This document shows, piece by piece, positions 1-64,000 of a stretch of DNA of 64,000 nucleotides. The position numbers and the translations under genes were made by a program. Origin of the DNA: Pseudovibrio exalbescens (GTDB lineage: Bacteria; Pseudomonadota; Alphaproteobacteria; Rhizobiales; Stappiaceae); the NCBI RefSeq assembly GCF_028737195.1, contig NZ_JAQZAJ010000006.1, positions 248,001 to 312,000 on the forward strand, read 5' to 3'. Positions within the stretch are counted from its first letter, which is position 1, and the number at the start of each line of letters is the position of its first letter. The notes under the pieces were generated by a model. That model was not told the DNA's origin. It made no database searches and worked only from the letters and a program-made list of their open reading frames with translations.

Positions 1-3000
1 TGAAATGATGAAGCCTACCGGTGGAGATGATCAGATCAAATTTGCGACCATCAAGCACTTCTCCCCATCCTTCGGATACATCGCAAACTTCAATGTCTGC
101 ACCGGCTTCTACCGTCGCTTGTAGACGGGCAGCGCTTTTGTGATCAGGCTCGGCGATAACTATCGATAGGAGACTTGAATCTACCCGGTTCGATATGAAG
201 CGAGCCAAACTCAATCCGGAGCCTGCCAGGTCAAGTATGCGAAGCGGATCCCCACCTTGCCAAGCATTCAGGAAGGGTACGATCCAAGCTTCAGCTGTGG
301 CCGTACGAGCCAGCGCTCCCGGTGATGAGAACCAAAAGTGGTCCAAGAGGGCTGCAGATGGCTCTTCCTCCGGTGATTGCGGCGGCACTCCCAGATTGGA
401 CAACCCCCGGCGGGCGTACGTCAACAAAGAAGCACTGGCCACTTCGTCAGGATTGTCGTGCATGACGCTACGGATAAGCACATCGTATTCAGGCAGATCG
501 AAATCATCCTGAAGTTCAAAACAATCATCGTCGGTCTGTGAAACAGCTTCACTCTCGATTAGGATCTGAATGAGCTGACGAGCGAATGTCTTGTTTTCAA
601 TTGGAATGCTAGAGAGATCAACAGTGCCATTGTTATCGGCTAGTTGACGAATTGCATCATACGCAGTGCGTTGCGCAGCTGCTTCAAGAAGCAACTGACT
701 TTCACGCTCTCGATCTTCCAGAGAAAGGGTAGAATTTCCCCGCGAGAGAACGGTTTCGAGAGCACCAATGGTCAGATGCTTGGCTTGTTCTGCTGGTACG
801 GCATAGGTACGCAGCGGGAGGTGCTTGGGCTCAAACCGATAAACAAGATCCGCAGGATTGTCACGTCGACCGAGCTCAGTCGCTCTGAAACGACCCCCAA
901 CGATACTGCAGAGAAGATCGCCGTCTCCATCATAAATCAGGAAATCTGCATGTATAGATCGTGGTGATACGCGTTTGACGCGAATATCTACCAGTTCTGG
1001 CGATCCACCTGACTTCACCTGTCGAATGGAAGCAAAGTGGATGGGAATGTAGGCTTTGCCAGCGCTGTCGTGGTCGCTGAGCGCTTCAAATAGCGCCAGA
1101 AGGCCGTGGAAGCAGCCATCCAGCTCAGCCGGGTGAATGTTGTAATTGCCGCGATCAAATCCGCTTTCTTCTAGTGTACTGAGTTGTACGCGATAACGTC
1201 CTTGTGCAAGCTTTGAAATAATCTGCGCGCGCTGGAAGTGAGGGCCAAATTCCAGGCCGTGTCTACGGGCGCGTGCGTAAATTTCCTCTCCAGAAGCAAT
1301 TAACTCTGCAGGACGTTGGTGATCCTGTGGTCTTTTTGGTTCAGCTGGCACTGCACGATAAACGCGGCCAGTTGCGTTCAGCATCCAAGCATCATCGCTC
1401 AAACGACGTCTGCTGTAGATCTCCACAGTCCCGGTTTCTGGGAAGACGCGTGTCTGAACTTCTGTGAGGTACTCCTCGCTAAAATGCATTGCCTGGAGCA
1501 AGTCGACTGTTTGAACTTCAATCTCATCTTGCCCGTAGACATGTCGTCCAGCTGCGAGCATCATCTCGACATAACCGGCACCAGGGAAAATATCCTGCCC
1601 GTTGACCACATGGTCCGCCAGAAACAGGACGACCTTGGTATCCAAGTGCGTCGTCCAGACGGTACTTTCTCCATCGGTTCTCCAACCAAGGAGATCGTGA
1701 TCGCCTCCACGGAAGAGTTCGATATTGCTCTCGCCAGTGCTCTGAAACCGAAAACGTTTGTGCTGGAAGGTGTAAGTTGGGAGCTCTACAGGCGAGGATG
1801 GATTCGCGCCGAACAGAGATTGCTCATCGACAACGGCGCCGTTTGCCAACGCGTTGGCAACGATTTCCAGTATTGGGTCTGCCGCTTCTGAGTCGGTTGT
1901 CTGGAGTGTGTCGATAATCTTAGCAGATACCGCGGCCTCACTTGAGACCTGACGCAGGTATCCCTGCAAAATTGGTTTTGGGCCAATTTCTATAAACAGT
2001 GTGGCTCCATCGCGCAGGATGCTGTCAGCTGCCTCTGAAAAGCGTACGGTGTTGCGAAGGTTCTGCCACCAATAGTCAACGGTAAGATCGGTGCCAGTAA
2101 TTGCGTCGCCGGTGACCGTTGAGTAGAATGTGACCGACGCCGTAGCAGGGTTGAGCGCCTGCATTGAAGCTCTAAATGGCGCCTCTACAGGTTCAATCAA
2201 CGAGCTGTGAAATGGATAGTCGAGAGCGACTTTACGAAGTACGTAGCGTTTTGACTTAGCAAACTTTGCAAAAGCGTCCACATCTTCGTAAGAGCCAGAA
2301 ATAGTTACTGATTTCGGGCTGTTAATGGCCGCGACTTCCAGACTTTTCAAGCCACTTTCACGGATTGCGGCCTCGGCTTTGTCCGCTGGTAGTACCAGAG
2401 CAGCCATTGTGCCGCTACCGGCTACTTTCTCCTGATGAATAGAACGATTGTAGACCAGACACACCGCTTCTTCCAAAGGCAGACACTGAGCTACTGCAGC
2501 CGCGGCGACTTCACCAATACTGTGCCCGAACACCATGTCTGGTTTCAAACCGTATGCCGCCAGGGCATCGCAAAGGGCTACCTGAACGGCGAACAGGAGA
2601 GGTTGTGCTACACTTGTTTGCTTAAGCCGTGCCTCCAATTGCGGGTCTGTAAGTGCTTCGCGGAGAGACCAGCCTGCCAGGGGGCGAAAATACGCATCAA
2701 CCCTGTCGAAAGTGCTGGCGAAAGCAGAATTGCGTTCATAGGCGTTGACGCCCATGCCTGCCCACTGCGCGCCATTTCCTGCAAATGCGAATGCACACTT
2801 TCCTGTGGCGCTTTCGCTAGTTGCATGGATTACGTTGTCTGCCTTCTCATCCTCAGCAAAAGTCTTCAGTGAGGAAATGATGCTCTTCGTATCATTCCCA
2901 AGAACCATCAGCTTTTCTGAAAGTGACTGCCGGCGATGGTAGGCAGCGGCTTTGAATACGTTGAGGTCTGTTGTGTTTGTCGACTGCAGCCGCTCCGCAT

Positions 3001-4363
3001 AGGATGAGGCAAGGTCGCGAAGCGCGTCTTTTGTTTGCGCTGACAACATCAAGATGCTGGCCTGACAAGGACCTTCACTCTCCAAAGGGGGGGCAGAGGG
3101 GTCGCTTAGAATGACATGGGCATTGGTGCCACCAAAACCGAAGGAGTTTACGCCTGCATACCGTCGCTTTTTGCCCGCTGTCAGGGCGAGGCCTTCTGAG
3201 GCAACAGATAGATTGAGACCGGCAAAATCAATATCTGGATTCGGTGTATCAAAGTGCAGGCTAGCTGGAAGATAGTTGTTTTGCAGCGCGAGTATCGACT
3301 TGGCGACACCAGCCAAGCCCGATGCGGGTTCCAAGTGACCAATGTTTGTTTTTATGGAGCCAATGGGCAAAGGAGTAGTGCGCGCTTGCCCCAAAACGCG
3401 GCCGATCGAGCCTGCTTCTGCTGGGTCCCCTACCCGTGTACCGGTTCCATGTGCCTCGATAAAAGCAAGGTCTGTGGGCTTGATGCCATTCTCTTCATAA
3501 ATTCTTGCAAGGAGCTCGGCCTGGTAATCCTCGGATGGCAACGACATGCCAACAGTGCGGCCATCTGAATTCACATCCACGCCGACAATATCAGCATGCG
3601 ATTTTTGGCCTTTCCAGCGAGCGGCGTCGCTTCGACGCAGAACAAAAACTAACCCGCCTTCGGCCCGCACATATCCTTTTCCATCGGCATCAAAAGCCTT
3701 ACACAGACCATCTGGTGACAGCATTGTTGCTTGCGCGAAGCCAACGAATGGGAAGGGGCTTGCGAGGACGTTTACGCCTGCGACCACGGCCGTGTCGATG
3801 CGCCCGGAGTTCAGAGCGTTGACGGCTTCATTCATAGCCACCAGTGAAGAGGAGCACGCAGTATCGACCGCGAAGCTGGGGCCTTTGAAATCGAAAATGT
3901 AAGAGAGGCGGTTCGCGATAATGGACAGGGTATTGCCTGTCATGAAATGGCCGGTAGCGACGCTGGGATCAAACAGGCTCTCCGCACCATAATCCAGAGC
4001 GGAGGTGCCGACAAACACACCAACATTTTCACCCGCTAGGGAAGATGGCGCGACGCCAGCATCTTCGATGGCTTCCCACGTAAGTTCCAATAGCAGACGC
4101 TGTTGGGGATCCATTTGCTCTGCTTCACGAGGCGAAATGCCGAACAGAGTTGGGTCGAAACCCCAAAGATCATCCAGAACCCCGGCCGCAAATGTGTAGG
4201 TCTTGCCAGCTTCAGAGTACCTTGGATGGTAATAGCGAAAAGAATTCCAGCGGTCCTGCGGTATTTGGGTAACCGAACACGCACCGTTTTTTAAGAGTGA
4301 CCAGAGTTCAGACTTGTTTGAACCACCGGGTACTCGCAGGGACCAACCAACAATTTCAATCAC
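1..4363 (-). CDS. Type I modular polyketide synthase, N-terminal part (runs off left edge)
   Basis: Open minus-strand frame from a GTG at 4363 to the window edge, about 1,454 residues, no stop seen. An in-frame TAA two codons upstream leaves the GTG as the first usable start. Domains in order: ketosynthase (Cys170 in DTACSSSL, His305 in EAHGTGT, His343 in KTNIGH), acyltransferase (Ser615 in GHSIGE), dehydratase (His918 in an HxxxGxxxxP motif and Asp1082 in HPAELDGC), then from about residue 1340 a methyltransferase-like fold starting ILDLAGSG and ending IISTGRLHH. The glycine-rich motif I is imperfect, so the methyltransferase may be inactive. The layout fits a reducing PKS that would continue with ER, KR and ACP domains outside the window. 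The enzyme would be cytosolic; its product cannot be predicted from this part. No other biosynthetic genes lie on the visible side. Confidence 0.93.
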   Translation of the reverse strand, partial: MIEIVGWSLRVPGGSNKSELWSLLKNGACSVTQIPQDRWNSFRYYHPRYSEAGKTYTFAAGVLDDLWGFDPTLFGISPREAEQMDPQQRLLLELTWEAIEDAGVAPSSLAGENVGVFVGTSALDYGAESLFDPSVATGHFMTGNTLSIIANRLSYIFDFKGPSFAVDTACSSSLVAMNEAVNALNSGRIDTAVVAGVNVLASPFPFVGFAQATMLSPDGLCKAFDADGKGYVRAEGGLVFVLRRSDAARWKGQKSHADIVGVDVNSDGRTVGMSLPSEDYQAELLARIYEENGIKPTDLAFIEAHGTGTRVGDPAEAGSIGRVLGQARTTPLPIGSIKTNIGHLEPASGLAGVAKSILALQNNYLPASLHFDTPNPDIDFAGLNLSVASEGLALTAGKKRRYAGVNSFGFGGTNAHVILSDPSAPPLESEGPCQASILMLSAQTKDALRDLASSYAERLQSTNTTDLNVFKAAAYHRRQSLSEKLMVLGNDTKSIISSLKTFAEDEKADNVIHATSESATGKCAFAFAGNGAQWAGMGVNAYERNSAFASTFDRVDAYFRPLAGWSLREALTDPQLEARLKQTSVAQPLLFAVQVALCDALAAYGLKPDMVFGHSIGEVAAAAVAQCLPLEEAVCLVYNRSIHQEKVAGSGTMAALVLPADKAEAAIRESGLKSLEVAAINSPKSVTISGSYEDVDAFAKFAKSKRYVLRKVALDYPFHSSLIEPVEAPFRASMQALNPATASVTFYSTVTGDAITGTDLTVDYWWQNLRNTVRFSEAADSILRDGATLFIEIGPKPILQGYLRQVSSEAAVSAKIIDTLQTTDSEAADPILEIVANALANGAVVDEQSLFGANPSSPVELPTYTFQHKRFRFQSTGESNIELFRGGDHDLLGWRTDGESTVWTTHLDTKVVLFLADHVVNGQDIFPGAGYVEMMLAAGRHVYGQDEIEVQTVDLLQAMHFSEEYLTEVQTRVFPETGTVEIYSRRRLSDDAWMLNATGRVYRAVPAEPKRPQDHQRPAELIASGEEIYARARRHGLEFGPHFQRAQIISKLAQGRYRVQLSTLEESGFDRGNYNIHPAELDGCFHGLLALFEALSDHDSAGKAYIPIHFASIRQVKSGGSPELVDIRVKRVSPRSIHADFLIYDGDGDLLCSIVGGRFRATELGRRDNPADLVYRFEPKHLPLRTYAVPAEQAKHLTIGALETVLSRGNSTLSLEDRERESQLLLEAAAQRTAYDAIRQLADNNGTVDLSSIPIENKTFARQLIQILIESEAVSQTDDDCFELQDDFDLPEYDVLIRSVMHDNPDEVASASLLTYARRGLSNLGVPPQSPEEEPSAALLDHFWFSSPGALARTATAEAWIVPFLNAWQGGDPLRILDLAGSGLSLARFISNRVDSSLLSIVIAEPDHKSAARLQATVEAGADIEVCDVSEGWGEVLDGRKFDLIISTGRLHHF

Positions 4364-4912
4364 TTTTTAACCCGCTTTAATTCACAGCAATGTCAGACCG
4401 CGCCACCGGTCGGAGGTTTGTCGGCATAATCCCACTAGGTTGTGCCAATCTAAACTCTTTAAATACCAGCTTTGATTTTCCGCTAAGCGCATCCGCTAAT
4501 AGCTTTTGCAAAAAAGACGTGGGGCTTCATCCACTAGCGTCAGCAAGCTGGTTTGATGGCTCAATTCACCACGATAAACAACAGGAATGCTATGAAAAAT
4601 TAATAACCATTAAGAAAGCATCTGTGCTTTGCTGGGGAAATGATGCAGTGCTCCACAGGTCGTTCAATGCAGCTATGCGCTTGCCTGCGGTAGTCCGATC
4701 ACATTGAAGATTATTGGTTATCGATTTTTTGCGAGCGAATCGATAGCTGACTATAAACAGGAAACAGCTGATCTGAATCATTTGCCGCTTAACATGCGAC
4801 GTAACAGCATTGACGATCACGTTGTTGCCAAGCACTTGCGCTCATGGTAGTGCCTGCGAAATATCGAGAAATTTAAATATTTTGCCAAAACCAATGGCAC
4901 GGAAAACCAGAG
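4364..4912. other. Intergenic region between divergent PKS and kefF genes
   Basis: About 550 bp with no convincing gene. Short open frames here lack ribosome sites and recognisable protein features. It must hold the divergent promoters of the polyketide synthase and the kefFC pair. The only clear structure is the inverted repeat at 4719-4745, listed separately. Confidence 0.6.
4719..4745. promoter_or_regulatory. Inverted repeat upstream of kefFC, possible operator
   Basis: Perfect 8-bp arms TATCGATT (4719-4726) and AATCGATA (4738-4745) with an 11-bp spacer. It lies 168 bp before kefF and 356 bp before the PKS start, so it could serve either gene. Nothing links it to a particular regulator. 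Confidence 0.4.
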
Positions 4913-5539
4913 ATGAAAAAGGTTCTCATTCTATACGGGCATCCGCGCAATGACCGCTCTGAGATGAATCTCCCGATGTCAGCCATCGCCCGTTCCCTTG
5001 ATGGTGTCACGCTCGTCGACCTTTACGCCGAATACCCAACCTTTGATATTAGTGTAGAAAAAGAGCAACAGAGATTGCTCGACCATGACATTGTGGCATT
5101 CCAACATCCACTCTATTGGTATTCCGTACCTGCACTTCTAAAGGAATGGCAAGATCTCGTGCTGGAACACGGTTTCGCTTATGGCTCTCACGGTACAGCT
5201 CTCGCCGGGAAACTCTTTTTCAATGCAGTGACTTGCGGAGCCAGCCGTTCGGCTTATCGTCACGATGGGGCTTATCGGCGTGAACTGCGAGACCTGCTGG
5301 CACCTTTCGAAGAAACTGCCCGCTTGTGCAAAATGCGGTTTCTTCCTCCATTTGAAATCTATGCGTCCGGACATGCGCGTGAGGATGGACGGCTGGAAAA
5401 ACATCTGGCTGACTACCACCGGCTCTTGGTTGCGCTCGTTAATGACCGTGTGGATCTCGAGCGGGCGGAACGGGGCAACAGTCTAGCCGAAGATCTGGAT
5501 AACATACTACTTCCAGATGATTCGGAGGCAGCATCATGA
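4913..5539 (+). CDS. kefF: KefF-like NAD(P)H oxidoreductase (flavodoxin-like), K+ efflux ancillary subunit
   Basis: 208 residues, Flavodoxin_2 family. The N-terminus has the FMN-binding strand-loop (KKVLILYGHP), followed by FQHPLYWYSVPALLKEWQD, typical of KefF and related quinone reductases. In known systems KefF binds the cytosolic face of KefC, is needed for full efflux activity, and reduces quinones or electrophiles. The stop overlaps the next start as ATGA (5536-5539), so it is translationally coupled to the exchanger and this assignment is more specific than a generic quinone reductase. ATG at 4913 with a weak AG-rich ribosome site. A paralogue sits at 8485-9090. Confidence 0.88.
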   Translation: MKKVLILYGHPRNDRSEMNLPMSAIARSLDGVTLVDLYAEYPTFDISVEKEQQRLLDHDIVAFQHPLYWYSVPALLKEWQDLVLEHGFAYGSHGTALAGKLFFNAVTCGASRSAYRHDGAYRRELRDLLAPFEETARLCKMRFLPPFEIYASGHAREDGRLEKHLADYHRLLVALVNDRVDLERAERGNSLAEDLDNILLPDDSEAAS

Positions 5540-7410
5540 GCCTGCTGCAAGATGCCTTTGTTTATTTGGTCGCTGCAGTCATCGCGGTTCCGATTGCCAA
5601 GCGTTTGGGTCTTGGTTCCGTTCTAGGGTATCTGATCGCAGGCATTGTTATTGGCCCGTTGTTGGGGGTCGTGGGCTCTGAAACCGAAAAAGTAAAACAC
5701 TTCGCCGAGTTCGGTGTTGTAATGATGTTGTTCCTCGTTGGACTTGAGCTTCAACCTGCCATGCTTTGGAAGATGCGTGCCAAGCTCTTGGGGCTCGGCG
5801 GGCTTCAAGTGCTCCTGAGTACAGCGCTAATCGGGGGGCTCGGCGTTGCCTTTTCGCTTCCATGGCAAACTGCGCTTGCCATTGGTATGACGCTCGCACT
5901 TTCGTCAACTGCGATTGTCCTACAAACACTCAATGAAAAGGGGCAGATGAAGACAGTCGGGGGACAGTCGTCTTTCTCCGTGCTGCTTTTTCAAGATATT
6001 GCCGTCATCCCGATGCTAGCAATATTGCCATTGCTGGCCGTCTCTCACGCTCTGGGTGGAGATGGCAGCCACACAGCGCAGACGGGGCACAATGTGCTTT
6101 CAGCTTTGCCCGGATGGCTCCAAGCACTCGTTATTCTTGTTGTAATTGCCGCGATTATCGGCACTGGGCGCTACTTGATACGGCCAGTTTTCCGCTTCAT
6201 AGCAGAGGCAAAGTTGCGGGAGATCTTTACGGCAGCCGCTCTGTTGTTGGTGATAGGAATTGCTTTGCTCATGGAGGCCGTAGGCCTTTCGCCGGCACTG
6301 GGGACATTCCTCGCCGGGGTCGTATTGTCGGATAGTGAATACAGACATGAGCTCGAAAGTGATATTGATCCGTTCAAGGGGTTGCTACTTGGCCTCTTCT
6401 TCATTTCTGTGGGAGCGGGCGTAGACTTCGAGCTGCTTTTTGGTGCGCCTGGAACAATCTTCGGGCTCGCGTTTGGCATTCTATCACTTAAATTTATTGT
6501 GCTTTACATACTCGCTGTGGGCTTCAGGTTGCCAACAGCTGACAGATGGCTTTTTTCGCTGGGGCTGGCTCAGGCTGGTGAGTTTGCGTTTGTTTTATTT
6601 GGCTTTGCATTAAGCGCAGGCGCAATCCCTCCAGACCTTGCCAAGATGCTGACGCTCGTTGTGGCCATTACAATGCTCATCACACCCGCGCTGTTCATAT
6701 TGCATGACAGGGTTATCGCACCGCGTTTGGTCGAGAAAAATGAGCGAAAAGCCGACATCATTGACGAAACGGGTCCCGTGGTTGTGGCCGGTGTTGGGCG
6801 ATATGGCCAGGTCGTGGCCCGGCTTCTCATGAGCTCAGGCTACAAGGTCATCGTTCTTGACCATGATCCTCAAGAGATCGAAGCCCTTGGCCGCGTAGGC
6901 ATCAAGACCTTTTACGGAGACGCGTCCCGCCCTGACCTTCTCCACGCCGCAGGCCTGGAAGAAGCAAAGCTGTTTGTCGCTGCAATTGATAACCGCGACC
7001 AACAAACCCTGATGGTGGAGCATGTTGCCAAGACTTATCCGCATTTGAAAATCGTTGCACGAGCTTTCGATCGGCATCATGTTTACGAGCTTGAGATCGC
7101 AGGGGCTCATGTTGCCGAACGGGAGCTGTTTGAAAGCTCCATAACCATGGGGCGAAAGGCACTTGTGCTATTGGGTCTGCATCCTTTTCTTGCAGAGCGG
7201 AAGTCACGGGCGTTTCGTTCGCATGATTTGGAAACCTTGGACCAGCTTCGTGATCGATGGATCACCGAGGGCGTTGATCAACACTACCTTGACACAATCA
7301 AATCACGCGGAGAGCAGCTCTTGGATGTCATGAAGCTGGATAACAACGAGGTCGCGAGACAGGCTGATGATGGTTGGCTACCACCGCCCAAGGGAGATGC
7401 AAACAGCTGA
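5536..7410 (+). CDS. kefC: Glutathione-regulated potassium-efflux antiporter, KefC/KefB type
   Basis: 624 residues, the usual KefC length. The first 380 or so residues form a monovalent cation:proton antiporter-2 membrane domain with many hydrophobic segments and the conserved region FGVVMMLFLVGLELQP. From about residue 412 a cytosolic RCK/TrkA-N Rossmann domain begins (PVVVAGVGRYGQVVARLL, then GDASRPDLLHAAG), the site of NADH and glutathione control in the family. Expected job: K+ release with proton entry during electrophile or oxidative stress. It overlaps kefF by 4 bp, so the two form one operon. Confidence 0.93.
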   Translation: MSLLQDAFVYLVAAVIAVPIAKRLGLGSVLGYLIAGIVIGPLLGVVGSETEKVKHFAEFGVVMMLFLVGLELQPAMLWKMRAKLLGLGGLQVLLSTALIGGLGVAFSLPWQTALAIGMTLALSSTAIVLQTLNEKGQMKTVGGQSSFSVLLFQDIAVIPMLAILPLLAVSHALGGDGSHTAQTGHNVLSALPGWLQALVILVVIAAIIGTGRYLIRPVFRFIAEAKLREIFTAAALLLVIGIALLMEAVGLSPALGTFLAGVVLSDSEYRHELESDIDPFKGLLLGLFFISVGAGVDFELLFGAPGTIFGLAFGILSLKFIVLYILAVGFRLPTADRWLFSLGLAQAGEFAFVLFGFALSAGAIPPDLAKMLTLVVAITMLITPALFILHDRVIAPRLVEKNERKADIIDETGPVVVAGVGRYGQVVARLLMSSGYKVIVLDHDPQEIEALGRVGIKTFYGDASRPDLLHAAGLEEAKLFVAAIDNRDQQTLMVEHVAKTYPHLKIVARAFDRHHVYELEIAGAHVAERELFESSITMGRKALVLLGLHPFLAERKSRAFRSHDLETLDQLRDRWITEGVDQHYLDTIKSRGEQLLDVMKLDNNEVARQADDGWLPPPKGDANS

Positions 7411-7450
7411 TCTTTGTGAACTTGCGGGCCTGTCTTCGGGACGCACTTGG

Positions 7451-8371
7451 TTATGACGGGTGGACTTGGTCACGATCGGGAAGCCTGAGAGGCTTGAGGA
7501 AATCTATGAAGGACCGCAGTGGTGTGATGCTGCGGTATTCCTTTGGAAAGTACAGGTGCAGTGCCGCGAGATCTATGCTGAATTCCTTGAGGAGTTCAAC
7601 AAGGGTGCCATTCTTTTGGTCCGCGCTCGTCAAGGCGCGTGGCATGTAGGCAAGACCGACACCTGATCGCGCTTGCTCAAGCAGCACAGGCAAACTGTTT
7701 GTCACCATATTGCCGCTCACATTTGCGGTAATGCGGCCTCCGTCCGTTTTAAAGTCCCAATCGGCGAACTTTCGCGATGTCTGGTAGCGATAACGCAAGC
7801 AGTTGTGCCCAAGAAGCTCGCGAGGATGGTCGGGTACGAAAGTGGTCTTCAAATATGAAGGGGCGGCAACCACACTGGTCTTCAGGGGACCGGTAAGCGG
7901 AATGGCAACCATATCCTGCTGGATTAGATCGCCAAACCTGATGCCAGCGTGAAATCCTTCGCCGATAACATCTGCAAGACCATCAGAAAAATTAAACTCC
8001 AACTCAATTTCTGGGAAGGCCTCCATGAACTGGGGGAGGATGGGCTTTAGGATCAGCTGATAGGCCAGCTCCGGCAGGCTGATGCGCAGTGCGCCTCGCG
8101 CACCTTTCCCCGTCCTCAGGGCCTCCTGGAGGGCCGCAGAGAGTTGCTCAAAGGCGGGCTGCGTGCCTTCGTGTAAAGCCCGTCCAGCCTCTGTTAACTG
8201 GATGGAACGGGTTGTTCTCACAAACAAAGCAACGCCCATATCCTCTTCCAGTTTCTTCAGTTGATGGCTGACGGTGGAAGCTTTCAATCCAAGATGCTCC
8301 GCGGCCGCTCGCAAAGAACCCAGCTTGGCAATGGCGGAGAAGATCTCCAAATGGGTCAGGGGAAGTCTCAT
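7451..8371 (-). CDS. LysR-family transcriptional regulator
   Basis: 306 residues. An N-terminal winged helix-turn-helix (LEIFSAIAKLGSLRAAAEHLGLKASTVSHQ, residues 8-37) is followed by a substrate-binding effector domain, of the kind that controls quinone or electrophile-responsive oxidoreductases. It is divergent from the flavoprotein at 8485 and converges on kefC with a 40-bp gap. A perfect 15-bp palindrome lies 3 bp upstream of its ATG, suggesting autoregulation together with control of the divergent gene. The effector cannot be read from sequence. Confidence 0.92.
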   Translation of the reverse strand: MRLPLTHLEIFSAIAKLGSLRAAAEHLGLKASTVSHQLKKLEEDMGVALFVRTTRSIQLTEAGRALHEGTQPAFEQLSAALQEALRTGKGARGALRISLPELAYQLILKPILPQFMEAFPEIELEFNFSDGLADVIGEGFHAGIRFGDLIQQDMVAIPLTGPLKTSVVAAPSYLKTTFVPDHPRELLGHNCLRYRYQTSRKFADWDFKTDGGRITANVSGNMVTNSLPVLLEQARSGVGLAYMPRALTSADQKNGTLVELLKEFSIDLAALHLYFPKEYRSITPLRSFIDFLKPLRLPDRDQVHPS

Positions 8372-8373
8372 TG

Positions 8374-8388
8374 GTGTATATTATACAC
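8374..8388. promoter_or_regulatory. Perfect palindrome, likely LysR operator
   Basis: GTGTATA-T-TATACAC, 7-bp arms around one base. It contains the LysR-type T-N11-A pattern (T8375 to A8387). It ends 3 bp before the LysR ATG (8371), so bound protein would cover the ribosome-site region of that gene. It is 97 bp upstream of the flavoprotein ATG at 8485, consistent with a shared divergent operator. Confidence 0.65.
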
Positions 8389-8484
8389 TAATGAAGTCAA
8401 AATACAGGACTTTATCGAATAAAGAGGCGGCGTTACCTCTTGTGTTGAACGTTGGTTCGATCACTTGTGAGGTAGAAAAGTCCA

Positions 8485-9090
8485 ATGAGAACGCTTGTGT
8501 TAAATGCACACCCAGATATTGCGAATTCAAAAATCAACAGTCTTTGGCATAAAGCTTTTGCAAAAGAAAAAGGTGTAACACAGCGCCTTCTTTCCGAAGT
8601 CGTGGTAGGGCCGAATTATCAATTCGATATTGATAGGGAGCAGAGCTTTTTATTAGGTCACGATAGAATTATACTTCAATTTCCGTGGTATTGGTATTCT
8701 GCGCCAGCCATCATGAAGGCATATATCGACCAAGTGCTTTCATACGGCTTTGCCTACGGCCCCGATGGCGACAAGCTGGCTGGCAAGGAGGCCTTGATTT
8801 TAACCTCAACAGGTGGACCAGAGGTCAGCTATCATGCGGGAGGCTACAACAACTTCTCGATGGACGAGTTTTTGAAGCCATTCCAGCAGACTTTCTTGTT
8901 GGCTAAGGCAGTCTACCTCAGTCCCTATGTGTTTCATGGCGGGGTTACTGCAACAGAAAGTGAACTTGAAGCCTCCGTCGAGGCCATGCTGGCCCATGTT
9001 CTGGACCGCGAACTCAACCCTCAGGTCAAACTCGACAGGTTGTTGAAAGAGCTTCAAGTGTATAACGAAGGCCCCAGTGAGGTAGCTTAG
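8485..9090 (+). CDS. NAD(P)H-dependent flavodoxin-fold oxidoreductase (KefF/MdaB-like)
   Basis: 201 residues, Flavodoxin_2 family. It starts MRTLVLNAHPD (FMN loop) and carries LQFPWYWYSAPAIMKAYIDQVLSYGFAYG, the conserved quinone-reductase core, then STGGPEVSYHAGGYNNFS. It is paralogous to the KefF at 4913, but it is alone and not fused to an antiporter gene. ATG at 8485 follows a GAGGT ribosome site at 8470. The divergent LysR gene and the operator between them suggest induction by electrophiles or quinones. Its exact substrate is unknown. Confidence 0.88.
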   Translation: MRTLVLNAHPDIANSKINSLWHKAFAKEKGVTQRLLSEVVVGPNYQFDIDREQSFLLGHDRIILQFPWYWYSAPAIMKAYIDQVLSYGFAYGPDGDKLAGKEALILTSTGGPEVSYHAGGYNNFSMDEFLKPFQQTFLLAKAVYLSPYVFHGGVTATESELEASVEAMLAHVLDRELNPQVKLDRLLKELQVYNEGPSEVA

Positions 9091-9120
9091 GTCTAGCGTA
9101 CCCCCCTAATTAACGGAAAA

Positions 9121-9137
9121 GGGCGCCAATGGCGCCC
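9121..9137 (-). terminator. Hairpin terminator for the GntR gene
   Basis: GGGCGCC-AAT-GGCGCCC, a 7-bp GC stem with a 3-nt loop. On the minus strand it is followed by TTTT (9120-9117), about 50 nt after the GntR stop, so it works best as that gene's terminator. On the plus strand it follows the flavoprotein stop by 30 nt but has no T-tract. A second, weaker stem (AAACCCT 9141-9147 with AGGGTTT 9165-9171) lies beside it. Confidence 0.65.
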
Positions 9138-9185
9138 TCGAAACCCTGAATTATTTGCCCCGAAAGGGTTTCATTGTATCCACCC

Positions 9186-9905
9186 TCAGTCAATGAGAGG
9201 GAACTTCATCCGGCCGATGTGGTCTTTCAACAAGCCAACGGCAGCTTCAACATCACGTGCAAGCGCGGCTTCTTTTATTGCCCGATGATCCTCACTGGCT
9301 TGTGCAGTGTAACTCAGGTCCGGGTACTTCAAGCCGCGGTAGCGTTCTGTTTGATCGTATAGAATTTCCAGCAGCATTGGAGCCCATTTGGACTCGCTGC
9401 CGCCGACCAATGCGCGGTGAAAATTATGGTTTGCATTCTCCCAACGGAGCCACTGTCGACGAGGGTCAGGAGATGGGTTTGTTTCAACTTCTGTGAGCTG
9501 ATTAAAGGTTGTAACGACACGGTCTTCCCAAGCCTTGTCGCCACTCTCGATCGAGGCAGCAAGAGCCGCCGTTTCAATCGTCATGCGTTGTGTCAGAAGA
9601 TCTTCCAGTTCCTGCTCTGAAACGGTTGGGACAAAGAAGCCCTTGTGGCTTTCACTTTGCACCAGGCCGTTTGAAGCAAGCTTTGAAAGGGCTTCCCGGA
9701 GCGGCGTAGGCCCAATACCTAGGCTTTCGCTGAGCTCTTTGATTTTCAGACGCTGTCCTGGCACCAATTGTCCCGTCAAAATGTCCTCACGCAGGTATGC
9801 CTGTGCGCTGTCGATCAGAGAGCCGGGAGTGCTGCGCCGTTCCGGCGCGAGCGCCGGGGAAGCGAGTGGTGAGAGGTCACGCATCTTCAGGTGGTCCGTT
9901 ACCAT
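9186..9905 (-). CDS. GntR-family regulator, FCD (FadR-like) subfamily
   Basis: 239 residues. A winged helix-turn-helix spans about residues 30-95 (LKIKELSESLGIGPTPLREALSKLASNGLV) and is followed by an all-helical FCD ligand domain with the usual metal-site region (NHNFHRALVGG) and a C-terminal SEDHRAIKEAALARDVEAAVGLLKDHI. It resembles the CsiR group from memory, which responds to small carboxylic acids. No target operon adjoins it: the left neighbour belongs with LysR and the right one is repA. Its role here is therefore open. Confidence 0.9.
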   Translation of the reverse strand: MVTDHLKMRDLSPLASPALAPERRSTPGSLIDSAQAYLREDILTGQLVPGQRLKIKELSESLGIGPTPLREALSKLASNGLVQSESHKGFFVPTVSEQELEDLLTQRMTIETAALAASIESGDKAWEDRVVTTFNQLTEVETNPSPDPRRQWLRWENANHNFHRALVGGSESKWAPMLLEILYDQTERYRGLKYPDLSYTAQASEDHRAIKEAALARDVEAAVGLLKDHIGRMKFPLID

Positions 9906-10487
9906 TTTGTGTCATAGACCCTTGCATCAGAGGATGGGCCGTTTTGGGAAAGTCTGTGAATGATCACAGGGCACGAAGTGCCTAATGGAAACTACCAAAA
10001 CCGCTGGTGTCGGCCATACGAAATTGATGTAAACGCTTGGTAATGCACAATCGGTCGCACCCTGCAGTAGGTGCCAGTTGTGAAAGACGTGAAAGATTCT
10101 ACACAAACGATAAAAGGGTGATGCAAGTCACAGGGGTGCAGGTCACTTGGTTGTATCTTAAGATGTTTTCTACTTAATATATTTCACAAATGAGCATCAT
10201 CTGCAGAGGCATATGTTTCAAGCGTCCAGTACGTGTGTAAGATTCGATTTTTTTGAGCAAGGAAAGCTAAGTCACTCTCGCGACACCGTTCTTTGGCAAG
10301 AATTCTGCGGTTCCGTGCGGTTTTGCACGTTTCTGGTGAAACGATGCGATGTCGCCTAATAAATTGTTAAATAAAGATAATTCCGCAGCGAACCCCATAA
10401 ACCCACCGAAAAGTTAAAGTGCATTAACCAAAAAGGGATTGCACTCATAAGTGGCTCTAGTACTCTCCAGACGCATATGGAGGCTTT
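9906..10487. other. Upstream region of repABC
   Basis: About 580 bp without a gene, AT-rich at 10150-10260 and 10360-10400. It holds a direct repeat (TGCAAGTCAC 10122-10131 and TGCAGGTCAC 10137-10146), a small hairpin CGTGC/GCACG at 10314-10329, and an inverted repeat AGTGCA (10418-10423) with TGCACT (10440-10445) just before repA. Such repeats fit RepA/RepB autoregulation sites but none can be assigned with confidence. Confidence 0.5.
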
Positions 10488-11741
10488 TTGAGCCAACTTT
10501 CCGTTTGGGGGCTGAGACACGTGCAATACGGCAATACTACTCTTACTCGCGACGAAACGCCGTCGGAGAAGATTTCCCGCTATTCGCAGATCCTTTCGGG
10601 TCAGCTCCATCGTTTGCGTCAGGAGTTGTATCCTCCAGAAGCGCATAAAAAGCTGCGCTCTTTTTCTTCCGTCGATGTGGCGCGTTTGATTGGCGTTTCT
10701 GAGTCTACAATTCGCCAGCTCGACCTGGATGGTGAGGGGCCCAGCCCCACGCGTCTAGCAAACGGGCGCAGGAGTTACACTCTAGAGCAGATCAATGAGA
10801 TTCGTCAGGTTTTGGCCGCCCGCAAACGTGGTGATGAAGCGGTAAACATCCTGCCCTATCGCCGCGAAGGTGAGCCGTTGCAGGTTGTGGCTTGCGCGAA
10901 CTTCAAGGGAGGTTCAGCCAAGACAACCACCAGCACACACCTTGCGCACTATCTGGCGTTGCGCGGGTATCGGGTGCTTGCCATCGATCTGGATCCGCAG
11001 GCCTCCCTTTCCGCCATGTTCGGCATCCAGCCCGAGTTTGATGTGGAGCCGAACTGCACCATTTTCGGCGCTCTGCGCTATGATGACGAGCGTCGTCCGT
11101 TATCGGAAGTCATTCGTCCCACTTATTTTGACAATCTGGATCTCGTTCCCGCCAATCTGGAACTGGCAGAGTTTGAACATATAGTTCCTTCTGCAATTGC
11201 ATCTGGCGCCTCTACGGGGGATGATATTTTCTTCCGTCGCGTGAAAAACGTGCTCATGGAAGTTAACGATCGCTACGATGTTGTTGTGATTGATTGTCCT
11301 CCGCAACTTGGCTTCCTTACGCTCGGAGCCCTTTTCGCCGCGACAGGCCTTTTGATTACACTTCACCCTCAGATGCTTGATTTGGCGAGCTGCAACCAGT
11401 TTCTTGGCATGTCTTCCGATTTGATGGCCGTTATTGAAAACAATGGCGGTGAGATGAGCCTTGACTGGATGCGTTTCTTGGTCACGCGCCATAATCCGAA
11501 CGACAGCCCTCAAACGCGCGTTGTTGGTTTGCTGCGGGCACTGTTCGGAGAAGACGTTTTGACCGCACCTGCACTGGAGTCCACTGCAGTGGCGAATGCG
11601 GGTCTTGAGAAAAAGTCTCTTTATGAGCTGGAACCGGGCGCAATTGGTCGCGAGACGTTGAAGCGTGCGCTGGAAAGCATTGATACCGTTAACAGCGAGA
11701 TTGAAGAGCTGATGAGAACTTCATGGGGTCGCAAGCTATGA
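10488..11741 (+). CDS. repA: Plasmid partitioning protein RepA (ParA-type ATPase)
   Basis: 417 residues. The N-terminus carries a MerR-like helix-turn-helix used for autorepression (FSSVDVARLIGVSESTIRQL, about residues 56-75). The deviant Walker A motif KGGSAKTTT lies at about residues 143-151, with the Walker A' region DPQASLSAMFG and VVVIDCPPQLGF following. RepA segregates the replicon and represses the repABC operon. The start is a TTG at 10488, 5 nt after a GGAGG. The ATG at 10477 is out of frame and would encode only four residues ending in a TGA that overlaps the TTG. The gene overlaps repB by 4 bp (ATGA). Confidence 0.96.
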   Translation: MSQLSVWGLRHVQYGNTTLTRDETPSEKISRYSQILSGQLHRLRQELYPPEAHKKLRSFSSVDVARLIGVSESTIRQLDLDGEGPSPTRLANGRRSYTLEQINEIRQVLAARKRGDEAVNILPYRREGEPLQVVACANFKGGSAKTTTSTHLAHYLALRGYRVLAIDLDPQASLSAMFGIQPEFDVEPNCTIFGALRYDDERRPLSEVIRPTYFDNLDLVPANLELAEFEHIVPSAIASGASTGDDIFFRRVKNVLMEVNDRYDVVVIDCPPQLGFLTLGALFAATGLLITLHPQMLDLASCNQFLGMSSDLMAVIENNGGEMSLDWMRFLVTRHNPNDSPQTRVVGLLRALFGEDVLTAPALESTAVANAGLEKKSLYELEPGAIGRETLKRALESIDTVNSEIEELMRTSWGRKL

Positions 11742-12817
11742 GCAAAGCCAAAGACCGGAAGAATGCGCTAGATAACCTTTTTGGCGGCGGAGGCATGGCT
11801 GGCATGGTGGCCGCCGGTGCCTCAGCGCGCCCTCGCCTTTCTTCTGGTGCCATCGGTGCTGCTGAGATTAATCTTATCCGTGATGAACGCGACAAGCTGC
11901 GCGTTGAGGTCGATGAGCTTACGGGCAAGCTTTCGACGTCTGTTGCTGTCGTCGAGTTGGATACGGCGAAGGTACAGCCCTCTTTTGTTCCGGATCGAAT
12001 GGTTGTGGAGCATGACCCTGCCTTTGAAGCGCTGAAAGCATCAATCAAAGAGACAGGGCAACAAGTTCCGATCTTGGTGCGTCCGCACCCTTCTGAAGCC
12101 GATAGTTTCCAGATCGCTTATGGCCACCGTCGTTGGCGGGCCTGCCGTGAACTGGGAATGCCGGTGCGAGGGGTTGTCCGCGAACTCACTGATGAAGAAC
12201 TTTTGATTGCTCAGGGTCAGGAAAACCATGAGCGCAAGGATCTGAGTTTCATAGAAACCTGCCTTTTCGTGCTGCGCCTTTCCTCGGACTATCCGCAATC
12301 CGTTATCTGCAAGGCCATCAACAAGGACAAATCACTTGTCTCGAAGTACCGAAAGCTAGCGGCAACCATGCCGGAGGACTTCCTTGTTCGTATTGGTCCC
12401 GCACCCAAGATTGGCCGCCCGCGCTGGGAAGAACTCGCTGGTTACTTCCATGAGGATGGGTCGCTGAGCCCAGGTCATCAGAAGGCCGTAGAGTGGTTGT
12501 TTGCCTCCGAGGCTTTTGGGGAACTGGATAGCGATGAGCGTTTCATCTCCATTTTGGAAGCGTTGAGCGAAACCCCGTCGGAGGCTCAAACGCCATCTGA
12601 GCAGAGCAAGGCGCAAACGTCACCGATAACGGATGTCTCCTCGTCATCGCGCAAAGGGTGGTTTGGCGAAAAACGCGTTGCTTTCAAGCAAGGACCTAAA
12701 GCGACCAGCTTCACCGTTGATCACCGCGCCCACCCTCTTCTGGCGTCCTATTTGATGGAGCGAATGGAGGAGCTGGTTCGGCAGTTCGAGGAAGAGCATG
12801 GGGAGGAGGGTCAGTGA
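11738..12817 (+). CDS. repB: Plasmid partitioning protein RepB (ParB-type centromere-binding)
   Basis: 359 residues from the ATG that overlaps the repA stop (11738). An in-frame ATG at 11723 would add five residues and is less likely. A ParB N-terminal nucleotide-binding domain runs from about residue 80: YGHRRWRA corresponds to the CTP-binding GERR box, and QENHERKDLSFIE follows. Next comes a helix-turn-helix region (SVICKAINKDKSLVSKYRKLA), a linker rich in Ser, Gln and Pro, and a C-terminal dimerisation part. RepB binds parS sites and works with RepA in segregation and repression. Candidate parS palindromes occur at 17049 and 17107. Confidence 0.95.
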   Translation: MSKAKDRKNALDNLFGGGGMAGMVAAGASARPRLSSGAIGAAEINLIRDERDKLRVEVDELTGKLSTSVAVVELDTAKVQPSFVPDRMVVEHDPAFEALKASIKETGQQVPILVRPHPSEADSFQIAYGHRRWRACRELGMPVRGVVRELTDEELLIAQGQENHERKDLSFIETCLFVLRLSSDYPQSVICKAINKDKSLVSKYRKLAATMPEDFLVRIGPAPKIGRPRWEELAGYFHEDGSLSPGHQKAVEWLFASEAFGELDSDERFISILEALSETPSEAQTPSEQSKAQTSPITDVSSSSRKGWFGEKRVAFKQGPKATSFTVDHRAHPLLASYLMERMEELVRQFEEEHGEEGQ

Positions 12818-12833
12818 TGAGGTAGGCCAGAAA

Positions 12834-12918
12834 TAGAAAAGGCCTTGCTGACGGCAATCAGCAAGACCTAAATCTATAACCCAAACAGGTGAGCCACCTG
12901 GTCAGGATCATCCTTAGC
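12834..12918 (-). ncRNA. Counter-transcribed RNA (ctRNA, incompatibility RNA) in the repB-repC interval
   Basis: A minus-strand promoter is readable: -35 TTGATT (12954-12949), 18-bp spacer, -10 TAGGAT (12930-12925), giving a start near 12918. The transcript would contain a hairpin CAGGTG-GCT-CACCTG (12900-12886) and end in an intrinsic terminator: an 11-bp stem (12868-12858 with 12851-12841), 6-nt loop, then TTTT at 12840-12837. The third stem pair is a U-G wobble in minus-strand RNA but a C-A mismatch in plus-strand RNA, and the T-tract is on the minus side only. All repABC replicons studied carry such an RNA, which limits RepC synthesis and sets incompatibility. Length about 85 nt; both ends are estimates. 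Confidence 0.8.
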
Positions 12919-12924
12919 AAGAGC

Positions 12925-12954
12925 ATCCTACGACAATGTGGCGGCGCGAATCAA
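12925..12954 (-). promoter_or_regulatory. Promoter of the repABC ctRNA
   Basis: TTGATT and TAGGAT hexamers on the minus strand, 18 bp apart, upstream of the antisense RNA. The -35 box overlaps the left arm of a small hairpin (CAAGGGA 12952-12958 with TCCCTTG 12965-12971), which may belong to the repC mRNA leader. Confidence 0.6.
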
Positions 12955-13069
12955 GGGACGAATATCCCTTGAAAGGACTAAGTGCGCCTTTCAGCCGGTT
13001 TGATTCCCATTATCCCCACGGTTTATCCGTCAGGACGCGGTTGCATTTGCTTCCGTGAATGGATCTGTC

Positions 13070-14344
13070 ATGCGAACTCATGCAGTTGCTTCGTTTAGGA
13101 AGCTTACTCCCGGTATGTTGGCCTCTCAGCGGCTGGCTATGGCCAATGACATTGTTGAAACGACCAAGGCTGAGGTTGCGCTCGCGTTGAAGAAGTCGGC
13201 CCCTGCCCTCGGGATTGATGGAACGACCTACCATGTACTCGATATTCTCATTGGCCTGACCAAGGCAGATGACTGGAAGACTGACCGCCGGCCTCTCGTT
13301 GCGATCTCAAATGAGAAACTTGCGGAATATGTGTGCCGTTCCAAACGCACGGTTGTCAGATGCCTTAAGAAGCTCGTCGAGGCTGGCGTGCTTGCCTACC
13401 GGGACAGTTCCACAGGCCGGCGGTTTATCTATCGCAATGACACCACTGGCGAAATTGATCGGGGCTATGGCCTGGACTTCTCTCCTGCACGCCAACGTGT
13501 TGCGGAACTCAAGAGAATTGCGGCAGAGTTCGCTGCCCGGTTGAAAGCGGAGCAAGAGGCCAAGCGCAGTGTAAACCGGTTGTCCCGTGCTATTCAGGAC
13601 ATGCTGGATCTGGGCGTTGGTGATGCCAATCTGGCGATAGAGTTTGCCCAGTCCTTGGCAGAAGCCATGTCTCGGCCATGCCATGTCCTGGAGAGGGCAG
13701 AGATCCTGCAAAGCCTTTATGAGCAGCTCTTGGAGGCATTGGCAACAGATGGAAGTGATGGGATTTTTAAAGAAATGCCACCCGAGGGTGACATCACTGT
13801 CACTCCATATAATAATACAAACCCTCAAAACTCTATAGATAGTAAAAAAAGGACATCGGCTCACGCCGATGACATCGAAACCAACGCCTCCGGCGATAAT
13901 GCTCCTGAAAAGGAGCAAATCAGCAAACTGCGTGCCGCCTCACGATCTCCGCTAAAAGAAGGATCCGCTGTTGGCTTTACTGGCGTTAGCCAACAGGGAG
14001 AGCTGAACCCGCAACTCTCAGCAGTCTCCATTGGCTTGGTTGAGTTGGCAACGGCGAACCTTCAAGAAACCCTTGGGGTGAAGTTTACAAGCTGGGCAAG
14101 GCTGGTTGCGTCGGCCGAGCAAACATGTCTGCTAGTTGGCTTGTCTTTAAGTGGCTGGAACTCCGCCGTCTCTAGGGTTGGCGACAAGATGGCGGCGACA
14201 GTTCTTGCGGTGACTGCCGAGAAAGCCTTGCGCGATCCGGAAGCGATTTCCAGCCCTGGTGGCTATTTCCGCGCCTGTATTGACCGAGCAATTGATGGAA
14301 AGTTGCTGCTGCATAAATCGCTTTACGGACTGGCTGAGAGCTAA
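13070..14344 (+). CDS. repC: Plasmid replication initiator RepC
   Basis: 424 residues from the ATG at 13070. A GTG five codons upstream (13055) is also in frame, but the family usually begins near MxTHxxxxxFRxxTxGML, as here. The N-terminal RP-C winged-helix DNA-binding domain (about residues 10-170) includes VAISNEKLAEYVCRSKRTVVRCLKKLVEAGVLAYRDSSTGRRF. A variable linker and the C-terminal RP-C domain (WNSAVSRVGDKMAATVLAVTAEKAL) follow. RepC starts replication at an origin inside its own gene, matching the AT-rich stretch at 13796-13856. Expression should be limited by the antisense RNA upstream. Confidence 0.95.
   Translation: MRTHAVASFRKLTPGMLASQRLAMANDIVETTKAEVALALKKSAPALGIDGTTYHVLDILIGLTKADDWKTDRRPLVAISNEKLAEYVCRSKRTVVRCLKKLVEAGVLAYRDSSTGRRFIYRNDTTGEIDRGYGLDFSPARQRVAELKRIAAEFAARLKAEQEAKRSVNRLSRAIQDMLDLGVGDANLAIEFAQSLAEAMSRPCHVLERAEILQSLYEQLLEALATDGSDGIFKEMPPEGDITVTPYNNTNPQNSIDSKKRTSAHADDIETNASGDNAPEKEQISKLRAASRSPLKEGSAVGFTGVSQQGELNPQLSAVSIGLVELATANLQETLGVKFTSWARLVASAEQTCLLVGLSLSGWNSAVSRVGDKMAATVLAVTAEKALRDPEAISSPGGYFRACIDRAIDGKLLLHKSLYGLAES
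13796..13856. other. AT-rich segment inside repC, probable origin of replication
   Basis: About one third G+C over 60 bp by my count (20 of 60 in 13801-13860), clearly lower than the flanking coding sequence. It lies between the two RepC domains in the poorly conserved linker, where the oriV of repABC plasmids has been mapped. The exact limits are not defined by sequence alone. Confidence 0.6.
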
Positions 14345-14840
14345 GGGTTGGCATGCCAGGCATTGGTATGGTGCAAACTCGCATGAACTCGGATTTAAGC
14401 CGATTTTGGATCTTTAGCTTCCCACTTGGTGTGTCTGGGTGTCAGGTTTAGTCCTGGGAACGTTAAGGGCAAAGGCAGTTTGCCGGGTATGCAATTGGCT
14501 CGCTGCCGCGCGGTCCGGCCTTACGAATGCGAATGCTTGATCCCTGCTTCGTCTTTCTGCGAAGCCGGTCAAGTCGTCTTACGGGGCAGGAAGCCCGATA
14601 TAGATTTCCTGCGGATCGGTTTGGCACACAAGAGCTACAGAGCCGAAGCTGGAATTTTATGTGATACCATTTTTGAAAGCCGCGGTCCGTGGGCTTCAAA
14701 AATTCTGAGAGCAGATACGCTGTCCGAAGACGCTGATTACGACAGCATAGCTTCTAAGGCCCAATAAAAAATCCAGACAGAGAGCCATAATTTAACTCTC
14801 TGTCTGGATTTTTTCCGGGAGGTCCCCTCCCCTGCCCTTG
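14345..14840. other. Intergenic region between repC and the ars operon
   Basis: About 500 bp. A 113-residue plus-strand frame at 14426-14767 and an overlapping minus frame show no recognisable domain, ribosome site or natural composition, so I do not call them genes. The region ends in the strong terminator at 14766-14814. Confidence 0.55.
14766..14814. terminator. Bidirectional intrinsic terminator between repC and ars operon
   Basis: A perfect 19-bp stem (14766-14784 with 14796-14814) and an 11-nt loop. Core arms are CCAGACAGAGAG and CTCTCTGTCTGG, flanked by A6 on the left and T6 on the right, so it works on both strands. It lies 26 nt beyond the stop of the arsenite exporter and also closes the repABC side. 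Confidence 0.92.
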
Positions 14841-15887
14841 CTAGTATTTTGCAGTCACTTCGCTGTTATCACCGACAGCAAGATCGTATGAAGTTCGTGT
14901 TCGGTTGGCATAGCGGACAAGTGCAAGCATCAAAGGCACTTCAACAAGAACACCAACGATGGTGGCCAATGCTGCTCCCGAATGCACACCAAAAAGAGCA
15001 ATGGCTACAGCCACGGCCAACTCGAAGAAATTGGAGGCACCGATCATTGCGCCGGGCGCGGCGATGTTATGCGGTTGGCGCCAACGCTCCATCCACTTGT
15101 AAGTAAGGTAGAAAATTAGGACTGTTTGAATGATCAGCGGTATTGCGATCAGTACGATGTCGGTTGGGTTGCTAAGAATGTTATCGGCTTGCAGTCCGAA
15201 CAGGATAAACACGGTCGCGACCAATCCGAAGATGGAAAGAGGCTTCAGGCTCACTGTGAACCTTTGGATTGCGGCTTCCGTTTTTAACAACTGTCGTGTT
15301 AGCACCCCTGCCCCGAGCGGCAGAACCACAAACAGGAAAACAGAGATTATCAGGAGATCCCAAGGAACAAAGATTTCGGAGAGGCCAAGAAGCAGTGCCG
15401 TGATTGGAGCAAATGCGAAAAGCATGATCAAATCATTCACAGCGACCTGGGTTACGGTATATCCAGGATTGCCTTTTGTAAGGTAACTCCAGACGAACAC
15501 CATTGCTGTACACGGTGCAACCCCAAGCAAAATCATTCCAGCGATGTAGGCGTCTGCGGTTTCCGTTTCGATGAGACCTGCATACACAAAGCGCATGAAG
15601 ACGATTGCCAGCAACGCCATGCTGAATGGCTTGATCAACCAGTTCATTATGATTGTGATCATCAGCCCTTGCGGCTGGCGAAAGCAGTTTCTGACCTCCG
15701 TGAATTTCACCGCAATCATCATCGGATAGATCATGAGCCATATGAGAATGGTAATCACGAGGTTGATACCGTAGATCTCAGTAGCGGCGATCCAGGCGAA
15801 CAAACTGGGAAGCATGGCGTTTGCGGCTACACCGCTCACCATGGCCAGCGCGACCCATACGGTCAGGTATCTTTCAAATAGAGACAT
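14841..15887 (-). CDS. acr3: ACR3-family arsenite efflux transporter
   Basis: 348 residues from ATG 15887, which has GGAGAG four nt upstream; an upstream in-frame ATG at 15899 is less likely. Ten hydrophobic segments are expected. The conserved ACR3 cysteine motif is present (GVAPCTAMVFVWSYLTKGNPGYT), as is the later ASNFFELAVAVAIALFG segment. It exports As(III), possibly Sb(III), using the proton gradient. It follows arsR by 46 bp, and that gap contains a second copy of the ArsR operator. No arsenate reductase (arsC) or ArsH gene is next to it, so arsenate would need a reductase encoded elsewhere. Confidence 0.94.
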   Translation of the reverse strand: MSLFERYLTVWVALAMVSGVAANAMLPSLFAWIAATEIYGINLVITILIWLMIYPMMIAVKFTEVRNCFRQPQGLMITIIMNWLIKPFSMALLAIVFMRFVYAGLIETETADAYIAGMILLGVAPCTAMVFVWSYLTKGNPGYTVTQVAVNDLIMLFAFAPITALLLGLSEIFVPWDLLIISVFLFVVLPLGAGVLTRQLLKTEAAIQRFTVSLKPLSIFGLVATVFILFGLQADNILSNPTDIVLIAIPLIIQTVLIFYLTYKWMERWRQPHNIAAPGAMIGASNFFELAVAVAIALFGVHSGAALATIVGVLVEVPLMLALVRYANRTRTSYDLAVGDNSEVTAKY

Positions 15888-15901
15888 GTCACTCTCCATT
15901 A

Positions 15902-15917
15902 ATCGTCGATAGACGAT
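15902..15917. promoter_or_regulatory. ArsR operator copy between arsR and acr3
   Basis: ATCGTCGATAGACGAT: 6-bp arms ATCGTC/GACGAT around GATA, identical base for base to the copy at 16274-16289 upstream of arsR. It sits 15 bp before the acr3 start, so it probably gives the exporter its own repressible control or acts as a roadblock. Confidence 0.7.
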
Positions 15918-15933
15918 GTAAATGGGCAAATTT

Positions 15934-16257
15934 TTAGCCTAAGGCATCCGCAAGAAGGTGTTGGTAACGCTTTAACTTGGCCTCGTTGACGGAGTAGCAC
16001 ACTTTGGGTCGCTGGTTCTCTGCGTCTACCAAACCAGCTTCTTTCAAAATCCGGATATGTTCAGATACGGTGGATTGCGCCAGCCCAAGTGCGGACACCA
16101 GATCCTGCCCTACACAACCGCTCTGCGCCAACATTATGCGAATGAGTTTCACCCGCGCAGGATGGGACAGCGCCTTGCATAAGGTGGCCAGCTCTTGATC
16201 CAGCAATGGTTGATCCAACACAGGAACTATGGTTGGACAGCAAACTTGGTCTGACAC
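15934..16257 (-). CDS. arsR: ArsR/SmtB-family arsenic-responsive repressor
   Basis: 107 residues with a winged helix-turn-helix (LCKALSHPARVKLIRIMLAQ, then LVSALGLAQSTVSEHIRILKEAGLV). Cysteines lie at residues 6-7 (VCCP), 27 and 48. A Cys-Cys pair near the N-terminus plus a third Cys about 40 residues later resembles the Corynebacterium glutamicum ArsR site (Cys15, Cys16, Cys55 as I recall) and not the classical E. coli CVCDLC site. Divergent from nothing close; it leads the arsR-acr3 operon. The matching 16-bp palindromes upstream and downstream are its likely operators. Confidence 0.92.
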   Translation of the reverse strand: MSDQVCCPTIVPVLDQPLLDQELATLCKALSHPARVKLIRIMLAQSGCVGQDLVSALGLAQSTVSEHIRILKEAGLVDAENQRPKVCYSVNEAKLKRYQHLLADALG

Positions 16258-16273
16258 TCTAGCTACTTCCTAT

Positions 16274-16289
16274 ATCGTCGATAGACGAT
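16274..16289. promoter_or_regulatory. ArsR operator upstream of arsR
   Basis: ATCGTCGATAGACGAT, same 16 bp as at 15902-15917. It lies 17 bp before the arsR ATG (16257), the expected place for autorepression. Confidence 0.75.
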
Positions 16290-16364
16290 TAATGTCACAC
16301 CGCGCCCACGAGGTCAACTTCTTATTCCTAGTAGAGACGAGGCGCCCGGCCCTAAGCGAACGAG

Positions 16365-16958
16365 CTATGATGCTTTGTCCGCCCCACGCTCACGGGCTTG
16401 GAAATGATACTCATGGTTTGGCTTCATACCGGTGGCGGAAGCCAAGCGATTGCTCATATTGAAGAAACTCGCAACCTCGCATATGTCCCAGATATCTTCC
16501 TCTGAAAAGCCGTAGTTACGGAGAAGGTCGCGATCATGAGCGGTAAGTTCCGCGCTTTTCGTTGTTAACTTCATGGCAAAATCGAGCATTGCCCGTTGTC
16601 GGTCGGTAACATCTGCGTACCGATAATTTAGGGTAATCGCTTCACCCAAAACTGGATCTCCGGTGTATTGGCGCAGTGCGGCCCCATGTGCAACTTGGCA
16701 GTACCAGCAGTCGTTTGCAGATGAAACCACGACGGCGATCATTTCTCTTTCTTTCTTCGTAAGCCCTGAGTCCCCGAGCATGAGCTCGTTATAGTATTGG
16801 GAGAATACGCGAAGCTTCTCCGGTCGGTGGGCATAGGAAACAAGCACATTTGGGATCAGGCCAAGCTTTGCCTGGCACTTTGAAAACAAGATGGCTATGT
16901 CTTCAGGCAGATCAATTGGTAGGTATAGGTCCAGCTCAACTGGTGCTTTCTTTGGCAT
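16365..16958 (-). CDS. Carboxymuconolactone decarboxylase-like (peroxidase-related) protein
   Basis: 197 residues, AhpD/CMD fold. The redox motif is CWYCQVAHG (CxxC with a following His) in SANDCWYCQVAHGAALRQ. Length and sequence fit the family of uncharacterised peroxidase-related enzymes. Relatives act as alkylhydroperoxidases or partner disulfide reductants, but many are unassigned. A good ribosome site (GAGGGGAGGG) precedes the ATG at 16958. It is divergent from pepT, and the 249-bp gap holds two identical palindromes. The arsR promoter faces away, so it is probably not part of the ars operon. Confidence 0.88.
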   Translation of the reverse strand: MPKKAPVELDLYLPIDLPEDIAILFSKCQAKLGLIPNVLVSYAHRPEKLRVFSQYYNELMLGDSGLTKKEREMIAVVVSSANDCWYCQVAHGAALRQYTGDPVLGEAITLNYRYADVTDRQRAMLDFAMKLTTKSAELTAHDRDLLRNYGFSEEDIWDICEVASFFNMSNRLASATGMKPNHEYHFQARERGADKAS

Positions 16959-17048
16959 GTGCCCTCCCCTCTTGCGGTGTCTTCCACCTTAAGGGTAGCA
17001 CAACCATAGACATCCTTGTTCTACCTACATCGGCCTAGTGAAAGGCGT

Positions 17049-17064
17049 GTTGACAGCTGTCAAC
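17049..17064. repeat. 16-bp perfect palindrome, candidate parS (copy 1)
   Basis: GTTGACAGCTGTCAAC, a perfect palindrome. It meets every fixed position of GTTNNCNGCNGNNAAC, the repABC parS consensus as I remember it. It lies 2.7 kb downstream of repC. It could instead be an operator for the divergent CMD-like and pepT genes that flank it. Confidence 0.55.
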
Positions 17065-17106
17065 TGCCCTCACCTGTCTCGGCCAAGACAGCACTCCCAT
17101 CTACGC

Positions 17107-17122
17107 GTTGACAGCTGTCAAC
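17107..17122. repeat. 16-bp perfect palindrome, candidate parS (copy 2)
   Basis: Identical to the copy at 17049-17064, starts 58 bp apart, about 5.5 helical turns. A 12-bp half-match (ACAGCTGTCAAC) inside pepT near 18039 is probably chance. I found no third full copy, including in the repA-repB and repB-repC junctions. Confidence 0.55.
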
Positions 17123-17207
17123 TTGCTCGCGGATCTGCTGTTGCTAGCCATACAGAATGGCTTATAGCTAGGCCATGCATTTCAGAAACTACATTCAAGG
17201 GGCAAAT

Positions 17208-18449
17208 ATGGCGGACGAACTTAACAAGCAACTCATTTCCAATTTCTTCCGATACTTGAAGATCTCAAGCCAGAGTGATCCGCGCGCCAACACAACCCCC
17301 TCTTCATCTGGGCAATGGGAAATCGCTCGTTGCCTCGAAGTCGAGCTGAAAGCAATTGGGCTTAAAAATATCAGGCTCTCAGAGGAGTGCATCCTTACAG
17401 CCTATTTGCCCGGCACTGTTCAGGGCGTTGATAAAGTCGGGTTTTGCGCGCATATGGATACCGTAGACGTTTCATTGTCTCCTCACGTTCGTCCGCAAAT
17501 TCTGACGTATGTTGGTAGAGATCTTTGCCTGAATTCAGAACAGAACATTTGGTTTAAAGCCGCGGAGCATCCGGAAGCGGCGCCCTACGTCGGCCAAGAG
17601 ATCATCTTTTCAGATGGAACGAGTGTGCTCGGTGCCGACAACAAATCCGCGATAGCCATCATTATGACTTTGTTGAAAGAACTTTCCGAGACGGGAGAGC
17701 CTCACGGAGATATCTACATCGCATTTGTTCCAGACGAGGAAATCGGATTGGTCGGATCAAAGCGAATGGACCTATCTGACTTCCCAGTCGAGTATGCGTA
17801 CACAATTGACGGCGGAGAAATTGGAGAGGTCGTTTACGAGACATTCAATGCCGCATCAGTCACTGTAACTATCGAAGGCGTGACCGCCCACCCAATGACG
17901 GCGAAGGGTGTATTGGTTAACCCCATCCTGGTGGCGCAAGATTTTATCGCTAAGTTCGATAGAAAACAGACGCCCGAGGAAACAGAGGGCCGTGAAGGTT
18001 TCTGGTGGTTCGGAGGTGTTTCTGGAAATCAGAACAGCTGTCAACTTCAGATGAATATCCGGGATCACGATCTGTCCGAATTCAAGCGCCGAAAGGAGTT
18101 TGTCCTTGCTGCAGTTGAAGAGCTCAAAGCTGAATATCCGCGGGCGAACATCACGTGCAAACTAACAGATGTCTATGGAAACATTTCTAACTCGGTAAAG
18201 CCAAGTCATCGCGCGATTGCGCAAATTTATGAGGCGATGGAAGCTGTCGGTGTGGCGCCGAAAACCATAGCCATGCGCGGCGGGACGGATGGTTCAGCCC
18301 TCGCTGAAAAGGGCTTGGTTGTGCCGAACTACTTCACTGGTGGGCACAACTTTCACTCTCGCTTTGAGTTTTTACCAGTGCCAGCGTTCCGCGCAGCCTA
18401 TGATGTGACGAGAAAGATCGTTGATATTGTGGCTCAGCGAGCGCGGTAG
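17208..18449 (+). CDS. pepT: Peptidase T (M20B tripeptidase)
   Basis: 413 residues, close to the 408 of E. coli PepT. M20 metal-site motifs in order: HMDTVDVS (His/Asp), GADNKSAIA (bridging Asp), PDEEIGLVGSK (general-base and metal Glu), DGGEIGEVVYETFNAA, and C-terminal TGGHNFHSRFEF (His). It removes N-terminal residues from tripeptides in the cytosol and uses two zinc ions. ATG 17208 has AAGGGG upstream; an in-frame ATG at 17175 lacks one. It starts 86 bp after the second candidate parS palindrome. Confidence 0.95.
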   Translation: MADELNKQLISNFFRYLKISSQSDPRANTTPSSSGQWEIARCLEVELKAIGLKNIRLSEECILTAYLPGTVQGVDKVGFCAHMDTVDVSLSPHVRPQILTYVGRDLCLNSEQNIWFKAAEHPEAAPYVGQEIIFSDGTSVLGADNKSAIAIIMTLLKELSETGEPHGDIYIAFVPDEEIGLVGSKRMDLSDFPVEYAYTIDGGEIGEVVYETFNAASVTVTIEGVTAHPMTAKGVLVNPILVAQDFIAKFDRKQTPEETEGREGFWWFGGVSGNQNSCQLQMNIRDHDLSEFKRRKEFVLAAVEELKAEYPRANITCKLTDVYGNISNSVKPSHRAIAQIYEAMEAVGVAPKTIAMRGGTDGSALAEKGLVVPNYFTGGHNFHSRFEFLPVPAFRAAYDVTRKIVDIVAQRAR

Positions 18450-18512
18450 CAAGCAAATAGGTTGAAGTATGCCTGCCGGTCCTGAAGATGAAGACCGGCA
18501 GGCTGCCGACAA

Positions 18513-19751
18513 TCAGATGCGTTCAGGGGTGTGCTTTCGGAGTTCCGCTCTAGCAATCTGGCGTCGGTGTACAGCGTCCGGTCCATCGGCAAACCGAAGG
18601 GTTCGAAGGTTTGTCCATTGTTGCGCAAGTGTTGTGTCTTGGCTAATGCCCTTGGCACCCAGCAGCTGCATGGCTTCATCCGTAACCTTCAGTGCCATGC
18701 GCGGTGCGACTACCTTGATATGGCTGATCCAAATGGCAGCTTCTTTGGGTGTTGCGTGATCCATCATCCATGCAGCTTTGAGGCAGAGAAGCCGTGCCTG
18801 TTCAATTTCCATGCGGCATTCGGCAATAATGTCGTGGTTTGCTCCAAGCTGGTGCAGAGGCTTGCCAAATGCTTCGCGGGTGAGGGCGCGTTTGCACAGG
18901 GTCTCAAGAGCGGCTTCTGCCAGGCCAATTGCACGCATGCAGTGGTGAATGCGGCCCGGTCCAAGGCGCCCTTGAGCGACTTCAAATCCAGCGCCTTCCT
19001 CCAACAACATGTTTTCAGCTGGAACACGAACCTCTTCAAATCGAATGTGCATGTGTCCATGCGGCGCGTCATCGTGGCCGAACACCTCCATTGGCCTCAG
19101 CTTCGTAATGCCCGGCGTATCAGACGGGACAACGATCATCGAATGTTGCCGATGCTTTCCGCTGTCCGTCGGTGTATGGACCATGACAATGTAAACTGCG
19201 CAGCGGGGATCGCCGGCGCCGGAGGCCCACCATTTCTCGCCGTTTAAAACATAGCTATCCCCATCTCGGATGCAGGACATGCGCAAGTTCGTTGCGTCAG
19301 AAGAGCCAACATCCGGCTCTGTCATCAGATATGCAGAGCGGATTTGTCCATTTAGAAGGGGCGTAAGCCAACGCTCCTTGAGGGCAGGGGTGCCATAGCG
19401 TTCCAGAACCTCCATATTGCCCGTGTCCGGCGCATTGCAGTTGAACACTTCTGGGCCCAGCCGAGACTTTCCCATCTCCTCTGCCAGGTATGCATACTCC
19501 ACGGTGGTCAGTCCGTAGCCTCTTTCCGAATCAGTAAGCCAGAAGTTCCAAAGGCCGCGCTCTCTGGCCTTTGCCTTTAGCCCCTCAAGGATTTCGGTCT
19601 GTCTTGCTGTGAAGGTCCAGCGTCCTTCGCGTGGCACTTCATCGAAGTACTCTTGCTCAAGCGGAAGAACCTCGTCCTGTATCATTTCGGAAATCATTGC
19701 AATCAAAGGTTTAACTTTGTCACTGGCACCTAGATCCATGGCAGCTGGCAT
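18513..19751 (-). CDS. Acyl-CoA dehydrogenase (ACAD10/ACAD11-like)
   Basis: 412 residues. The flavin and substrate regions are typical: YLMTEPDVGSSDATNLRMS, VLNGEKWWASGAGDP, then GRLGPGRIHHCMRAIGLAEAALE, the signature of the ACAD10/11 subgroup. It oxidises acyl-CoA to trans-enoyl-CoA with FAD. It is divergent from an operon encoding two short-chain dehydrogenases, a MaoC hydratase and an APH-like kinase; human ACAD10/11 fuse exactly this dehydrogenase to an APH-like kinase, and recent work links that pair to 4-hydroxy-acyl-CoA catabolism. The shared intergenic region holds a likely TetR operator. Confidence 0.93.
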   Translation of the reverse strand: MPAAMDLGASDKVKPLIAMISEMIQDEVLPLEQEYFDEVPREGRWTFTARQTEILEGLKAKARERGLWNFWLTDSERGYGLTTVEYAYLAEEMGKSRLGPEVFNCNAPDTGNMEVLERYGTPALKERWLTPLLNGQIRSAYLMTEPDVGSSDATNLRMSCIRDGDSYVLNGEKWWASGAGDPRCAVYIVMVHTPTDSGKHRQHSMIVVPSDTPGITKLRPMEVFGHDDAPHGHMHIRFEEVRVPAENMLLEEGAGFEVAQGRLGPGRIHHCMRAIGLAEAALETLCKRALTREAFGKPLHQLGANHDIIAECRMEIEQARLLCLKAAWMMDHATPKEAAIWISHIKVVAPRMALKVTDEAMQLLGAKGISQDTTLAQQWTNLRTLRFADGPDAVHRRQIARAELRKHTPERI

Positions 19752-19885
19752 AATGTTTTTCTCCCTGAAATCGATGAATAAATGGTCCTGCGAAGCGGTC
19801 TCAAGTCTCTCCCAAGCTCGATGAAACCTACTCGTAAGGATGGTCAGGCTGCGCCAGTTTCCCCTTTACAAGCTGAGGTATACGC

Positions 19886-19907
19886 AAACATACTACTGAG
19901 TATGTTT
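19886..19907. promoter_or_regulatory. Likely TetR operator in the divergent acyl-CoA promoter region
   Basis: Perfect 9-bp arms AAACATACT (19886-19894) and AGTATGTTT (19899-19907) around ACTG. It lies 135 bp upstream of the acyl-CoA dehydrogenase and 117 bp upstream of the SDR operon, the right place for joint control by the TetR protein at the operon's end. Confidence 0.65.
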
Positions 19908-20023
19908 TTTATGTCCCGGAAGGTCAAGTAAGTTGGACCTCTGATGTAAGCCAGAAATTTCTGTGGCATTACTACAGGTAGCTTGAACCACAACCTGACG
20001 GGGCAATCTGGGAGGAGGATCAC

Positions 20024-20842
20024 TTGAGTTACCTTGAAGATCTGTTCAGTGTCTCGGGAAAGGTCGCCCTTGTGACCGGTGGTGGGACTGGCATCGGATA
20101 CATGATTGCGTCAGCGCTGGCTCATGGAGGGGCGCGGGTTTTAATCTGTTCTCGCAAGCTTGATGCGGTTGAGGAGGCTGCGAAGCGCATCAATGGGGAA
20201 GACCCAAGGGGCGTTGTCGAAGCGCTTCAAGCAGATGTGTCATCAGAGCAAAGCGTTGAAGCTCTGGTCGCGGAGGTGCGCGGTCGTACGGATAAGTTGG
20301 ATATACTCGTCAACAATGCAGGTGTCACATGGGGGGAGCGGCTCGAAAAGTTTCCCTTCGAGGCCTGGCAGAAGGTGATGGACGTTAATGTTGCTGGTCT
20401 TTTTCACCTGACGCGCTGCCTCTTGCCGCTTTTGAAGGCGTCGGCAACAGGGGATGAACCTGCCCGCGTTATCAATCTTGGGTCGGTCATGGGATCAACC
20501 CCCATTGGCGATGGCGCATATTCCTACGCGGCCTCAAAGGCTGCGGTACACCATCTGACCCAAATCCTGGCTAAGGAGTTGGCAGCTGATCGCATTACGG
20601 TCAATGCCTTTGCACCGGGTCCGTTTCAGTCGAAAATGACGCGCTTTGCTACGGGCACAGAGCAAAAAGCAGCGCGAGTGGGAGAGAATGTCCCGCTTGG
20701 CCGCATTGGAAGGCCTGAAGATGTTGGCGGTGCTGCGTTGTTCTTGTGCAGCAAAGCGGGGTCATATGTAACCGGCGCCGTGCTGCCTCTGTGTGGTGGC
20801 ATTCACGTGGCAACGGGCACGAGCCTGTTTGATATGAGTTGA
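20024..20842 (+). CDS. Short-chain dehydrogenase/reductase
   Basis: 272 residues, classical SDR. The cofactor motif TGGGTGIG lies at about residues 19-26, NNAG follows, and the catalytic YSYAASK (Tyr-x-x-x-Lys) comes after a Ser in NLGSVMGS. It probably acts on 3-hydroxyacyl-CoA or a similar hydroxy-acyl intermediate in this catabolic operon. The start is a TTG at 20024, 4-5 nt after a strong GGAGGAGGA ribosome site; no ATG fits better. First gene of a five-gene run ending with tetR. Confidence 0.9.
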   Translation: MSYLEDLFSVSGKVALVTGGGTGIGYMIASALAHGGARVLICSRKLDAVEEAAKRINGEDPRGVVEALQADVSSEQSVEALVAEVRGRTDKLDILVNNAGVTWGERLEKFPFEAWQKVMDVNVAGLFHLTRCLLPLLKASATGDEPARVINLGSVMGSTPIGDGAYSYAASKAAVHHLTQILAKELAADRITVNAFAPGPFQSKMTRFATGTEQKAARVGENVPLGRIGRPEDVGGAALFLCSKAGSYVTGAVLPLCGGIHVATGTSLFDMS

Positions 20843-20848
20843 GGGGCT

Positions 20849-21319
20849 ATGAACGTAACTCTCGACCAACTCAAACAAACCATAGGCGCCGAGCTGCAAC
20901 CATCCAGTTGGATTACGGTGGACCAAGAGATGATATCCAATTTCGGACATCTCACCATGGACACGCAATTCATTCATATGGATCCGGAACGGGCGGTAGT
21001 GGAAACTCCCTTTGGGGGAACCATCGCACATGGTTTCCTCAGTCTTTCACTGGCGAGCAAGATGGCCATGGAAGTCCTGCCGCGTCTCCTCGGCCAATCC
21101 ATGGGCGTCAACTATGGCTTTGACAAAATTCGTTTTTTGAGCCCGGTCGCAAGTGGCAAGCGCATTCGTGGCTGGTTCATGCTTTCATCGGTAACGCCCA
21201 AAGGCAAAGAGCGGGTTTTGCTTTCCCACCATTTCAAGATTGAAATTGAAGGCGCTGAGACGCCTGCTCTGATTGGTGACTGGCTAACCCTGATTTATTT
21301 TGAAGAGGCAATTTCATGA
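20849..21319 (+). CDS. MaoC-family enoyl-CoA hydratase
   Basis: 156 residues, single hot-dog domain. The hydratase-2 motif is present: FIHMDPERA followed by PFGGTIAHGFLSLSL (Asp and His of the R-specific hydratase site). It would hydrate trans-2-enoyl-CoA to 3-hydroxyacyl-CoA, downstream of the acyl-CoA dehydrogenase. It is 6 bp after the first SDR and overlaps the second by 4 bp (ATGA). Confidence 0.92.
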   Translation: MNVTLDQLKQTIGAELQPSSWITVDQEMISNFGHLTMDTQFIHMDPERAVVETPFGGTIAHGFLSLSLASKMAMEVLPRLLGQSMGVNYGFDKIRFLSPVASGKRIRGWFMLSSVTPKGKERVLLSHHFKIEIEGAETPALIGDWLTLIYFEEAIS

Positions 21320-22218
21320 CTTTCGATTTTTCTGGAAAAACAGCAGTAATTACAGGCGCAGGTGGCGGTCTGGGCCGCGCCTATGCATTGGCGCTTGCCG
21401 CGCGCGGCGCAAATGTGGTGGTCAATGACCTTGGCGGTGCCGTGGATGGGCAGGGCCGCTCTTCCTCCGCGGCCGAAGCCGTCTGCGCGGAGATAGAGGC
21501 TCTGGGCGCTAAGGCGATTGCAAATGGCGCAGATGTCTCCAACGCTGATGAAGTCGCGGCGATGGTGAAGGCAGCTGTCGATGCCTTCGGTCGGGTCGAT
21601 ATCCTCATCAACAACGCTGGCATCTTGCGTGACAAGTCCTTTCACAAAATGGAAATGGCTGACTGGGACAAGGTCATTGCCGTTCATCTTACCGGCGCTG
21701 CGGTTTGCACCAAAGCAGTTTGGCCGCTTATGCGGGAGCAGGGGTATGGCCGCGTGGTCATGACGACGTCTCCCTCCGGCCTTTGTGGCAACTTCGGGCA
21801 AGCGAACTACGGTGCCGCAAAAGCAGGCCTGTGGGGGCTCATGAACACGCTGGCGCTGGAAGGGGCGAAGTACAACATCCATACCAACTGCATCGCGCCT
21901 ACGGCCGTTACGCGCATGACAGAGAACCTTATGGATCCCTCGGTGGTCGACATGCTCAGCCCTGAAAACATCGCTCCTGCGGTGGTTTTCCTGTGTTCTG
22001 AGGGGGCGCCCAACAAGACGGTCATGATGGCGGCGGGTGGGTCCTATTCAGTCGCGCGCATGGTGGAAACGCAGGGTCTGCACCTAGCGCAGGAGGATCG
22101 AACACCAGAAGGCATTGCAGCGCGGTTTGAGCGCATTTCAGATCTCTCGCAGGCCTATTCGTCGGCTTCCGCCTTCGATCATGTCGTGAACATCATGAAG
22201 GCGCCACGCAATGGTTAG
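21316..22218 (+). CDS. SDR-family 3-hydroxyacyl-CoA dehydrogenase-like protein
   Basis: 300 residues, similar to the dehydrogenase part of peroxisomal multifunctional enzyme HSD17B4. TGAGGGLGRAYALALAARGANVVVNDLGG binds NAD(P). NNAGILRDKSFHKM and YGAAKAGLWGLMNTLALEG carry the catalytic motifs. It likely oxidises the (R)-3-hydroxyacyl-CoA produced by the adjacent MaoC hydratase. Start coupled to the MaoC stop (ATGA). Confidence 0.9.
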   Translation: MTFDFSGKTAVITGAGGGLGRAYALALAARGANVVVNDLGGAVDGQGRSSSAAEAVCAEIEALGAKAIANGADVSNADEVAAMVKAAVDAFGRVDILINNAGILRDKSFHKMEMADWDKVIAVHLTGAAVCTKAVWPLMREQGYGRVVMTTSPSGLCGNFGQANYGAAKAGLWGLMNTLALEGAKYNIHTNCIAPTAVTRMTENLMDPSVVDMLSPENIAPAVVFLCSEGAPNKTVMMAAGGSYSVARMVETQGLHLAQEDRTPEGIAARFERISDLSQAYSSASAFDHVVNIMKAPRNG

Positions 22219-22251
22219 TCTCGGTACCACTCAGCCGGAGAGGGGGCGGCC

Positions 22252-23298
22252 ATGGCAGGACTAGTGCATAGCTATGATGCGGTGCAGCTGGAGCGTTATC
22301 TGGCTGACCATGTGCCCGGTTTCACGACGCTGGACGGCTTTGAAAAGTTCGCTGGCGGGCAGTCAAACCCCACCTACAAGGTGACTTCGGGTGAGCGCAC
22401 CTTTGTTCTCAGAGCCAAACCGCCGGGCGATCTGTTGGCCTCAGCCCATCAAGTCGACCGCGAATACCGCGTCCTGTCCGCGCTGGAAAATACGGATGTG
22501 CCAGTGCCGCGTACCTATCACCTCTCTGGTGAACAATCGCCCCTTGGCGCGCAGTTCTTTGTAATGGAGTTTCTGGATGGGCGGATTTTCTGGGATCCCG
22601 CGCTGCCAGAGCTGCAACGCGAAGACCGCCGTCCTTTGTTCTCAGCCATGAACCGCACCCTGGCCGCGTTGCATGAAGTGCAGCCGGAAGCCGTCGGTTT
22701 GGCGAATTACGGCAAGCCGGGGAACTATTTCGAGCGTCAGACCGATCGTTGGGTCCGTCAGTATCGTGCCAGCGAGACCGACCCCCAACCGGACCTGGAA
22801 GCGGTCATTGCGTGGTTACAGGCCAATATGGTTTCCGATGATGGGCAAGTGTCACTGGTTCATGGGGATTTCCGATTGGACAATCTGATGTTCGCACCCG
22901 GTCGGCCTGAGGTCATCGGGGTACTGGACTGGGAACTGTCTACCTTGGGGCATCCGCTCGCAGATCTTGCCTATCAGTGCATGCAGTGGCGACTGCCCAA
23001 TAAGGGGATGTTGCGGGGGCTTGCAGGCATAGACAGGGCGTCGCAAGGCCTGCCAAGCGAGCGGGAATACGTCGCCGAATACTGCCAGCGCCGGGGGTGG
23101 TCTGGCGTTACCAATTGGAACTTCTATCTGGTCTTCAGCATGTTTCGGCTTGCGGCCATCGTGCAGGGTATCTTGCACAGGGCGGCAAACGGCACGGCTT
23201 CCAACCCGGGGACCATAGACCAATTCGGACCCGCGCTACGCCTACTGGGCAGCATGGCGCGGGATCTAACCGAAACACCCTCAGAGGTTCATCTCTGA
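22252..23298 (+). CDS. APH-like phosphotransferase (ACAD10 kinase-domain type)
   Basis: 348 residues, aminoglycoside-phosphotransferase fold. It begins with a P-loop-like strand (FAGGQSNPTYKVTS), a Lys in FVLRAKPPGDLL, the catalytic loop HGDFRLDNLMF and metal-binding VLDWELSTLGHPLADLAY. These match the kinase domain fused to ACAD10/11 in animals. In this operon it is more likely to phosphorylate a hydroxy-acyl-CoA than to confer antibiotic resistance. A strong GAGGGGGCGG ribosome site precedes the ATG. Confidence 0.9.
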   Translation: MAGLVHSYDAVQLERYLADHVPGFTTLDGFEKFAGGQSNPTYKVTSGERTFVLRAKPPGDLLASAHQVDREYRVLSALENTDVPVPRTYHLSGEQSPLGAQFFVMEFLDGRIFWDPALPELQREDRRPLFSAMNRTLAALHEVQPEAVGLANYGKPGNYFERQTDRWVRQYRASETDPQPDLEAVIAWLQANMVSDDGQVSLVHGDFRLDNLMFAPGRPEVIGVLDWELSTLGHPLADLAYQCMQWRLPNKGMLRGLAGIDRASQGLPSEREYVAEYCQRRGWSGVTNWNFYLVFSMFRLAAIVQGILHRAANGTASNPGTIDQFGPALRLLGSMARDLTETPSEVHL

Positions 23299-23338
23299 GG
23301 GGCGGAACTTGAAAGCCCTTAAGTCTGGAGGGATAGGA

Positions 23339-23959
23339 ATGCTTGCGGAAATGAATAAGTCTCAGCTCGAAATTCTGGAAGCTGCGGCAGATTGCTTTGC
23401 AAATTATGGTGCGGACGCGGTGTCTATTGACGATATTGCGCGGCATCTCCATGCCACAAAAGGTCGGATCTACCATCACTTCCGGTCCAAGTCAGAGCTT
23501 CTTTGTGCCGTGCGCATGCGCTCTGTGTCTCTGATGTTCGATCAGATCGCGCCCATCGTGGACAGCATCGACGACCCGCTGGAAGCCATGAAGAAAATGG
23601 CCTTCACCCACGTTCAGCTCATCTTGGGGCACCACAGTTTCCACCGTGTGGTCTCGGAGGATTTTCGGGTGTTCTTCAACCGTTCAACCACGCCGGATGA
23701 GCGTCGCCAGATTCAAGAGATCATCGACAAGCGTACAGCCTATGAAAACCTGTTCCGGGAAGTGCTGCGGAAGGGCATGAAGTCAGGCGTCTTTGCAGAG
23801 CGCCCGATTTCGTTGACCGTGCATAGCTTGATTACGCTGCTCAATAGCCCCTCGATCTGGTACAGCCCGCGTCCAAATCAGACGCAGGATGACCGTGATG
23901 TGATTGCGCGTGATCTGGCGCAGATGGCGCTTGGCGCGCTGGGTGTAAAGGACGCCTGA
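23339..23959 (+). CDS. TetR-family transcriptional regulator
   Basis: 206 residues from ATG 23339, which follows GGAGGGATAGG; a TTG at 23309 is in frame but has a weaker ribosome site. The helix-turn-helix is SIDDIARHLHATKGRIYHHFRSKSELL, and the C-terminal part is a ligand domain typical of fatty-acid-metabolism TetRs. It closes the SDR-MaoC-SDR-APH operon and most likely represses it and the divergent acyl-CoA dehydrogenase through the palindrome at 19886-19907, with an acyl-CoA as the inducer. Confidence 0.9.
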   Translation: MLAEMNKSQLEILEAAADCFANYGADAVSIDDIARHLHATKGRIYHHFRSKSELLCAVRMRSVSLMFDQIAPIVDSIDDPLEAMKKMAFTHVQLILGHHSFHRVVSEDFRVFFNRSTTPDERRQIQEIIDKRTAYENLFREVLRKGMKSGVFAERPISLTVHSLITLLNSPSIWYSPRPNQTQDDRDVIARDLAQMALGALGVKDA

Positions 23960-23978
23960 CTGTGACCGTTGCGCGAGA

Positions 23979-24584
23979 TTAATCGCGCAGTTCCGGGCAG
24001 CAGAACATCTCTCGTGCAGGCAGCAGTTCCAGTGCGGTATGGGCCAGGTCAATCATCGGGCGAAGGGGATAGGTCTGGTCCAGCCCACGGCATGCACGCA
24101 CATGCTCCAGCGCCACCTCGAAGCTCGGGAATTCTGAGGCTTGGCAAAGATGCAGGTAGAGTGCAAGAACAGTGGCTGACCGGCTACGGCCGCCACGGCA
24201 GTGGATCAACACGTTCCCCTGCCGGTGAGGGGGGTAGTGGTCTTTGCCAGGGCTGGCCTGTCCAATAACGCCCGCAAGCGCAAATACACCCGAGAGCAAA
24301 TGGTGGGCCGTGTTGCCGTTACCATCAATCAGGCCGATATGTGTGCGCCGCACCGCTACACCGTTCGGCAGCGTGAGCGGAAGCATCTCCACGTTGACGG
24401 CGAAGTTCATTGTGGATGTGATGCCTTCCCGCATTAGCAGTTCCGGATCACTCGCGGCCACCTTGTTGCCGATGAACAGGGAAATCGCCGGATAGCCCTT
24501 CAGATGGTAGACGGGAATGGCAACAGGCGTCAGGTCCTCTTTCTTCTCGTCGGAAAGTGGGGTTGTCAGGCTGTTGTCAGACAT
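23979..24584 (-). CDS. Dual-specificity/tyrosine-type protein phosphatase
   Basis: 201 residues from ATG 24584. The catalytic P-loop HCRGGRSRS (His-Cys-x5-Arg-Ser) lies near residue 132 and is preceded by THIGLIDGNGN, which may hold the general-acid Asp. The fold is the cysteine-based DSP type, so it should dephosphorylate a protein or small phosphoester in the cytosol. Its start lies inside the end of the metallo-hydrolase gene (8-bp overlap, ATGTCTGA), so the two are co-translated. Substrate unknown. Confidence 0.88.
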   Translation of the reverse strand: MSDNSLTTPLSDEKKEDLTPVAIPVYHLKGYPAISLFIGNKVAASDPELLMREGITSTMNFAVNVEMLPLTLPNGVAVRRTHIGLIDGNGNTAHHLLSGVFALAGVIGQASPGKDHYPPHRQGNVLIHCRGGRSRSATVLALYLHLCQASEFPSFEVALEHVRACRGLDQTYPLRPMIDLAHTALELLPAREMFCCPELRD

Positions 24585-25812
24585 CAAGCGTCCTCTCATT
24601 GTGGCAGTCCGCGCTTGCCGGGGTCAGCGGAATTATACGGTCCCAACATAGCCGCTCTCCGAGCTTGGCCAAGAGTTTGGGGGCTTTATCCTTCTCAAGG
24701 AACGCTGGTACCACTTTTTGCGCCTGCGTCTCATCTGCCAACGCGACGATGTCCTTCATACGAGGATGTACGTTCCAGGGCAACCATTGGGCCTTTTTGG
24801 CGTCCAGCAATTGGCGGGCACGAGAGTTGTTTGGCACAAAACCCGTAAAGATGAAGCGAAAGCCGCTCGTCTCCCCATTCGCCAGAGCTTGGCTCAGCCC
24901 ATAGTCTGCGTTTGGCCCTGTCGCCACGATCACGTCTAGGGGGCTGGCGCTGGTTTCGGCAAGGGGGGCCTGAAGAAGAGCCGCAAGCGACTGCCGCGCT
25001 TCAGGTCGTATCAACCCGCTGTTGGGGCGGCTCAAGTAGCGCAGTTCGCTAGCGATTTGAGCGTCGAGCTTTACCGGAAGACCCGCTTGGTGGAGCGCCA
25101 AGGCCATCTCAGGGCCCCGTCCGCCTGTTGGTACGCACAGAACAGCGCCCCCACGAGAGGCCTCTACAACGGCCTCGATTTGATCGCAAAGACTGTCGTT
25201 TCGGTCTCCATAAGAGGCATCGGCAATGACCACTTCTGCTCGTGGCGGCCTGTCGAATGGCAGAAGCGCGGATTCAACGCTGTGATCGCCCATGTAGAGA
25301 AGCCCATCGCCCGCATCCAAATGCAGCCAAAGCCCACCGGGGGCGTGCCCCGCCTGGCCAACGGTGAGTGTCGTACCACCCACACTTATTGCACCTTCAA
25401 GTGGCAACACGTGCCGGTTGGAGGCCGGTACAGGGGCGTCTTGCAGAAACGACCAGGTTGCAGCGCTGGCATAAACGCTGGGGTTGCCGAGCTGCGGGAG
25501 CAGCGACAACGCGCCTGCGTGGTCCACGTGGGCATGGCTGAGAACCACGGCCTCGATGGAATCGACACCGTGAAAATTAGGTAGAACACCCGGCTCTGGG
25601 CCTTCACCCAGATCCAGAAGAATCTGTTTCCCTTGGAGGTGAATCAGAAACGCAGCGGGCAACTTGCCACCCACGCCGCTGATTGCCGTCAGTTTAGGCA
25701 CAACGAGCTCCGAGTTTTTTGAGATTGATTTAGCGTTGGCTGGCAATCCTTTAGCTCTCCAACATGTCGGTGCTGTGAACATGGCTATCATCAAACTGAA
25801 TTCATGATTCAC
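24577..25812 (-). CDS. Metallo-beta-lactamase-fold hydrolase (RNase J/CPSF-like)
   Basis: 411 residues from the GTG at 25812; ATGs at 25791 and 25782 are alternatives, and the conserved part begins only at about residue 37. The metal-binding HxHxDH box is SHAHVDHAGALSLL. Later GDHSVESALLPF and C-terminal FTGFVPNNSRARQL with PWNVHPRMKD recall beta-CASP-type MBL proteins. Such proteins may be nucleases, but a metabolic hydrolase is equally possible. It is coupled to the downstream phosphatase, and the pairing is unusual to me. Confidence 0.85.
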   Translation of the reverse strand: MNHEFSLMIAMFTAPTCWRAKGLPANAKSISKNSELVVPKLTAISGVGGKLPAAFLIHLQGKQILLDLGEGPEPGVLPNFHGVDSIEAVVLSHAHVDHAGALSLLPQLGNPSVYASAATWSFLQDAPVPASNRHVLPLEGAISVGGTTLTVGQAGHAPGGLWLHLDAGDGLLYMGDHSVESALLPFDRPPRAEVVIADASYGDRNDSLCDQIEAVVEASRGGAVLCVPTGGRGPEMALALHQAGLPVKLDAQIASELRYLSRPNSGLIRPEARQSLAALLQAPLAETSASPLDVIVATGPNADYGLSQALANGETSGFRFIFTGFVPNNSRARQLLDAKKAQWLPWNVHPRMKDIVALADETQAQKVVPAFLEKDKAPKLLAKLGERLCWDRIIPLTPASADCHNERTLDV

Positions 25813-25870
25813 GGTTCTGTAAACTATCGATTCCTATTCTCGGCCTAGTCGAATTAAGAGGCTGTTCACC

Positions 25871-26440
25871 ATGATTACAGATGATATCGAGGTCATCGAT
25901 TACTCCAACAGTGTGGAGCACCTTCTGGCGCCGTTTGCAGGCGTCTTGGGTCAGGACTATGACGGCTATCGGGGCCACATTTATCGCAACCTGACGTATA
26001 CGCTGCACTTTCTGGATGGTGATGAGACATTTCGACCAGAGATTGAAGCGGCGCTGGTTTATCATCACATCGGTCTGTGGACTCATGCGACCTTACACTA
26101 CGTCAAACCGTCTTTGGAGCGATTTGGCCGTGATAGTCGGCGGTTTGGCTGGGATCTGGACAACATTCTGGTCTGGGACATCATCCAGTGGCATCATAAG
26201 TTGTTCTGGTACCGCGGTCCAAATGCTGACGTAATCAACGCCGTACGAAAGGCCGACTGGGTGGATGCATCGGGTGGGCGCATTCGCAAGGGGCTGTCTT
26301 CTGAGCAGGTGCGTTTGGTGCGGGATGCAATCCCGGAGGCTGGGTTTCAAAAGGCACTGCGACGTATGTCGCGCGAACTCAAGGGCGGAAACTGGGCCAA
26401 TGACCTCATTTGGATGTGCTTGAAGGTTCAGAAGCTCTGA
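25871..26440 (+). CDS. HD-domain-like protein with altered metal dyad
   Basis: 189 residues. It aligns by eye with small HD-superfamily hydrolases: YRGHIYRNLTYTLHFL supplies the first conserved His. The usual (F)HDIG(I)WT motif reads YHHIGLWTHATLHYVKPS, so the dyad Asp is His and the later Asp-Tyr is His-Tyr. WHHKLFWYRG and RKADWVDASGG match the remaining parts. Metal binding may be changed or lost. It overlaps the 3' end of hipA tail-to-tail by 13 bp. Function not assignable. Confidence 0.75.
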   Translation: MITDDIEVIDYSNSVEHLLAPFAGVLGQDYDGYRGHIYRNLTYTLHFLDGDETFRPEIEAALVYHHIGLWTHATLHYVKPSLERFGRDSRRFGWDLDNILVWDIIQWHHKLFWYRGPNADVINAVRKADWVDASGGRIRKGLSSEQVRLVRDAIPEAGFQKALRRMSRELKGGNWANDLIWMCLKVQKL

Positions 26441-27756
26441 GTATTGGAAGAAGCCAATAGAACCGCCAGTCGAGATTTCATGTTGCGTGAAATGGATTCA
26501 TGAATTTCGCCGGGAAACTGACGGGGCAAAGTAGTTTCCTGATTTGTGAGGGCTGCCTCCAGGGCATTTGCAACCTGCTCAAGCGCTTCCTCGAACAAGG
26601 CTTCGGGCAGGGTGGCGGCCCTCAGCGTTTCTTTGAAGTGACGCGCGTTGATACGGTCGAAACGATAGTGGTTTGAACGCCCTAGCGAGAGCGCAAGCTT
26701 CAGCTGTTTGCGCTCGATCATGCGAGCATCAACGCTCGGCTGGGCGCTGAGCACGTCATAGATCGGGGTAAGGCGATATCCGCCTCCTGGGCTGAGGAAC
26801 ACACTGAAATTCTTGGCGTGTCCATCTGTTGCAGCCATGAGCCAGAACACAAGCTGGGCCTTGATGAGCGTGAGCTGATCTTCCCGTGGCGTGTCGCTGC
26901 CCTTCAGAAGCCGCAGCATTTGGACAAGGCCCGGTCCGCCCTCTGCTTGATACTTGAGAGTGGGTGGAACAGATAGCGCCTGACAGAAGTCTTCCTGAGG
27001 CAAGCGTAGAAGGCGGCCATCTTTGGTGTGGCGACGGTCGAACCGCTCAATGACCAACGCGGTTCGCTCGCCAAAATGCTGTATTTCTACAGCTGGCACA
27101 TGGAAACCGAGCTTTTCAAGCAGCGTCAGGCAGTAATATTCGTTTTCAACGCTGGTGGTGAGATCAATGCCGCCGGGCAGATGCCCGATTGCTGGCTTGA
27201 GAATGTGGGTGGTCGGTGTTGTGCCATGAGGCTGTTTCCAAACGCCGTCATGACGCAATAGCGCCGTCTTTTCTTGTGCCCCGGCCACTGAAATGCGGAA
27301 GTCCTGTTCGGTGGAAACGCCCAGTGGTACGCGGGCCAACCCATTGAGAAGACGTTCAATTTGCTCCTCCGATAGGGCCGAGCCATTGATGCGCGTCGTA
27401 TCTGAGGGGGGCAGGTCTGTGTCCGGCCAAAACTGTAGGGCTCCCACGCAATCCCGGCCGATCTGGGTCAGCAAACTGTACGCATCGGTGCCGCGCGCGC
27501 CCACACGCTCGGCCACTTGTCGGCGAAGGAGTTCAGAATCTGGAAGCAAGTTCTCAAAGACCGCCGTGACCACTTCGCCCGTGTAGGCGTCAGGCCGCAG
27601 CGGAAGGGACAAAGAGATGGCGAAACGGTGGGGCCAGTCCAACCATTCAGCATCGTAAGTGAATGAAACAGAACCGCTTTTTGCTTTGTAGAGCGTTCCA
27701 ACCATTCGGTTGTTCAAGAGCACTTTCAAGGGCTTATAGGCAGGTTTGCGGCCCAT
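26428..27756 (-). CDS. hipA: HipA-family serine/threonine kinase toxin
   Basis: 442 residues, typical for HipA. The N-terminal subdomain (couple_hipA, residues 8-110) begins KPLKVLLNNRMVGTL. The kinase part contains the catalytic loop ATDGHAKNFSVFLSPGGGYRLTPIYDVLSA, with Asp and Asn for catalysis and the Asp of YDV for metal. In E. coli HipA phosphorylates glutamyl-tRNA synthetase and slows growth; substrates of relatives vary. It follows hipB with stop and start sharing one base (TAATG). Confidence 0.93.
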   Translation of the reverse strand: MGRKPAYKPLKVLLNNRMVGTLYKAKSGSVSFTYDAEWLDWPHRFAISLSLPLRPDAYTGEVVTAVFENLLPDSELLRRQVAERVGARGTDAYSLLTQIGRDCVGALQFWPDTDLPPSDTTRINGSALSEEQIERLLNGLARVPLGVSTEQDFRISVAGAQEKTALLRHDGVWKQPHGTTPTTHILKPAIGHLPGGIDLTTSVENEYYCLTLLEKLGFHVPAVEIQHFGERTALVIERFDRRHTKDGRLLRLPQEDFCQALSVPPTLKYQAEGGPGLVQMLRLLKGSDTPREDQLTLIKAQLVFWLMAATDGHAKNFSVFLSPGGGYRLTPIYDVLSAQPSVDARMIERKQLKLALSLGRSNHYRFDRINARHFKETLRAATLPEALFEEALEQVANALEAALTNQETTLPRQFPGEIHESISRNMKSRLAVLLASSNTQSF

Positions 27757-28007
27757 TAGAACAGATCCTCAATGGCGTCCATGCTGCCCTTTGAGCGGGT
27801 CGCCACCTGCAGCTCCAGATTCAGCGCTGCGAGGACCGATAGCAGCGTCTCCAACCTCAAGGCGGCGTGACCGGTTTCAATCTGAGATATGGTGCCTTGA
27901 CGCACGCCGACACGTTGCGCAAGCGCATTTTGGCTAAGATTTTGGGCCTTTCGGGCATTCCTGATCACTGTTCCCAGTTGTTCTGGGGTGCGGGCGGGCG
28001 CGTTCAT
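27756..28007 (-). CDS. hipB: HipB-like antitoxin, XRE-type repressor
   Basis: 83 residues with one XRE helix-turn-helix (QLGTVIRNARKAQNLSQNALAQRVGVRQGTISQIETG). It neutralises HipA and represses the operon. First gene of the hipBA pair; the promoter region just upstream has repeated GCGTATA half-sites. Confidence 0.92.
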   Translation of the reverse strand: MNAPARTPEQLGTVIRNARKAQNLSQNALAQRVGVRQGTISQIETGHAALRLETLLSVLAALNLELQVATRSKGSMDAIEDLF

Positions 28008-28017
28008 GGATCGGTCC

Positions 28018-28089
28018 TATACGCTGATCGATATAAATTCATATTATACAGTGTGGCGTATAATGTCAATTTATCGAATGTGGCGTATA
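28018..28089 (-). promoter_or_regulatory. hipBA promoter with repeated operator half-sites
   Basis: On the minus strand TTGACA (28069-28064) and TATAAT (28048-28043) are both exact consensus, though the spacing is 15 bp. The 11-bp element TGTGGCGTATA occurs directly repeated at 28052-28062 and 28079-28089, and the inverted half-site TATACGC lies at 28018-28024. One copy falls within the -35/-10 spacer, as expected for HipB autorepression. Confidence 0.65.
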
Positions 28090-28260
28090 GGCTTATCCAG
28101 ATTGAAGCGGAGGAATGCCCAGAAGCAAAATCGGCGCACCATACAGCCCTGAAACGCCGGAGCGCCCTGAACAGAGGGGCTGCCAACATGGGATCGCCTG
28201 CGATAAGGCGCCGGAGTTATTCCCCCAGAAAAGGACCGTTTGCTGTTTTAGCGGCGAAAC

Positions 28261-28887
28261 TTATCCCTCATCAAGGACGTGACAAGAAAACTCGGTGCCC
28301 TGCGGCCAGCTGACCAAGGCATTGTCGCCCTTGATCCAAAACTGCACGCCAAAGTCGGCCACATATCGCGCGCCGGACCCGGAGACTTGCAACAGCCCCA
28401 CCGTGACTTCCTCGCCGCGTTCCAACCGTACACCCGGCTTCAACGAGTTGTAAAAGCTTGCAGAAATGCGCCGAGGCGGTTCACCGTCACAGGCATAAGT
28501 GACCGCGTTCACTAGAGGTGCAAGGCTGTAGAGCACCTCAAGCGTGGAGAGACGATCTTCATAGGCAGTCTGGACGCAGGCTTTGATGTCCTCTGCTTTC
28601 CAGCAGTCGTTTCGGCCCTTTATCCACCCACGCTGGGTCGCTTGCCACTGGTTCACAATGGCTTTTTCCCCTTTTGCGGCCAACGTTTGCTCCTGCTGAG
28701 CCACTGTCTTCCAAAGATCGCTCAGCTTCAGATCGAGCGCTGCCAGCTCGCCGTCTTCACAGATAATGGATTCAACTTCGCCAGAGGCCTGTTGGCAGTC
28801 AAAGGAAGGTTCCAGCGCCATACTTGTTCCCGTTTGTGCGCCAAGTGTGAGGAGCATAGTGCAAAGCAAGGGGAGGGGGTGTCTCAT
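28261..28887 (-). CDS. Periplasmic double-domain lysozyme inhibitor (LprI/DUF1311 plus MliC-like)
   Basis: 208 residues. A signal peptide (residues 1-24, cleavage near SMA-LEP) has no lipobox Cys at the right place, so the protein should be soluble in the periplasm. Residues 28-120 match LprI/DUF1311: FDCQQASGEVESIICEDGELAALDLKLSDLW with further Cys in DCWKAEDIKACV. Residues 128-205 match the MliC beta-barrel: VTYACDGEPPRRISASFYNS, LLQVSGSGARYVA, FWIKGDNALVSW. Both domains inhibit lysozyme in known relatives, so a defence against host or predator muramidases is likely. Confidence 0.82.
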   Translation of the reverse strand: MRHPLPLLCTMLLTLGAQTGTSMALEPSFDCQQASGEVESIICEDGELAALDLKLSDLWKTVAQQEQTLAAKGEKAIVNQWQATQRGWIKGRNDCWKAEDIKACVQTAYEDRLSTLEVLYSLAPLVNAVTYACDGEPPRRISASFYNSLKPGVRLERGEEVTVGLLQVSGSGARYVADFGVQFWIKGDNALVSWPQGTEFSCHVLDEG

Positions 28888-29070
28888 GGCATTTCTCCTC
28901 GGGGGCGAGAGGGTGGTCGTATGGGGGCTTTGTCACAGCGCGGCAGTGCTTGGCCGGTGTGCTAACGTGTTCTTCTTGCTGATTAAAAGTGGGCCGTGGC
29001 TTTTCCATGGCGAAGGGGGTATCACTTGGACGCAGTTGAGCATACCGGCGAATATGGGGGATTTGCGAAG

Positions 29071-30027
29071 ATGACTAAGATTGTCTTTCTGGACAGGGGA
29101 ACAATTGGACCAACGGTCACAATTAATCACCCTTCCTTTGCGCATTCTTGGGAGGAGTTTGAGCAAACAGCACCGGACCAGGTCGTCCAACGGTTGAAGG
29201 GGGCAGAGATTGCCATCACCAACAAGGTGCCAATTCGCGCAGATCATCTCGAACACCTTCCTGACCTCAAGATGATCGCCGTAGCTGCAACCGGCTATAA
29301 CATTCTCGATGTAGCGGCGTGCCGGGCTCATGGTGCGGTTGCGTCGAATGTGCGTCGGTATGCACAAAAGACGGTTCCTGAGCACGTTTTTGCGTTGATT
29401 TTTGCACTGCGACGCAATCTGGTCGGCTACCGGCAGGATGTCATCGATGGGGTCTGGCAAAAATCCGGACAGTTCTGTTTTTTCACTCACCCCATCAAAG
29501 ATCTGTCTGGCTCTCGGCTTGGCATCATTGGCGGCGGTGCGCTTGGGGAGGCGACAGGTGCCATCGGCAGGGCGCTTGGAATGGAAGTCGTCTACGCCGG
29601 GAGGAAAGGGGGACAAGTTTCAAAGCCGGGCTATCTGCCCTTTGAAGAGGTCCTGGCCACGAGTGATGTATTGAGCCTGCATTGTCCGTTGACCCCGGAA
29701 ACGGAAGGTTTGATCTCCTTGGCTGAGTTCGAGCAGATGGCGCAGCGCCCGCTGTTGATCAATACGGCGCGGGGTGGGCTGGTTGATGAGGCGGCCCTCG
29801 TAGAGGCGCTGAACAGAGGGCTGATTGCCGGTGCCGGTTTTGACGTGCTTACCAGCGAGCCCCCTGCAAGTGACAATCCGCTCATGAAAATTGCTAAGCG
29901 CCCGAATGTGATCATCACGCCCCATGTGGCGTGGGCCTCTGAGGAGGCCATGCAAACCCTGTGGGACCAGCTGATCGGGCACATCGAGAACTACAAGCGT
30001 GGGCACCCGACCAATGTCATCACTTGA
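29071..30027 (+). CDS. D-2-hydroxyacid dehydrogenase (glycerate/hydroxypyruvate type)
   Basis: 318 residues from ATG 29071 (GGGGGA upstream). NAD-binding motif LGIIGGGALGEATGAIGRALG at about residues 147-167. Catalytic Arg in INTARGGLVDEAAL, Glu near GFDVLTSEPP and His in NVIITPHVAWAS are all present. The family includes glycerate and hydroxypyruvate reductases; the exact substrate is not set by sequence. It stands alone, converging on the monooxygenase-like gene at 30037. Confidence 0.9.
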   Translation: MTKIVFLDRGTIGPTVTINHPSFAHSWEEFEQTAPDQVVQRLKGAEIAITNKVPIRADHLEHLPDLKMIAVAATGYNILDVAACRAHGAVASNVRRYAQKTVPEHVFALIFALRRNLVGYRQDVIDGVWQKSGQFCFFTHPIKDLSGSRLGIIGGGALGEATGAIGRALGMEVVYAGRKGGQVSKPGYLPFEEVLATSDVLSLHCPLTPETEGLISLAEFEQMAQRPLLINTARGGLVDEAALVEALNRGLIAGAGFDVLTSEPPASDNPLMKIAKRPNVIITPHVAWASEEAMQTLWDQLIGHIENYKRGHPTNVIT

Positions 30028-30036
30028 GTATGAGTG

Positions 30037-30387
30037 CTACATGTGATCGTGGTAGTGCAGGCTGTCGTCAGGAGCCTGTGCCCGATCGGTCATGCCGTAG
30101 TCGCGCAGTACATGAGCAACCCGCAGACGATAGCCCTTGAAAATGCCATTGCGCCCGCGGGCCTGCGAGATCCGGTGGGCGGTTTTGTTCCGCCATTCCT
30201 TGACGGCGGCTTCGTCGCGAAAGAAGGACAAGGACAGAATTTTGTTTTCGTTGGTGAGGCTTTGAAACCTCTCGACGGACAAAAAACCATCCACCCGCTC
30301 CAGCTCCTCTCGCAGCAGCTTTGCAATCTCCATGTAGGCTGTTTTCTGGCCGGGCTCTGGCTCCACCTCAAAAATAACGGCGATCAT
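30037..30387 (-). CDS. Antibiotic biosynthesis monooxygenase (ABM)-domain protein
   Basis: 116 residues from ATG 30387, which has GGGAGGGA upstream. It has the dimeric alpha+beta barrel ABM fold: MIAVIFEVEPEPGQKTAYMEIAKLL, then LERVDGFLSVERFQSL and a W in VKEWRNKTAHRISQARGR. Members range from quinol oxygenases to heme-degrading enzymes. It is divergent from a VOC-fold gene across an 82-bp gap that holds an inverted repeat, suggesting joint regulation. Confidence 0.85.
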   Translation of the reverse strand: MIAVIFEVEPEPGQKTAYMEIAKLLREELERVDGFLSVERFQSLTNENKILSLSFFRDEAAVKEWRNKTAHRISQARGRNGIFKGYRLRVAHVLRDYGMTDRAQAPDDSLHYHDHM

Positions 30388-30416
30388 GGCTGTCCCTCCC
30401 TGCATTTTGTGGCTAA

Positions 30417-30438
30417 ATTGTATACTGATGTATTCAAT
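30417..30438. promoter_or_regulatory. Near-perfect inverted repeat between ABM and VOC genes
   Basis: ATTGTATAC (30417-30425), spacer TGAT, GTATTCAAT (30430-30438); 8 of 9 pairs match. It sits centrally between the divergent ATGs at 30387 and 30470. The TGTATAC core is common in GntR-family operators; the regulator is not adjacent. Confidence 0.5.
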
Positions 30439-30469
30439 AATCATATTAGCCAGCTTGGAGGGCAAGTAT

Positions 30470-30835
30470 ATGGCAATATTGGCGCTGGACCATGTGCAGA
30501 TTGCGATCCCTGAAAATCAGGAGGACGCCGCCCGCAAATTCTACATTGACCTTCTGGGCTTTGAAGAAGTCGAAAAGCCGCTTGTCCTGAAGGAACGAGG
30601 TGGGCTTTGGCTTCGTGCAGGAAAGGTGAACCTACATCTGGGCGCGGATGAGAGGTTCCAGCCCGACTTGAAAGCGCACCCGGCGTTTCTATGCGATGAT
30701 CTCAGCACTTTGCAGAAGGCGTTGGCAGCGAGTGGTTACCCGATGCAGCATGATGCGCACCTGAAAGGCTATGACCGTTTCTTTACAGAGGATCCTTGGG
30801 GCAATCGTATTGAGTTGATGTCGCGTACGACATAG
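30470..30835 (+). CDS. VOC-superfamily (glyoxalase/bleomycin-resistance-fold) protein
   Basis: 121 residues. MAILALDHVQIAIPENQEDAARKFYIDLLGFEEVEKP gives the first beta-alpha-beta-beta-beta module with the metal His, and FFTEDPWGNRIELM the second with the metal Glu. It could be a dioxygenase, isomerase or resistance protein. ATG 30470 follows GGAGG. Paired with the divergent ABM gene. Confidence 0.85.
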   Translation: MAILALDHVQIAIPENQEDAARKFYIDLLGFEEVEKPLVLKERGGLWLRAGKVNLHLGADERFQPDLKAHPAFLCDDLSTLQKALAASGYPMQHDAHLKGYDRFFTEDPWGNRIELMSRTT

Positions 30836-30905
30836 CGAACAATGTTGACATTAAAACGAACGTGTGTGCACTTTATCGAACGATTTGTTGAGTGGAGTGC
30901 CCCCT

Positions 30906-31598
30906 ATGGTTTTGGAACAATCGGATTTCAGCGAGGCGCGGAAGGGGTTTATCGAGATAACGCCTCTTGCTGTCGGCGTTGGCTTCTACGGTTTGGCGTT
31001 CGGTCTACTGGCCGCTCAAGCGGGGCTGTCGAGCCTTGAAGTTGGCTTCATGGGCACATTCGTGTTTGCGGGATCGGCGCAGATTGTGGCGGTGGAGCGT
31101 CTGATGGCCGGTGCCGGGGCGGCGGCCGCAATCATTGCAGGTCTTGCGTTGAACCTTCGGTTGCTGCTGATTACGGCTTCTGTCAGCAACGTTTTTTCTC
31201 AAAGGCCACTGTGGCAACTGGTGCTTGGGCTGCATCTGACCACCGATGAGAACTGGGCCATGATGTTGGCGCGGCAAAAGCGCGGTGGTGCCTCGGGCTA
31301 TTGGTATCTGGTTGGCGGCGGATTGGCACTACTTTTGATCTGGTTGGTTTCCACCGTGGCTGGCGTCGTTGTGGCAACGTCCATTCCATCCCCCAAAGCG
31401 TTGGGCCTCGACTTTGCCTTCACAGCGGCGTTCATCGCGATTGCGCGCTCACTCTGGCGCGGGCCGCAGGATCTGTTGCCATGGCTATGCGTGGTGGCCG
31501 TTGTTGTGCTTGGGCTTTATTCCGGTGTCTTGAGCGAGACGTGGGTGTTGATCGTCGCAGCGCTGGCAGGAACAACAGTGGCGGGAGTGCGCAGATGA
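30906..31598 (+). CDS. azlC: AzlC-family branched-chain amino acid exporter, large subunit
   Basis: 230 residues with about five to six hydrophobic segments. FIEITPLAVGVGFYGLAFGLLAAQAGLSSLE and FVFAGSAQIVAVERLMAGA are conserved AzlC stretches, and TTDENWAMM follows. With AzlD it exports branched-chain amino acids or analogues. ATG 30906 has GGAG upstream. It overlaps azlD by 4 bp. Confidence 0.92.
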   Translation: MVLEQSDFSEARKGFIEITPLAVGVGFYGLAFGLLAAQAGLSSLEVGFMGTFVFAGSAQIVAVERLMAGAGAAAAIIAGLALNLRLLLITASVSNVFSQRPLWQLVLGLHLTTDENWAMMLARQKRGGASGYWYLVGGGLALLLIWLVSTVAGVVVATSIPSPKALGLDFAFTAAFIAIARSLWRGPQDLLPWLCVVAVVVLGLYSGVLSETWVLIVAALAGTTVAGVRR

Positions 31599-31888
31599 GC
31601 GAGACATGGCTGGTCATCGTCGGGCTTGCTGCGCTGACGTTTCTCATTCGCTTCTGTGGCTGGGCACTGGGGCAGCGGTTGCCGCAGACAGGCTTTTGGG
31701 CACGGTTTCTTTCTGCGCTGCCCGGGTGCCTGATTGTGGCGCTGGTGGCTCTGTTTACTGTGAAAGGCGAGAGCGCTGAGCTGATCGCCAGTGGAATTGC
31801 AGTTATGGTGGCGCTTTTTACGCGCAGTTTGCCCGCTACCATGGCCATTGGCATCGTGGCGATTTGGGCGCTACGCACTTACGCCTGA
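31595..31888 (+). CDS. azlD: AzlD-family small exporter subunit
   Basis: 97 residues with three to four hydrophobic segments, matching AzlD (LTFLIRFCGWALG, LPGCLIVALVALF). The start is coupled to azlC by ATGA. Partner of AzlC in the inner membrane. Confidence 0.9.
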   Translation: MSETWLVIVGLAALTFLIRFCGWALGQRLPQTGFWARFLSALPGCLIVALVALFTVKGESAELIASGIAVMVALFTRSLPATMAIGIVAIWALRTYA

Positions 31889-31928
31889 TGGCCGCTGCAA
31901 ACAGACGCTTTTATTAGGGATTGGAAGA

Positions 31929-32501
31929 ATGGACATGAGCAAAAGCGCGAAAAAGGCCATGACGGCGGCCATTGCCGCTGCGATTACCCGCGAGCGAACC
32001 AAGGCTGGCCTGTCCCTTTCTGCGCTTGCTGCCAAAGCGGGACTGTCAAAATCAACGCTGTCGCAGTTGGAAGCGGGCGGTGGGAACCCGAGTGTCGAGA
32101 CCTTGTGGGCGATCGCGACGGCCCTTGGCATTCCGTTCAGCTTCTTGTTTGAAGCGCCACCGGCACGAACGACTTTGATCCGTGCCGGAGAGGGCAAGCG
32201 CATTGAGGCGGAAAGCTCAGCGTTTCAAGCCGTGCTTCTGGCTTCTTGCGCACCGCAGACACGCCACGACATTTATCAGGTGGCGCTTTCTGCTGGGAAG
32301 CCTCAATGCAACAAGGCCCATCCACGCGGAACGCTGGAGCACCTGATCGTGATGGAAGGGGAGGTGCGGGCCGGACCAAAAGGTGCTGAAGAGGTGCTGC
32401 AGCAAGGCGATTACTACGCGTTCCCCGGAGATGAGCCACACCTTTATGAGGCCCTAAGCCCTCATGCCCGCATCATGCTGGTCATGGAGAGTGGGGCGTG
32501 A
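31929..32501 (+). CDS. XRE-family regulator with C-terminal cupin
   Basis: 190 residues from ATG 31929 (GGAAGA upstream); ATG 31935 is also possible. An N-terminal helix-turn-helix (ALAAKAGLSKSTLSQLEAGGGNPSVETLWAIATAL) is followed by a cupin sensor domain (GTLEHLIVMEGEVRAG, QGDYYAFPGDEPHLYEAL). It follows azlD by 40 bp in the same direction and so probably controls azlCD. Confidence 0.9.
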   Translation: MDMSKSAKKAMTAAIAAAITRERTKAGLSLSALAAKAGLSKSTLSQLEAGGGNPSVETLWAIATALGIPFSFLFEAPPARTTLIRAGEGKRIEAESSAFQAVLLASCAPQTRHDIYQVALSAGKPQCNKAHPRGTLEHLIVMEGEVRAGPKGAEEVLQQGDYYAFPGDEPHLYEALSPHARIMLVMESGA

Positions 32502-32766
32502 CATTGCTCAAGGAGCAATGAGCATATTGCGGTGATGATCTAGCTTGCCCAAATAGTAATGTTATGAAAAGCTTCAGGAGATCTTGGGCTTGATGAGACT
32601 TGTGTACGCTGTAAGGTAGCTGATTGTTGCGAACGGGATGAGTTGCGCCGATGGGTTTTCTATTGGACGCAACGACATCAGGCGTCAGCGAACAATAATA
32701 TAATTTTGTTATCCGCTTGTTTGCGATGTCTGTGACAATCGTGGGGTTAGATGAAAGGAGGAGGCT

Positions 32767-32979
32767 ATGAGCAAAAAGACGAAAAAACCGGTTTGTCGGA
32801 GTGCAGTCGATGGTAAAACTGCAGCGCTTGGCTTTCTCTCTACTTCATTGGTTGTTGTTCCTCCGGTTGGTGGAAAGCCATTAGCGCGGGGCGCAAGCTT
32901 AAATGCAGCTTGGAGTAGAACTGGTGGTTATCTACAGTCGGCTACGCGTTCCATGAAGAGCGCCTTGAAACATGGATGA
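32767..32979 (+). CDS. Small basic protein of unknown function, coupled to DUF2335 gene
   Basis: 70 residues. It has a strong ribosome site (AGGAGGAGG) ending just before the ATG, and its stop overlaps the next start by 8 bp (ATGGATGA). The N-terminus is Lys-rich (SKKTKKP) and the middle is hydrophobic (TAALGFLSTSLVVVPPVGG), so it may be membrane-associated. No family recognised. The ribosome site and coupling are the evidence that it is translated. Confidence 0.6.
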   Translation: MSKKTKKPVCRSAVDGKTAALGFLSTSLVVVPPVGGKPLARGASLNAAWSRTGGYLQSATRSMKSALKHG

Positions 32980-33472
32980 AGCGCGTCGACCAGATCGCAA
33001 AGACGTAACCCGCGCGCTGGAGGTCTTGGCCAGGGAGTCTGCAGACAGCACAATTCCCAAAAAACAGATTGCGCAGTTTGCATCGAAGTTTGCGAAAAAG
33101 TTGGTTGAACATGAGGATGGTTCTATCCTCCTCGCTCAGCATGAAGAGACCCGCATGCATTCTGGGCCGCTTCCTTCTCCCGAAACTTTGGCAGAGTATG
33201 AACGTGTGCACCCGGGCCTTGTTGAGCGCATCATCAAGATGGCTGAACTGGAGCAAGAAGAATACTTGCGCTCTCACAAGAGACAACAGGATGCTGATAA
33301 TCGTTTCCGATTAATCTCGTATTCCGGTGGACTGGCTGCGCTTTTGATCATTTTGGCTACTGGAGCCGGTTTGGCCTACTTAGGGCATGATGCCGTTGCA
33401 GGGGTGCTGTTTGGAGCTACCTTTGCAGGTGTCATTGGTTACTTCGTCAACGCATATAAAGCCGGAGGCTAG
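32972..33472 (+). CDS. DUF2335 membrane protein
   Basis: 166 residues. The signature region HSGPLPSPETLAEYERVHPGLVERIIKMAELEQEEYLRSH (about residues 62-101) is characteristic of DUF2335. It is followed by two hydrophobic segments (LAALLIILATGAGLAYLG and VAGVLFGATFAGVIGYFV), so the N-terminal helical part should face the cytosol. Function is unknown; relatives occur near phage and mobile genes. Coupled to the small protein upstream. Confidence 0.78.
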   Translation: MDEARRPDRKDVTRALEVLARESADSTIPKKQIAQFASKFAKKLVEHEDGSILLAQHEETRMHSGPLPSPETLAEYERVHPGLVERIIKMAELEQEEYLRSHKRQQDADNRFRLISYSGGLAALLIILATGAGLAYLGHDAVAGVLFGATFAGVIGYFVNAYKAGG

Positions 33473-33519
33473 GCGCTCGGGCTTCCAGCGCTTGAACTCT
33501 CGCCACGACTGTTCTTGTT

Positions 33520-34053
33520 TCAACCAGCATGCGATAGAATCTTGTACATGAACGTTGTTGCGTCGAGGCGGTCGCTGTCCGGGGCTTTGGCGAAGTTTGG
33601 GATGCTGCCTGCTGTCTCATAGCCGAGGGATGCATAGAGCGGCTCGGCGCTATCCCCGGTTCGGGTGTCCAGCGTGATCAAGGTCTTGCCTTGGGCGCGG
33701 GCTTCTTCTTCCAGTGCGATCATGAGCGCGCGCGCAATACCCTTGCGGCGGTGGGAAGGATGCACGATCAGTTTGGCCACTTCTGCCCTGTGGGCCTGAT
33801 TGGGCGGCATGTCGATGTCAAGCTGAACGGTGCCTGCCAGCTCTTCCTTCCAATAGGCGCAGAGCAACAAACAGCGGTTCGCCTCAACGCCGGGAAAGAC
33901 CTTTTCTTGCCAGAAGCGACGGGCGGCTTCTGGTGTAAACGGCAGGATGAAGCTGATGCTGGCACCGGCGTGAACTGCTGCGTGGAGTGTTTGAGTGAGC
34001 GGTTCCAATGCCCGTGGCAAATCTGCGCTGCCAAGTTTCTTGAGGTTCAGCAT
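33520..34053 (-). CDS. GNAT-family N-acetyltransferase in the urease operon
   Basis: 177 residues from ATG 34053, which shares one base with the ureG stop (TGATG). Acetyl-CoA motif A is AEVAKLIVHPSHRRKGIARALMIALEEEA (R/Q-x-x-G-x-G/A form). EPLYASLGYETAGSIP is the usual C-terminal motif. Being translationally coupled to ureG makes a role linked to urea or nitrogen use likely, but the substrate is unknown and no published urease function for such an enzyme is known to me. Confidence 0.85.
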   Translation of the reverse strand: MLNLKKLGSADLPRALEPLTQTLHAAVHAGASISFILPFTPEAARRFWQEKVFPGVEANRCLLLCAYWKEELAGTVQLDIDMPPNQAHRAEVAKLIVHPSHRRKGIARALMIALEEEARAQGKTLITLDTRTGDSAEPLYASLGYETAGSIPNFAKAPDSDRLDATTFMYKILSHAG

Positions 34054-34688
34054 CAATCGTTGGTCCCCGTCACTGCAACCAGACCGCCGACTTCCTTGAG
34101 GAAGGTCACGACCTCGTCGACCCCATCCCCGCGCTTCAGGTCGGTGAAGCAAAACGGCTTGCTGGCGCGCATTTTCTTTGCATCCCGCACCATGACGCCA
34201 AGGTCGACTTCCACATAAGGCGCAAGGTCCTTTTTGTTGATGATGAGCATGTCAGAGCGCACGATGCCGGGGCCTCCTTTGCGCGGGATCTCCTCGCCCT
34301 GCGCCACGGAGATCACATAGAGGGTGATGTCTGCAAGATCCGGTGAGAAGGTGGCCGCTAGGTTGTCGCCGCCGCTTTCTATGAAGACCATGTCCAGATC
34401 GGGGTGCCGCTCTATGAGTTGATCAATGGCCTGCAGATTGATGGTAGCGTCTTCGCGAATGGCGGTGTGCGGGCAGCCGCCGGTCTCTACCCCCAGCACC
34501 CGGTCTTCAGGCAGGGCCTGCGCACGCACCAACGCGGTGGCGTCTTCGCGGGTGTAGATGTCGTTGGTCACAACAGCGATGGAAAACTGATCGCGAAAGG
34601 CAAGGCAAAGCTTTTCCGTCAGCGTGGTTTTGCCTGAACCAACAGGCCCTCCAATGCCGACGCGCAAAGGTCCGTATGATCCGCTCAT
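34053..34688 (-). CDS. ureG: Urease accessory GTPase UreG
   Basis: 211 residues. P-loop [11 protein letters not shown] near residue 12, [11 protein letters not shown] switch region, [10 protein letters not shown] (the nickel-binding Cys-Pro-His), then [19 protein letters not shown] and [13 protein letters not shown] for guanine recognition. It supplies GTP-driven nickel insertion with UreDF. It overlaps ureF by 4 bp (ATGA). Confidence 0.97.
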
Positions 34689-35371
34689 GATCGAAAAATC
34701 CTTGTAGGTTCGGTTTCATGCGCCATGCTGGCGATGTCTGACAGGATGGCAGCGCTCCCAAGAGCATCCAAAGTGGCCCCCTGTGAACGCTCTGTGAGGT
34801 TGATGAAGGTCTGTTCCAGATCGGCGAGCAATTGCACGCCCTCCGATTGGCCTAGGGGCACAAGGCGCAGGCACACCGAGACCAGATTGCTGGTGAAGCT
34901 CTGCAGGTAGCCAAGTTTCAGCTCCTCAAGGAGGATGTGTGTTCGCGCCGCTGCAAGCCCAACCGCCACAGGTAGCGCGGCACTCTTTCCAACCGCTGCT
35001 GCCATGGGGTCTGACTGCCCGATCCACGGCTGCGCATAGGTCAGAAATGCTGTGCCCTGCCGCTGGGTTTCAAAATAGCGTTCCGCACTGGGTGCCATGG
35101 CAAGGCAAAGGCTGTTCACCTCTGCCAGCCGGGCGCTGTCGTTTTCTGTGGCAGCTGCATGGCTTTGTCCCAATACCAGCAGATCGTTCCAGCCCGAACC
35201 ATGGTTGAGTACGCCTTGCAGCCACTCCTTGGCCGTTTCTGCGTTTTGAATAACCCCCGCATTGATGGCAGTTTCCACGCCGTGACTGTAGGAGAATGCG
35301 CCGATCGGGAACGCGGGCGACAGCCATGTGAGCAGCCGCAAAAGCGCCCTTCGGCCATCTGGATCAGTCAT
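34685..35371 (-). CDS. ureF: Urease accessory protein UreF
   Basis: 228 residues from ATG 35371; an ATG four codons upstream (35383) is possible. The conserved opening is [30 protein letters not shown]. All-helical protein that gates UreG in the activation complex. The start lies within the ureE stop region. Confidence 0.95.
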
Positions 35372-35867
35372 GGCTGTGGTCATGCGAATGATGGTGACTG
35401 TGGCCGTGACTGTGTGAATGAGAGCTGCTGCGGTTGGACTTGTGATAAGCGCCGCGGACCGGTGAGAACGCTCCTTCAATTTCGGTGATGGTCGCGCCGA
35501 GGCCTTCGAGCATTTCCTTGATGACGTGATCCTTTAGGATCACGATGCGGTCCAGCTCGATCTGCGAGGGCAGGTGCCGGTTGCCCAGATGCCAGCATAG
35601 TTGGGCATGGTGCAGGGCGTCGCGGGCTTTGACTTCGTAAAGCGGCTCCACAGCGGCCTTTATCACGACGAACTTGCCGCCTTCTGTTTCAATGGCGTCG
35701 CCCTCATCAAACGAGACGGCATCAGCTACTTCGAACAGGACTTTCACTCCTGTATCGGTGGTGAGCACCTTGCGGCGCAAATGGCGTTCGTCATGGGAGA
35801 GTGTGACGGTGCCCAGAACTTCGCCAGAATACGCTCCGGCGCGTTTGTATGTATGTGCAGTAAACAT
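35364..35867 (-). CDS. ureE: Urease accessory nickel metallochaperone UreE
   Basis: 167 residues. N-terminal peptide-binding and C-terminal metal domains (WHLGNRHLPSQIELDRIVILKDHVIKEML with the conserved His). The last 20 or so residues are nearly all His, Ser and Asp, a nickel-storage tail. The start shares one base with the ureC stop (TGATG). Confidence 0.96.
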   Translation of the reverse strand: MFTAHTYKRAGAYSGEVLGTVTLSHDERHLRRKVLTTDTGVKVLFEVADAVSFDEGDAIETEGGKFVVIKAAVEPLYEVKARDALHHAQLCWHLGNRHLPSQIELDRIVILKDHVIKEMLEGLGATITEIEGAFSPVRGAYHKSNRSSSHSHSHGHSHHHSHDHSHD

Positions 35868-37579
35868 CAGAACAAGAAATACCTTTGCGCCATGGGAACC
35901 ACTTCTGCCGGTTCGCAGGTGAGAAGCTCACCGTTTGCGCGAACCTCATAGGTTTCTGGGTCTACCTCCACGTGCGGCGTGGCGCTGTTGTGGATCATGG
36001 AGGCTTTTGAAATGCCCGACCGGGTGTTGTCGACCGCGAGCATCTGTTTGGCGGTGCCCAGTTTTTCCGGGAGACCCGCATCCAGAGCCGCCTTGCTGAC
36101 AAAGGTGACAGAGGAGTTTGTCAGGCTCTTGCCATAGGCTCCGAACATGGGCCGGTAGTGAACGGGCTGCGGTGTTGGAATGGAGGCATTTGGGTCGCCC
36201 ATCATGGCCATGGCGATGGTGCCGCCGGTAAGTACCATGTCTGGCTTCACGCCGAAGAAGGCCGGTGTCCAGAGCACCAGGTCGGCGCGTTTGTCCACTT
36301 CGATGGAACCGATCTCCCGTGACAGCCCGTGGGCGATGGCGGGGTTGATGGTGTACTTGGCGATGTAACGCTTGACGCGAACGTTGTCGTTGTCGCCGGT
36401 TTCTTCCGGAAGAGCGCCGCGCTGGCGCTTCATCTTGTCGGCGGTCTGCCAGGTGCGGATCAGCACTTCGCCCACGCGGCCCATGGCCTGACTGTCCGAG
36501 GCGATGATGGAGAACGCGCCCATGTCGTGCAGAATGTCCTCAGCGGCGATGGTTTCCTTGCGGATGCGGCTTTCGGCAAAGGCCACGTCCTCGGGAATGT
36601 TGGTGTCCAGATGGTGGCAGACCATGAGCATGTCCAGATGCTCGGCAATGGTGTTGCGGGTGTAAGGACGTGTCGGGTTGGTGGAGGATGGCAGGACGTT
36701 TGAAAGGCCGCAAACCTTGATGATGTCCGGCGCATGCCCCCCGCCTGCACCTTCCGTATGGAAGGCATGAATGGTGCGGCCCTTCAGGGCATCGATGGTG
36801 TTCTCGACGAAGCCGCTTTCATTCAGCGTGTCCGTATGGATCATCACCTGAACGTCGCAGCTGTCTGCCACGCTGAGGCAGGTATCGATGGCCGATGGGG
36901 TGGTTCCCCAATCCTCATGAAGCTTCAGCGCGCAGGCCCCGCCAAGCACCATTTCCTCCAGCGCCTTGGGGTGGGAAGCGTTGCCCTTGCCCGCAAACGC
37001 AAGGTTCATGGGAAAGGCGTCTGCCGCCTCAATCATCCGGGCGATGTGCCACGGGCCGGGCGTGCAGGTGGTTGCCAAGGTGCCATGGGCCGGACCCGTG
37101 CCGCCGCCAAGCATGGTGGTGACGCCGGAGGTCAGGGCCTCCTCGATCTGCTGGGGGCAGATGTAGTGAATGTGCGCGTCCATGCCGCCGGCTGTCAGGA
37201 TCTTTCCTTCTCCGGCAATGGCCTCCGTTCCCGGACCAATGATGATGTCGACGCCGCTCTGCATGTCCGGATTGCCTGCCTTGCCAATGGCGGCAATGCG
37301 GCCGTCTTTGAGGCCGATGTCGGCTTTGTAGATGCCGGAATGGTCCACCACCAAGGCGTTGGTGATGACCGTATCGACGGCTCCTTCGGCGCGGGACAGC
37401 TGGCTCTGGCCCATGCCATCGCGGATGACCTTGCCGCCGCCGAACTTCACCTCCTCACCGTAAGTGGTGAAATCCTTCTCCACCTCGATGAAAAGCTCCG
37501 TATCAGCAAGGCGGACCTTGTCGCCCACGGTGGGGCCGAACATGTCTGCGTAGGCGGCGCGAGAAATGGAAGTTGCCAT
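35867..37579 (-). CDS. ureC: Urease alpha subunit UreC
   Basis: 570 residues from ATG 37579, 9 nt after GGAGG; a GTG two codons upstream is unlikely. Metal-site residues: His136 and His138 ([12 protein letters not shown]), carbamylated Lys219 with His221 ([16 protein letters not shown]), and flap Cys in MVCHHLDTN, where catalytic His follows. Hydrolyses urea to ammonia and carbamate in the cytosol with two nickel ions. Full length with no missing residue seen. Confidence 0.98.
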
Positions 37580-37581
37580 GG

Positions 37582-37887
37582 TCACGCCCCTCCGCTTGGT
37601 TTGATCTGGAAGCCCTGAATGGTCTGCGTGCCCCCAACGGGGATCAAGTGAACTTCGCGGGTCTGCCCAGGCTCAAAGCGCACGGCAGTGCCGGGGGCAA
37701 TGTCGAGGCGCTTTCCATGTGCGGCCTTTCGGTCAAAGGTGAGGGCGGCATTTACCTCGGCAAAGTGATAATGACTGCCCACCTGAACCGGACGGTCGCC
37801 AGTGTTGGCCACCTTGAGCGTGATGCTGTCCACGCCCTCGTTGAGGGTGATGTCGCCACTGGCGACAATAACTTCTCCGGGGATCAT
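37582..37887 (-). CDS. ureB: Urease beta subunit UreB
   Basis: 101 residues, the standard length. [18 protein letters not shown] and [14 protein letters not shown] with [20 protein letters not shown] are diagnostic. Two bp separate its stop from the ureC start. Confidence 0.97.
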
Positions 37888-37896
37888 GAAGGCTCC

Positions 37897-38475
37897 TTAT
37901 GCGGTAAACGCGAGCGCAAGACCGCCAGCAGCGAACAGGCCACCAACGACCCGAAGGATCGTCTTGCCAGCCTTGCCAGTTGCCACTGTGCCAAAGCCAA
38001 GCCCGGCAAGAAGCAAACAGGAGGTGGCAACGGAAAAGCCGAGGGCGTAGCCAACAAGGCTTCCGCCCGGCGCTTCAAGACCGTGAGCTGCCCCGTGAAA
38101 CAGAGCAAACAGGCCAACGATGATGCAACCAACGGCGCATGGCAGCTTCAGAGCCAATGCAATCAACAGACCGGTTATAACAACGGACGCAAGGATTCCC
38201 GGCTCGATGAGCGGGATGGAAACACCCGCAGCTGCGAGCCCAAAGCCAAGCAGCATGGCAGCGACAAACGAGACAGGCCACCAGTAGATGCGGTTTCCGC
38301 CGACAAGAGCGGCCCAGATGCCCACCGCGATCATGGCGAGCATGTGGTCCAGCCCCCCGAGCGGGTGCAGGAGGCCGGAAACAAAGCTGGATGTGTTTTC
38401 ATGGCCCGCATGGGCCGCAGCGGTCGTGACGCCAGCGAGAGTGGCTATTGCGGTGAGTGCTATAAGCTTTTTCAT
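37897..38475 (-). CDS. ureJ: HupE/UreJ-family nickel permease
   Basis: 192 residues. A signal-like N-terminus (ending AAAHAGHENTS), the HPLGGLDHMLAM motif (HPxxGxDH) and FALFHGAAHGLEAPGG are diagnostic of HupE/UreJ. Several hydrophobic segments. It imports nickel for the urease centre and lies inside the operon, 9 bp before ureB. Confidence 0.93.
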   Translation of the reverse strand: MKKLIALTAIATLAGVTTAAAHAGHENTSSFVSGLLHPLGGLDHMLAMIAVGIWAALVGGNRIYWWPVSFVAAMLLGFGLAAAGVSIPLIEPGILASVVITGLLIALALKLPCAVGCIIVGLFALFHGAAHGLEAPGGSLVGYALGFSVATSCLLLAGLGFGTVATGKAGKTILRVVGGLFAAGGLALAFTA

Positions 38476-38559
38476 CGGGTTCCCCTCGGGATGGACAGGT
38501 ATGAACGGGTTATTTTGGATGCCCGCGTTCCTGCTAATGTTGTTCTTGAGTTCGATCGA

Positions 38560-38802
38560 TCAGGCGGCGCAGCCCTCAGGCTTTAGAGTTCGTCGGGTTT
38601 GGGCTGGAAACTTGCCAAGCAAGGCGGTTGGACGCGCAGGGCGAGGGACAAGCTCACCGCCGCAGTTGGGGCAGGTGCCCTTCAGGACACTGTCGTTACA
38701 GTGCGCACAAAATGTGCACTCAAAAGTGCAGATGAAGGCGCCTTGTTGGTCGGCGGGCAAATCGCGATCGCAGCATTCACAACCGGGTCTCATTTCCAGC
38801 AT
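38560..38802 (-). CDS. DUF1272 small cysteine-rich protein
   Basis: 80 residues. Four CxxC-type pairs: PGCECCDRDLP, FECTFCAHCND and GTCPNCGGELV, giving a likely zinc-binding fold; the match to DUF1272 is clear to me. A perfect AGGAGG lies 8 nt before the ATG. It sits between ureA and ureJ in the urease operon. Its role there is unknown; a metal-handling role is only a guess. Confidence 0.85.
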   Translation of the reverse strand: MLEMRPGCECCDRDLPADQQGAFICTFECTFCAHCNDSVLKGTCPNCGGELVPRPARPTALLGKFPAQTRRTLKPEGCAA

Positions 38803-38839
38803 GGCACTTTCCTCCTTTTGCGCCGTGTTGTGTCACCAT

Positions 38840-39142
38840 TCACCGAATGGGCTCGTGGACGGTGACCAGTTTGACGCCATCTGGAAAAGTGGCTTCCACT
38901 TGAATGTCATGGATCATCTCTGGAATGCCTTCCATTACCTGATCACGGGTGATCACATGGGCACCGGCTTCCATAAGATCGGCTACGCTGCGGCCGTCGC
39001 GGGCACCTTCAACAACATAGTCTGTCACAATGGCAACAGCTTCTGGATGGTTGAGCTTGACCCCGCGCTCCAGGCGAGCGCGGGCAACCATGGCGGCCAT
39101 GGCGACAAGCAGTTTGTCCTTTTCCCGAGGGGTGAGGTTCAT
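38840..39142 (-). CDS. ureA: Urease gamma subunit UreA
   Basis: 100 residues, exact family length. Opens [39 protein letters not shown] and includes [12 protein letters not shown], highly conserved. AGGAGT ribosome site 4 nt before the ATG. It follows ureD by 9 bp. Confidence 0.97.
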
Positions 39143-39151
39143 TGGGACTCC

Positions 39152-40021
39152 TTACAAACTCCAAAGCTTGGGCAATGCGCGCTCGGGGCGCAGGCCCTGC
39201 AAAAACGGGATCAGCTTCTGGCGCAGATCAAACCCTGTGGCGGCAGTGAGCCGCGCTGTGATCTTGCCGTTGAAAGTGCTGATGCCAAAGGAAAGGTCTG
39301 GTGTTTTGGGCCGCAGCGCGTCACACCGCGCCTCAAGCACCTCTTGATCTTCAGGCCCTAAATAAACAACGGAGGCAAACGCCCGTTGGCTGGCTAGAGT
39401 GCTGTTGCCTGCCGCGATTTTTGTAACCTCGCCAGAGAACAGAAGGTCGTCCGCATGAACAAGCTTGCCACCACGATGAATGCGCCAGCGGTCGCTGAAA
39501 TGGGCCATTTCCACCTGCTCACCCATGGCGTCTCGCCCTAAAATGACGGCCTCCACCGCAAGAAAACGGGCATCCTCTGCCATGTGAACATGCATCTGGC
39601 GGGAGAGGGAAGCGCGGTCAAACAGGATGGTTTCCTGCGGGAGCCAATGTAGTTCCGATCCCTTGTCCAAAGAGAGGAACGAGGTGACATTGGCTGTCCC
39701 CTCACTGGCCTTGTAGATTTTCTCACAGGCCTGAGTTGTCAGAACGGAGCGGGTGTTGACCCCGGCTTCTACCGACCAATCGAGTACGTCGCCGCCTGTC
39801 AAACCGCCGCTGGTGTTGATGAGCACAGCCTCGGCCATGTCGCTATAGACTTTGGGCAGGCGCACCTTGGCGGCTCCCTCTTGATAGAGGGTTTCAAGGC
39901 GTGTGGCGCTTGTTGTTGGATCTTCAGATGGTGCAGGTTTAAACGCAATACGACCCACACCGGCAGTGCGCTGCAGCCCCGCAACGGGGGTCGGCTTTTC
40001 TGCCAGGTTATGTGCGGTCAT
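39152..40021 (-). CDS. ureD: Urease accessory protein UreD
   Basis: 289 residues from ATG 40021; the frame is open further upstream but the conserved sequence starts near residue 20 (VGRIAFKP). Typical motifs: LINTSGGLTGGD, TTQACEKIYKA, LHWLPQETILFD. It recruits UreFG to apo-urease. First gene of the operon, with a sigma-54 promoter about 80 bp upstream. Confidence 0.95.
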   Translation of the reverse strand: MTAHNLAEKPTPVAGLQRTAGVGRIAFKPAPSEDPTTSATRLETLYQEGAAKVRLPKVYSDMAEAVLINTSGGLTGGDVLDWSVEAGVNTRSVLTTQACEKIYKASEGTANVTSFLSLDKGSELHWLPQETILFDRASLSRQMHVHMAEDARFLAVEAVILGRDAMGEQVEMAHFSDRWRIHRGGKLVHADDLLFSGEVTKIAAGNSTLASQRAFASVVYLGPEDQEVLEARCDALRPKTPDLSFGISTFNGKITARLTAATGFDLRQKLIPFLQGLRPERALPKLWSL

Positions 40022-40479
40022 GGTTATTATCCAATCTTTTGATCTAAAGGTCTCCCTTGGCCGAACACAGCCAAAACGTGCCCAATCTGCGTTCGTCCTC
40101 GGTGGGTTTAGCAAGCTACGTGCCAATACTAGAATGCGGAGTTGGTAGCCCTTCAACCCACTGAATCTACGAGGGATTCAGGGTTGTGAGTATGGCCTGA
40201 TGCACGCGGCCTGTTTTGCGGGATGGTAAGTCTGTGCCTATAAATTAAGCAATTGCGACAAGGGTGGGTTTCTCGGGCATGAAGTGAGGCGAAACATCGC
40301 CGTCCCGAAAGGGTTTGGCTGAGAGACTACAAGCCGCGGCGTTCTGCGTTCTTTTGCGTATTGGGGGTTGGCGGTGCCGCTTTTTTGCGTGAGGCGCAAA
40401 ACTGATTTGTCTGCGCTCCTCTTAATCAAGCGATCTGCGGGGAGTAGGGTGCGCTCAAATCGCTAGAGGATTAAAGAAA
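40022..40479. other. Divergent promoter region between ureD and the OYE genes
   Basis: About 460 bp without a gene. It holds the ureD sigma-54 promoter (40110-40126), a bulged stem (CTGAATC 40161-40167 with GATTCAG 40175-40181), and an inverted repeat TTTTGCG (40383-40389) with CGCAAAA (40395-40401) about 80 bp before the first OYE gene. Confidence 0.6.
40110..40126 (-). promoter_or_regulatory. Sigma-54 (RpoN) promoter of the urease operon
   Basis: Minus-strand TTGGCACGTAGCTTGCT. It fits the -24/-12 consensus YTGGCACGrNNNTTGCW at all fixed positions, with GG and GC 10 bp apart. Transcription would start near 40099, giving a leader of about 78 nt before ureD. Implies nitrogen control through NtrC or a related activator. 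Confidence 0.82.
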
Positions 40480-41577
40480 ATGACCGCTGCACTGTTCAAC
40501 CCTATCAAACTTGGCGATCGGGAGCTCACAAATCGGATCGTCATGCCGCCAATGACACGTTCCCGCGCGAGCCAGCCGGGAGATGTGGCCAATGACCTGA
40601 TGGCACAATACTACGCGCAAAGAGCTTCTGCGGGCCTGATCGTTTCCGAAGGGACGCAGATCTCAGAGATGGGCAAGGGCTATGCCTGGACGCCGGGCAT
40701 CTATACCCCGGAGCAGATAGCCGGTTGGCGCACTGTGACGGATGCGGTGCATGCCAAGGGCGGGACCATGTTCGCCCAGCTGTGGCATGTGGGCCGGGTG
40801 ACGCACCCCGACAACATTGGCGGCCGGCAGCCGATTTCTTCCTCAGCCATTCAGGCGGAAGGGGTCAAGGTGTTTGTCGACAACGGAACGGATGCACCCG
40901 GCTTTGTGCTCTCCGCCAAGCCGCGTGAGATGACCGTTGACGAGATTAAAGAGGTGGTTGGCGAGTACCGTCAGGCCGCGCTTAACGCCATTGAGGCAGG
41001 TTTTGACGGCATCGAGCTGCATGCAGCCAACGGCTATCTGATCAACCAGTTTATCGATTCAGAATCCAATGCGCGCACTGATGAATATGGCGGCAGCCTT
41101 GAAAACCGGCTGCGCTTTCTGGATGAAGTTGTGAGCGCCATGATCGACGCCATTGGTGCAGACCGCGTCGGGGTGCGGCTTGCGCCATTGACCACGCTGA
41201 ACGGCACTGTTGATGCCAACCCGATTGAAACCTATACGGCGGCTGCCAAGCTCCTGAATGCGCGTGGGATCGTTTATCTGCATATTGCGGAGGTTGACTG
41301 GGATGATGCGCCGGACACGCCGATTGAATTCAAGCGTGCTCTGCGTGAGGCGTTTAAGGGCGTGCTGATTTATGCGGGCCGCTATACACCGCAAAGCGCG
41401 GAACAAGCGCTTCAGGACGGTCTTGCGGATATGATCGCATTCGGGCGGCCCTTTGTGGCGAACCCGGATTTGCCAGAGCGCATCAAGAACAACCAGAGCC
41501 TTGCGACCCATGATCCGAACACCTTGTTCGGTGGCGGTGCCAAAGGCTTGATCGACTATCCGACTTTTTCTGCCTGA
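40480..41577 (+). CDS. Old yellow enzyme-family alkene reductase (copy 1)
   Basis: 365 residues, TIM barrel, FMN-dependent. Starts LFNPIKLGDRELTNRIVMPPMTRSRAS and has QLWHVGR, substrate-binding HAANGYLINQFIDSESN (the H-x-x-N pair) and DEYGGSLENRLRFLDEV. Reduces activated alkenes or nitro compounds with NAD(P)H. Near relatives are NemA and N-ethylmaleimide reductases. Tandem with the copy at 41641. Confidence 0.93.
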   Translation: MTAALFNPIKLGDRELTNRIVMPPMTRSRASQPGDVANDLMAQYYAQRASAGLIVSEGTQISEMGKGYAWTPGIYTPEQIAGWRTVTDAVHAKGGTMFAQLWHVGRVTHPDNIGGRQPISSSAIQAEGVKVFVDNGTDAPGFVLSAKPREMTVDEIKEVVGEYRQAALNAIEAGFDGIELHAANGYLINQFIDSESNARTDEYGGSLENRLRFLDEVVSAMIDAIGADRVGVRLAPLTTLNGTVDANPIETYTAAAKLLNARGIVYLHIAEVDWDDAPDTPIEFKRALREAFKGVLIYAGRYTPQSAEQALQDGLADMIAFGRPFVANPDLPERIKNNQSLATHDPNTLFGGGAKGLIDYPTFSA

Positions 41578-41640
41578 CCTGACGCCCGGCACCGCTTCAC
41601 CTCCCGCTCATTGAGGCGGTGCCGCGCAAGGAGTTTCCAA

Positions 41641-42732
41641 ATGTTGTTTGAACGTTTTAGCCATGGAGGCTTTGAGGTCTCCAATCGTATCGCCATGGCC
41701 CCAATGACCCGCTCGCGCACGTCGCAGCCTGGCGATCGGCCCAATGACATGATGGCCACCTACTACGCACAGCGCGCAAGTGCGGGCCTCATCATTTCTG
41801 AGGGGACACCAATTTCAGCGGTTGCGCGGGGCTATTCCATGACGCCCGGCATCTATACGCCTGAGCAGATCGAGGGCTGGAAGAAGGTGACTTCCGCAGT
41901 CCATGAAAAAGGCGGCAAGATCTTTGTTCAGCTTTGGCATGTGGGCCGTCGCTCTCATGAGACCATTGCTGGCACGCAGCCTGTGGCGCCCTCGGCGCTG
42001 AAAGACGAAGACAAGGTGTTCGGGCCTCTTCCTGAAGGCGGTTACGGCATGATTGAAACCGGCGTTCCGCGGGCCATGACCGGCAGAGACATTGAGCGGA
42101 CGATTGCCGATTTTGTGCAAGGGGCGAAGAACGCCGTTGCGGCGGGTTTCGATGGCGTGGAGCTTCACGGTGCCCATGGCTACCTGATCGACCAGTTTCT
42201 TCGCAAGGCGAGCAACCACCGCGAAGATGCCTATGGAGGCACTCAGGAGAACCGCATGCGCTTCATGCTGGAGGCGGTTGAGGCGGTGGCGAGAGCAATT
42301 GGTGCCGACAAGACGGCTATTCGCCTCTCTCCGTTTGTGACGGAGGGCTTTGGCGAACCTGATGACGAGATTGTTGACCTGACACTGAAGGCGCTGGAAA
42401 AAATGGCACCGCTCAAGCTGGCATACATCCATTTCAGCGAGAACATCTCCAACTATACCGAGGTGCCGGAGAGCTTTCGCGAAGAGGTGCGCAAGATCTA
42501 TCCTGCCCCAATCATGGTTGCAGGCAAGCTGACACAGGAAAAGGCGCAGGCGCTGTTGGACAAGAACCACGCGGATTTGGTGGCATTCGGTCAGCCGTTC
42601 ATTACCAATCCGGACTTTGTTGACCGTCTGCGAAACGGGATTGCACTCACGCCTGTGGGCTATGATGCGCATGCCACATTCTATGGCGGTGATGAAAAGG
42701 GCTATACCGATTACCCCGTCGCGGCGGCCTAG
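41641..42732 (+). CDS. Old yellow enzyme-family alkene reductase (copy 2)
   Basis: 363 residues from ATG 41641 (AAGGAG upstream). Same family as the preceding gene (ISEGTPISAVARGYSMTPGIYTPEQIEGW, QLWHVGRRSH). It has HGAHGYLIDQFLRKASNHRED, so the H-x-x-N of copy 1 is H-x-x-H here, which suggests a different substrate preference. Separated from copy 1 by 63 bp that carry a 9-bp stem (CGGCACCGC 41587-41595 with GCGGTGCCG 41616-41624). Ends before a clear terminator. Confidence 0.92.
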   Translation: MLFERFSHGGFEVSNRIAMAPMTRSRTSQPGDRPNDMMATYYAQRASAGLIISEGTPISAVARGYSMTPGIYTPEQIEGWKKVTSAVHEKGGKIFVQLWHVGRRSHETIAGTQPVAPSALKDEDKVFGPLPEGGYGMIETGVPRAMTGRDIERTIADFVQGAKNAVAAGFDGVELHGAHGYLIDQFLRKASNHREDAYGGTQENRMRFMLEAVEAVARAIGADKTAIRLSPFVTEGFGEPDDEIVDLTLKALEKMAPLKLAYIHFSENISNYTEVPESFREEVRKIYPAPIMVAGKLTQEKAQALLDKNHADLVAFGQPFITNPDFVDRLRNGIALTPVGYDAHATFYGGDEKGYTDYPVAAA

Positions 42733-42743
42733 ATGACCCTTGA

Positions 42744-42770
42744 AGCCAGAGCCACGCGCTCTGGCTTTTT
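42744..42770 (+). terminator. Intrinsic terminator after the OYE pair
   Basis: AGCCAGAGC (42744-42752), loop CACGC, GCTCTGGCT (42758-42766), then TTTT. Placed 11 nt after the second OYE stop and just before the convergent lipoprotein gene. Confidence 0.85.
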
Positions 42771-42771
42771 G

Positions 42772-43131
42772 CTAGGCATCGGGGCTTAGCAGAACCTCTA
42801 TCAAGATTTTGTTGGTGGCTGGATAGGGCTGCGAGATCCATTCCCCGCGAAAAGTGGTGTAGCCTTGCGCTGCGCAAACGAGATCGTTGTTCTCATAGCC
42901 TGGTGGGACGACCATGTAGCCCGGTGTCGGCTCGATGAAAAGGGTGTTGGGCTGTCCGGCCAGATGACAGCGCGCGCCAATTGGATTGGTGGCGACTGTG
43001 AGCAGATAGCCGCCCGGCGGGATTGCGACCTCGGTTGAGAAAGCCTTGGGCAGCCTTTCTTCATCCGTCTGGCAGCCTGCCAGCAGACAAAGGAAGCATG
43101 CGACTGCGAAATGCCTAGTACCAATGACCAA
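42772..43131 (-). CDS. Small lipoprotein of unknown function
   Basis: 119 residues. A lipobox (LLAGC, Cys at residue 20) follows a short hydrophobic signal. The mature part is mostly beta (VAIPPGGYLLTVATNPIGARCHLAG, YENNDLVCAAQGYTTFRGEW), reminiscent of PEGA-type domains but not assigned. The only in-frame start before the signal is a TTG at 43131, with CGAGGG 5 nt upstream. That ribosome site overlaps the left arm of the inverted repeat at 43138. Confidence 0.7.
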   Translation of the reverse strand: MVIGTRHFAVACFLCLLAGCQTDEERLPKAFSTEVAIPPGGYLLTVATNPIGARCHLAGQPNTLFIEPTPGYMVVPPGYENNDLVCAAQGYTTFRGEWISQPYPATNKILIEVLLSPDA

Positions 43132-43137
43132 GTGTGC

Positions 43138-43197
43138 CCTCGGGTTTCCTGTTATTGTGTCAGGCTACGATCCCCTCATATTGAAGGAAACCCGAGG
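43138..43197. repeat. 13-bp perfect inverted repeat upstream of LuxR and lipoprotein genes
   Basis: CCTCGGGTTTCCT (43138-43150) and AGGAAACCCGAGG (43185-43197), 34 bp apart. The left arm covers the lipoprotein ribosome site; the right arm is 77 bp before the LuxR ATG. A related short palindrome (GCAGG-AAA-CCTGC) sits at the LuxR start near 43284. Could be a regulator site or an RNA stem. Confidence 0.5.
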
Positions 43198-43274
43198 AAA
43201 AAGCGGTACTTGCTTTTGTCGGGCAAGAAAGCTTTGGAAGCCTGACGGAAACATCTGCCGGTTTTCTGCGTAAT

Positions 43275-45758
43275 ATGACCATATATGCAGGAAACCTGCA
43301 AAGAATGAGTGATCTGTTGCTTGCCTTGCCTGCTGACCAGCGCGACCGGATTTGGGTGCGTCTTGACGAAAAACACGCGGCTTTGATTGAAGAAATCATC
43401 GCCGCGCCGGAACCTGTCGCGGTGATTGAAGCGCCCGCAGGAAGTGGCAAGACGACGCTGGTTCAGCGACTAGCTGAACGCCTGAACGTTGAGTTGACGT
43501 TGGCGCCAAGCTATCGCCTTGGCAAAAACCACCAAGCGGCGATCTGCGATATGCGCACTCTCATGGGGGAGGTGCAGGCGCGCAGCGTGCTGGATGAGCA
43601 GCTTGAAAAGTGCATTTTGACGCGCCGGCCCAACTGGAACCAGCCTTGGTGCGACAAGCTTGTGCTCTTTGGGACGGCGCGGGTGTTTTCGTGGCAGGAC
43701 CTTTGTTTGTCCAGGGCAGAGCTGGGCGAGATCTTGCCGGAAGAACAGGCGGAGCAGCTCTATGCCGATACGCGCGGATGGCCGTGGCTTATCCGTGCCG
43801 TGTTGGAGGACAGTGCGCTGACTGAACAGCGGGCGGTCTCGTTTCTCCTGACCTACTTTTTGCAGCAGGCGAGCCTTGAGGAGCTGGCAGTTCTGCGTCT
43901 TGTGCTGGAGCACGAGGATGGGCTGAGCTGCGACGCTGCTTTGAAAGACCGGGTCTTTGAAGTGAAGCGGCACTTTCAGCCACTGATTACCTCCCGCGGC
44001 GACAAGCTGTGCTGGGCCTTGCCGCGCCTTGTTGACGCGGCCCGCGTCGCGGTCGGGTTGCGCATCAAGGAGCATGAGGAAACCCCGGTTCGCCTTGTCA
44101 CCTCTTCCTTGCTCTATGAAAACAAGATGGTACCGCAGGCCATATGCGAGTTGCAATTGGCCGGGCGTGAGGAAGAAGCAACGCGTCTGTTTGCGCGTCA
44201 CGGGGGGCCGTTCTTTCTGTTTCGCTATGGGCGGCAGGCATTTGCCGATGTCCTGCGCGGCTTTGCAGCGGACAATGGCAGCGAGGCGGTGATCTCCAGC
44301 CGCGCACTGGCTGCGGCGAAGGCAGGCGATAGCGGTCGCGCCATGAAAATCATGAGTGATGCCTTCGGCGAGGACTATGCGGACTTGAGCACGGCGTTCA
44401 GGGCCACACAGCAGTTCTCCGTGCTGCTGCGCTCTGTCCGCCTTATTCTGGCGACCTATGAAGACCAGATGGTCTCAGAGGAAACCGTTCATTTGCTGGA
44501 TGGTTTGATCCGCGAAATTCCGAGCACGGACCATTTCTCTCGCGGCAGCTTTTATCACTCGATGATGGAGCTGCACATGCGAACGGGAGAGATGGAAGAG
44601 GCTGAGAAGATCGCCAAGTGGGCGATTTATCACTACGAGCAGGCGGAAGTGCCCCTGCTGATGGTGAGTGTGCGCATCTACCAGTGCAACATTGCGCTGA
44701 AGGAAGGGGAGATTCCGCGGGCGGCCGCCATGCAGGAAGAGGCGGAAAAGCTGCTCGAAAGCATGGGTATGGAAGCCGAAACCGAGCGCCGGTTCAACCG
44801 CTTGGTGAAGGGATGCATTGCCTATGAACGGGGCGACCCGCAGCCGCTCTTGACGTTCATCGATCGGGACATGGAAGCCTTTGCCATTGGCGAGATGTGG
44901 CCTAGCCTTGCGGATTCTGCCGTCTACTTTGGCGCGCAGGTCCTGAACCGCCATCGCGGCATGGGGCCAGCGCGCAGTTTCCTGGAAGGGTGGCGCGTCA
45001 ACCACTGGCAGGCACCGCATTTCCGCTTCACCATGATCATGCGCCGCGTGGAACTGCTGCAAGACAACGGGCGCTGGATTGAAGCCGAGCAGCATCTTGA
45101 GGCCATTCAGGGGCGGATCACCCGGCAGTGGGTTGAAAGCGCCAAGCAGGAACTGGCCAAGTTGACAGATGCCAACGAAATTTCGGTGGCACTTACGTGG
45201 ATGCGCCAGATTGCCTTTGAGCGGCCAAAGAAAACGGAGCTGCTGGAGCAGCTCGACATGTTCTTGGGCAATTACGAGGTGACGCGCAATCAGGCCCGCA
45301 TGCTGACCTCGGTCAAGGCATTTGTGGCACGCAGACAGAAGAACACAACGCTGGCGTCGACGGTGTTCCTGCAATTGCTTTCTGATGCCGCGCGATCGGA
45401 CTCCATCGGCTCGCTCTACGAGGATATCATTTTCCTTGAGGAGTTGGTCAATGACCGCCAGATCCGCTCGTTCATCTTGTCTCGCGACCAGCTGCAGGAC
45501 GCGCTCAACTCGCTGACCAAGGCCGATGAAAACGCACGGGCGGAGCGCAAGGACGAGACCGATCCGCTGACCCGCATGGAACGGCGCGTCCTGATGATTG
45601 TTGCCGAGGGGGCCTCCAACAAGTACGCCGCGAATATGCTTGGTCTTTCAGAGGCTACGGTCAAGTTTCACCTCAAGAACACCTACAGAAAACTGGGCTG
45701 CAAACGCCGGTCCGAGGCCATCGCAACTGCGCGCTCCATGGGCATGATTGGAGCGTGA
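43275..45758 (+). CDS. MalT-like (LAL) LuxR-family transcriptional regulator
   Basis: 827 residues. P-loop EAPAGSGKTTLVQ (residues 52-64), a NACHT/STAND-like ATPase domain, a long helical tetratricopeptide-like middle, and a C-terminal LuxR helix-turn-helix (RMERRVLMIVAEGASNKYAANMLGLSEATVKFHLKNTYRKLGC). Such proteins oligomerise on ATP and inducer and activate transcription. An in-frame ATG at 43305 is an alternative start. The target is unknown; the downstream dgoR-dgoD genes have their own regulator. Confidence 0.88.
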   Translation: MTIYAGNLQRMSDLLLALPADQRDRIWVRLDEKHAALIEEIIAAPEPVAVIEAPAGSGKTTLVQRLAERLNVELTLAPSYRLGKNHQAAICDMRTLMGEVQARSVLDEQLEKCILTRRPNWNQPWCDKLVLFGTARVFSWQDLCLSRAELGEILPEEQAEQLYADTRGWPWLIRAVLEDSALTEQRAVSFLLTYFLQQASLEELAVLRLVLEHEDGLSCDAALKDRVFEVKRHFQPLITSRGDKLCWALPRLVDAARVAVGLRIKEHEETPVRLVTSSLLYENKMVPQAICELQLAGREEEATRLFARHGGPFFLFRYGRQAFADVLRGFAADNGSEAVISSRALAAAKAGDSGRAMKIMSDAFGEDYADLSTAFRATQQFSVLLRSVRLILATYEDQMVSEETVHLLDGLIREIPSTDHFSRGSFYHSMMELHMRTGEMEEAEKIAKWAIYHYEQAEVPLLMVSVRIYQCNIALKEGEIPRAAAMQEEAEKLLESMGMEAETERRFNRLVKGCIAYERGDPQPLLTFIDRDMEAFAIGEMWPSLADSAVYFGAQVLNRHRGMGPARSFLEGWRVNHWQAPHFRFTMIMRRVELLQDNGRWIEAEQHLEAIQGRITRQWVESAKQELAKLTDANEISVALTWMRQIAFERPKKTELLEQLDMFLGNYEVTRNQARMLTSVKAFVARRQKNTTLASTVFLQLLSDAARSDSIGSLYEDIIFLEELVNDRQIRSFILSRDQLQDALNSLTKADENARAERKDETDPLTRMERRVLMIVAEGASNKYAANMLGLSEATVKFHLKNTYRKLGCKRRSEAIATARSMGMIGA

Positions 45759-45821
45759 CAGAGCCGTAATGGACGACTGCCAGATGGCCTTTCGGTGGCG
45801 GGAACGATACATCTTGAACCT

Positions 45822-45852
45822 ATGTCAGACATAACATAGATTATGTTGACAT
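45822..45852. promoter_or_regulatory. Overlapping palindromes before the dgoR gene, likely autoregulatory operator
   Basis: ATGTC-A-GACAT (45822-45832), then AACATA-GAT-TATGTT (45833-45847); an outer pair ATGTCA/TGACAT (45822 and 45847) encloses both. A TTGACA -35 box at 45846-45851 overlaps. Position 18 bp before the ATG at 45871. Confidence 0.5.
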
Positions 45853-45870
45853 TGCTCGGGAGGATTGTTC

Positions 45871-46638
45871 ATGGCTGGTACTGGAGCTTCAGACCGCAAG
45901 GCGCAGGTGCTTGAACGCCTGGCTCAACTTTTGTTCTCCGGGAGCATCAAGCCGGGTGGTCTGCTGCCGAAAGAGTTGGAGTTGTGCGCACAGTATGCCG
46001 TAAGCCGCGCAACCATCCGCAGTTGCCTTGGTGAGCTGGTTTCCTATGGCATCGTGAGCCGCACTTCGGGACAGGGAACCTATGTTCAGCCCTATGAAGA
46101 CTGGATGATACTGGCCCCAACCGTAGCGTCGTGGATTGCAGCTTATAGTGATGACAGTCTGCCGTTTTCCCGCGAGATGTTCCGTTTTCGCGTGACAACC
46201 GAGCCTTATGTTTCCGCAGAAGCGGCGCTCAAGGCAAAAGCGAGCGACCTTGCTGCCATGGAAACGGCTCTGGAGGGCATGGTCCAAGCCCATGATAGCG
46301 GCAAGAAGAGCTATCAAGGGCGCAGTCTGGGCGAGTGGGATATTGACCTGCACGAAGCGGTGTATCGTGCATCGCAAAGCCTGATCTGGCTTCAGTTTTC
46401 CAAGAGCCTGCGCCCGGCTTTTTTCAGCAGTATTCGCCGTACCACACAGCAGGCCGAGAGCGATATGACATCCAGCCTGGAGCTGCACCGCGCGCTGGTT
46501 GAGGCCATTCGACTTCGTGATGTGCAGGCCGCCTTTGAGTGTTCCTGCAAGATCCTGCTGCGCAGCGCCAACGATCTCGGTGACACCCTTACCGCGGAGG
46601 CCATTGGCGAGATGCGCCATGCCCGGCTGAAATCCTGA
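45871..46638 (+). CDS. dgoR: GntR/FadR-family regulator, probable DgoR
   Basis: 255 residues from ATG 45871 (GGGAGG 7 nt upstream; a TTG two codons earlier is poorer). Winged helix-turn-helix (KELELCAQYAVSRATIRSCLGELVSYGIVSRTSGQGTYV) plus FCD ligand domain (WDIDLHEAVYRASQS). It stands 46 bp before galactonate dehydratase, so it probably represses that gene and responds to galactonate. Confidence 0.87.
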   Translation: MAGTGASDRKAQVLERLAQLLFSGSIKPGGLLPKELELCAQYAVSRATIRSCLGELVSYGIVSRTSGQGTYVQPYEDWMILAPTVASWIAAYSDDSLPFSREMFRFRVTTEPYVSAEAALKAKASDLAAMETALEGMVQAHDSGKKSYQGRSLGEWDIDLHEAVYRASQSLIWLQFSKSLRPAFFSSIRRTTQQAESDMTSSLELHRALVEAIRLRDVQAAFECSCKILLRSANDLGDTLTAEAIGEMRHARLKS

Positions 46639-46684
46639 AGAGCGGGACGGCAATTCAATTTCAAGTCAAACAGGGAGATGACCA

Positions 46685-47833
46685 ATGAAGATCACTGGGA
46701 TCAAGACGTGGCGCGTGCCACCTCGCTGGTGCTTTTTGAAGATTGAAACAGATGAAGGCGTACATGGCTGGGGGGAGCCCGTGCTGGAAGGGCGTGCCGC
46801 AACGGTGGAAGCTGCGGTCCATGAGCTTTCCGAGTACATCATTGGCAAGGATCCACGCCGTGTGGAAGACATCTGGCAAATGCTCTATCGCGGTGGTTTT
46901 TACCGTGGTGGCCCGATCTTGATGAGTGCAATCGCAGGCATTGATCAGGCGCTTTGGGACATTAAAGGCAAGGCGCTCGGTGTGCCCGTACACGAGCTGC
47001 TGGGCGGGGCTGTGCGAGACAAGATGCGCATGTACTGCTGGATCGGAGGGGATCGCCCCAACGAGATTGGCCGTCAGGCGAAGGAAGTGGTCGAGATAGG
47101 TTTCACGGCGTTCAAGATGAACGGCACCCCGGAAATGGCGATCATAGACAGCTATGAAAAGGTTGATGATGCGGTGGCGCGTATCGCCGAAGCCCGTGAA
47201 GCGGTGGGCATGGGCGTTGGCATTGCAGTGGATTTCCATGGCCGCGTGCACAAGCCAATGGCCAAAATTCTTATGAAGGAGCTGGAGCCGTTCCGCCCCA
47301 TGTTTGTGGAAGAGCCCGTGCTTGCGGAACACTTGCACGCCTTGCCAGAGATCGCCGGAAACGTCTCCTACCCGATTGCAACGGGCGAGCGCATGTTCTC
47401 TCGCTATGAGTTCCGGGGTGTGTTGGAGCGCGGATATGTAGATGTACTGCAACCGGACCTGTCGCATTGCGGCGGCATTACCGAAGCGCGAAAGATCGCG
47501 ACAATGGCGGAAGCCTATGATGTGGCGCTGGCGCCCCATTGTCCTCTTGGGCCAATTGCGCTGGCTGCCTGTTTGACGGTGGATTTCGTCTCCCACAATG
47601 CGTTCATCCAGGAGCAAAGCATGGGGATCCACTACAACAAGGAAAACGACGTGCTCGACTACATGGTCGATCCTTCACCGCTTCAGATCGTTGATGGCTA
47701 TTTGCCGCTGCTTGAAAAGCCGGGTCTCGGTGTGGAGATCAACGAGGCGTTTGTTGAAGAGCGCTCCAAGGATGCCAGCAACTGGAAGAACCCGATCTGG
47801 CGTCATGAGGATGGTTCCATCGCGGAGTGGTAG
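46685..47833 (+). CDS. dgoD: D-galactonate dehydratase (enolase superfamily)
   Basis: 382 residues, same length as E. coli DgoD. Metal-binding ligands and catalytic His: [29 protein letters not shown], and [15 protein letters not shown] with EQSMGIHYN. Converts D-galactonate to 2-keto-3-deoxygalactonate. No kinase (dgoK) or aldolase (dgoA) lies nearby, so the rest of the De Ley-Doudoroff route would be elsewhere. Confidence 0.93.
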
Positions 47834-47919
47834 CCCCTGCATCGGAGGATGGTGAGGCAGCGCATCTTTGACTTGCGCTGCCCTTCTATTGTGTGGCGCG
47901 ATGGGGCCAGTGAATACTG

Positions 47920-48192
47920 TCAGGCGCTCTCCCGAAAGACGTCAAAAAGGCGGCTTTCAAGCGCGGACTTTACCTCGTCCATGGGGGAGCGGTTAAGTAT
48001 CTCCATAACAGAATGAGCGCGGGTTAGGCTGTAACCGGCACCGCTGCCGGAACACATGGAGTTGGTTGTTGTTTCTTCAATGTAGAGGTGCCCCATACAG
48101 AGGTCACCGACCAGATACCAATCACGCGTGTGGGACACGCGATCGATAGAAAAATTCTCAGTGCACAGTAATGCTCTTTCCAGAGTCTCCAT
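47920..48192 (-). CDS. Hypothetical protein
   Basis: 90 residues from ATG 48192 with AAGGGAG 8 nt upstream. No family recognised. Cysteines at LLCTENF, DLCMGHL and NSMCSGSG; no membrane segment. The ribosome site and good length support translation, nothing more. Confidence 0.5.
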   Translation of the reverse strand: METLERALLCTENFSIDRVSHTRDWYLVGDLCMGHLYIEETTTNSMCSGSGAGYSLTRAHSVMEILNRSPMDEVKSALESRLFDVFRESA

Positions 48193-48688
48193 GAACCAAA
48201 CTCCCTTACTCAAGGTTGAAATGGGCGTTTAATCACTTGTCTTTAAAAATAAGCTACCTTGGGAAACTAAGTAAAACAACCAGTTTTATGAAAACTCCAA
48301 GTATTGCTCGTAATTCAGTAAGGTTGCCGTATGCGTCATGTTTATTAGTGGTGATGCGTTTAAGCGCCTGATACGGTCCGCATCAGTTTATTTTGCGTGT
48401 CAAAGAATATACTGGATCTATTAAGAAGGCCCGCGGCGGTCTTTTTCACAAATCTGCAATAAAAGAGAATTTACTTGGGTTAAGGCTGAGATATTCAATC
48501 ACTGTTGATGGTCCTGCGGCGGCGACACCTGTTGCCGTGCACTGTGCACCATTGAGGTGTGCTCAGCGATGAGCCCGATGGCACCATTGCACGGCTTTTG
48601 GCTGGTAAACAGCGTCTTGATCTTGCCTTCAAAGACGGGATAGGGTGTGCAACCGTCCTATTACGTAGGTCACGCCACAAGAGTTTTC
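48193..48688. other. Intergenic region before the MFS gene
   Basis: About 500 bp, AT-rich at 48230-48350. It holds a wide inverted repeat GCCGTGCA (48534-48541) with TGCACGGC (48588-48595) followed by TTTT, possibly a weak terminator or an operator. Small open frames here look spurious. Confidence 0.45.
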
Positions 48689-49912
48689 ATGACACAGGCT
48701 GTACTCTCTCAAGGCAGGCCCCTTGGCACTGCTGAATTCGTTGCGCTGATGGCGTTGCTTACGTCGCTTGTTGCTCTTTCCGTAGACGCGATTTTGCCGG
48801 CGTTTCCCTATATTGCGACTGATCTGAATGTGGCCGATCAAAACCACCTGCAGTTTCTTGTAACCTTTGTGTTTCTGGGTATGTCGGTCGGACAGCTGGT
48901 TTTTGGGCCGGTATCCGATCGAATTGGCCGCAAACCTGCCATCTACATCGGCATGGGCATCTTTGTGGCGGGGGCTTTGCTGGCCTCTCAGGCAACAAGC
49001 CTGCCAATGCTGCTGGCGGGACGCTTCTTGCAAGGGGCGGGCGCTGCGGCACCGAAAGTTGTGATTGTGGCCTTGATCCGCGATCAATACTCGGGCCGCG
49101 AGATGGCGCGAATTACGTCCTTTGTGATGGCGGTATTCATTGCTGTTCCAGCTGTTGCACCAATGATGGGCCAGATTACCCTCATGGTGGCCCATTGGCC
49201 GACGATCTTTTATGCCATGCTGGTGCAGGCTTCTGTGGCGACGCTGTGGCTTGCGCTTCGTCAGCCCGAGACCTTGGCCCCTGAGCATCGCCGCCCCATT
49301 TCGCCGCGCGCCATCGGGCAGGCGGCCTTGGAAATCGCCAGGTGCCGACCGACCATGCTTTATACCGTCGGGACTGGACTGATTTTTGCGAGCTTCATGA
49401 CCTATTTGGCGACCGCTCAGCCGATTTTCAGCGGCATCTATGGCATCAACGAGTTGTTCCCGCTTTACTTCTCATCGTTGGCGCTGGTTTTTGGCGCAGC
49501 TTCGGTTGTGAATGGTCGCATCGTGCGCCGCTTTGGAATGCAGCTGCTGTGCAAGGTGGCGCTCTCCGGCGTGGTGGTAATATCCATGCTGTTTTTGGGG
49601 CCTGTCATGCTTTTGGGCGGGCAGCCGCCACTGTGGACCTTCATGGTCTACTTGACGTTGACCTTTTTCTTTTTGCCTCTGCTTTTTGGCAATCTGAATG
49701 CGTTGGCCATGGAGCCCCTTGGCCATGTGGCAGGAACCGCGGCCACGATGGTTGGCAGCGTCTCCACCTTTATTGGTCTGTTTTTGTCGATGATTATCGG
49801 TTCATTCTACGATAACAGCCTGACCCCAATCGTTATGGGATTTGCCATTCTGGGTGCTGCATCGCTGATGACACTTGTGGCCGCTGAAAAGGCGGCCACC
49901 GGTTCGGGTTGA
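48689..49912 (+). CDS. Bcr/CflA-family MFS multidrug exporter
   Basis: 407 residues from ATG 48689. Twelve hydrophobic segments. VDAILPAFPYIATDL, GQLVFGPVSDRIGRKP (MFS motif A) and AGRFLQGAGAAAPKV (motif C region) match the Bcr/CflA group. Proton-driven drug export is expected in the inner membrane. Convergent with the VOC gene, 9 bp apart. Confidence 0.9.
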   Translation: MTQAVLSQGRPLGTAEFVALMALLTSLVALSVDAILPAFPYIATDLNVADQNHLQFLVTFVFLGMSVGQLVFGPVSDRIGRKPAIYIGMGIFVAGALLASQATSLPMLLAGRFLQGAGAAAPKVVIVALIRDQYSGREMARITSFVMAVFIAVPAVAPMMGQITLMVAHWPTIFYAMLVQASVATLWLALRQPETLAPEHRRPISPRAIGQAALEIARCRPTMLYTVGTGLIFASFMTYLATAQPIFSGIYGINELFPLYFSSLALVFGAASVVNGRIVRRFGMQLLCKVALSGVVVISMLFLGPVMLLGGQPPLWTFMVYLTLTFFFLPLLFGNLNALAMEPLGHVAGTAATMVGSVSTFIGLFLSMIIGSFYDNSLTPIVMGFAILGAASLMTLVAAEKAATGSG

Positions 49913-49921
49913 GGGCAGGTG

Positions 49922-50275
49922 TTACTTTTCTGACCAGATGGCCAGTTCATTTCCGCAAGGGTCTGCAAAATGGAAGCGGCGTCCGCCCGGGAAAGAGAAG
50001 ATCTCTTTCACAATGGTGCCGCCGTGTGTCTGGACCTGCTCCAGCATGTCTTCCAGCTGCTCAGCATAGAGCACCACGAGCGCGGCCCCCTCTTGTGAGG
50101 AAGATTTCAGGTCGGCGTGATAGAAGCCACCATACATGGTGCCGTCGTTAAAGGCGGCATACTCTTCGCCAAAATCCTTGAAGGTCCAGCCGAACACGGT
50201 GCCGTAGAACGTCTTGATGGCGTAAAGGTCGCTTGCGGGCAACTCTATGTAATTGATCTGTTTGTCTTTCAGCAT
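49922..50275 (-). CDS. VOC-superfamily (glyoxalase-fold) protein
   Basis: 117 residues. INYIELPASDLYAIKTFYGTVFGWTF opens the fold, FHFADPCGNELAIWSE closes it. Resembles the family annotated as glyoxalase/bleomycin-resistance proteins, often of unknown substrate. GGGAGAATC precedes the ATG. Confidence 0.85.
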   Translation of the reverse strand: MLKDKQINYIELPASDLYAIKTFYGTVFGWTFKDFGEEYAAFNDGTMYGGFYHADLKSSSQEGAALVVLYAEQLEDMLEQVQTHGGTIVKEIFSFPGGRRFHFADPCGNELAIWSEK

Positions 50276-50741
50276 CGTTGATTCTCCCTATGGGGTGGGG
50301 CGGTCGTGCCAGATATTGAATAGACCACAGCATACTTGCGCGACCTCAATTTAACAGAGGGGGACTACGGTATTTACTGGAGAACTCAACTACGCATTGC
50401 ACCTTATGCCGCAGAGAAAACGATTTCCTTAGTGTGTATACGGGCAAAAATAACGCAGAGGCAAATGTTAAGAGCCGGTAAACTGTGAGCGATAGTAATG
50501 CCTATAGTTTATGCAAATGCTCAGTTATCCAGATTTTACTTGCATCATCACTAAGGTAATACTAGGGTAAATCAACTGATCGCCCATCAAGAACGTAGAA
50601 AATTATGCACGTGGTCAGGGTAAATATAAGAAGCAGCGCCCGCAGCTGACATCGACCTCTTTACTAAAAAAGCAGCTTGGCTGCTTTTTTTGTGTTTTGG
50701 GCAAGACGTCGCACCCCCAAGTCAAAGAATGTGGTGAAAAG
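50276..50741. other. Intergenic region between VOC and Gfo/Idh/MocA genes
   Basis: About 470 bp, AT-rich, no coding potential seen. It ends in the terminator at 50666-50691. A small RNA reading on the plus strand into this terminator is possible, but I see no clear promoter. Confidence 0.5.
50666..50691. terminator. Bidirectional intrinsic terminator
   Basis: AAAAAAGCAGC (50666-50676), loop TTG, GCTGCTTTTTT (50680-50690): a perfect 11-bp stem with T-runs on both strands. It lies about 50 nt after the Gfo/Idh/MocA stop on the minus strand. Confidence 0.9.
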
Positions 50742-51797
50742 TCAAGGACTAAGGCGCTTGTTGTAGAAGCCTGTCGAGGGCACCGTGAGTTTTGTCCCTT
50801 TCTCGGATGATTCAGTGAGTGCGGCTATGAGGGCATGAACTTCCAGTGCCGCCCCACCTGAAGCATTGGGTGATCGGTCTTCACGGATTGCCCCGGCGAA
50901 GTCTTTTATGAGGGCTTCGTGCCAAGCGCTCGAAAAATCCATGGGGTCGGTTCCGTCACCGGTCTCAGGTGGGTTGCCAATGCGCTCTTCGATGCCATCT
51001 CGCCAATGCAAAACAAGCTGTTCTCCTTGAAGCAGCGCTGTTCCCTTGGTGCCGTCAATGATCAGGCTTTCCGGCTGGCTGGGGAAGGTCGCCGTGGTCG
51101 CCAAAAGGTTGCCGAGGGCACCGCCTTCAAACTCAAAGCCCGCGCTGCAAAAGTCTTCCGCTTCCAAGTCATGCAGTCGGCTGGTGCCGCACAAGGCCTG
51201 AACGTGGGCGACCGGTCCGATGGTATCCAACATGATGTCGAGAAGATGGATGGCCTGCGTGATCAAAACGCCGCCGCCATCGCGCTCATAGGTGCCGCGA
51301 CCCGGCTCATCATAGTACGCCTGATCTCGCCACCACGGCACCGTCGCGCGGACCAAAGCAAGATCTCCCAGTGCGTTCTCATCCATGAGTTTCTTGAGGT
51401 GCAGCGCCCCCGGTTTGAACCGGTTCTGGAAAACAACGCCCAACTTGACCTTGGTCTTGTGGCAGATTTTAACGATCTGCCGGGCCGCCTCCAAATCCCG
51501 TTCTAGGGGCTTTTCGCAGAGGATGTGTTTTCCCGCCGCAGCGAACAGCTTCACCAGTTCGACCCGCTGGTTCGGGGGCGTGAGCAGCAGCACTGCGTCA
51601 ACCGTCGGGTCTTCAGCGATTGCCTGCGGGCTGGTGTAGGCTTTGCACCCCAGTCGGGCAGCTCGCGCCTCTGTGGTCTCCAGCGTGCGGCTGTAAACGC
51701 CCGCCAGCTCCACTTCGTCTTGTAAAGCGGTGAGGGCTAAAAAATGAGGGCGGGCGGCCATGCCAAGGCCCACAACGGCAATACGAATGCGGCTCAT
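50742..51797 (-). CDS. Gfo/Idh/MocA-family oxidoreductase
   Basis: 351 residues. Rossmann motif IAVVGLGMAARPH, CEKPLERDLEAAR (the conserved E-K-P), and GGGVLITQAIHLLDIM with the catalytic His in the second domain. NAD(P)-dependent oxidation of a sugar or inositol derivative, substrate unknown. Stands alone, divergent from the TerC gene. Confidence 0.88.
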   Translation of the reverse strand: MSRIRIAVVGLGMAARPHFLALTALQDEVELAGVYSRTLETTEARAARLGCKAYTSPQAIAEDPTVDAVLLLTPPNQRVELVKLFAAAGKHILCEKPLERDLEAARQIVKICHKTKVKLGVVFQNRFKPGALHLKKLMDENALGDLALVRATVPWWRDQAYYDEPGRGTYERDGGGVLITQAIHLLDIMLDTIGPVAHVQALCGTSRLHDLEAEDFCSAGFEFEGGALGNLLATTATFPSQPESLIIDGTKGTALLQGEQLVLHWRDGIEERIGNPPETGDGTDPMDFSSAWHEALIKDFAGAIREDRSPNASGGAALEVHALIAALTESSEKGTKLTVPSTGFYNKRLSP

Positions 51798-52146
51798 GGA
51801 ACAAAACTCCTTACCCGGCTATGCTGAACAGCGGCGTGATCTCAGAGTTATAGTAGGGCGCTTTTGAGTAAGTTTTGCAAGACAGACGATATTGGGAAGA
51901 CCACGGCCTTGAATTTTTTGGCGGCTCTTTGCATCTCAAAGGGGCTGATGAAAACAAACGCGCTCTACCTATATCAAGGAACAGAGTGTGATTAACGGGT
52001 CGTGCCAACAGAAACTGTTTGCAACTTTAGATGAAACTGAGCATTTCTAGCCGGAACGTGACCACGTTGTCACATCTTCGCATCAGCATTATCTCTCTAT
52101 TCAACGAAAAGGAGCGGTAGCGCCAAAACGCGCCGAACACACACAT
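51798..52146. other. Divergent promoter region
   Basis: About 350 bp between the oxidoreductase and the TerC-type gene. I see no gene and no strong repeat. Confidence 0.5.
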
Positions 52147-53718
52147 ATGATGTTTGAATGGATGTCAGACCCGGCTATCTGGGCAGGTCTGGCAACGCTT
52201 GTGTTACTCGAAATTGTTTTGGGTATCGACAACCTCGTGTTCATCGCGATTTTGGCCGACAAACTGCCACCTCATCAGCGCGACAAAGCGCGCCTGATTG
52301 GTCTGTCTCTGGCCCTTATCATGCGCCTTCTGTTGCTCACATCGATCGCTTGGCTGGTAACGCTCACGGCACCGCTGTTCTCTGTGTTTGGCATGGACTT
52401 TTCCGGACGTGACCTGATCCTGCTGTTAGGCGGCTTGTTCTTGTTGTTCAAAGGAACAAAGGAGCTGCACGAGCGCCTGGAAGGCATCACTCAAAAAAGT
52501 GAGGGCAAACTGGGCCACGCCGTGTTCTGGCAAGTGATCGTTCAGATCGTGGTGCTAGATGCAATCTTCTCGCTGGATAGCGTGATTACGGCTGTTGGCA
52601 TGATGGATGAACTCTCCGTGATGATGATCGCGGTGACAATTGCCATCGGCGTCATGATGCTTGCGGCAAAACCCTTGATGGACTTCGTTTCCCGTCATCC
52701 GACCGTGGTGATCCTGTGTCTTGGCTTCTTGATGATGATTGGCTTTTCGTTGGTGGTTGAAGGCTTCGGCTTCTATATCCCGAAGGGCTACCTCTATGCC
52801 GCGATTGGTTTTTCCATCCTGATCGAGGCGCTCAATCAGGTTGCGCGGCGCAACAGAGATCGCCTGGTAACACAAGGCGACCTGCGCCAGCGTACGGCGG
52901 GGGCGGTTCTGCGCCTGCTTGGCGGCGGGCGAGAGGAGCTGGTTCTTGGCGGAAGCGCGGACTTGATCGCGGAACGCGCGGCGGAAAACAACCTGTTCTC
53001 TTCGGAGGAAAAGGAGATGATCGAGGGCGTTCTGACACTTGCGGACCGTCCGGCCATCTCTGCGGTGACGCCGCGCATTGAAGTGGAATGGCTGGATGTC
53101 ACTGCACCCAAGGACGAAATTCGCCGCAAGATCCTTGAGGGAGGCCACACCCGTTACCCAATCGCACGCGGCCGGCTAGATGAATTCCTCGGTGTTGCAC
53201 TTGCCAAAGACTTGCTGCGGGATCTTCTGGAGGATGGAGAGATCAACTACGAGCGCTCCTTGCGCCAACCCTTGGTCGTGCATGAAAGCGTCTCTGTGCT
53301 GCGTTTGATGGAACAGCTGCGCAACTCTCCGCTGCAAATGGCCGTTGTGGTGGACGAATACGGCGAGATGGAGGGGCTCATCACCCCAATCGATATTCTT
53401 GAAGTGATCGCGGGTGACTTTCCGGAGGAAGACGAAGAGCAGCTGCTGATGCAGAAGAACGACGACGGGTCGTGGCTGGTGAGCGGCTGGATTGACATTC
53501 GCAAGATCTCTCATGCCCTTGAGGTGGATCTGTCGGACGCCGCGGATCGGTATGCAACGCTGGCAGGCTACATTCTGTGGCAACTTGGCCACCTGCCGGA
53601 GGTTGGGCAGCGGGTTAAGGCCGGTGCGCTGGAGTTTGAAGTGACTGCCATGAATGGCCGGGCTATCGACAAGGTGCTGATCCGGCCGATATCAGAGGAT
53701 GCGCCAAGCCAAGCGTGA
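52147..53718 (+). CDS. TerC-family membrane protein with CBS and CorC/HlyC domains
   Basis: 523 residues. An N-terminal TerC domain with about seven hydrophobic segments ([37 protein letters not shown]) carries the family's acidic residues. It is followed by paired CBS domains ([23 protein letters not shown] and [27 protein letters not shown]) and a CorC/HlyC C-terminal domain. Related to E. coli YoaE. Metal ion export, perhaps manganese, is reported for TerC relatives. Ends before a bidirectional terminator. Confidence 0.9.
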
Positions 53719-53736
53719 TTGTTTCGCTCAAAAAAG

Positions 53737-53767
53737 AAAAACCGCCGTACATGCGTCGGCGGTTTTT
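53737..53767. terminator. Bidirectional intrinsic terminator between terC and csqR
   Basis: AAAAACCGCCG (53737-53747), 9-nt loop, CGGCGGTTTTT (53757-53767), then more Ts. A on the left and T on the right serve both converging genes. Confidence 0.9.
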
Positions 53768-53788
53768 TTTGACAAATGGAGAGTGCGC

Positions 53789-54580
53789 CTAGCGAACGAT
53801 AACGAGTTTCACGCCGTGCTGGTTGAGCTGCATGTTGATGTCCGCTGGCGGTGTGGCGTCCGTGAACAGCGCGGTGGCATCCTTGATGTGGCCCACTTCC
53901 ACCGCAGCGGTGGTGCTGAACTTGGTGGAGTCAGCCGCGATGAACACGTTGCGTGCTGTCCTCATCATGCTTTGAACCACTACGACCTCATTGAAATCAT
54001 AGTCCAAAAGGGTTCCGTCGGTATCAATGGAACCACAGCTGGTGATCAGGTAGTCCACGCGGAAATGGTTGACAAACTCCAGCGCGGTTGAGCCAACGAT
54101 GCCGCCATTGGTGCTGCGTAGCTTGCCGCCCGGCACCATGACGTTGAAGTCTGCCTTCTGGTAGAGAACATTGGCAACGCGCAGGCTGTTTGTGATCACG
54201 CGCAAGCCTTGTTTCTTCAAGAGGTGCTTCGCGATGATCTCGGTTGTGGTGCCAATTGAAATGAAAACGGAAGAATTGTCCGGGATCTGCTCAGCAATGG
54301 CCGCGCCAATCGCTTCCTTTTCTTCCGTTTCCGAAACCTGACGGACAGCGTAATCCAGATTCACCACGCTGGAGCTGCGGCCTGCGCCACCGTGATGGCG
54401 GACAACAAGCTTTTGCTCGCTCAGCTTCTTGATGTCACGGCGAATGGTCTGGGCTGACACATCAAGCAGCTCGGCGAGCTCCTCAACGCTGACATATCCC
54501 TTCTCATTGACCTCTTTGATCAGCTTTTCGTGGCGAAGGTTCCCTACAATCACGGCATCCGGCATCTGTCTTTGTTCCAA
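53789..54580 (-). CDS. csqR: DeoR-family repressor, CsqR/YihW-like (sulfoquinovose regulator)
   Basis: 263 residues. Helix-turn-helix LAELLDVSAQTIRRDIKKLSEQKLVVRHHGGAGR near residues 35-70, then the sugar-isomerase-like DeoR C-terminal domain (ISIGTTTEIIAKHLL, VMVPGGKLRSTNGGIVG, SCGSIDTDGTLLDYDFNE). From memory it is close to E. coli YihW (CsqR) along its length, including RHHGGAGRxSSVVN. An in-frame ATG five codons in (54565) is possible. Same direction as the kinase gene, 61 bp apart. Confidence 0.85.
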   Translation of the reverse strand: MEQRQMPDAVIVGNLRHEKLIKEVNEKGYVSVEELAELLDVSAQTIRRDIKKLSEQKLVVRHHGGAGRSSSVVNLDYAVRQVSETEEKEAIGAAIAEQIPDNSSVFISIGTTTEIIAKHLLKKQGLRVITNSLRVANVLYQKADFNVMVPGGKLRSTNGGIVGSTALEFVNHFRVDYLITSCGSIDTDGTLLDYDFNEVVVVQSMMRTARNVFIAADSTKFSTTAAVEVGHIKDATALFTDATPPADINMQLNQHGVKLVIVR

Positions 54581-54641
54581 GTCTGAACAGGGTGCCCAAG
54601 TGCCAGATCAATTGCAATGGCGGGAAGCTCCCTGTGATTTC

Positions 54642-55535
54642 TTAGGTGTTGGCCTTGATGAACGCCTCAGCGGTGCTCCGGTCCGGCACGCCTTCACGGC
54701 CGCCAAGCTTGGTGCACTTCAAAGCGGCAACGGCGCTGGAGAAAGTGACAGCAGCACGTGCATCCATCTTGTCCGCGACAGCCAGAGCAAAGGCACCATG
54801 GAACACATCGCCAGCACCGGTGGTGTCGACAACATCAACCTTGAAGCCCGGTTGATGGCAAAGCTCGCCATTTTCCAGCCAGTAGCAGCCTTTTGAGCCA
54901 ACAGTTACATAGACTTTACCATTGGTTTTCGTTTGAGCAATGCGCAATCCCTCTAAAGGATCATCAACCTGTGAGAATTTCGCCAATCCGGGTTCGGAAA
55001 ATGCAACATGATCGGCCAATTCGACCAGTTCGGTGATGTCTTCCGGTGTAATGTCAGCGTCCAAAACACTTGGAATCCCAAGGGACTTAGCTTGCTCTAG
55101 TGCATACTTGGCGCCCGGTATCCAGCGCACGTCACACAACACTGATTGGAATTGTTCGAAACTGATCTTTTTGAGCCACTCAGGATCACGACTCAGTTGG
55201 GCGGATTGGTAATTGATGATCATCCGCTCACCGGCATCGTCCACCAAAATTGCGGAGAACGAGGAGGCTGCATTCTCGAATTGCTTTACGTGAGAATGGC
55301 CAACACCGTAGCTGGTGAACTCCCGAAGCATCGTCTGCGCAACGTCATCGCTTCCTACGCGGCCAATGAACTCAACCGGTGTACCAAGTTTGCTGATTGC
55401 GACCGCCGCAGTAGCTGCAGGCCCGCCGCCAACTTCAAAATAGTCTTTCGCAACAAACTTGCCGCCTGTTGTTGGTAGTTGAGAGACTCGGAACACTCGG
55501 TCGAGAACGGTGATCCCCACGCATGCGATCGTCAT
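54642..55535 (-). CDS. yihV: PfkB-family kinase, probable 6-deoxy-6-sulfofructose kinase (YihV-like)
   Basis: 297 residues from ATG 55535 (AAGGTAAG upstream). PfkB motifs: GGGPAATAAVA and DTTGAGDVFHGAFA. It matches the remembered E. coli YihV over its whole length (SELVEL/EPGLAKF region, KCTKLGGREGVPD). Residues recalled as YihV sulfonate contacts, Lys27, Asn109 and Arg138, are present as Lys26 (GGKFVAK), Asn108 (MIINYQ) and Arg137 (CDVRW). This supports a sulfofructose kinase over a ribo- or fructokinase. It would make sulfofructose 1-phosphate with ATP. Divergent from yihU. Confidence 0.85.
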   Translation of the reverse strand: MTIACVGITVLDRVFRVSQLPTTGGKFVAKDYFEVGGGPAATAAVAISKLGTPVEFIGRVGSDDVAQTMLREFTSYGVGHSHVKQFENAASSFSAILVDDAGERMIINYQSAQLSRDPEWLKKISFEQFQSVLCDVRWIPGAKYALEQAKSLGIPSVLDADITPEDITELVELADHVAFSEPGLAKFSQVDDPLEGLRIAQTKTNGKVYVTVGSKGCYWLENGELCHQPGFKVDVVDTTGAGDVFHGAFALAVADKMDARAAVTFSSAVAALKCTKLGGREGVPDRSTAEAFIKANT

Positions 55536-55608
55536 TGACTTACCTTTTCTGACTTTGGGAGCGTCGTTTTGCCGAAAATACATACAAATACTGACGGATA
55601 AACACTCA

Positions 55609-55711
55609 TTTGATGAAAAAATACCATCAAAATCGCCAAAAAACAATCAGAATGTGTTGAATTATGCCTGTGATCGGGTCTAATGTTGGATAACGAACAT
55701 AAACGATCACA
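55609..55711. promoter_or_regulatory. Divergent control region of the sulfoglycolysis genes
   Basis: Two inverted repeats in the 190-bp gap. TTTGATG (55609-55615) with CATCAAA (55625-55631), spacer 9, and TGTGATCG (55669-55676) with CGATCACA (55704-55711), spacer 27. The second abuts the yihU ribosome site. GATCA-centred palindromes also occur before the aldolase. Candidate CsqR sites. Confidence 0.55.
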
Positions 55712-55725
55712 AGCGAGGACTTGGT

Positions 55726-56619
55726 ATGGCGACTGTTGGTTTTGTTGGTCTGGGTCAGATGGGTGCCGCAATGGCTGCCAACCTGATCAAGGGAGGCCAC
55801 GCCCTGAAGGTTTTTGACATCAATAAAGAAGCCGTGGCTGCTCTTGGTGCACAGGGCGCGGATGCATGTGCATCCCCTGCAGAGACCGCAGAAGGCGCAG
55901 ACTTCGTGATTACCATGCTGCCTAACGGGGCGCTTGTGCGTGACGTGCTGCTCGGTGCAGAGGGTGTTGTGTCCCGTCTTGCCAAGGATGCGCTGGTTAT
56001 TGACATGTCGACCATTCATCCGCTGGAAACCGATGCCCTCATTGCTGACCTTGCAAAGCTGGGCGTCGAAATGATGGAAGCGCCGGTGGGCCGCACCTCC
56101 GACCATGCAATCGCCGGTACGCTGCTGATCCTCGCAGGTGGCACGAAGGAGCAGATCGCCAAGGCACAGCCTCTGTTTGATCTGATGGGTTCTGACACTG
56201 TAGATGCGGGCGGCCCCGGCAAAGGCATTCGCGTAAAAATCATCAACAATTACATGAGTATCGCGCTCAACGCGCTGTCAGCTGAGGCAATTGCTCTGGC
56301 AGAAAAGATTGGCCTCGACTTCGATACGGCCATGTCTGTGATGAGCGGAACACCGGCTGGCAAAGGCCATTTCACCACCACATGGCCAAACAAGGTTCTG
56401 GCTGGCAACCTCGATCCTGCGTTCATGATCGATCTGGCGCACAAGGATCTTGGTATCGCAATGGATCTGGCAAACCAGGTTGGCGTTCCAATGCCAATGG
56501 GTGCTGCTTCTCGTGAGCTTTACAACATCAGCCGTTCTGCTGGTCGCGGTCGTCAGGACTGGACAGCCGTTCTGGAACAGCTGCGTCAGCTGTCTGGCTT
56601 GGAAACAAAAGCCAAGTAA
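55726..56619 (+). CDS. yihU: 3-Sulfolactaldehyde reductase, YihU-like
   Basis: 297 residues, beta-hydroxyacid dehydrogenase family. NAD motif [16 protein letters not shown]. It tracks remembered E. coli YihU closely, including FITMLPNG-type [27 protein letters not shown] and [20 protein letters not shown]. Arg123, Thr124-Ser125, Lys171, Asn174 and Asn175 sit at the same positions; the GRTS motif is the reported sulfonate signature. Reduces sulfolactaldehyde to dihydroxypropanesulfonate with NADH. First gene of a run with the mutarotase and the exporter. Confidence 0.87.
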
Positions 56620-56640
56620 GGCGCACAGGGAGCGAACACC

Positions 56641-57696
56641 ATGGAAAAGACCATCGTGAAATTCGGTGAGGTTGACGGCAAGGTTGTCGATCTCATCACT
56701 CTGTCCAACAAAAACGGCATGAAGGTCAGCGTTACAAACTACGGCTGTATCGTAACCTCCATCGAGGTGCCTGGCCGTGATGGCAAGGCGGCAGATGTGG
56801 TTCTCGGTTATGAGTCCCTTGAAAAGTACCTCGCTGGCCATCCGTTCTTCGGTGCAATTGCGGGTCGCTTCGCCAACCGCGTCCAAGACGGCAAGTTCAG
56901 CCTGGACGACTACACCTACCAGCTGGAAACCAACGAACCGCCAACTGTTCAGCACCTGCACGGCGGCTCCAAGGGTTTCGACAAATACGTTTGGGGGTAT
57001 GATCTGGAAGAAACCGAGGACGCGATCCTTGTTCACTTCCATCGTATCTCAGTGGATGGCGAATCCGGCTATCCCGGCACGCTGGATGTGACCCACACCA
57101 TTGGCTTGGATGAAGAGAATCAGCTGCACTACAACTTCCGTGCGCACACCGACAAGCCAACGGTGATCAACCTCGTCAACCACAGCTACTACAACCTCGC
57201 CGGTCATGACAGCGGCAGCGTGGCGGGCCACCAGCTGACACTGGGTGCAGACTTCTACACCCCGGTTGCTGAGAATATGATCCCGACAGGGGAAATTCTG
57301 AAGCTAGCTGACACCGGTCTGGACTTCCGCACTGCGGCCAAGATTGGCGACAACATGGAAAAGGTTGAAGGCGGTGCGTTCGACTTCAACTTCATTCTGA
57401 ACGGCGCGAAGAAAGAAGGCGAATACACCTTCGCGGCTGATTTGTATGATCCAGAATCTGGTCGCTTCATGACCGTTCTGACCACCCAGCCAGCAATCCA
57501 GTTCTACAATGGCTTCAAGCTTTCCAACAAACCTTGGTTTGGCCGCAACGGTTACAAGTACGAAGCATTCGGCGGCCTGTGCCTTGAAACACAAGGCTTC
57601 CCGGATAGCCCGAACAAGGCGCACTTCCCATCACCACGTCTGAATCCAGGCGAGATCTACGAGCACAAGACCATTCACCGGTTTGGTACTCGCTGA
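56641..57696 (+). CDS. yihR: Aldose 1-epimerase, possible sulfoquinovose mutarotase
   Basis: 351 residues, GalM fold. GAIAGRFANRVQDGKF, QHLHGGSKGFDKYVW (catalytic His), VNHSYYNLAGHDSG and C-terminal GLCLETQGFPDSPNKAHFPSP (catalytic Glu) are the galactose-mutarotase motifs. The length matches GalM more than short YihR. Placement with yihU suggests sulfoquinovose anomer interconversion, but a general sugar mutarotase is possible. 21 bp after yihU, with GGGAG ribosome site. Confidence 0.82.
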   Translation: MEKTIVKFGEVDGKVVDLITLSNKNGMKVSVTNYGCIVTSIEVPGRDGKAADVVLGYESLEKYLAGHPFFGAIAGRFANRVQDGKFSLDDYTYQLETNEPPTVQHLHGGSKGFDKYVWGYDLEETEDAILVHFHRISVDGESGYPGTLDVTHTIGLDEENQLHYNFRAHTDKPTVINLVNHSYYNLAGHDSGSVAGHQLTLGADFYTPVAENMIPTGEILKLADTGLDFRTAAKIGDNMEKVEGGAFDFNFILNGAKKEGEYTFAADLYDPESGRFMTVLTTQPAIQFYNGFKLSNKPWFGRNGYKYEAFGGLCLETQGFPDSPNKAHFPSPRLNPGEIYEHKTIHRFGTR

Positions 57697-57759
57697 TCAT
57701 TCAGGCAACAAGAAAGCGGCTCCGTAAGTCGGGCGGGGCCGCTGTTTTGAGAACCCATC

Positions 57760-58503
57760 ATGTATATCGAAATACTCATCGTCTCTGCGATCATCGCATT
57801 GGGCAGCTTTACGCAGGGCTTGACCGGTTTTGGTCTTGCGCTGGTCAGCGTGCCGCTTTTGTCGATGGCAATTGACGTAAAAGCAGCTGTGCCCATTGCC
57901 GGTATCTTCGGCTGGCTCGTGACCTTTCCGTTGGTCTGGAAAATGCGCGAGCATGTGCAATGGAAGACCGGTTTGATCCTTTTTGTCGGTTCTCTTCCAG
58001 GCTCGTTTCTGGGGGCTGACCTTTTGAAGCGCATGCCAGCCGAAGCGATCTTGATCACGATGGGTGTCGTGCTGATTGCTTCCAGCCTGTATTCCCTGTT
58101 TTCCAAGGCGCCACTTTTCAAGAAAACCTCGCCGCCAATCACCCTTGGTACGGGCTTTTTCTCCGGTGCTCTTGGTGCCAGCGTTGGGGAGCCGGGCCCG
58201 CCGGTCATTGCCTACACATCCATGCAGCCTTGGACCGCTGATCAGACCAAGTCCACTTTGGTGTTCTTCTTCATGCTTCAGATGGTTGGCGCGATTGCGG
58301 GCTTTTGGAGCAAGGGGCTGATCGACGCTTATGTGATGGAGCGCGTCGCTTATGCGATGCCAGCTTTCATCGTGGGCATGACCGTGGGCATGTTCGCATA
58401 CCACCTCTTGCACAAATACAAGATCAACTATCACGGCATCATTCATAGCTTGCTGCTGGTGGTGGGCGCGATGTTGATCATCAAGAATCTTCATCTCTGG
58501 TAG
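57760..58503 (+). CDS. TauE/SafE-family (TSUP) sulfonate/sulfite exporter
   Basis: 247 residues with about seven to eight hydrophobic segments. ALGSFTQGLTGFGLALVSVPLLSM opens, the second repeat is TGFFSGALGASVGEPGPPVIAYTSMQPW. TSUP members move sulfite, sulfoacetate or other organosulfonates. Here it would export the pathway end product, dihydroxypropanesulfonate or sulfolactate. Third gene after yihU-yihR. Confidence 0.87.
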   Translation: MYIEILIVSAIIALGSFTQGLTGFGLALVSVPLLSMAIDVKAAVPIAGIFGWLVTFPLVWKMREHVQWKTGLILFVGSLPGSFLGADLLKRMPAEAILITMGVVLIASSLYSLFSKAPLFKKTSPPITLGTGFFSGALGASVGEPGPPVIAYTSMQPWTADQTKSTLVFFFMLQMVGAIAGFWSKGLIDAYVMERVAYAMPAFIVGMTVGMFAYHLLHKYKINYHGIIHSLLLVVGAMLIIKNLHLW

Positions 58504-58544
58504 AAATACGGAGATTAATGTGTTTTTGTGTCATTAAATGCTCA

Positions 58545-58577
58545 TATATGATCATATAGGCTTTCGATAATGATCAT
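58545..58577. promoter_or_regulatory. GATCA-centred palindromes upstream of the aldolase gene
   Basis: A 14-bp palindrome TATATGATCATATA near 58545-58558 is followed by ATGATCAT near 58570-58577. They share the TGATCA core with the divergent yih region. The aldolase thus probably has its own promoter under the same regulator. Confidence 0.45.
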
Positions 58578-58703
58578 AATGCGGTAGTGTTGAACGCAAC
58601 AACACAAGAAACAGATCGGGGTGTCTCAACCCAAAATGAACGATGGTGGCGGGCACCCCCCACTCTATGGAAGTTCATTAGGAGCCCAGTTCGAGGAAAC
58701 AAC

Positions 58704-59570
58704 ATGGCTTACGTATCCGGTAAAGAAATGATCCAGCGCGCTTGGGAGAATGGTTATTCCATTGGCGCGTTCAGTGCACACAACGCTGAGACAATCCGCG
58801 CTATCCTGAAGGGTGCTCAAGAAGAACAGGCACCAATCATGATCCAGGTTGGTCAGAAGGTGATTTCTGTCATGGGTCTGCAGGAAATGAAGGACATGAT
58901 TGATACCTTCATGCGCGACATTACTGCGCCGGTTTGTATCCACCTCGATCACAGCCGTCAGTTTGAGCAGACCATGGCAGCCGCACGCGCGGGCTTCCAT
59001 TCTCTCATGTTCGATGGTTCCGGCTACGCATTTGAAGACAACGTTCGCATTACCAAGGCTGTTGCAGATGTCGCGCACGCTCTAGGCGTTGGCTGTGAAG
59101 GCGAGATCGGTAAGATCGGCGGTACCGAAGATGACATCACCGTTGATGAAGCAGACGCGATGATCACCACCGTTGAGGAAGCTCAGGAATTTGCCAGCCG
59201 CACGACCGTTGACTATCTGGCGATTTCTGTCGGTACCGCGCACGGCGTTTACAAGTCCGAGCCGAAGCTGGCTTTCGAGCGCATCAAAGAGATCAAAGAA
59301 ATCGTCAAGAAGCCTCTGGTTCTGCATGGCGGTTCTGGTGTGCCGGATGAGCAGGTTCAGGAAGCGATCCGTCTTGGCGTTGCCAAGGTGAATGTGGACA
59401 CCGAGCTGCGTCAGGCCTTCACTTACGGGGTTCAGGAAATCTGGGCGAAGGATCCGGAAGAATTCGTATTGGCGACTTCTATGGGCCGCGGTGAGGAAGT
59501 GATGAAGGAAAAAGTGATCGAAAAGATCCGTATCTTCGGCTCCTCCGGCAAAGCTGCTGACTTTAAATAA
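58704..59570 (+). CDS. Class II ketose-bisphosphate aldolase, probable sulfofructose-phosphate aldolase
   Basis: 288 residues from ATG 58704 (GAGGAAAC upstream). Class II metal ligands and catalytic residues: HLDHSRQFEQT (Asp and His), CEGEIGKIGG (Glu), GTAHGVYKSEP (His) and LHGGSGVPDEQVQEAI (His). It is in the FbaA/KbaY/GatY group. In this cluster it should split sulfofructose 1-phosphate into dihydroxyacetone phosphate and sulfolactaldehyde. E. coli uses the unrelated class I enzyme YihT, so this would be a non-homologous replacement. Ordinary fructose-bisphosphate aldolase is the alternative. Confidence 0.82.
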   Translation: MAYVSGKEMIQRAWENGYSIGAFSAHNAETIRAILKGAQEEQAPIMIQVGQKVISVMGLQEMKDMIDTFMRDITAPVCIHLDHSRQFEQTMAAARAGFHSLMFDGSGYAFEDNVRITKAVADVAHALGVGCEGEIGKIGGTEDDITVDEADAMITTVEEAQEFASRTTVDYLAISVGTAHGVYKSEPKLAFERIKEIKEIVKKPLVLHGGSGVPDEQVQEAIRLGVAKVNVDTELRQAFTYGVQEIWAKDPEEFVLATSMGRGEEVMKEKVIEKIRIFGSSGKAADFK

Positions 59571-59576
59571 GCTATT

Positions 59577-59613
59577 GAAAGGCCTCGGAAAAGTCCGGGG
59601 CCTTTCGCTTTTT
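59577..59613 (+). terminator. Intrinsic terminator after the aldolase
   Basis: GAAAGGCCTCGGA (59577-59589), loop AAAG, TCCGGGGCCTTTC (59594-59606), 13-bp stem with one T-G wobble, then TTTTT at 59609-59613. It separates the aldolase from tpiA, which therefore needs its own promoter. Confidence 0.87.
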
Positions 59614-59827
59614 CCTCCGGTTTGCAGGGGATAGACTTGAGTTGAAATGTCGCGGGTCTTCCCATTGGGTAGACTTTGTCTCGCGCCTGTTGATTCAACC
59701 GATTAAACTAAAGGCCTATGGTCGCTCCTCGCGTATACTGCGACCTGAACGATTCCCGGGTCTTGACCACATCCCGGGCAGAGTGCCCCGGTTCAACCGG
59801 ACCCTTGATTACAGGAGAGAATCCAGA

Positions 59828-60577
59828 ATGACTGTCCGTCCACTTGTTGCTGGTAACTGGAAGATGAACGGGGCTCTTGAGTCCTTTGAAGAGTTCTCCA
59901 AGATTGCAGCTGGCTACGATGCTGCGCTTGCCGAGAAAATCGACATGCTGGTGTGCCCTCCTGCTGTACTGCTTGCCAAGTTCGCTGAAGTTAAGAACAT
60001 CGCAGTTGGTGCGCAGAACTGCCACAGCGCCGTTTCTGGTGCGTTTACGGGTGATATCTCCGCTGAAATGGTTGCTGATGCTGGCGGTACATATGTACTC
60101 GTTGGACACTCCGAGCGCCGCGAAGGCTACGGCGAAACCGACGCGGATGTTGCTGCGAAGGCAGAGGCCGCATGGCGCGCAGGCATTATTGCCGTTGTTT
60201 GCATCGGTGAAAGCCTGGAGCAGCGTGAAGCTGGCGAAACAATCGCAGTTGTGACCGAGCAGGTTACCAAGAGCCTGCCAGACGCCTCCAACAGCGAAAA
60301 CACCGTTGTAGCCTATGAGCCAATCTGGGCGATCGGTACCGGCAAGACGCCAACCGCTGATGACGTTGCGGAAGTGCATGCAGCCCTGCGCAAGAGCCTT
60401 GAAGAGCGCTTTGGTGAAGATGGTTCCAAGATCCGCCTGCTTTATGGTGGTTCTGTGAAGCCTTCCAACGCCGCTGAACTGCTGGCACTGCCTAACGTCA
60501 ACGGCGCGCTGGTCGGTGGTGCTTCCTTGAAAGCTGCTGACTTCCTCGGCATTGCAGAAGTCTACAAGAACTTCTAA
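59828..60577 (+). CDS. tpiA: Triosephosphate isomerase
   Basis: 249 residues. Catalytic residues: Lys in AGNWKMNG, His in LVGHSERR, Glu in [13 protein letters not shown], and the phosphate-binding [11 protein letters not shown] and GALVGGASL loops. ATG 59828 follows AGGAGAG; an earlier open extension to 59642 is unlikely. Interconverts DHAP and glyceraldehyde 3-phosphate, so it can feed the aldolase's DHAP into glycolysis. It has a separate terminator-bounded transcript from the aldolase. Confidence 0.95.
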
Positions 60578-60605
60578 TCGGCGCTGCGCTGATCTGATTT
60601 TCATG

Positions 60606-60636
60606 ACCCCGGAGGCCTCAGGTCTCCGGGGTTTTT
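60606..60636 (+). terminator. Intrinsic terminator after tpiA
   Basis: ACCCCGGAG (60606-60614), 9-nt loop, CTCCGGGGT (60624-60632), then TTTT. Begins 28 nt after the tpiA stop. Confidence 0.88.
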
Positions 60637-60830
60637 ATATGCGCAGTTGGATAGAAAGACTGGGCTGAAGATTGACTGATTAAAAAACAGTCACGTCAAA
60701 TAGTTGCATATTATTTAGTCTTATTACTCTTTGTTGTAGCGTGCACATTTTTAGGTGCCTCACGACTTTACTTGGAAATTTCTTCACAAATTCAAGGAAC
60801 TACAGACGACCTTAGGTTGATTTATCCGGT

Positions 60831-60847
60831 TTGGCACACCGCTTGCG
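60831..60847 (+). promoter_or_regulatory. Sigma-54 (RpoN) promoter of the urea transporter operon
   Basis: TTGGCACACCGCTTGCG, with GG (60833-60834) and GC (60845-60846) 10 bp apart as required; only the last base departs from the consensus. Transcription would start near 60858, giving an 80-nt leader. Counterpart to the ureD sigma-54 promoter. Confidence 0.82.
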
Positions 60848-60883
60848 TTGCATTCAACGCTCGAAATGTTGGCGAGCGCAAAC

Positions 60884-60918
60884 GAGGCGGCCCCGCGCTC
60901 TCCCTTAGGGGCCGCCTC
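60884..60918 (+). other. Strong hairpin in the urtA leader
   Basis: GAGGCGGCCCC (60884-60894), 13-nt loop, GGGGCCGCCTC (60908-60918): a perfect 11-bp GC-rich stem, no T-run. It lies between the promoter and the ribosome site GGAGG (60928-60932). It could stabilise the mRNA or control translation. Confidence 0.6.
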
Positions 60919-60937
60919 CAATCAACCGGAGGTGGGA

Positions 60938-62236
60938 ATGTTTCAACACAGCAAGAAGGTCGCGTCTGCTGCCTTGTTCGGTCTTATGGCCTCAGCCGTT
61001 ATGACAACGGCGTCGCATGCAGAAGAAACCATTAAGGTGGGTATCTTGCATTCGTTGTCGGGGACCATGGCGATTTCCGAAACCACGTTGAAAGACGTGA
61101 TGCTGATGCTCATTGAAGAGCAGAACAAGAAGGGTGGACTTCTGGGCAAGCAGCTGGAACCTGTTGTTGTTGATCCAGCTTCCGATTGGCCGTTGTTTGC
61201 TGAAAAGGCGCGTGAGTTGCTTGAAGTGCATGAGGTTGCTGCTGTCTTTGGCAACTGGACCTCAGTTTCTCGCAAGTCGGTTCTGCCGGTTTTTGAGGAG
61301 CTGAATGGCATCCTGTTCTATCCGGTGCAGTATGAAGGCGAAGAAAGCCAGCGCAACGTGTTCTACACCGGCGCAGCGCCAAATCAGCAGGCCATTCCGG
61401 CCGTCGACTATCTGCTTGAAAACGAAGAGGTGGAGCGCTGGGTGCTTGCGGGAACGGATTATGTATACCCGCGCACGACCAACAAGATCCTTGAAGCCTA
61501 TCTGAAGGCCAAAGGGGTTGCTGACGAAGACATCCTGATCAACTACACCCCTTTCGGCCACAGTGACTGGCAGACCATTGTGTCAGACATCAAGGCCTTC
61601 GGGACCGCTGGCAAGAAGACAGCCGTTGTGTCCACCATCAATGGCGACGCGAACGTGCCGTTCTACAAGGAACTGGCAAACCAAGGGATCTCTGCTGAAG
61701 ATATTCCGGTTGTGGCGTTTTCCGTGGGCGAAGAAGAACTTGCGGGCCTCGACACCGAGCCGCTGGTTGGTCACTTGGCAGCTTGGAACTATTTCCAATC
61801 CGTTGATACGGAGATCAACGCCGAGTTCATTGAAACCTGGAAGGCCTTTATCGGCGACGAAGACCGCGTCACCAACGACCCGATGGAAGCGCATTACATC
61901 GGCTTCAACATGTGGGTGAAGGCGGTTGAAAAGGCCGGAACGACAGATGTCGACACGGTAATTGACGAAATCATAGGCGTTGCCGTCCCGAACCTTTCAG
62001 GTGGCTATTCCGCCATGATGCCGAACCATCACATCACCAAGCCAGTTTTGATCGGGGAGATTCAGGAAGACGGCCAGTTTGATATCGTGGCTGAGACCGA
62101 TGGTCTTGTGGCTGGCGATGCCTGGTCTGACTTCCTGCCGGAATCCGCCAAGCTCATCTCCGATTGGCGCAAGCCGTTCTCCTGCGGCAACTTCAACGTT
62201 GAAACCGGTCAGTGCGGTGGCTCTGCCACCAACTAA
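60938..62236 (+). CDS. urtA: Urea ABC transporter substrate-binding protein UrtA
   Basis: 432 residues from ATG 60938 (GGAGG upstream). Sec signal peptide (residues 1-28, cleavage near SHA-EET). The mature start ETIKVGILHSLSGTMAISETTLKD and DWPLFAEKARELL, VEYEGEES-type VQYEGEESQRNVFYTGAAPNQQ are diagnostic of UrtA. Periplasmic urea receptor; first gene of the operon. Confidence 0.96.
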   Translation: MFQHSKKVASAALFGLMASAVMTTASHAEETIKVGILHSLSGTMAISETTLKDVMLMLIEEQNKKGGLLGKQLEPVVVDPASDWPLFAEKARELLEVHEVAAVFGNWTSVSRKSVLPVFEELNGILFYPVQYEGEESQRNVFYTGAAPNQQAIPAVDYLLENEEVERWVLAGTDYVYPRTTNKILEAYLKAKGVADEDILINYTPFGHSDWQTIVSDIKAFGTAGKKTAVVSTINGDANVPFYKELANQGISAEDIPVVAFSVGEEELAGLDTEPLVGHLAAWNYFQSVDTEINAEFIETWKAFIGDEDRVTNDPMEAHYIGFNMWVKAVEKAGTTDVDTVIDEIIGVAVPNLSGGYSAMMPNHHITKPVLIGEIQEDGQFDIVAETDGLVAGDAWSDFLPESAKLISDWRKPFSCGNFNVETGQCGGSATN

Positions 62237-62255
62237 CAACAGCTCAAAACGAACA

Positions 62256-62288
62256 GCCAGCGGAGGCGAGAGGCCCGCTTCCGCTGGC
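62256..62288 (+). other. Intercistronic hairpin between urtA and urtB
   Basis: GCCAGCGGA (62256-62264), 15-nt loop, TCCGCTGGC (62280-62288), no T-run. Placed 20 nt after urtA; such stems commonly stabilise the binding-protein part of an ABC transporter mRNA. Confidence 0.6.
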
Positions 62289-62317
62289 ATTCATGCTCGC
62301 AAGGACCGGGGATACAC

Positions 62318-63949
62318 ATGAGGCAATTGAGAAAGCTGGCCGTGGCTGTGCTGTTGAGTTTCCTTGCCGCCGTTGCATCGACGGGGCATGGCAAAGCATC
62401 GGACACGTCGCTCGAGGCGACGATCAGCGCGCTGGCCAGCGCCAAACTGAAAGACAGGGGCAACCACATTGAGGCATTGGCCGCAACGGGTGATGCGCAA
62501 GTGGTCCCGTTTCTGGAGGCGCTTGCCGCTGGGGATGTTTACTTCAAAAAGTCAGATAAGACCGTGTTCATCACCCGCAAAGCGGAAGGCGGGCTTCAGC
62601 TGCTCGATCCGCTGAGTTTGGAGGAGGGCGAGGTCGTTGGCAGTCGATCCTTGAAGAAGGTGAAAGTAAACAACAAGTTGCGGCGCTTGGTCCGCGGCGC
62701 CGTGGCTGGGCTGACTGTCCAGAGCCACGATGCGGGTACGCGTCTGGAAGCTGCGAATGCGCTTTACAAATCCCAGGACTTGGAGGCCCTTCCTCTGCTG
62801 AAGGCAGCCGTAGCGGCAGAAACTGATGAAACCGTCAAAGACGCACAGGAGCGCGCCATTGCGGCCATCACGCTAAAGAACGTCAAAGCGAGTGAAGCGG
62901 AACGGCTTGAAGCGCTTGGCAAGTTCAAAGCGCAAGGGGATCAAGAGGCTTTGGCTCTTGTTTCCAGTTTCCTGCCGCAAGCGAAAACGGCAGCTGAAAG
63001 CGAAGCCGCGGCGCTTGCCATTCAATCTATCGAAAAGTCCCTCGCCATGTGGGATGCGGTGGAGAATGTTTGGTATGGCCTGTCTCTCGGCTCGGTTTTG
63101 CTGCTGGCGGCGATTGGTCTTGCCATTACCTTTGGCGTGATGGGTGTCATCAACATGGCTCACGGCGAGATGGTGATGCTGGGCGCCTACACCACCTTTG
63201 TGGTGCAGGAGGTGATCCGCAAATCTTTTCCGGGCTTCTTTGAGTTCTCTCTGCTGTTCGCGCTGCCTCTGGCGTTCCTTGTTGCGGGAGGCGTGGGCCT
63301 TGCCATGGAGCGGGGAATTATCCGCTTTCTCTATGGTCGGCCGCTGGAGACACTACTTGCAACCTGGGGCGTCTCGCTGATTTTGCAGCAAGCCGTGCGG
63401 ACGATTTTCGGGCCCACCAACAAGGAAGTGGGCAATCCAGATTGGATGTCTGGTGCTTTCGAGATTGGCGGACTTGCGCTGACGGCCAACCGTTTGTGGA
63501 TTTTGGTGTTCGCACTGGTGGTGTTCGTGGTCCTTCTCATGGTGCTCAAGCGCACACACTTCGGCTTGCAGATGCGCGCGGTCACCCAGAACCGGCGCAT
63601 GGCAGCGTCCATGGGCATTCGCACACCGTGGGTGGACGCCAGGACGTTTGCGCTGGGGTCCGGCATTGCTGGCATGGCTGGCGTCGCACTTTCTCAAATC
63701 TCGAACGTCTCCCCAAACTTGGGCCAGACCTACATCATCGACAGCTTCATGGTTGTGGTGTTTGGCGGGGTCGGGAACTTGTGGGGGACGCTTGTGGGGG
63801 CCATGACACTGGGCGTTGCCAACAAGTTCCTTGAGCCATACGCAGGTGCGGTTCTGGCAAAAATTCTGGTGTTGGTCTTCATCATCCTCTTCATTCAGAA
63901 GAAACCGCGCGGCCTGTTCGCGCTGAAGGGAAGGGCGGTGGACCTATGA
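62318..63949 (+). CDS. urtB: Urea ABC transporter permease UrtB
   Basis: 543 residues. A signal-like N-terminus and about 240 residues of helical, repeat-like region (LEATISALASAKLKDRGNHIEALAA) precede a LivH-type permease domain with about eight hydrophobic segments (VLLLAAIGLAITFGVMGVINMAHGEMVMLGAYT; GLQMRAVTQNRRMAASMGI, the ATPase-contact loop). This long form is usual for UrtB. It overlaps urtC by 4 bp (ATGA). Confidence 0.95.
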   Translation: MRQLRKLAVAVLLSFLAAVASTGHGKASDTSLEATISALASAKLKDRGNHIEALAATGDAQVVPFLEALAAGDVYFKKSDKTVFITRKAEGGLQLLDPLSLEEGEVVGSRSLKKVKVNNKLRRLVRGAVAGLTVQSHDAGTRLEAANALYKSQDLEALPLLKAAVAAETDETVKDAQERAIAAITLKNVKASEAERLEALGKFKAQGDQEALALVSSFLPQAKTAAESEAAALAIQSIEKSLAMWDAVENVWYGLSLGSVLLLAAIGLAITFGVMGVINMAHGEMVMLGAYTTFVVQEVIRKSFPGFFEFSLLFALPLAFLVAGGVGLAMERGIIRFLYGRPLETLLATWGVSLILQQAVRTIFGPTNKEVGNPDWMSGAFEIGGLALTANRLWILVFALVVFVVLLMVLKRTHFGLQMRAVTQNRRMAASMGIRTPWVDARTFALGSGIAGMAGVALSQISNVSPNLGQTYIIDSFMVVVFGGVGNLWGTLVGAMTLGVANKFLEPYAGAVLAKILVLVFIILFIQKKPRGLFALKGRAVDL

Positions 63950-64000
63950 TTTCCCGCTATCTGTTTCAAGCGCTTGATAAACGAGCGTTTTGGGTTGCCG
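63946..64000 (+). CDS. urtC: Urea ABC transporter permease UrtC, N-terminal fragment (runs off right edge)
   Basis: Begins at ATG 63946 in the urtB stop (ATGA) and reads MISRYLFQALDKRAFWVA before the edge. Only 18 residues are visible, so identity rests on operon position after urtAB. Confidence 0.75.
   Translation, partial: MISRYLFQALDKRAFWVA

Follow-up and report, generated by a model that had tools for sequence, protein, structure and literature searches.

The window, a stretch of 64,000 nucleotides, and the sequence that follows it on the same contig very probably carry a hybrid sulfo-EMP gene cluster, which joins a kinase and a reductase of the sulfo-EMP type to an aldolase and an isomerase of the sulfo-EMP2 type and is split in two blocks. 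The original prediction of a variant sulfo-EMP cluster is borne out in this form, the SqiA-type class II aldolase and the SqvD/SftI-type isomerase marking it as a sulfo-EMP/sulfo-EMP2 hybrid. The genus, Pseudovibrio, which often lives with sponges, corals and algae, fits the marine-type alphaproteobacterium expected there.

We infer the substrates of the transporter, mutarotase, isomerase and exporter, as well as the joint regulation of the genes, and propose the following route. A TRAP transporter would take up sulfoquinovose, a sulfur sugar of plants and algae, or its glycerol glycoside, and YihQ would free sulfoquinovose. The GalM-type mutarotase would open or equilibrate the ring, the SqvD/SftI-type isomerase would convert sulfoquinovose to sulfofructose, and YihV would phosphorylate sulfofructose at O1. 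SqiA would then cleave sulfofructose-1-phosphate into DHAP and sulfolactaldehyde, of which the latter would be reduced by YihU to dihydroxypropanesulfonate (DHPS) and exported by the TauE-type permease, with DHAP entering glycolysis via the cell's only triose-phosphate isomerase (TPI). The CsqR-like protein would keep the gene set repressed until a sulfosugar is present.

Layout of the two blocks

The core gene set spans positions 53789-59570, where a repressor and a kinase diverge from a reductase, a mutarotase, a permease and an aldolase. The minus strand encodes a CsqR (YihW)-like repressor of the DeoR family (53789..54580), with DeoRC and HTH_DeoR domains, and a YihV-type 6-deoxy-6-sulfofructose kinase (54642..55535). 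Across the divergent promoter region (55536..55725) follow, on the plus strand, a YihU-type 3-sulfolactaldehyde reductase (55726..56619), a GalM-type aldose 1-epimerase presumed to be the sulfoquinovose mutarotase (56641..57696), a TauE/SafE-family permease that is a candidate DHPS exporter (57760..58503; PF01925, 93.9 bits) and a SqiA-type class II sulfofructose-1-phosphate aldolase (58704..59570). The triose-phosphate isomerase gene tpiA (59828..60577, plus strand) is adjacent but not pathway-specific. The places and strands of the seven open reading frames originally claimed for 53789..60577 all agree with these. The kinase probably starts at the ATG at 55535 (297 aa) and not at the listed TTG at 55646, because stop codons lie inside the extension in four related loci (L010, L011, L015 and L016); the likely true starts of the aldolase and tpiA are the ATG codons at 58704 and 59828. 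In line with the predicted repABC replicon, repABC-like genes (window positions 10488-14344) share the contig with the cluster.

No isomerase, sulfoquinovosidase or importer was found within 53789..60577, and this span alone therefore cannot degrade sulfoquinovose. The predicted breakdown of sulfoquinovose to DHAP plus dihydroxypropanesulfonate stands in its core, through the clade matches described below, but does not hold for the span by itself. The absence of the three functions had gone unmentioned in the original prediction. Candidates for all three, namely YihQ, a TRAP transporter (DctP, DctM and DctQ) and an isomerase of the SqvD/SftI family, are found farther along this contig, 9-15 kb downstream, in a second block past the window end (L007, positions 9343-15906). 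The two blocks are 9-10 kb apart, with tpiA and seven other genes between them, including urea-transport-like genes in the window genome.

Within the divergent promoter region, TGATCGTTTATGTTCG (minus-strand reading) is a candidate operator only, the motif test being weak. The test asked whether a shared operator makes the genes one regulon: of three promoter sets, two served to learn motifs of 16 bases and the remaining one to score them. Isomerase promoters ranked among the best 1.4% of background stretches in six genomes of genus g74 and the best 0.9% in the Pseudovibrio locus L104. Those of the window genome and G402 reached only the best 18-19%. The corresponding ranges were 0.5 to 35% for sqiA promoters and 1.2 to 16% for yihV/yihU regions.

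Enzymes and regulator of the first block

The kinase has the sulfofructose kinase 7ag6 as its best PDB match (364 bits, the next at 190; phmmer E 6e-108), and the reductase the sulfolactaldehyde reductase 6sm7 (420 bits, the next at 176; E 6e-125); judged by these E-values, the matches are not due to chance. The reductase also exceeds the NCBIfam equivalog cut-off for sulfolactaldehyde 3-reductase (NF012005, 477 versus 348 bits). Identity to the E. coli K-12 proteins is 57% for YihV, 65% for YihU and 53% for CsqR (over 258 aa). Best matches outside the YihU and YihV clades, on which the original prediction was to be given up, were looked for, and both proteins fell inside these clades. A YihV-clade sulfofructose kinase and, of the two alternatives of sulfolactaldehyde reductase or dehydrogenase, the reductase, both belonging to the sulfo-EMP pathway, are thus present; the kinase is of the PfkB family (PF00294), not the PfkA-family SqiK of sulfo-EMP2.

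Gene families and clades, the active-site residues of YihV, YihU and YihQ, and the co-occurrence of the blocks can be read from the sequence. With the start at ATG 55535, Lys26, Asn108 and Arg137 of the kinase align with Lys27, Asn109 and Arg138 of E. coli YihV, as predicted, and Arg123 of the reductase lies within the GRTS motif; we take these positions to be the sulfonate contacts of YihV and YihU. Lys26 and Arg137 are, however, also present in kinases outside the YihV clade, and the residues are therefore weak proof. We rejected their conservation as proof of substrate: of four kinases with 38-44% identity, two have the complete trio, and in the other two only the Lys and Arg are conserved; 2rbc has, by eye, Pro at the place of Asn.

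The aldolase matches 8q57 and 8q58 best (477 and 475 bits, the next PDB match at 229), presumably the structures published for SqiA by Sharma et al. 2023, and on that reading supplies the sulfofructose-1-phosphate aldolase of a sulfo-EMP cluster (YihT of class I, or SqiA of class II in hybrids) as the SqiA type. In NCBIfam it matches models of the fructose/tagatose-bisphosphate type only and clears the cut-off of the ketose-bisphosphate aldolase subfamily (TIGR00167, 289 versus 216 bits). That cut-off, and the generic Pfam families of the proteins, would suit an ordinary route for a non-sulfonated ketose, built from a ribokinase-type kinase, a tagatose/fructose-bisphosphate aldolase, a mutarotase, a 3-hydroxyisobutyrate dehydrogenase-type reductase and tpiA. 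Such a route is extremely improbable: the best solved matches outscore the next family by wide margins (kinase 174 bits, reductase 243, aldolase 248, with 8q57 presumably SqiA), the reductase passes the equivalog cut-off, and YihQ is linked.

The mutarotase is an aldose epimerase (Aldose_epim) of the GalM type (PRK11055, 277 bits, cut-off 240) and not YihR-like: aligned globally with gaps, it shares only 27% identity with YihR. Each of the 13 stretches compared from Pseudovibrio, Cohaesibacter and g74 contains the TauE-type permease (two genomes occur twice among them). The CsqR-like gene, encoding a DeoR-family protein adjoining yihV/yihU as is typical of CsqR regulators, occupies the same place in related loci. 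Its product has Val in place of the enterobacterial Met25, a residue likewise missing from Vibrio CsqR according to PMC10991401.

The tpiA gene, placed after the aldolase in the original prediction, is not a pathway extra but encodes the genome's only TPI: the whole window genome has one TIM-family match. Among 16 Pseudovibrio genomes, 15 (the window genome included) have one copy and G406 has two. The main copy adjoins secG- and pyrG-like genes in 12 of the 16; neither was seen near tpiA in the stretch examined of G000, G400, G402 and G403. In a tree built from 43 TpiA rows, a single branch (support 88/84) sets the 16 from Pseudovibrio apart, which fits relocation and divergence of a native gene better than acquisition. 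We thus discarded the idea of a pathway-specific, perhaps acquired copy, given the sole TIM match and this grouping. In genus g74, Cohaesibacter, P. denitrificans and G408, a look through the stretches fetched around the cluster revealed no tpiA.

The second block and the identity of the sulfosugar

YihQ scores 996 bits on NF007746 (cut-off 553), belongs to GH31 and keeps all five E. coli residues tested, D405, D472, R301, W304 and Y508, which we take to be the catalytic Asp pair and the sulfonate-contacting Arg, Trp and Tyr. Among the Pseudovibrio, Cohaesibacter and g74 stretches, the 12 long enough to cover its place all contain it (one genome counted twice); it was not found in the fetched stretches of 7 of 20 gammaproteobacterial loci, and its linkage is therefore not universal. 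The closest solved relative, by sequence, of the TRAP binding protein binds isethionate, a sulfonate.

The isomerase has an arabinose/fucose isomerase fold, in agreement with its sole match, the SftI equivalog NF048012 (301 bits against a cut-off of 700). Relatives at ~45% identity, which score 267-268 on the SftI model, belong to different clusters that have an aldolase of the LacD/YihT type and lack a YihU match. Given the low score and these relatives, specificity of the family for sulfoquinovose is not proven. The window genome has no YihS orthologue; its best match, an AGE-family protein encoded on another contig (24-27% identity, 23-31 bits), was rejected as one. That gene adjoins PTS-like and Gfo/Idh-like genes, as read from the open reading frames.

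An isomerase that is not YihS and has the arabinose/fucose isomerase fold, its score under the SftI cut-off and the GalM-type mutarotase would also agree with a cluster for another sulfosugar, e.g., sulfofucose or sulforhamnose, in which kinase, aldolase and reductase follow the same logic and the isomerase has a different specificity. We regard this as improbable: YihQ is co-located in every stretch reaching it and retains its five residues in the window genome, 13 of the 20 gammaproteobacterial loci pair related genes with YihS, a Vibrio pathway of the hybrid kind is proven on sulfoquinovose (PMC13372026), and the superfamily includes SqvD, which is known to isomerise sulfoquinovose (PMC9594981).

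Distribution and relation to known systems

Relatives were compared within the limits of the fetched stretches, two of which (L010 and L031) end before the isomerase. The isomerase is present in 14 out of 14 Hyphomicrobiales genomes found with a close YihV kinase, and a YihS orthologue in none of them; the 20 gammaproteobacterial loci show the reverse, with YihS instead of the SqvD/SftI-type isomerase, and 13 of them hold relatives of the kinase, aldolase, reductase, TRAP transporter and YihQ together with YihS. As few as one or two events in evolution may lie behind this pattern. Kinase and isomerase are 9.5-13 kb apart in 10 genomes of genus g74 and 4.4-19 kb apart in 4 Pseudovibrio. Another Pseudovibrio, L104, has all eleven genes contiguous. 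On the Zymomonas plasmid pZZM402, the kinase, SqiA, the mutarotase and an SqvD/SftI-type isomerase, 58% identical to that of Pseudovibrio, are grouped independently.

Eleven of the 16 Pseudovibrio genomes have neither kinase nor isomerase, and G403 has a CsqR-like gene beside tpiA on a 17-kb contig that carries none of the other cluster genes. Together with the urea-transport-like genes parting the blocks, this might point to a remnant, left by a rearrangement that parted the blocks and broke regulation or function so that the strain no longer uses sulfoquinovose. We hold this to be very improbable: all eleven genes are open and 83-97% identical to their P. exalbescens counterparts, which have the same two-block layout, so that both blocks have stayed intact since the lineages parted. 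The cluster is present in P. exalbescens DSM 16456.

The Pseudovibrio cluster adds to an already published hybrid type. SqvD+YihV+SqiA+YihU hybrids have been published for Enterobacterales (PMC10991401), namely as hybrid sulfo-EMP/EMP2 clusters of a Yersiniaceae bacterium, Hafnia paralvei and Serratia fonticola; compared with these, the present cluster, in a Hyphomicrobiales host, would differ by its TRAP transporter, TauE-type permease, GalM-type mutarotase and two blocks. With the E. coli K-12 yih cluster it shares relatives of CsqR, YihV, YihU and YihQ (53-65% identity), whereas its aldolase is class II and not class I, its isomerase SqvD-type and not YihS, its mutarotase GalM-type and not YihR, and its transporters TRAP and TauE and not YihO and YihP. 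The sulfo-EMP2 clusters of Firmicutes (SqvD, SqiK and SqiA) are alike in aldolase and isomerase families, but their kinase is SqiK (PfkA family) and not YihV (PfkB family).

We lean slightly towards a marine form of sulfoglycolysis that Vibrionaceae share with Pseudovibrio and related Hyphomicrobiales, in which a dedicated TRAP transporter takes up sulfoquinovose or its glycoside and YihS is replaced, in an otherwise orthologous cluster, by metal-dependent isomerases of a proteobacterial subfamily scoring well below the SftI cut-off. The cluster places Pseudovibrio and Cohaesibacter among the likely DHPS producers and provides a testable TRAP importer candidate for a sulfosugar. Vibrio mediterranei AbY-1905 has, according to PMC13372026, a 10-gene hybrid cluster that is induced by sulfoquinovose, depends on its isomerase and gives DHPS in stoichiometric amount; common to both are the sulfo-EMP enzymes, the SqiA aldolase and the DHPS product, here predicted. 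Another strain of V. mediterranei (L015) carries nine relatives of the Pseudovibrio set plus YihS, with the same gene content and order except for the isomerase, which is YihS there and SqvD/SftI-type here, and TauE. As the cluster equals that of a marine Vibrio in all but one enzymatic step, the pair offers a clean natural experiment: only the isomerase differs, its two forms coming from non-homologous families.

Genes of the first block

All seven open reading frames of the sulfo-EMP cluster claimed in the original prediction were found in place on contig C23, which has 324,680 bases and belongs to a 4.39-Mb genome of 26 contigs. The window takes up positions 248001-312000 of C23. Internal ATG codons are the likely starts of the kinase (55535, minus strand), the aldolase (58704) and tpiA (59828); the longer form of the kinase contains stop codons in 4 relatives (loci L010, L011, L015, and L016). 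Its nearest named relatives make the genome that of a Pseudovibrio close to P. exalbescens: the CsqR-like protein is 97% identical to its counterpart in that species, and the kinase shares 85% identity with the enzyme of P. exalbescens DSM 16456. The same contig, perhaps a chromid, bears repABC-like genes (ParA, RepB, and RP-C by Pfam; window 10488-14344), an operon resembling urea transporters, and urease genes (35867-40156). A HipA-like kinase gene (HipA_C and Couple_hipA domains; window 26428-27756) possibly belongs to a toxin-antitoxin pair.

In a phmmer search of the PDB, the top match of the cluster kinase was the E. coli sulfofructose kinase 7ag6 (364 bits), followed by the sugar kinase 2rbc (190 bits), with ribokinases at 110 bits or less. 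The proposed alignment to E. coli YihV yielded 57% identity (297 aa), and places Lys26, Asn108, Arg137, and Asp243 at Lys27, Asn109, Arg138, and Asp244 of YihV. The first 3 of these residues, put forward earlier as sulfonate contacts, are indeed present and are kept in all 23 kinases of one set of relatives, as well as in those of Photobacterium, E. coli and 2 genomes of g74, another Hyphomicrobiales genus. However, the residues are not decisive, since Lys and Arg also occur in all 4 kinases outside the YihV clade (38-44% identity), 2 of which have the Asn as well. It is clade membership, rather than the residues, that decides the case for the kinase. In a 24-row tree with good support for 10 of its 21 inner branches, the YihV group of 20 rows stands apart from the 4 outside kinases with support of 91/93 (not starred, and carrying a long-branch warning). 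The Pseudovibrio rows adjoin the group of Vibrionaceae (81/86 and 88/83) and do not form one clade with the Cohaesibacter rows (2 changes). The kinase was likely transferred between marine gamma- and alphaproteobacteria, in one or the other direction.

The reductase, likewise aligned as proposed, is 65% identical to E. coli YihU, keeps Arg123 within the GRTS motif, scores 477 bits against NF012005 (sulfolactaldehyde 3-reductase; cut-off 348) and matches 6sm7 in the PDB at 420 bits, the runner-up reaching 176. For the aldolase, the best PDB matches are 8q57 (477 bits) and 8q58 (475 bits; next 229), which we take to be the structures of SqiA published by Sharma et al. (2023); the entry titles read tagatose-1,6-bisphosphate and ketose-bisphosphate aldolase. 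The protein exceeds the cut-off of TIGR00167, a ketose-bisphosphate aldolase subfamily model; none of its NCBIfam matches is named sulfofructose-phosphate aldolase, and equivalog scores fall under their cut-offs. The predicted mutarotase is present, but it is GalM-like, with merely 27% identity to YihR when aligned.

The second block and tpiA

The span 53789-60577, when searched, contained no isomerase, sulfoquinovosidase or importer. About 5.4 kb past the window end, the E. coli YihQ query matched C23:317373-319355 (55% identity, E 1e-264), a second GH31 elsewhere in the genome being 26% identical to E. coli YihQ. On L007, the stretch C23:308001-324680 (window-style numbering is the L007 position plus 60000), the minus strand encodes YihQ (9343-11364), DctP (11492-12556), DctM (12624-13913), DctQ (13946-14548) and a fucose-isomerase-family protein (14560-15906). 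Between the blocks lie tpiA, five urea-ABC-transporter-like genes (urtABCDE, named from ORF reading alone) and genes for a peptidoglycan-binding-domain protein and a GH5 protein.

YihQ scores 996 bits against NF007746 (cut-off 553), has GH31 8r56 (994 bits), 6pnr, and YihQ itself as best PDB matches, and keeps R301, W304, D405, D472, and Y508 (E. coli numbering). DctM is above the TIGR00786 cut-off and DctQ matches PF04290; the best solved relative of DctP by sequence is an isethionate-binding DctP (137 bits), with sialic-acid binders at 116 bits or less. The sole NCBIfam match of the isomerase-family protein is to the model for the sulfoquinovose isomerase SftI (NF048012), where its 301 bits fall short of the cut-off of 700, and a single-sequence PDB search at E 0.01 returned no match. 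Its AlphaFold2 model (mean pLDDT 89.5) resembles L-arabinose isomerases (TM 0.83) and the L-fucose isomerase 1fui (TM 0.78); SqvD, which isomerizes sulfoquinovose in the sulfo-TAL, -TK, and -EMP2 pathways, is described as a FucI family member (PMC9594981).

Being the only TPI gene of the genome, tpiA (59828-60577) is taken to serve the pathway. In 12 of the 16 Pseudovibrio-genus genomes, tpiA lies beside secG- and pyrG-like genes and is 63-67% identical to that of the window. G000 (the window genome), G402, G403, and G400 each have a diverged tpiA as their only copy (79-89% identical to the window's in the latter three), with neither a secG-like nor a pyrG-like gene found in the stretches compared (window 59828-60577; L006, L057, L061, L063, L102, and L103). 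The gene is on the repABC-bearing contig in the window genome and on a 4.6-Mb contig in G400. In a tree that also holds 27 outside rows, a branch (88/84) sets all 16 Pseudovibrio TpiA apart, so the native tpiA seems to have moved and diverged. In G403, a CsqR-like gene (77%; L102:9397-10170) adjoins tpiA and the rest of the cluster is absent from that 17-kb contig, as if the gene were the remainder of a lost cluster.

Layout and co-occurrence in relatives

In Pseudovibrio genome G408 (L104), the whole set is unbroken within 13 kb: CsqR and YihV, divergent from YihU, GalM, TauE, SqiA, isomerase, DctQ, DctM, DctP, and YihQ. Gene order is the same in P. denitrificans (L011; L105 of G401), where the isomerase, GalM, and YihU genes are each split in two pieces (L011 and L105:10629-16242), which may reflect assembly errors or decay. 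G402 has a two-block layout like that of the window, with 18 kb from kinase to isomerase, and the second block is inverted in g74, which we infer to be Cohaesibacter because the named Cohaesibacter loci L012 and L031 look alike.

Among 397 genomes of the order, 48 match the kinase at E 1e-60 and 11 at E 1e-140 or better, namely the present genome and 10 of g74 (7 of the 17 g74 genomes lack the close kinase). Isomerase matches at E 1e-250 or better come from exactly those 11 genomes (30 of 397 at 1e-40). Across the 16 Pseudovibrio-genus genomes, 4 have both kinase and isomerase, 11 have neither, and G406 has only a kinase of 44% identity. Thus counted, the isomerase is present in 14 of 14 genomes bearing the close kinase, and a YihS search of these 14 recovered no orthologue (3 with 24-25% identity at 23.2 bits or less, 11 without a match at E 0.001). 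Conversely, YihS is present in all 20 gammaproteobacterial loci (L005, L013-L030, and L032; at least 87% identity to the Photobacterium query), and the isomerase search of those genomes or records (for L005, the plasmid record alone) gave no orthologue and 7 distant matches, the best at 26% identity. This reciprocal pattern, drawn from related genomes that are not independent, is the best evidence for the proposed role of the isomerase. Linkage of YihQ to the cluster is not universal: of the 20 gammaproteobacterial stretches, 13 include YihQ, and it was not seen in the remaining 7.

The small plasmid pZZM402 of Zymomonas mobilis ZM4 (NC_013785.1) is an independent case of the isomerase (58% identity) grouped with kinase (51%), aldolase (67%), and mutarotase (51%). 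This sulfo-EMP-like hybrid set occupies 1-3457 and 32957-33853, adjoining on the circle, and its kinase carries the Lys, Asn, and Arg. MFS and TonB-dependent transporters accompany the set, with an aldehyde dehydrogenase further on; none of the plasmid annotations is YihQ or YihU.

Another cluster type occurs in other Hyphomicrobiales (L050:2054-8888, L051:2766-14221, and L052:7307-11654), combining a LacD/YihT-type aldolase with a kinase of 38-40% identity to YihV and a protein related to the second-block isomerase (44-46%). TRAP genes are found in L050 and L051, GalM in L051 and L052, and a GH31 close to alpha-xylosidases in L051; no YihU match was found in the three clusters. They possibly encode a parallel sugar or sulfosugar pathway.

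Comparison with known pathways

The strongest outside support for the mechanism comes from experiments on V. mediterranei AbY-1905, reported to grow on sulfoquinovose with stoichiometric DHPS release, to induce a cluster of ten genes, among them an SqiA homologue, and to lose sulfoquinovose degradation without the isomerase gene (PMC13372026). The words transporter and TRAP are absent from the main text of that paper. In another V. mediterranei strain (L015), 10 query genes are present (CsqR, YihV, YihU, GalM, YihS, SqiA, DctQ, DctM, DctP, and YihQ), presumably the ten of the AbY-1905 cluster.

In the literature searched, papers pairing sulfoquinovose with TRAP transporter or tripartite ATP-independent concern a taurine respirer and taurine metabolism, and sulfoquinovose has already been paired with Zymomonas. 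A review from 2026 has gammaproteobacteria and actinobacteria in its table of sulfo-EMP and mentions hybrid combinations across Proteobacteria and Actinobacteria (PMC12890257); sulfo-EMP2 genes near csqR are mentioned for Alphaproteobacteria (PMC10991401). Combinations of SqvD with SqiA in a sulfo-EMP cluster have been described in a Yersiniaceae bacterium (PMC9594981) and in Hafnia paralvei and Serratia fonticola (PMC10991401). Given these published hybrids, and given that our literature search, with most subscription journals outside it, did not pair sulfoquinovose with Pseudovibrio or Cohaesibacter, we place the present cluster within an already known hybrid kind.
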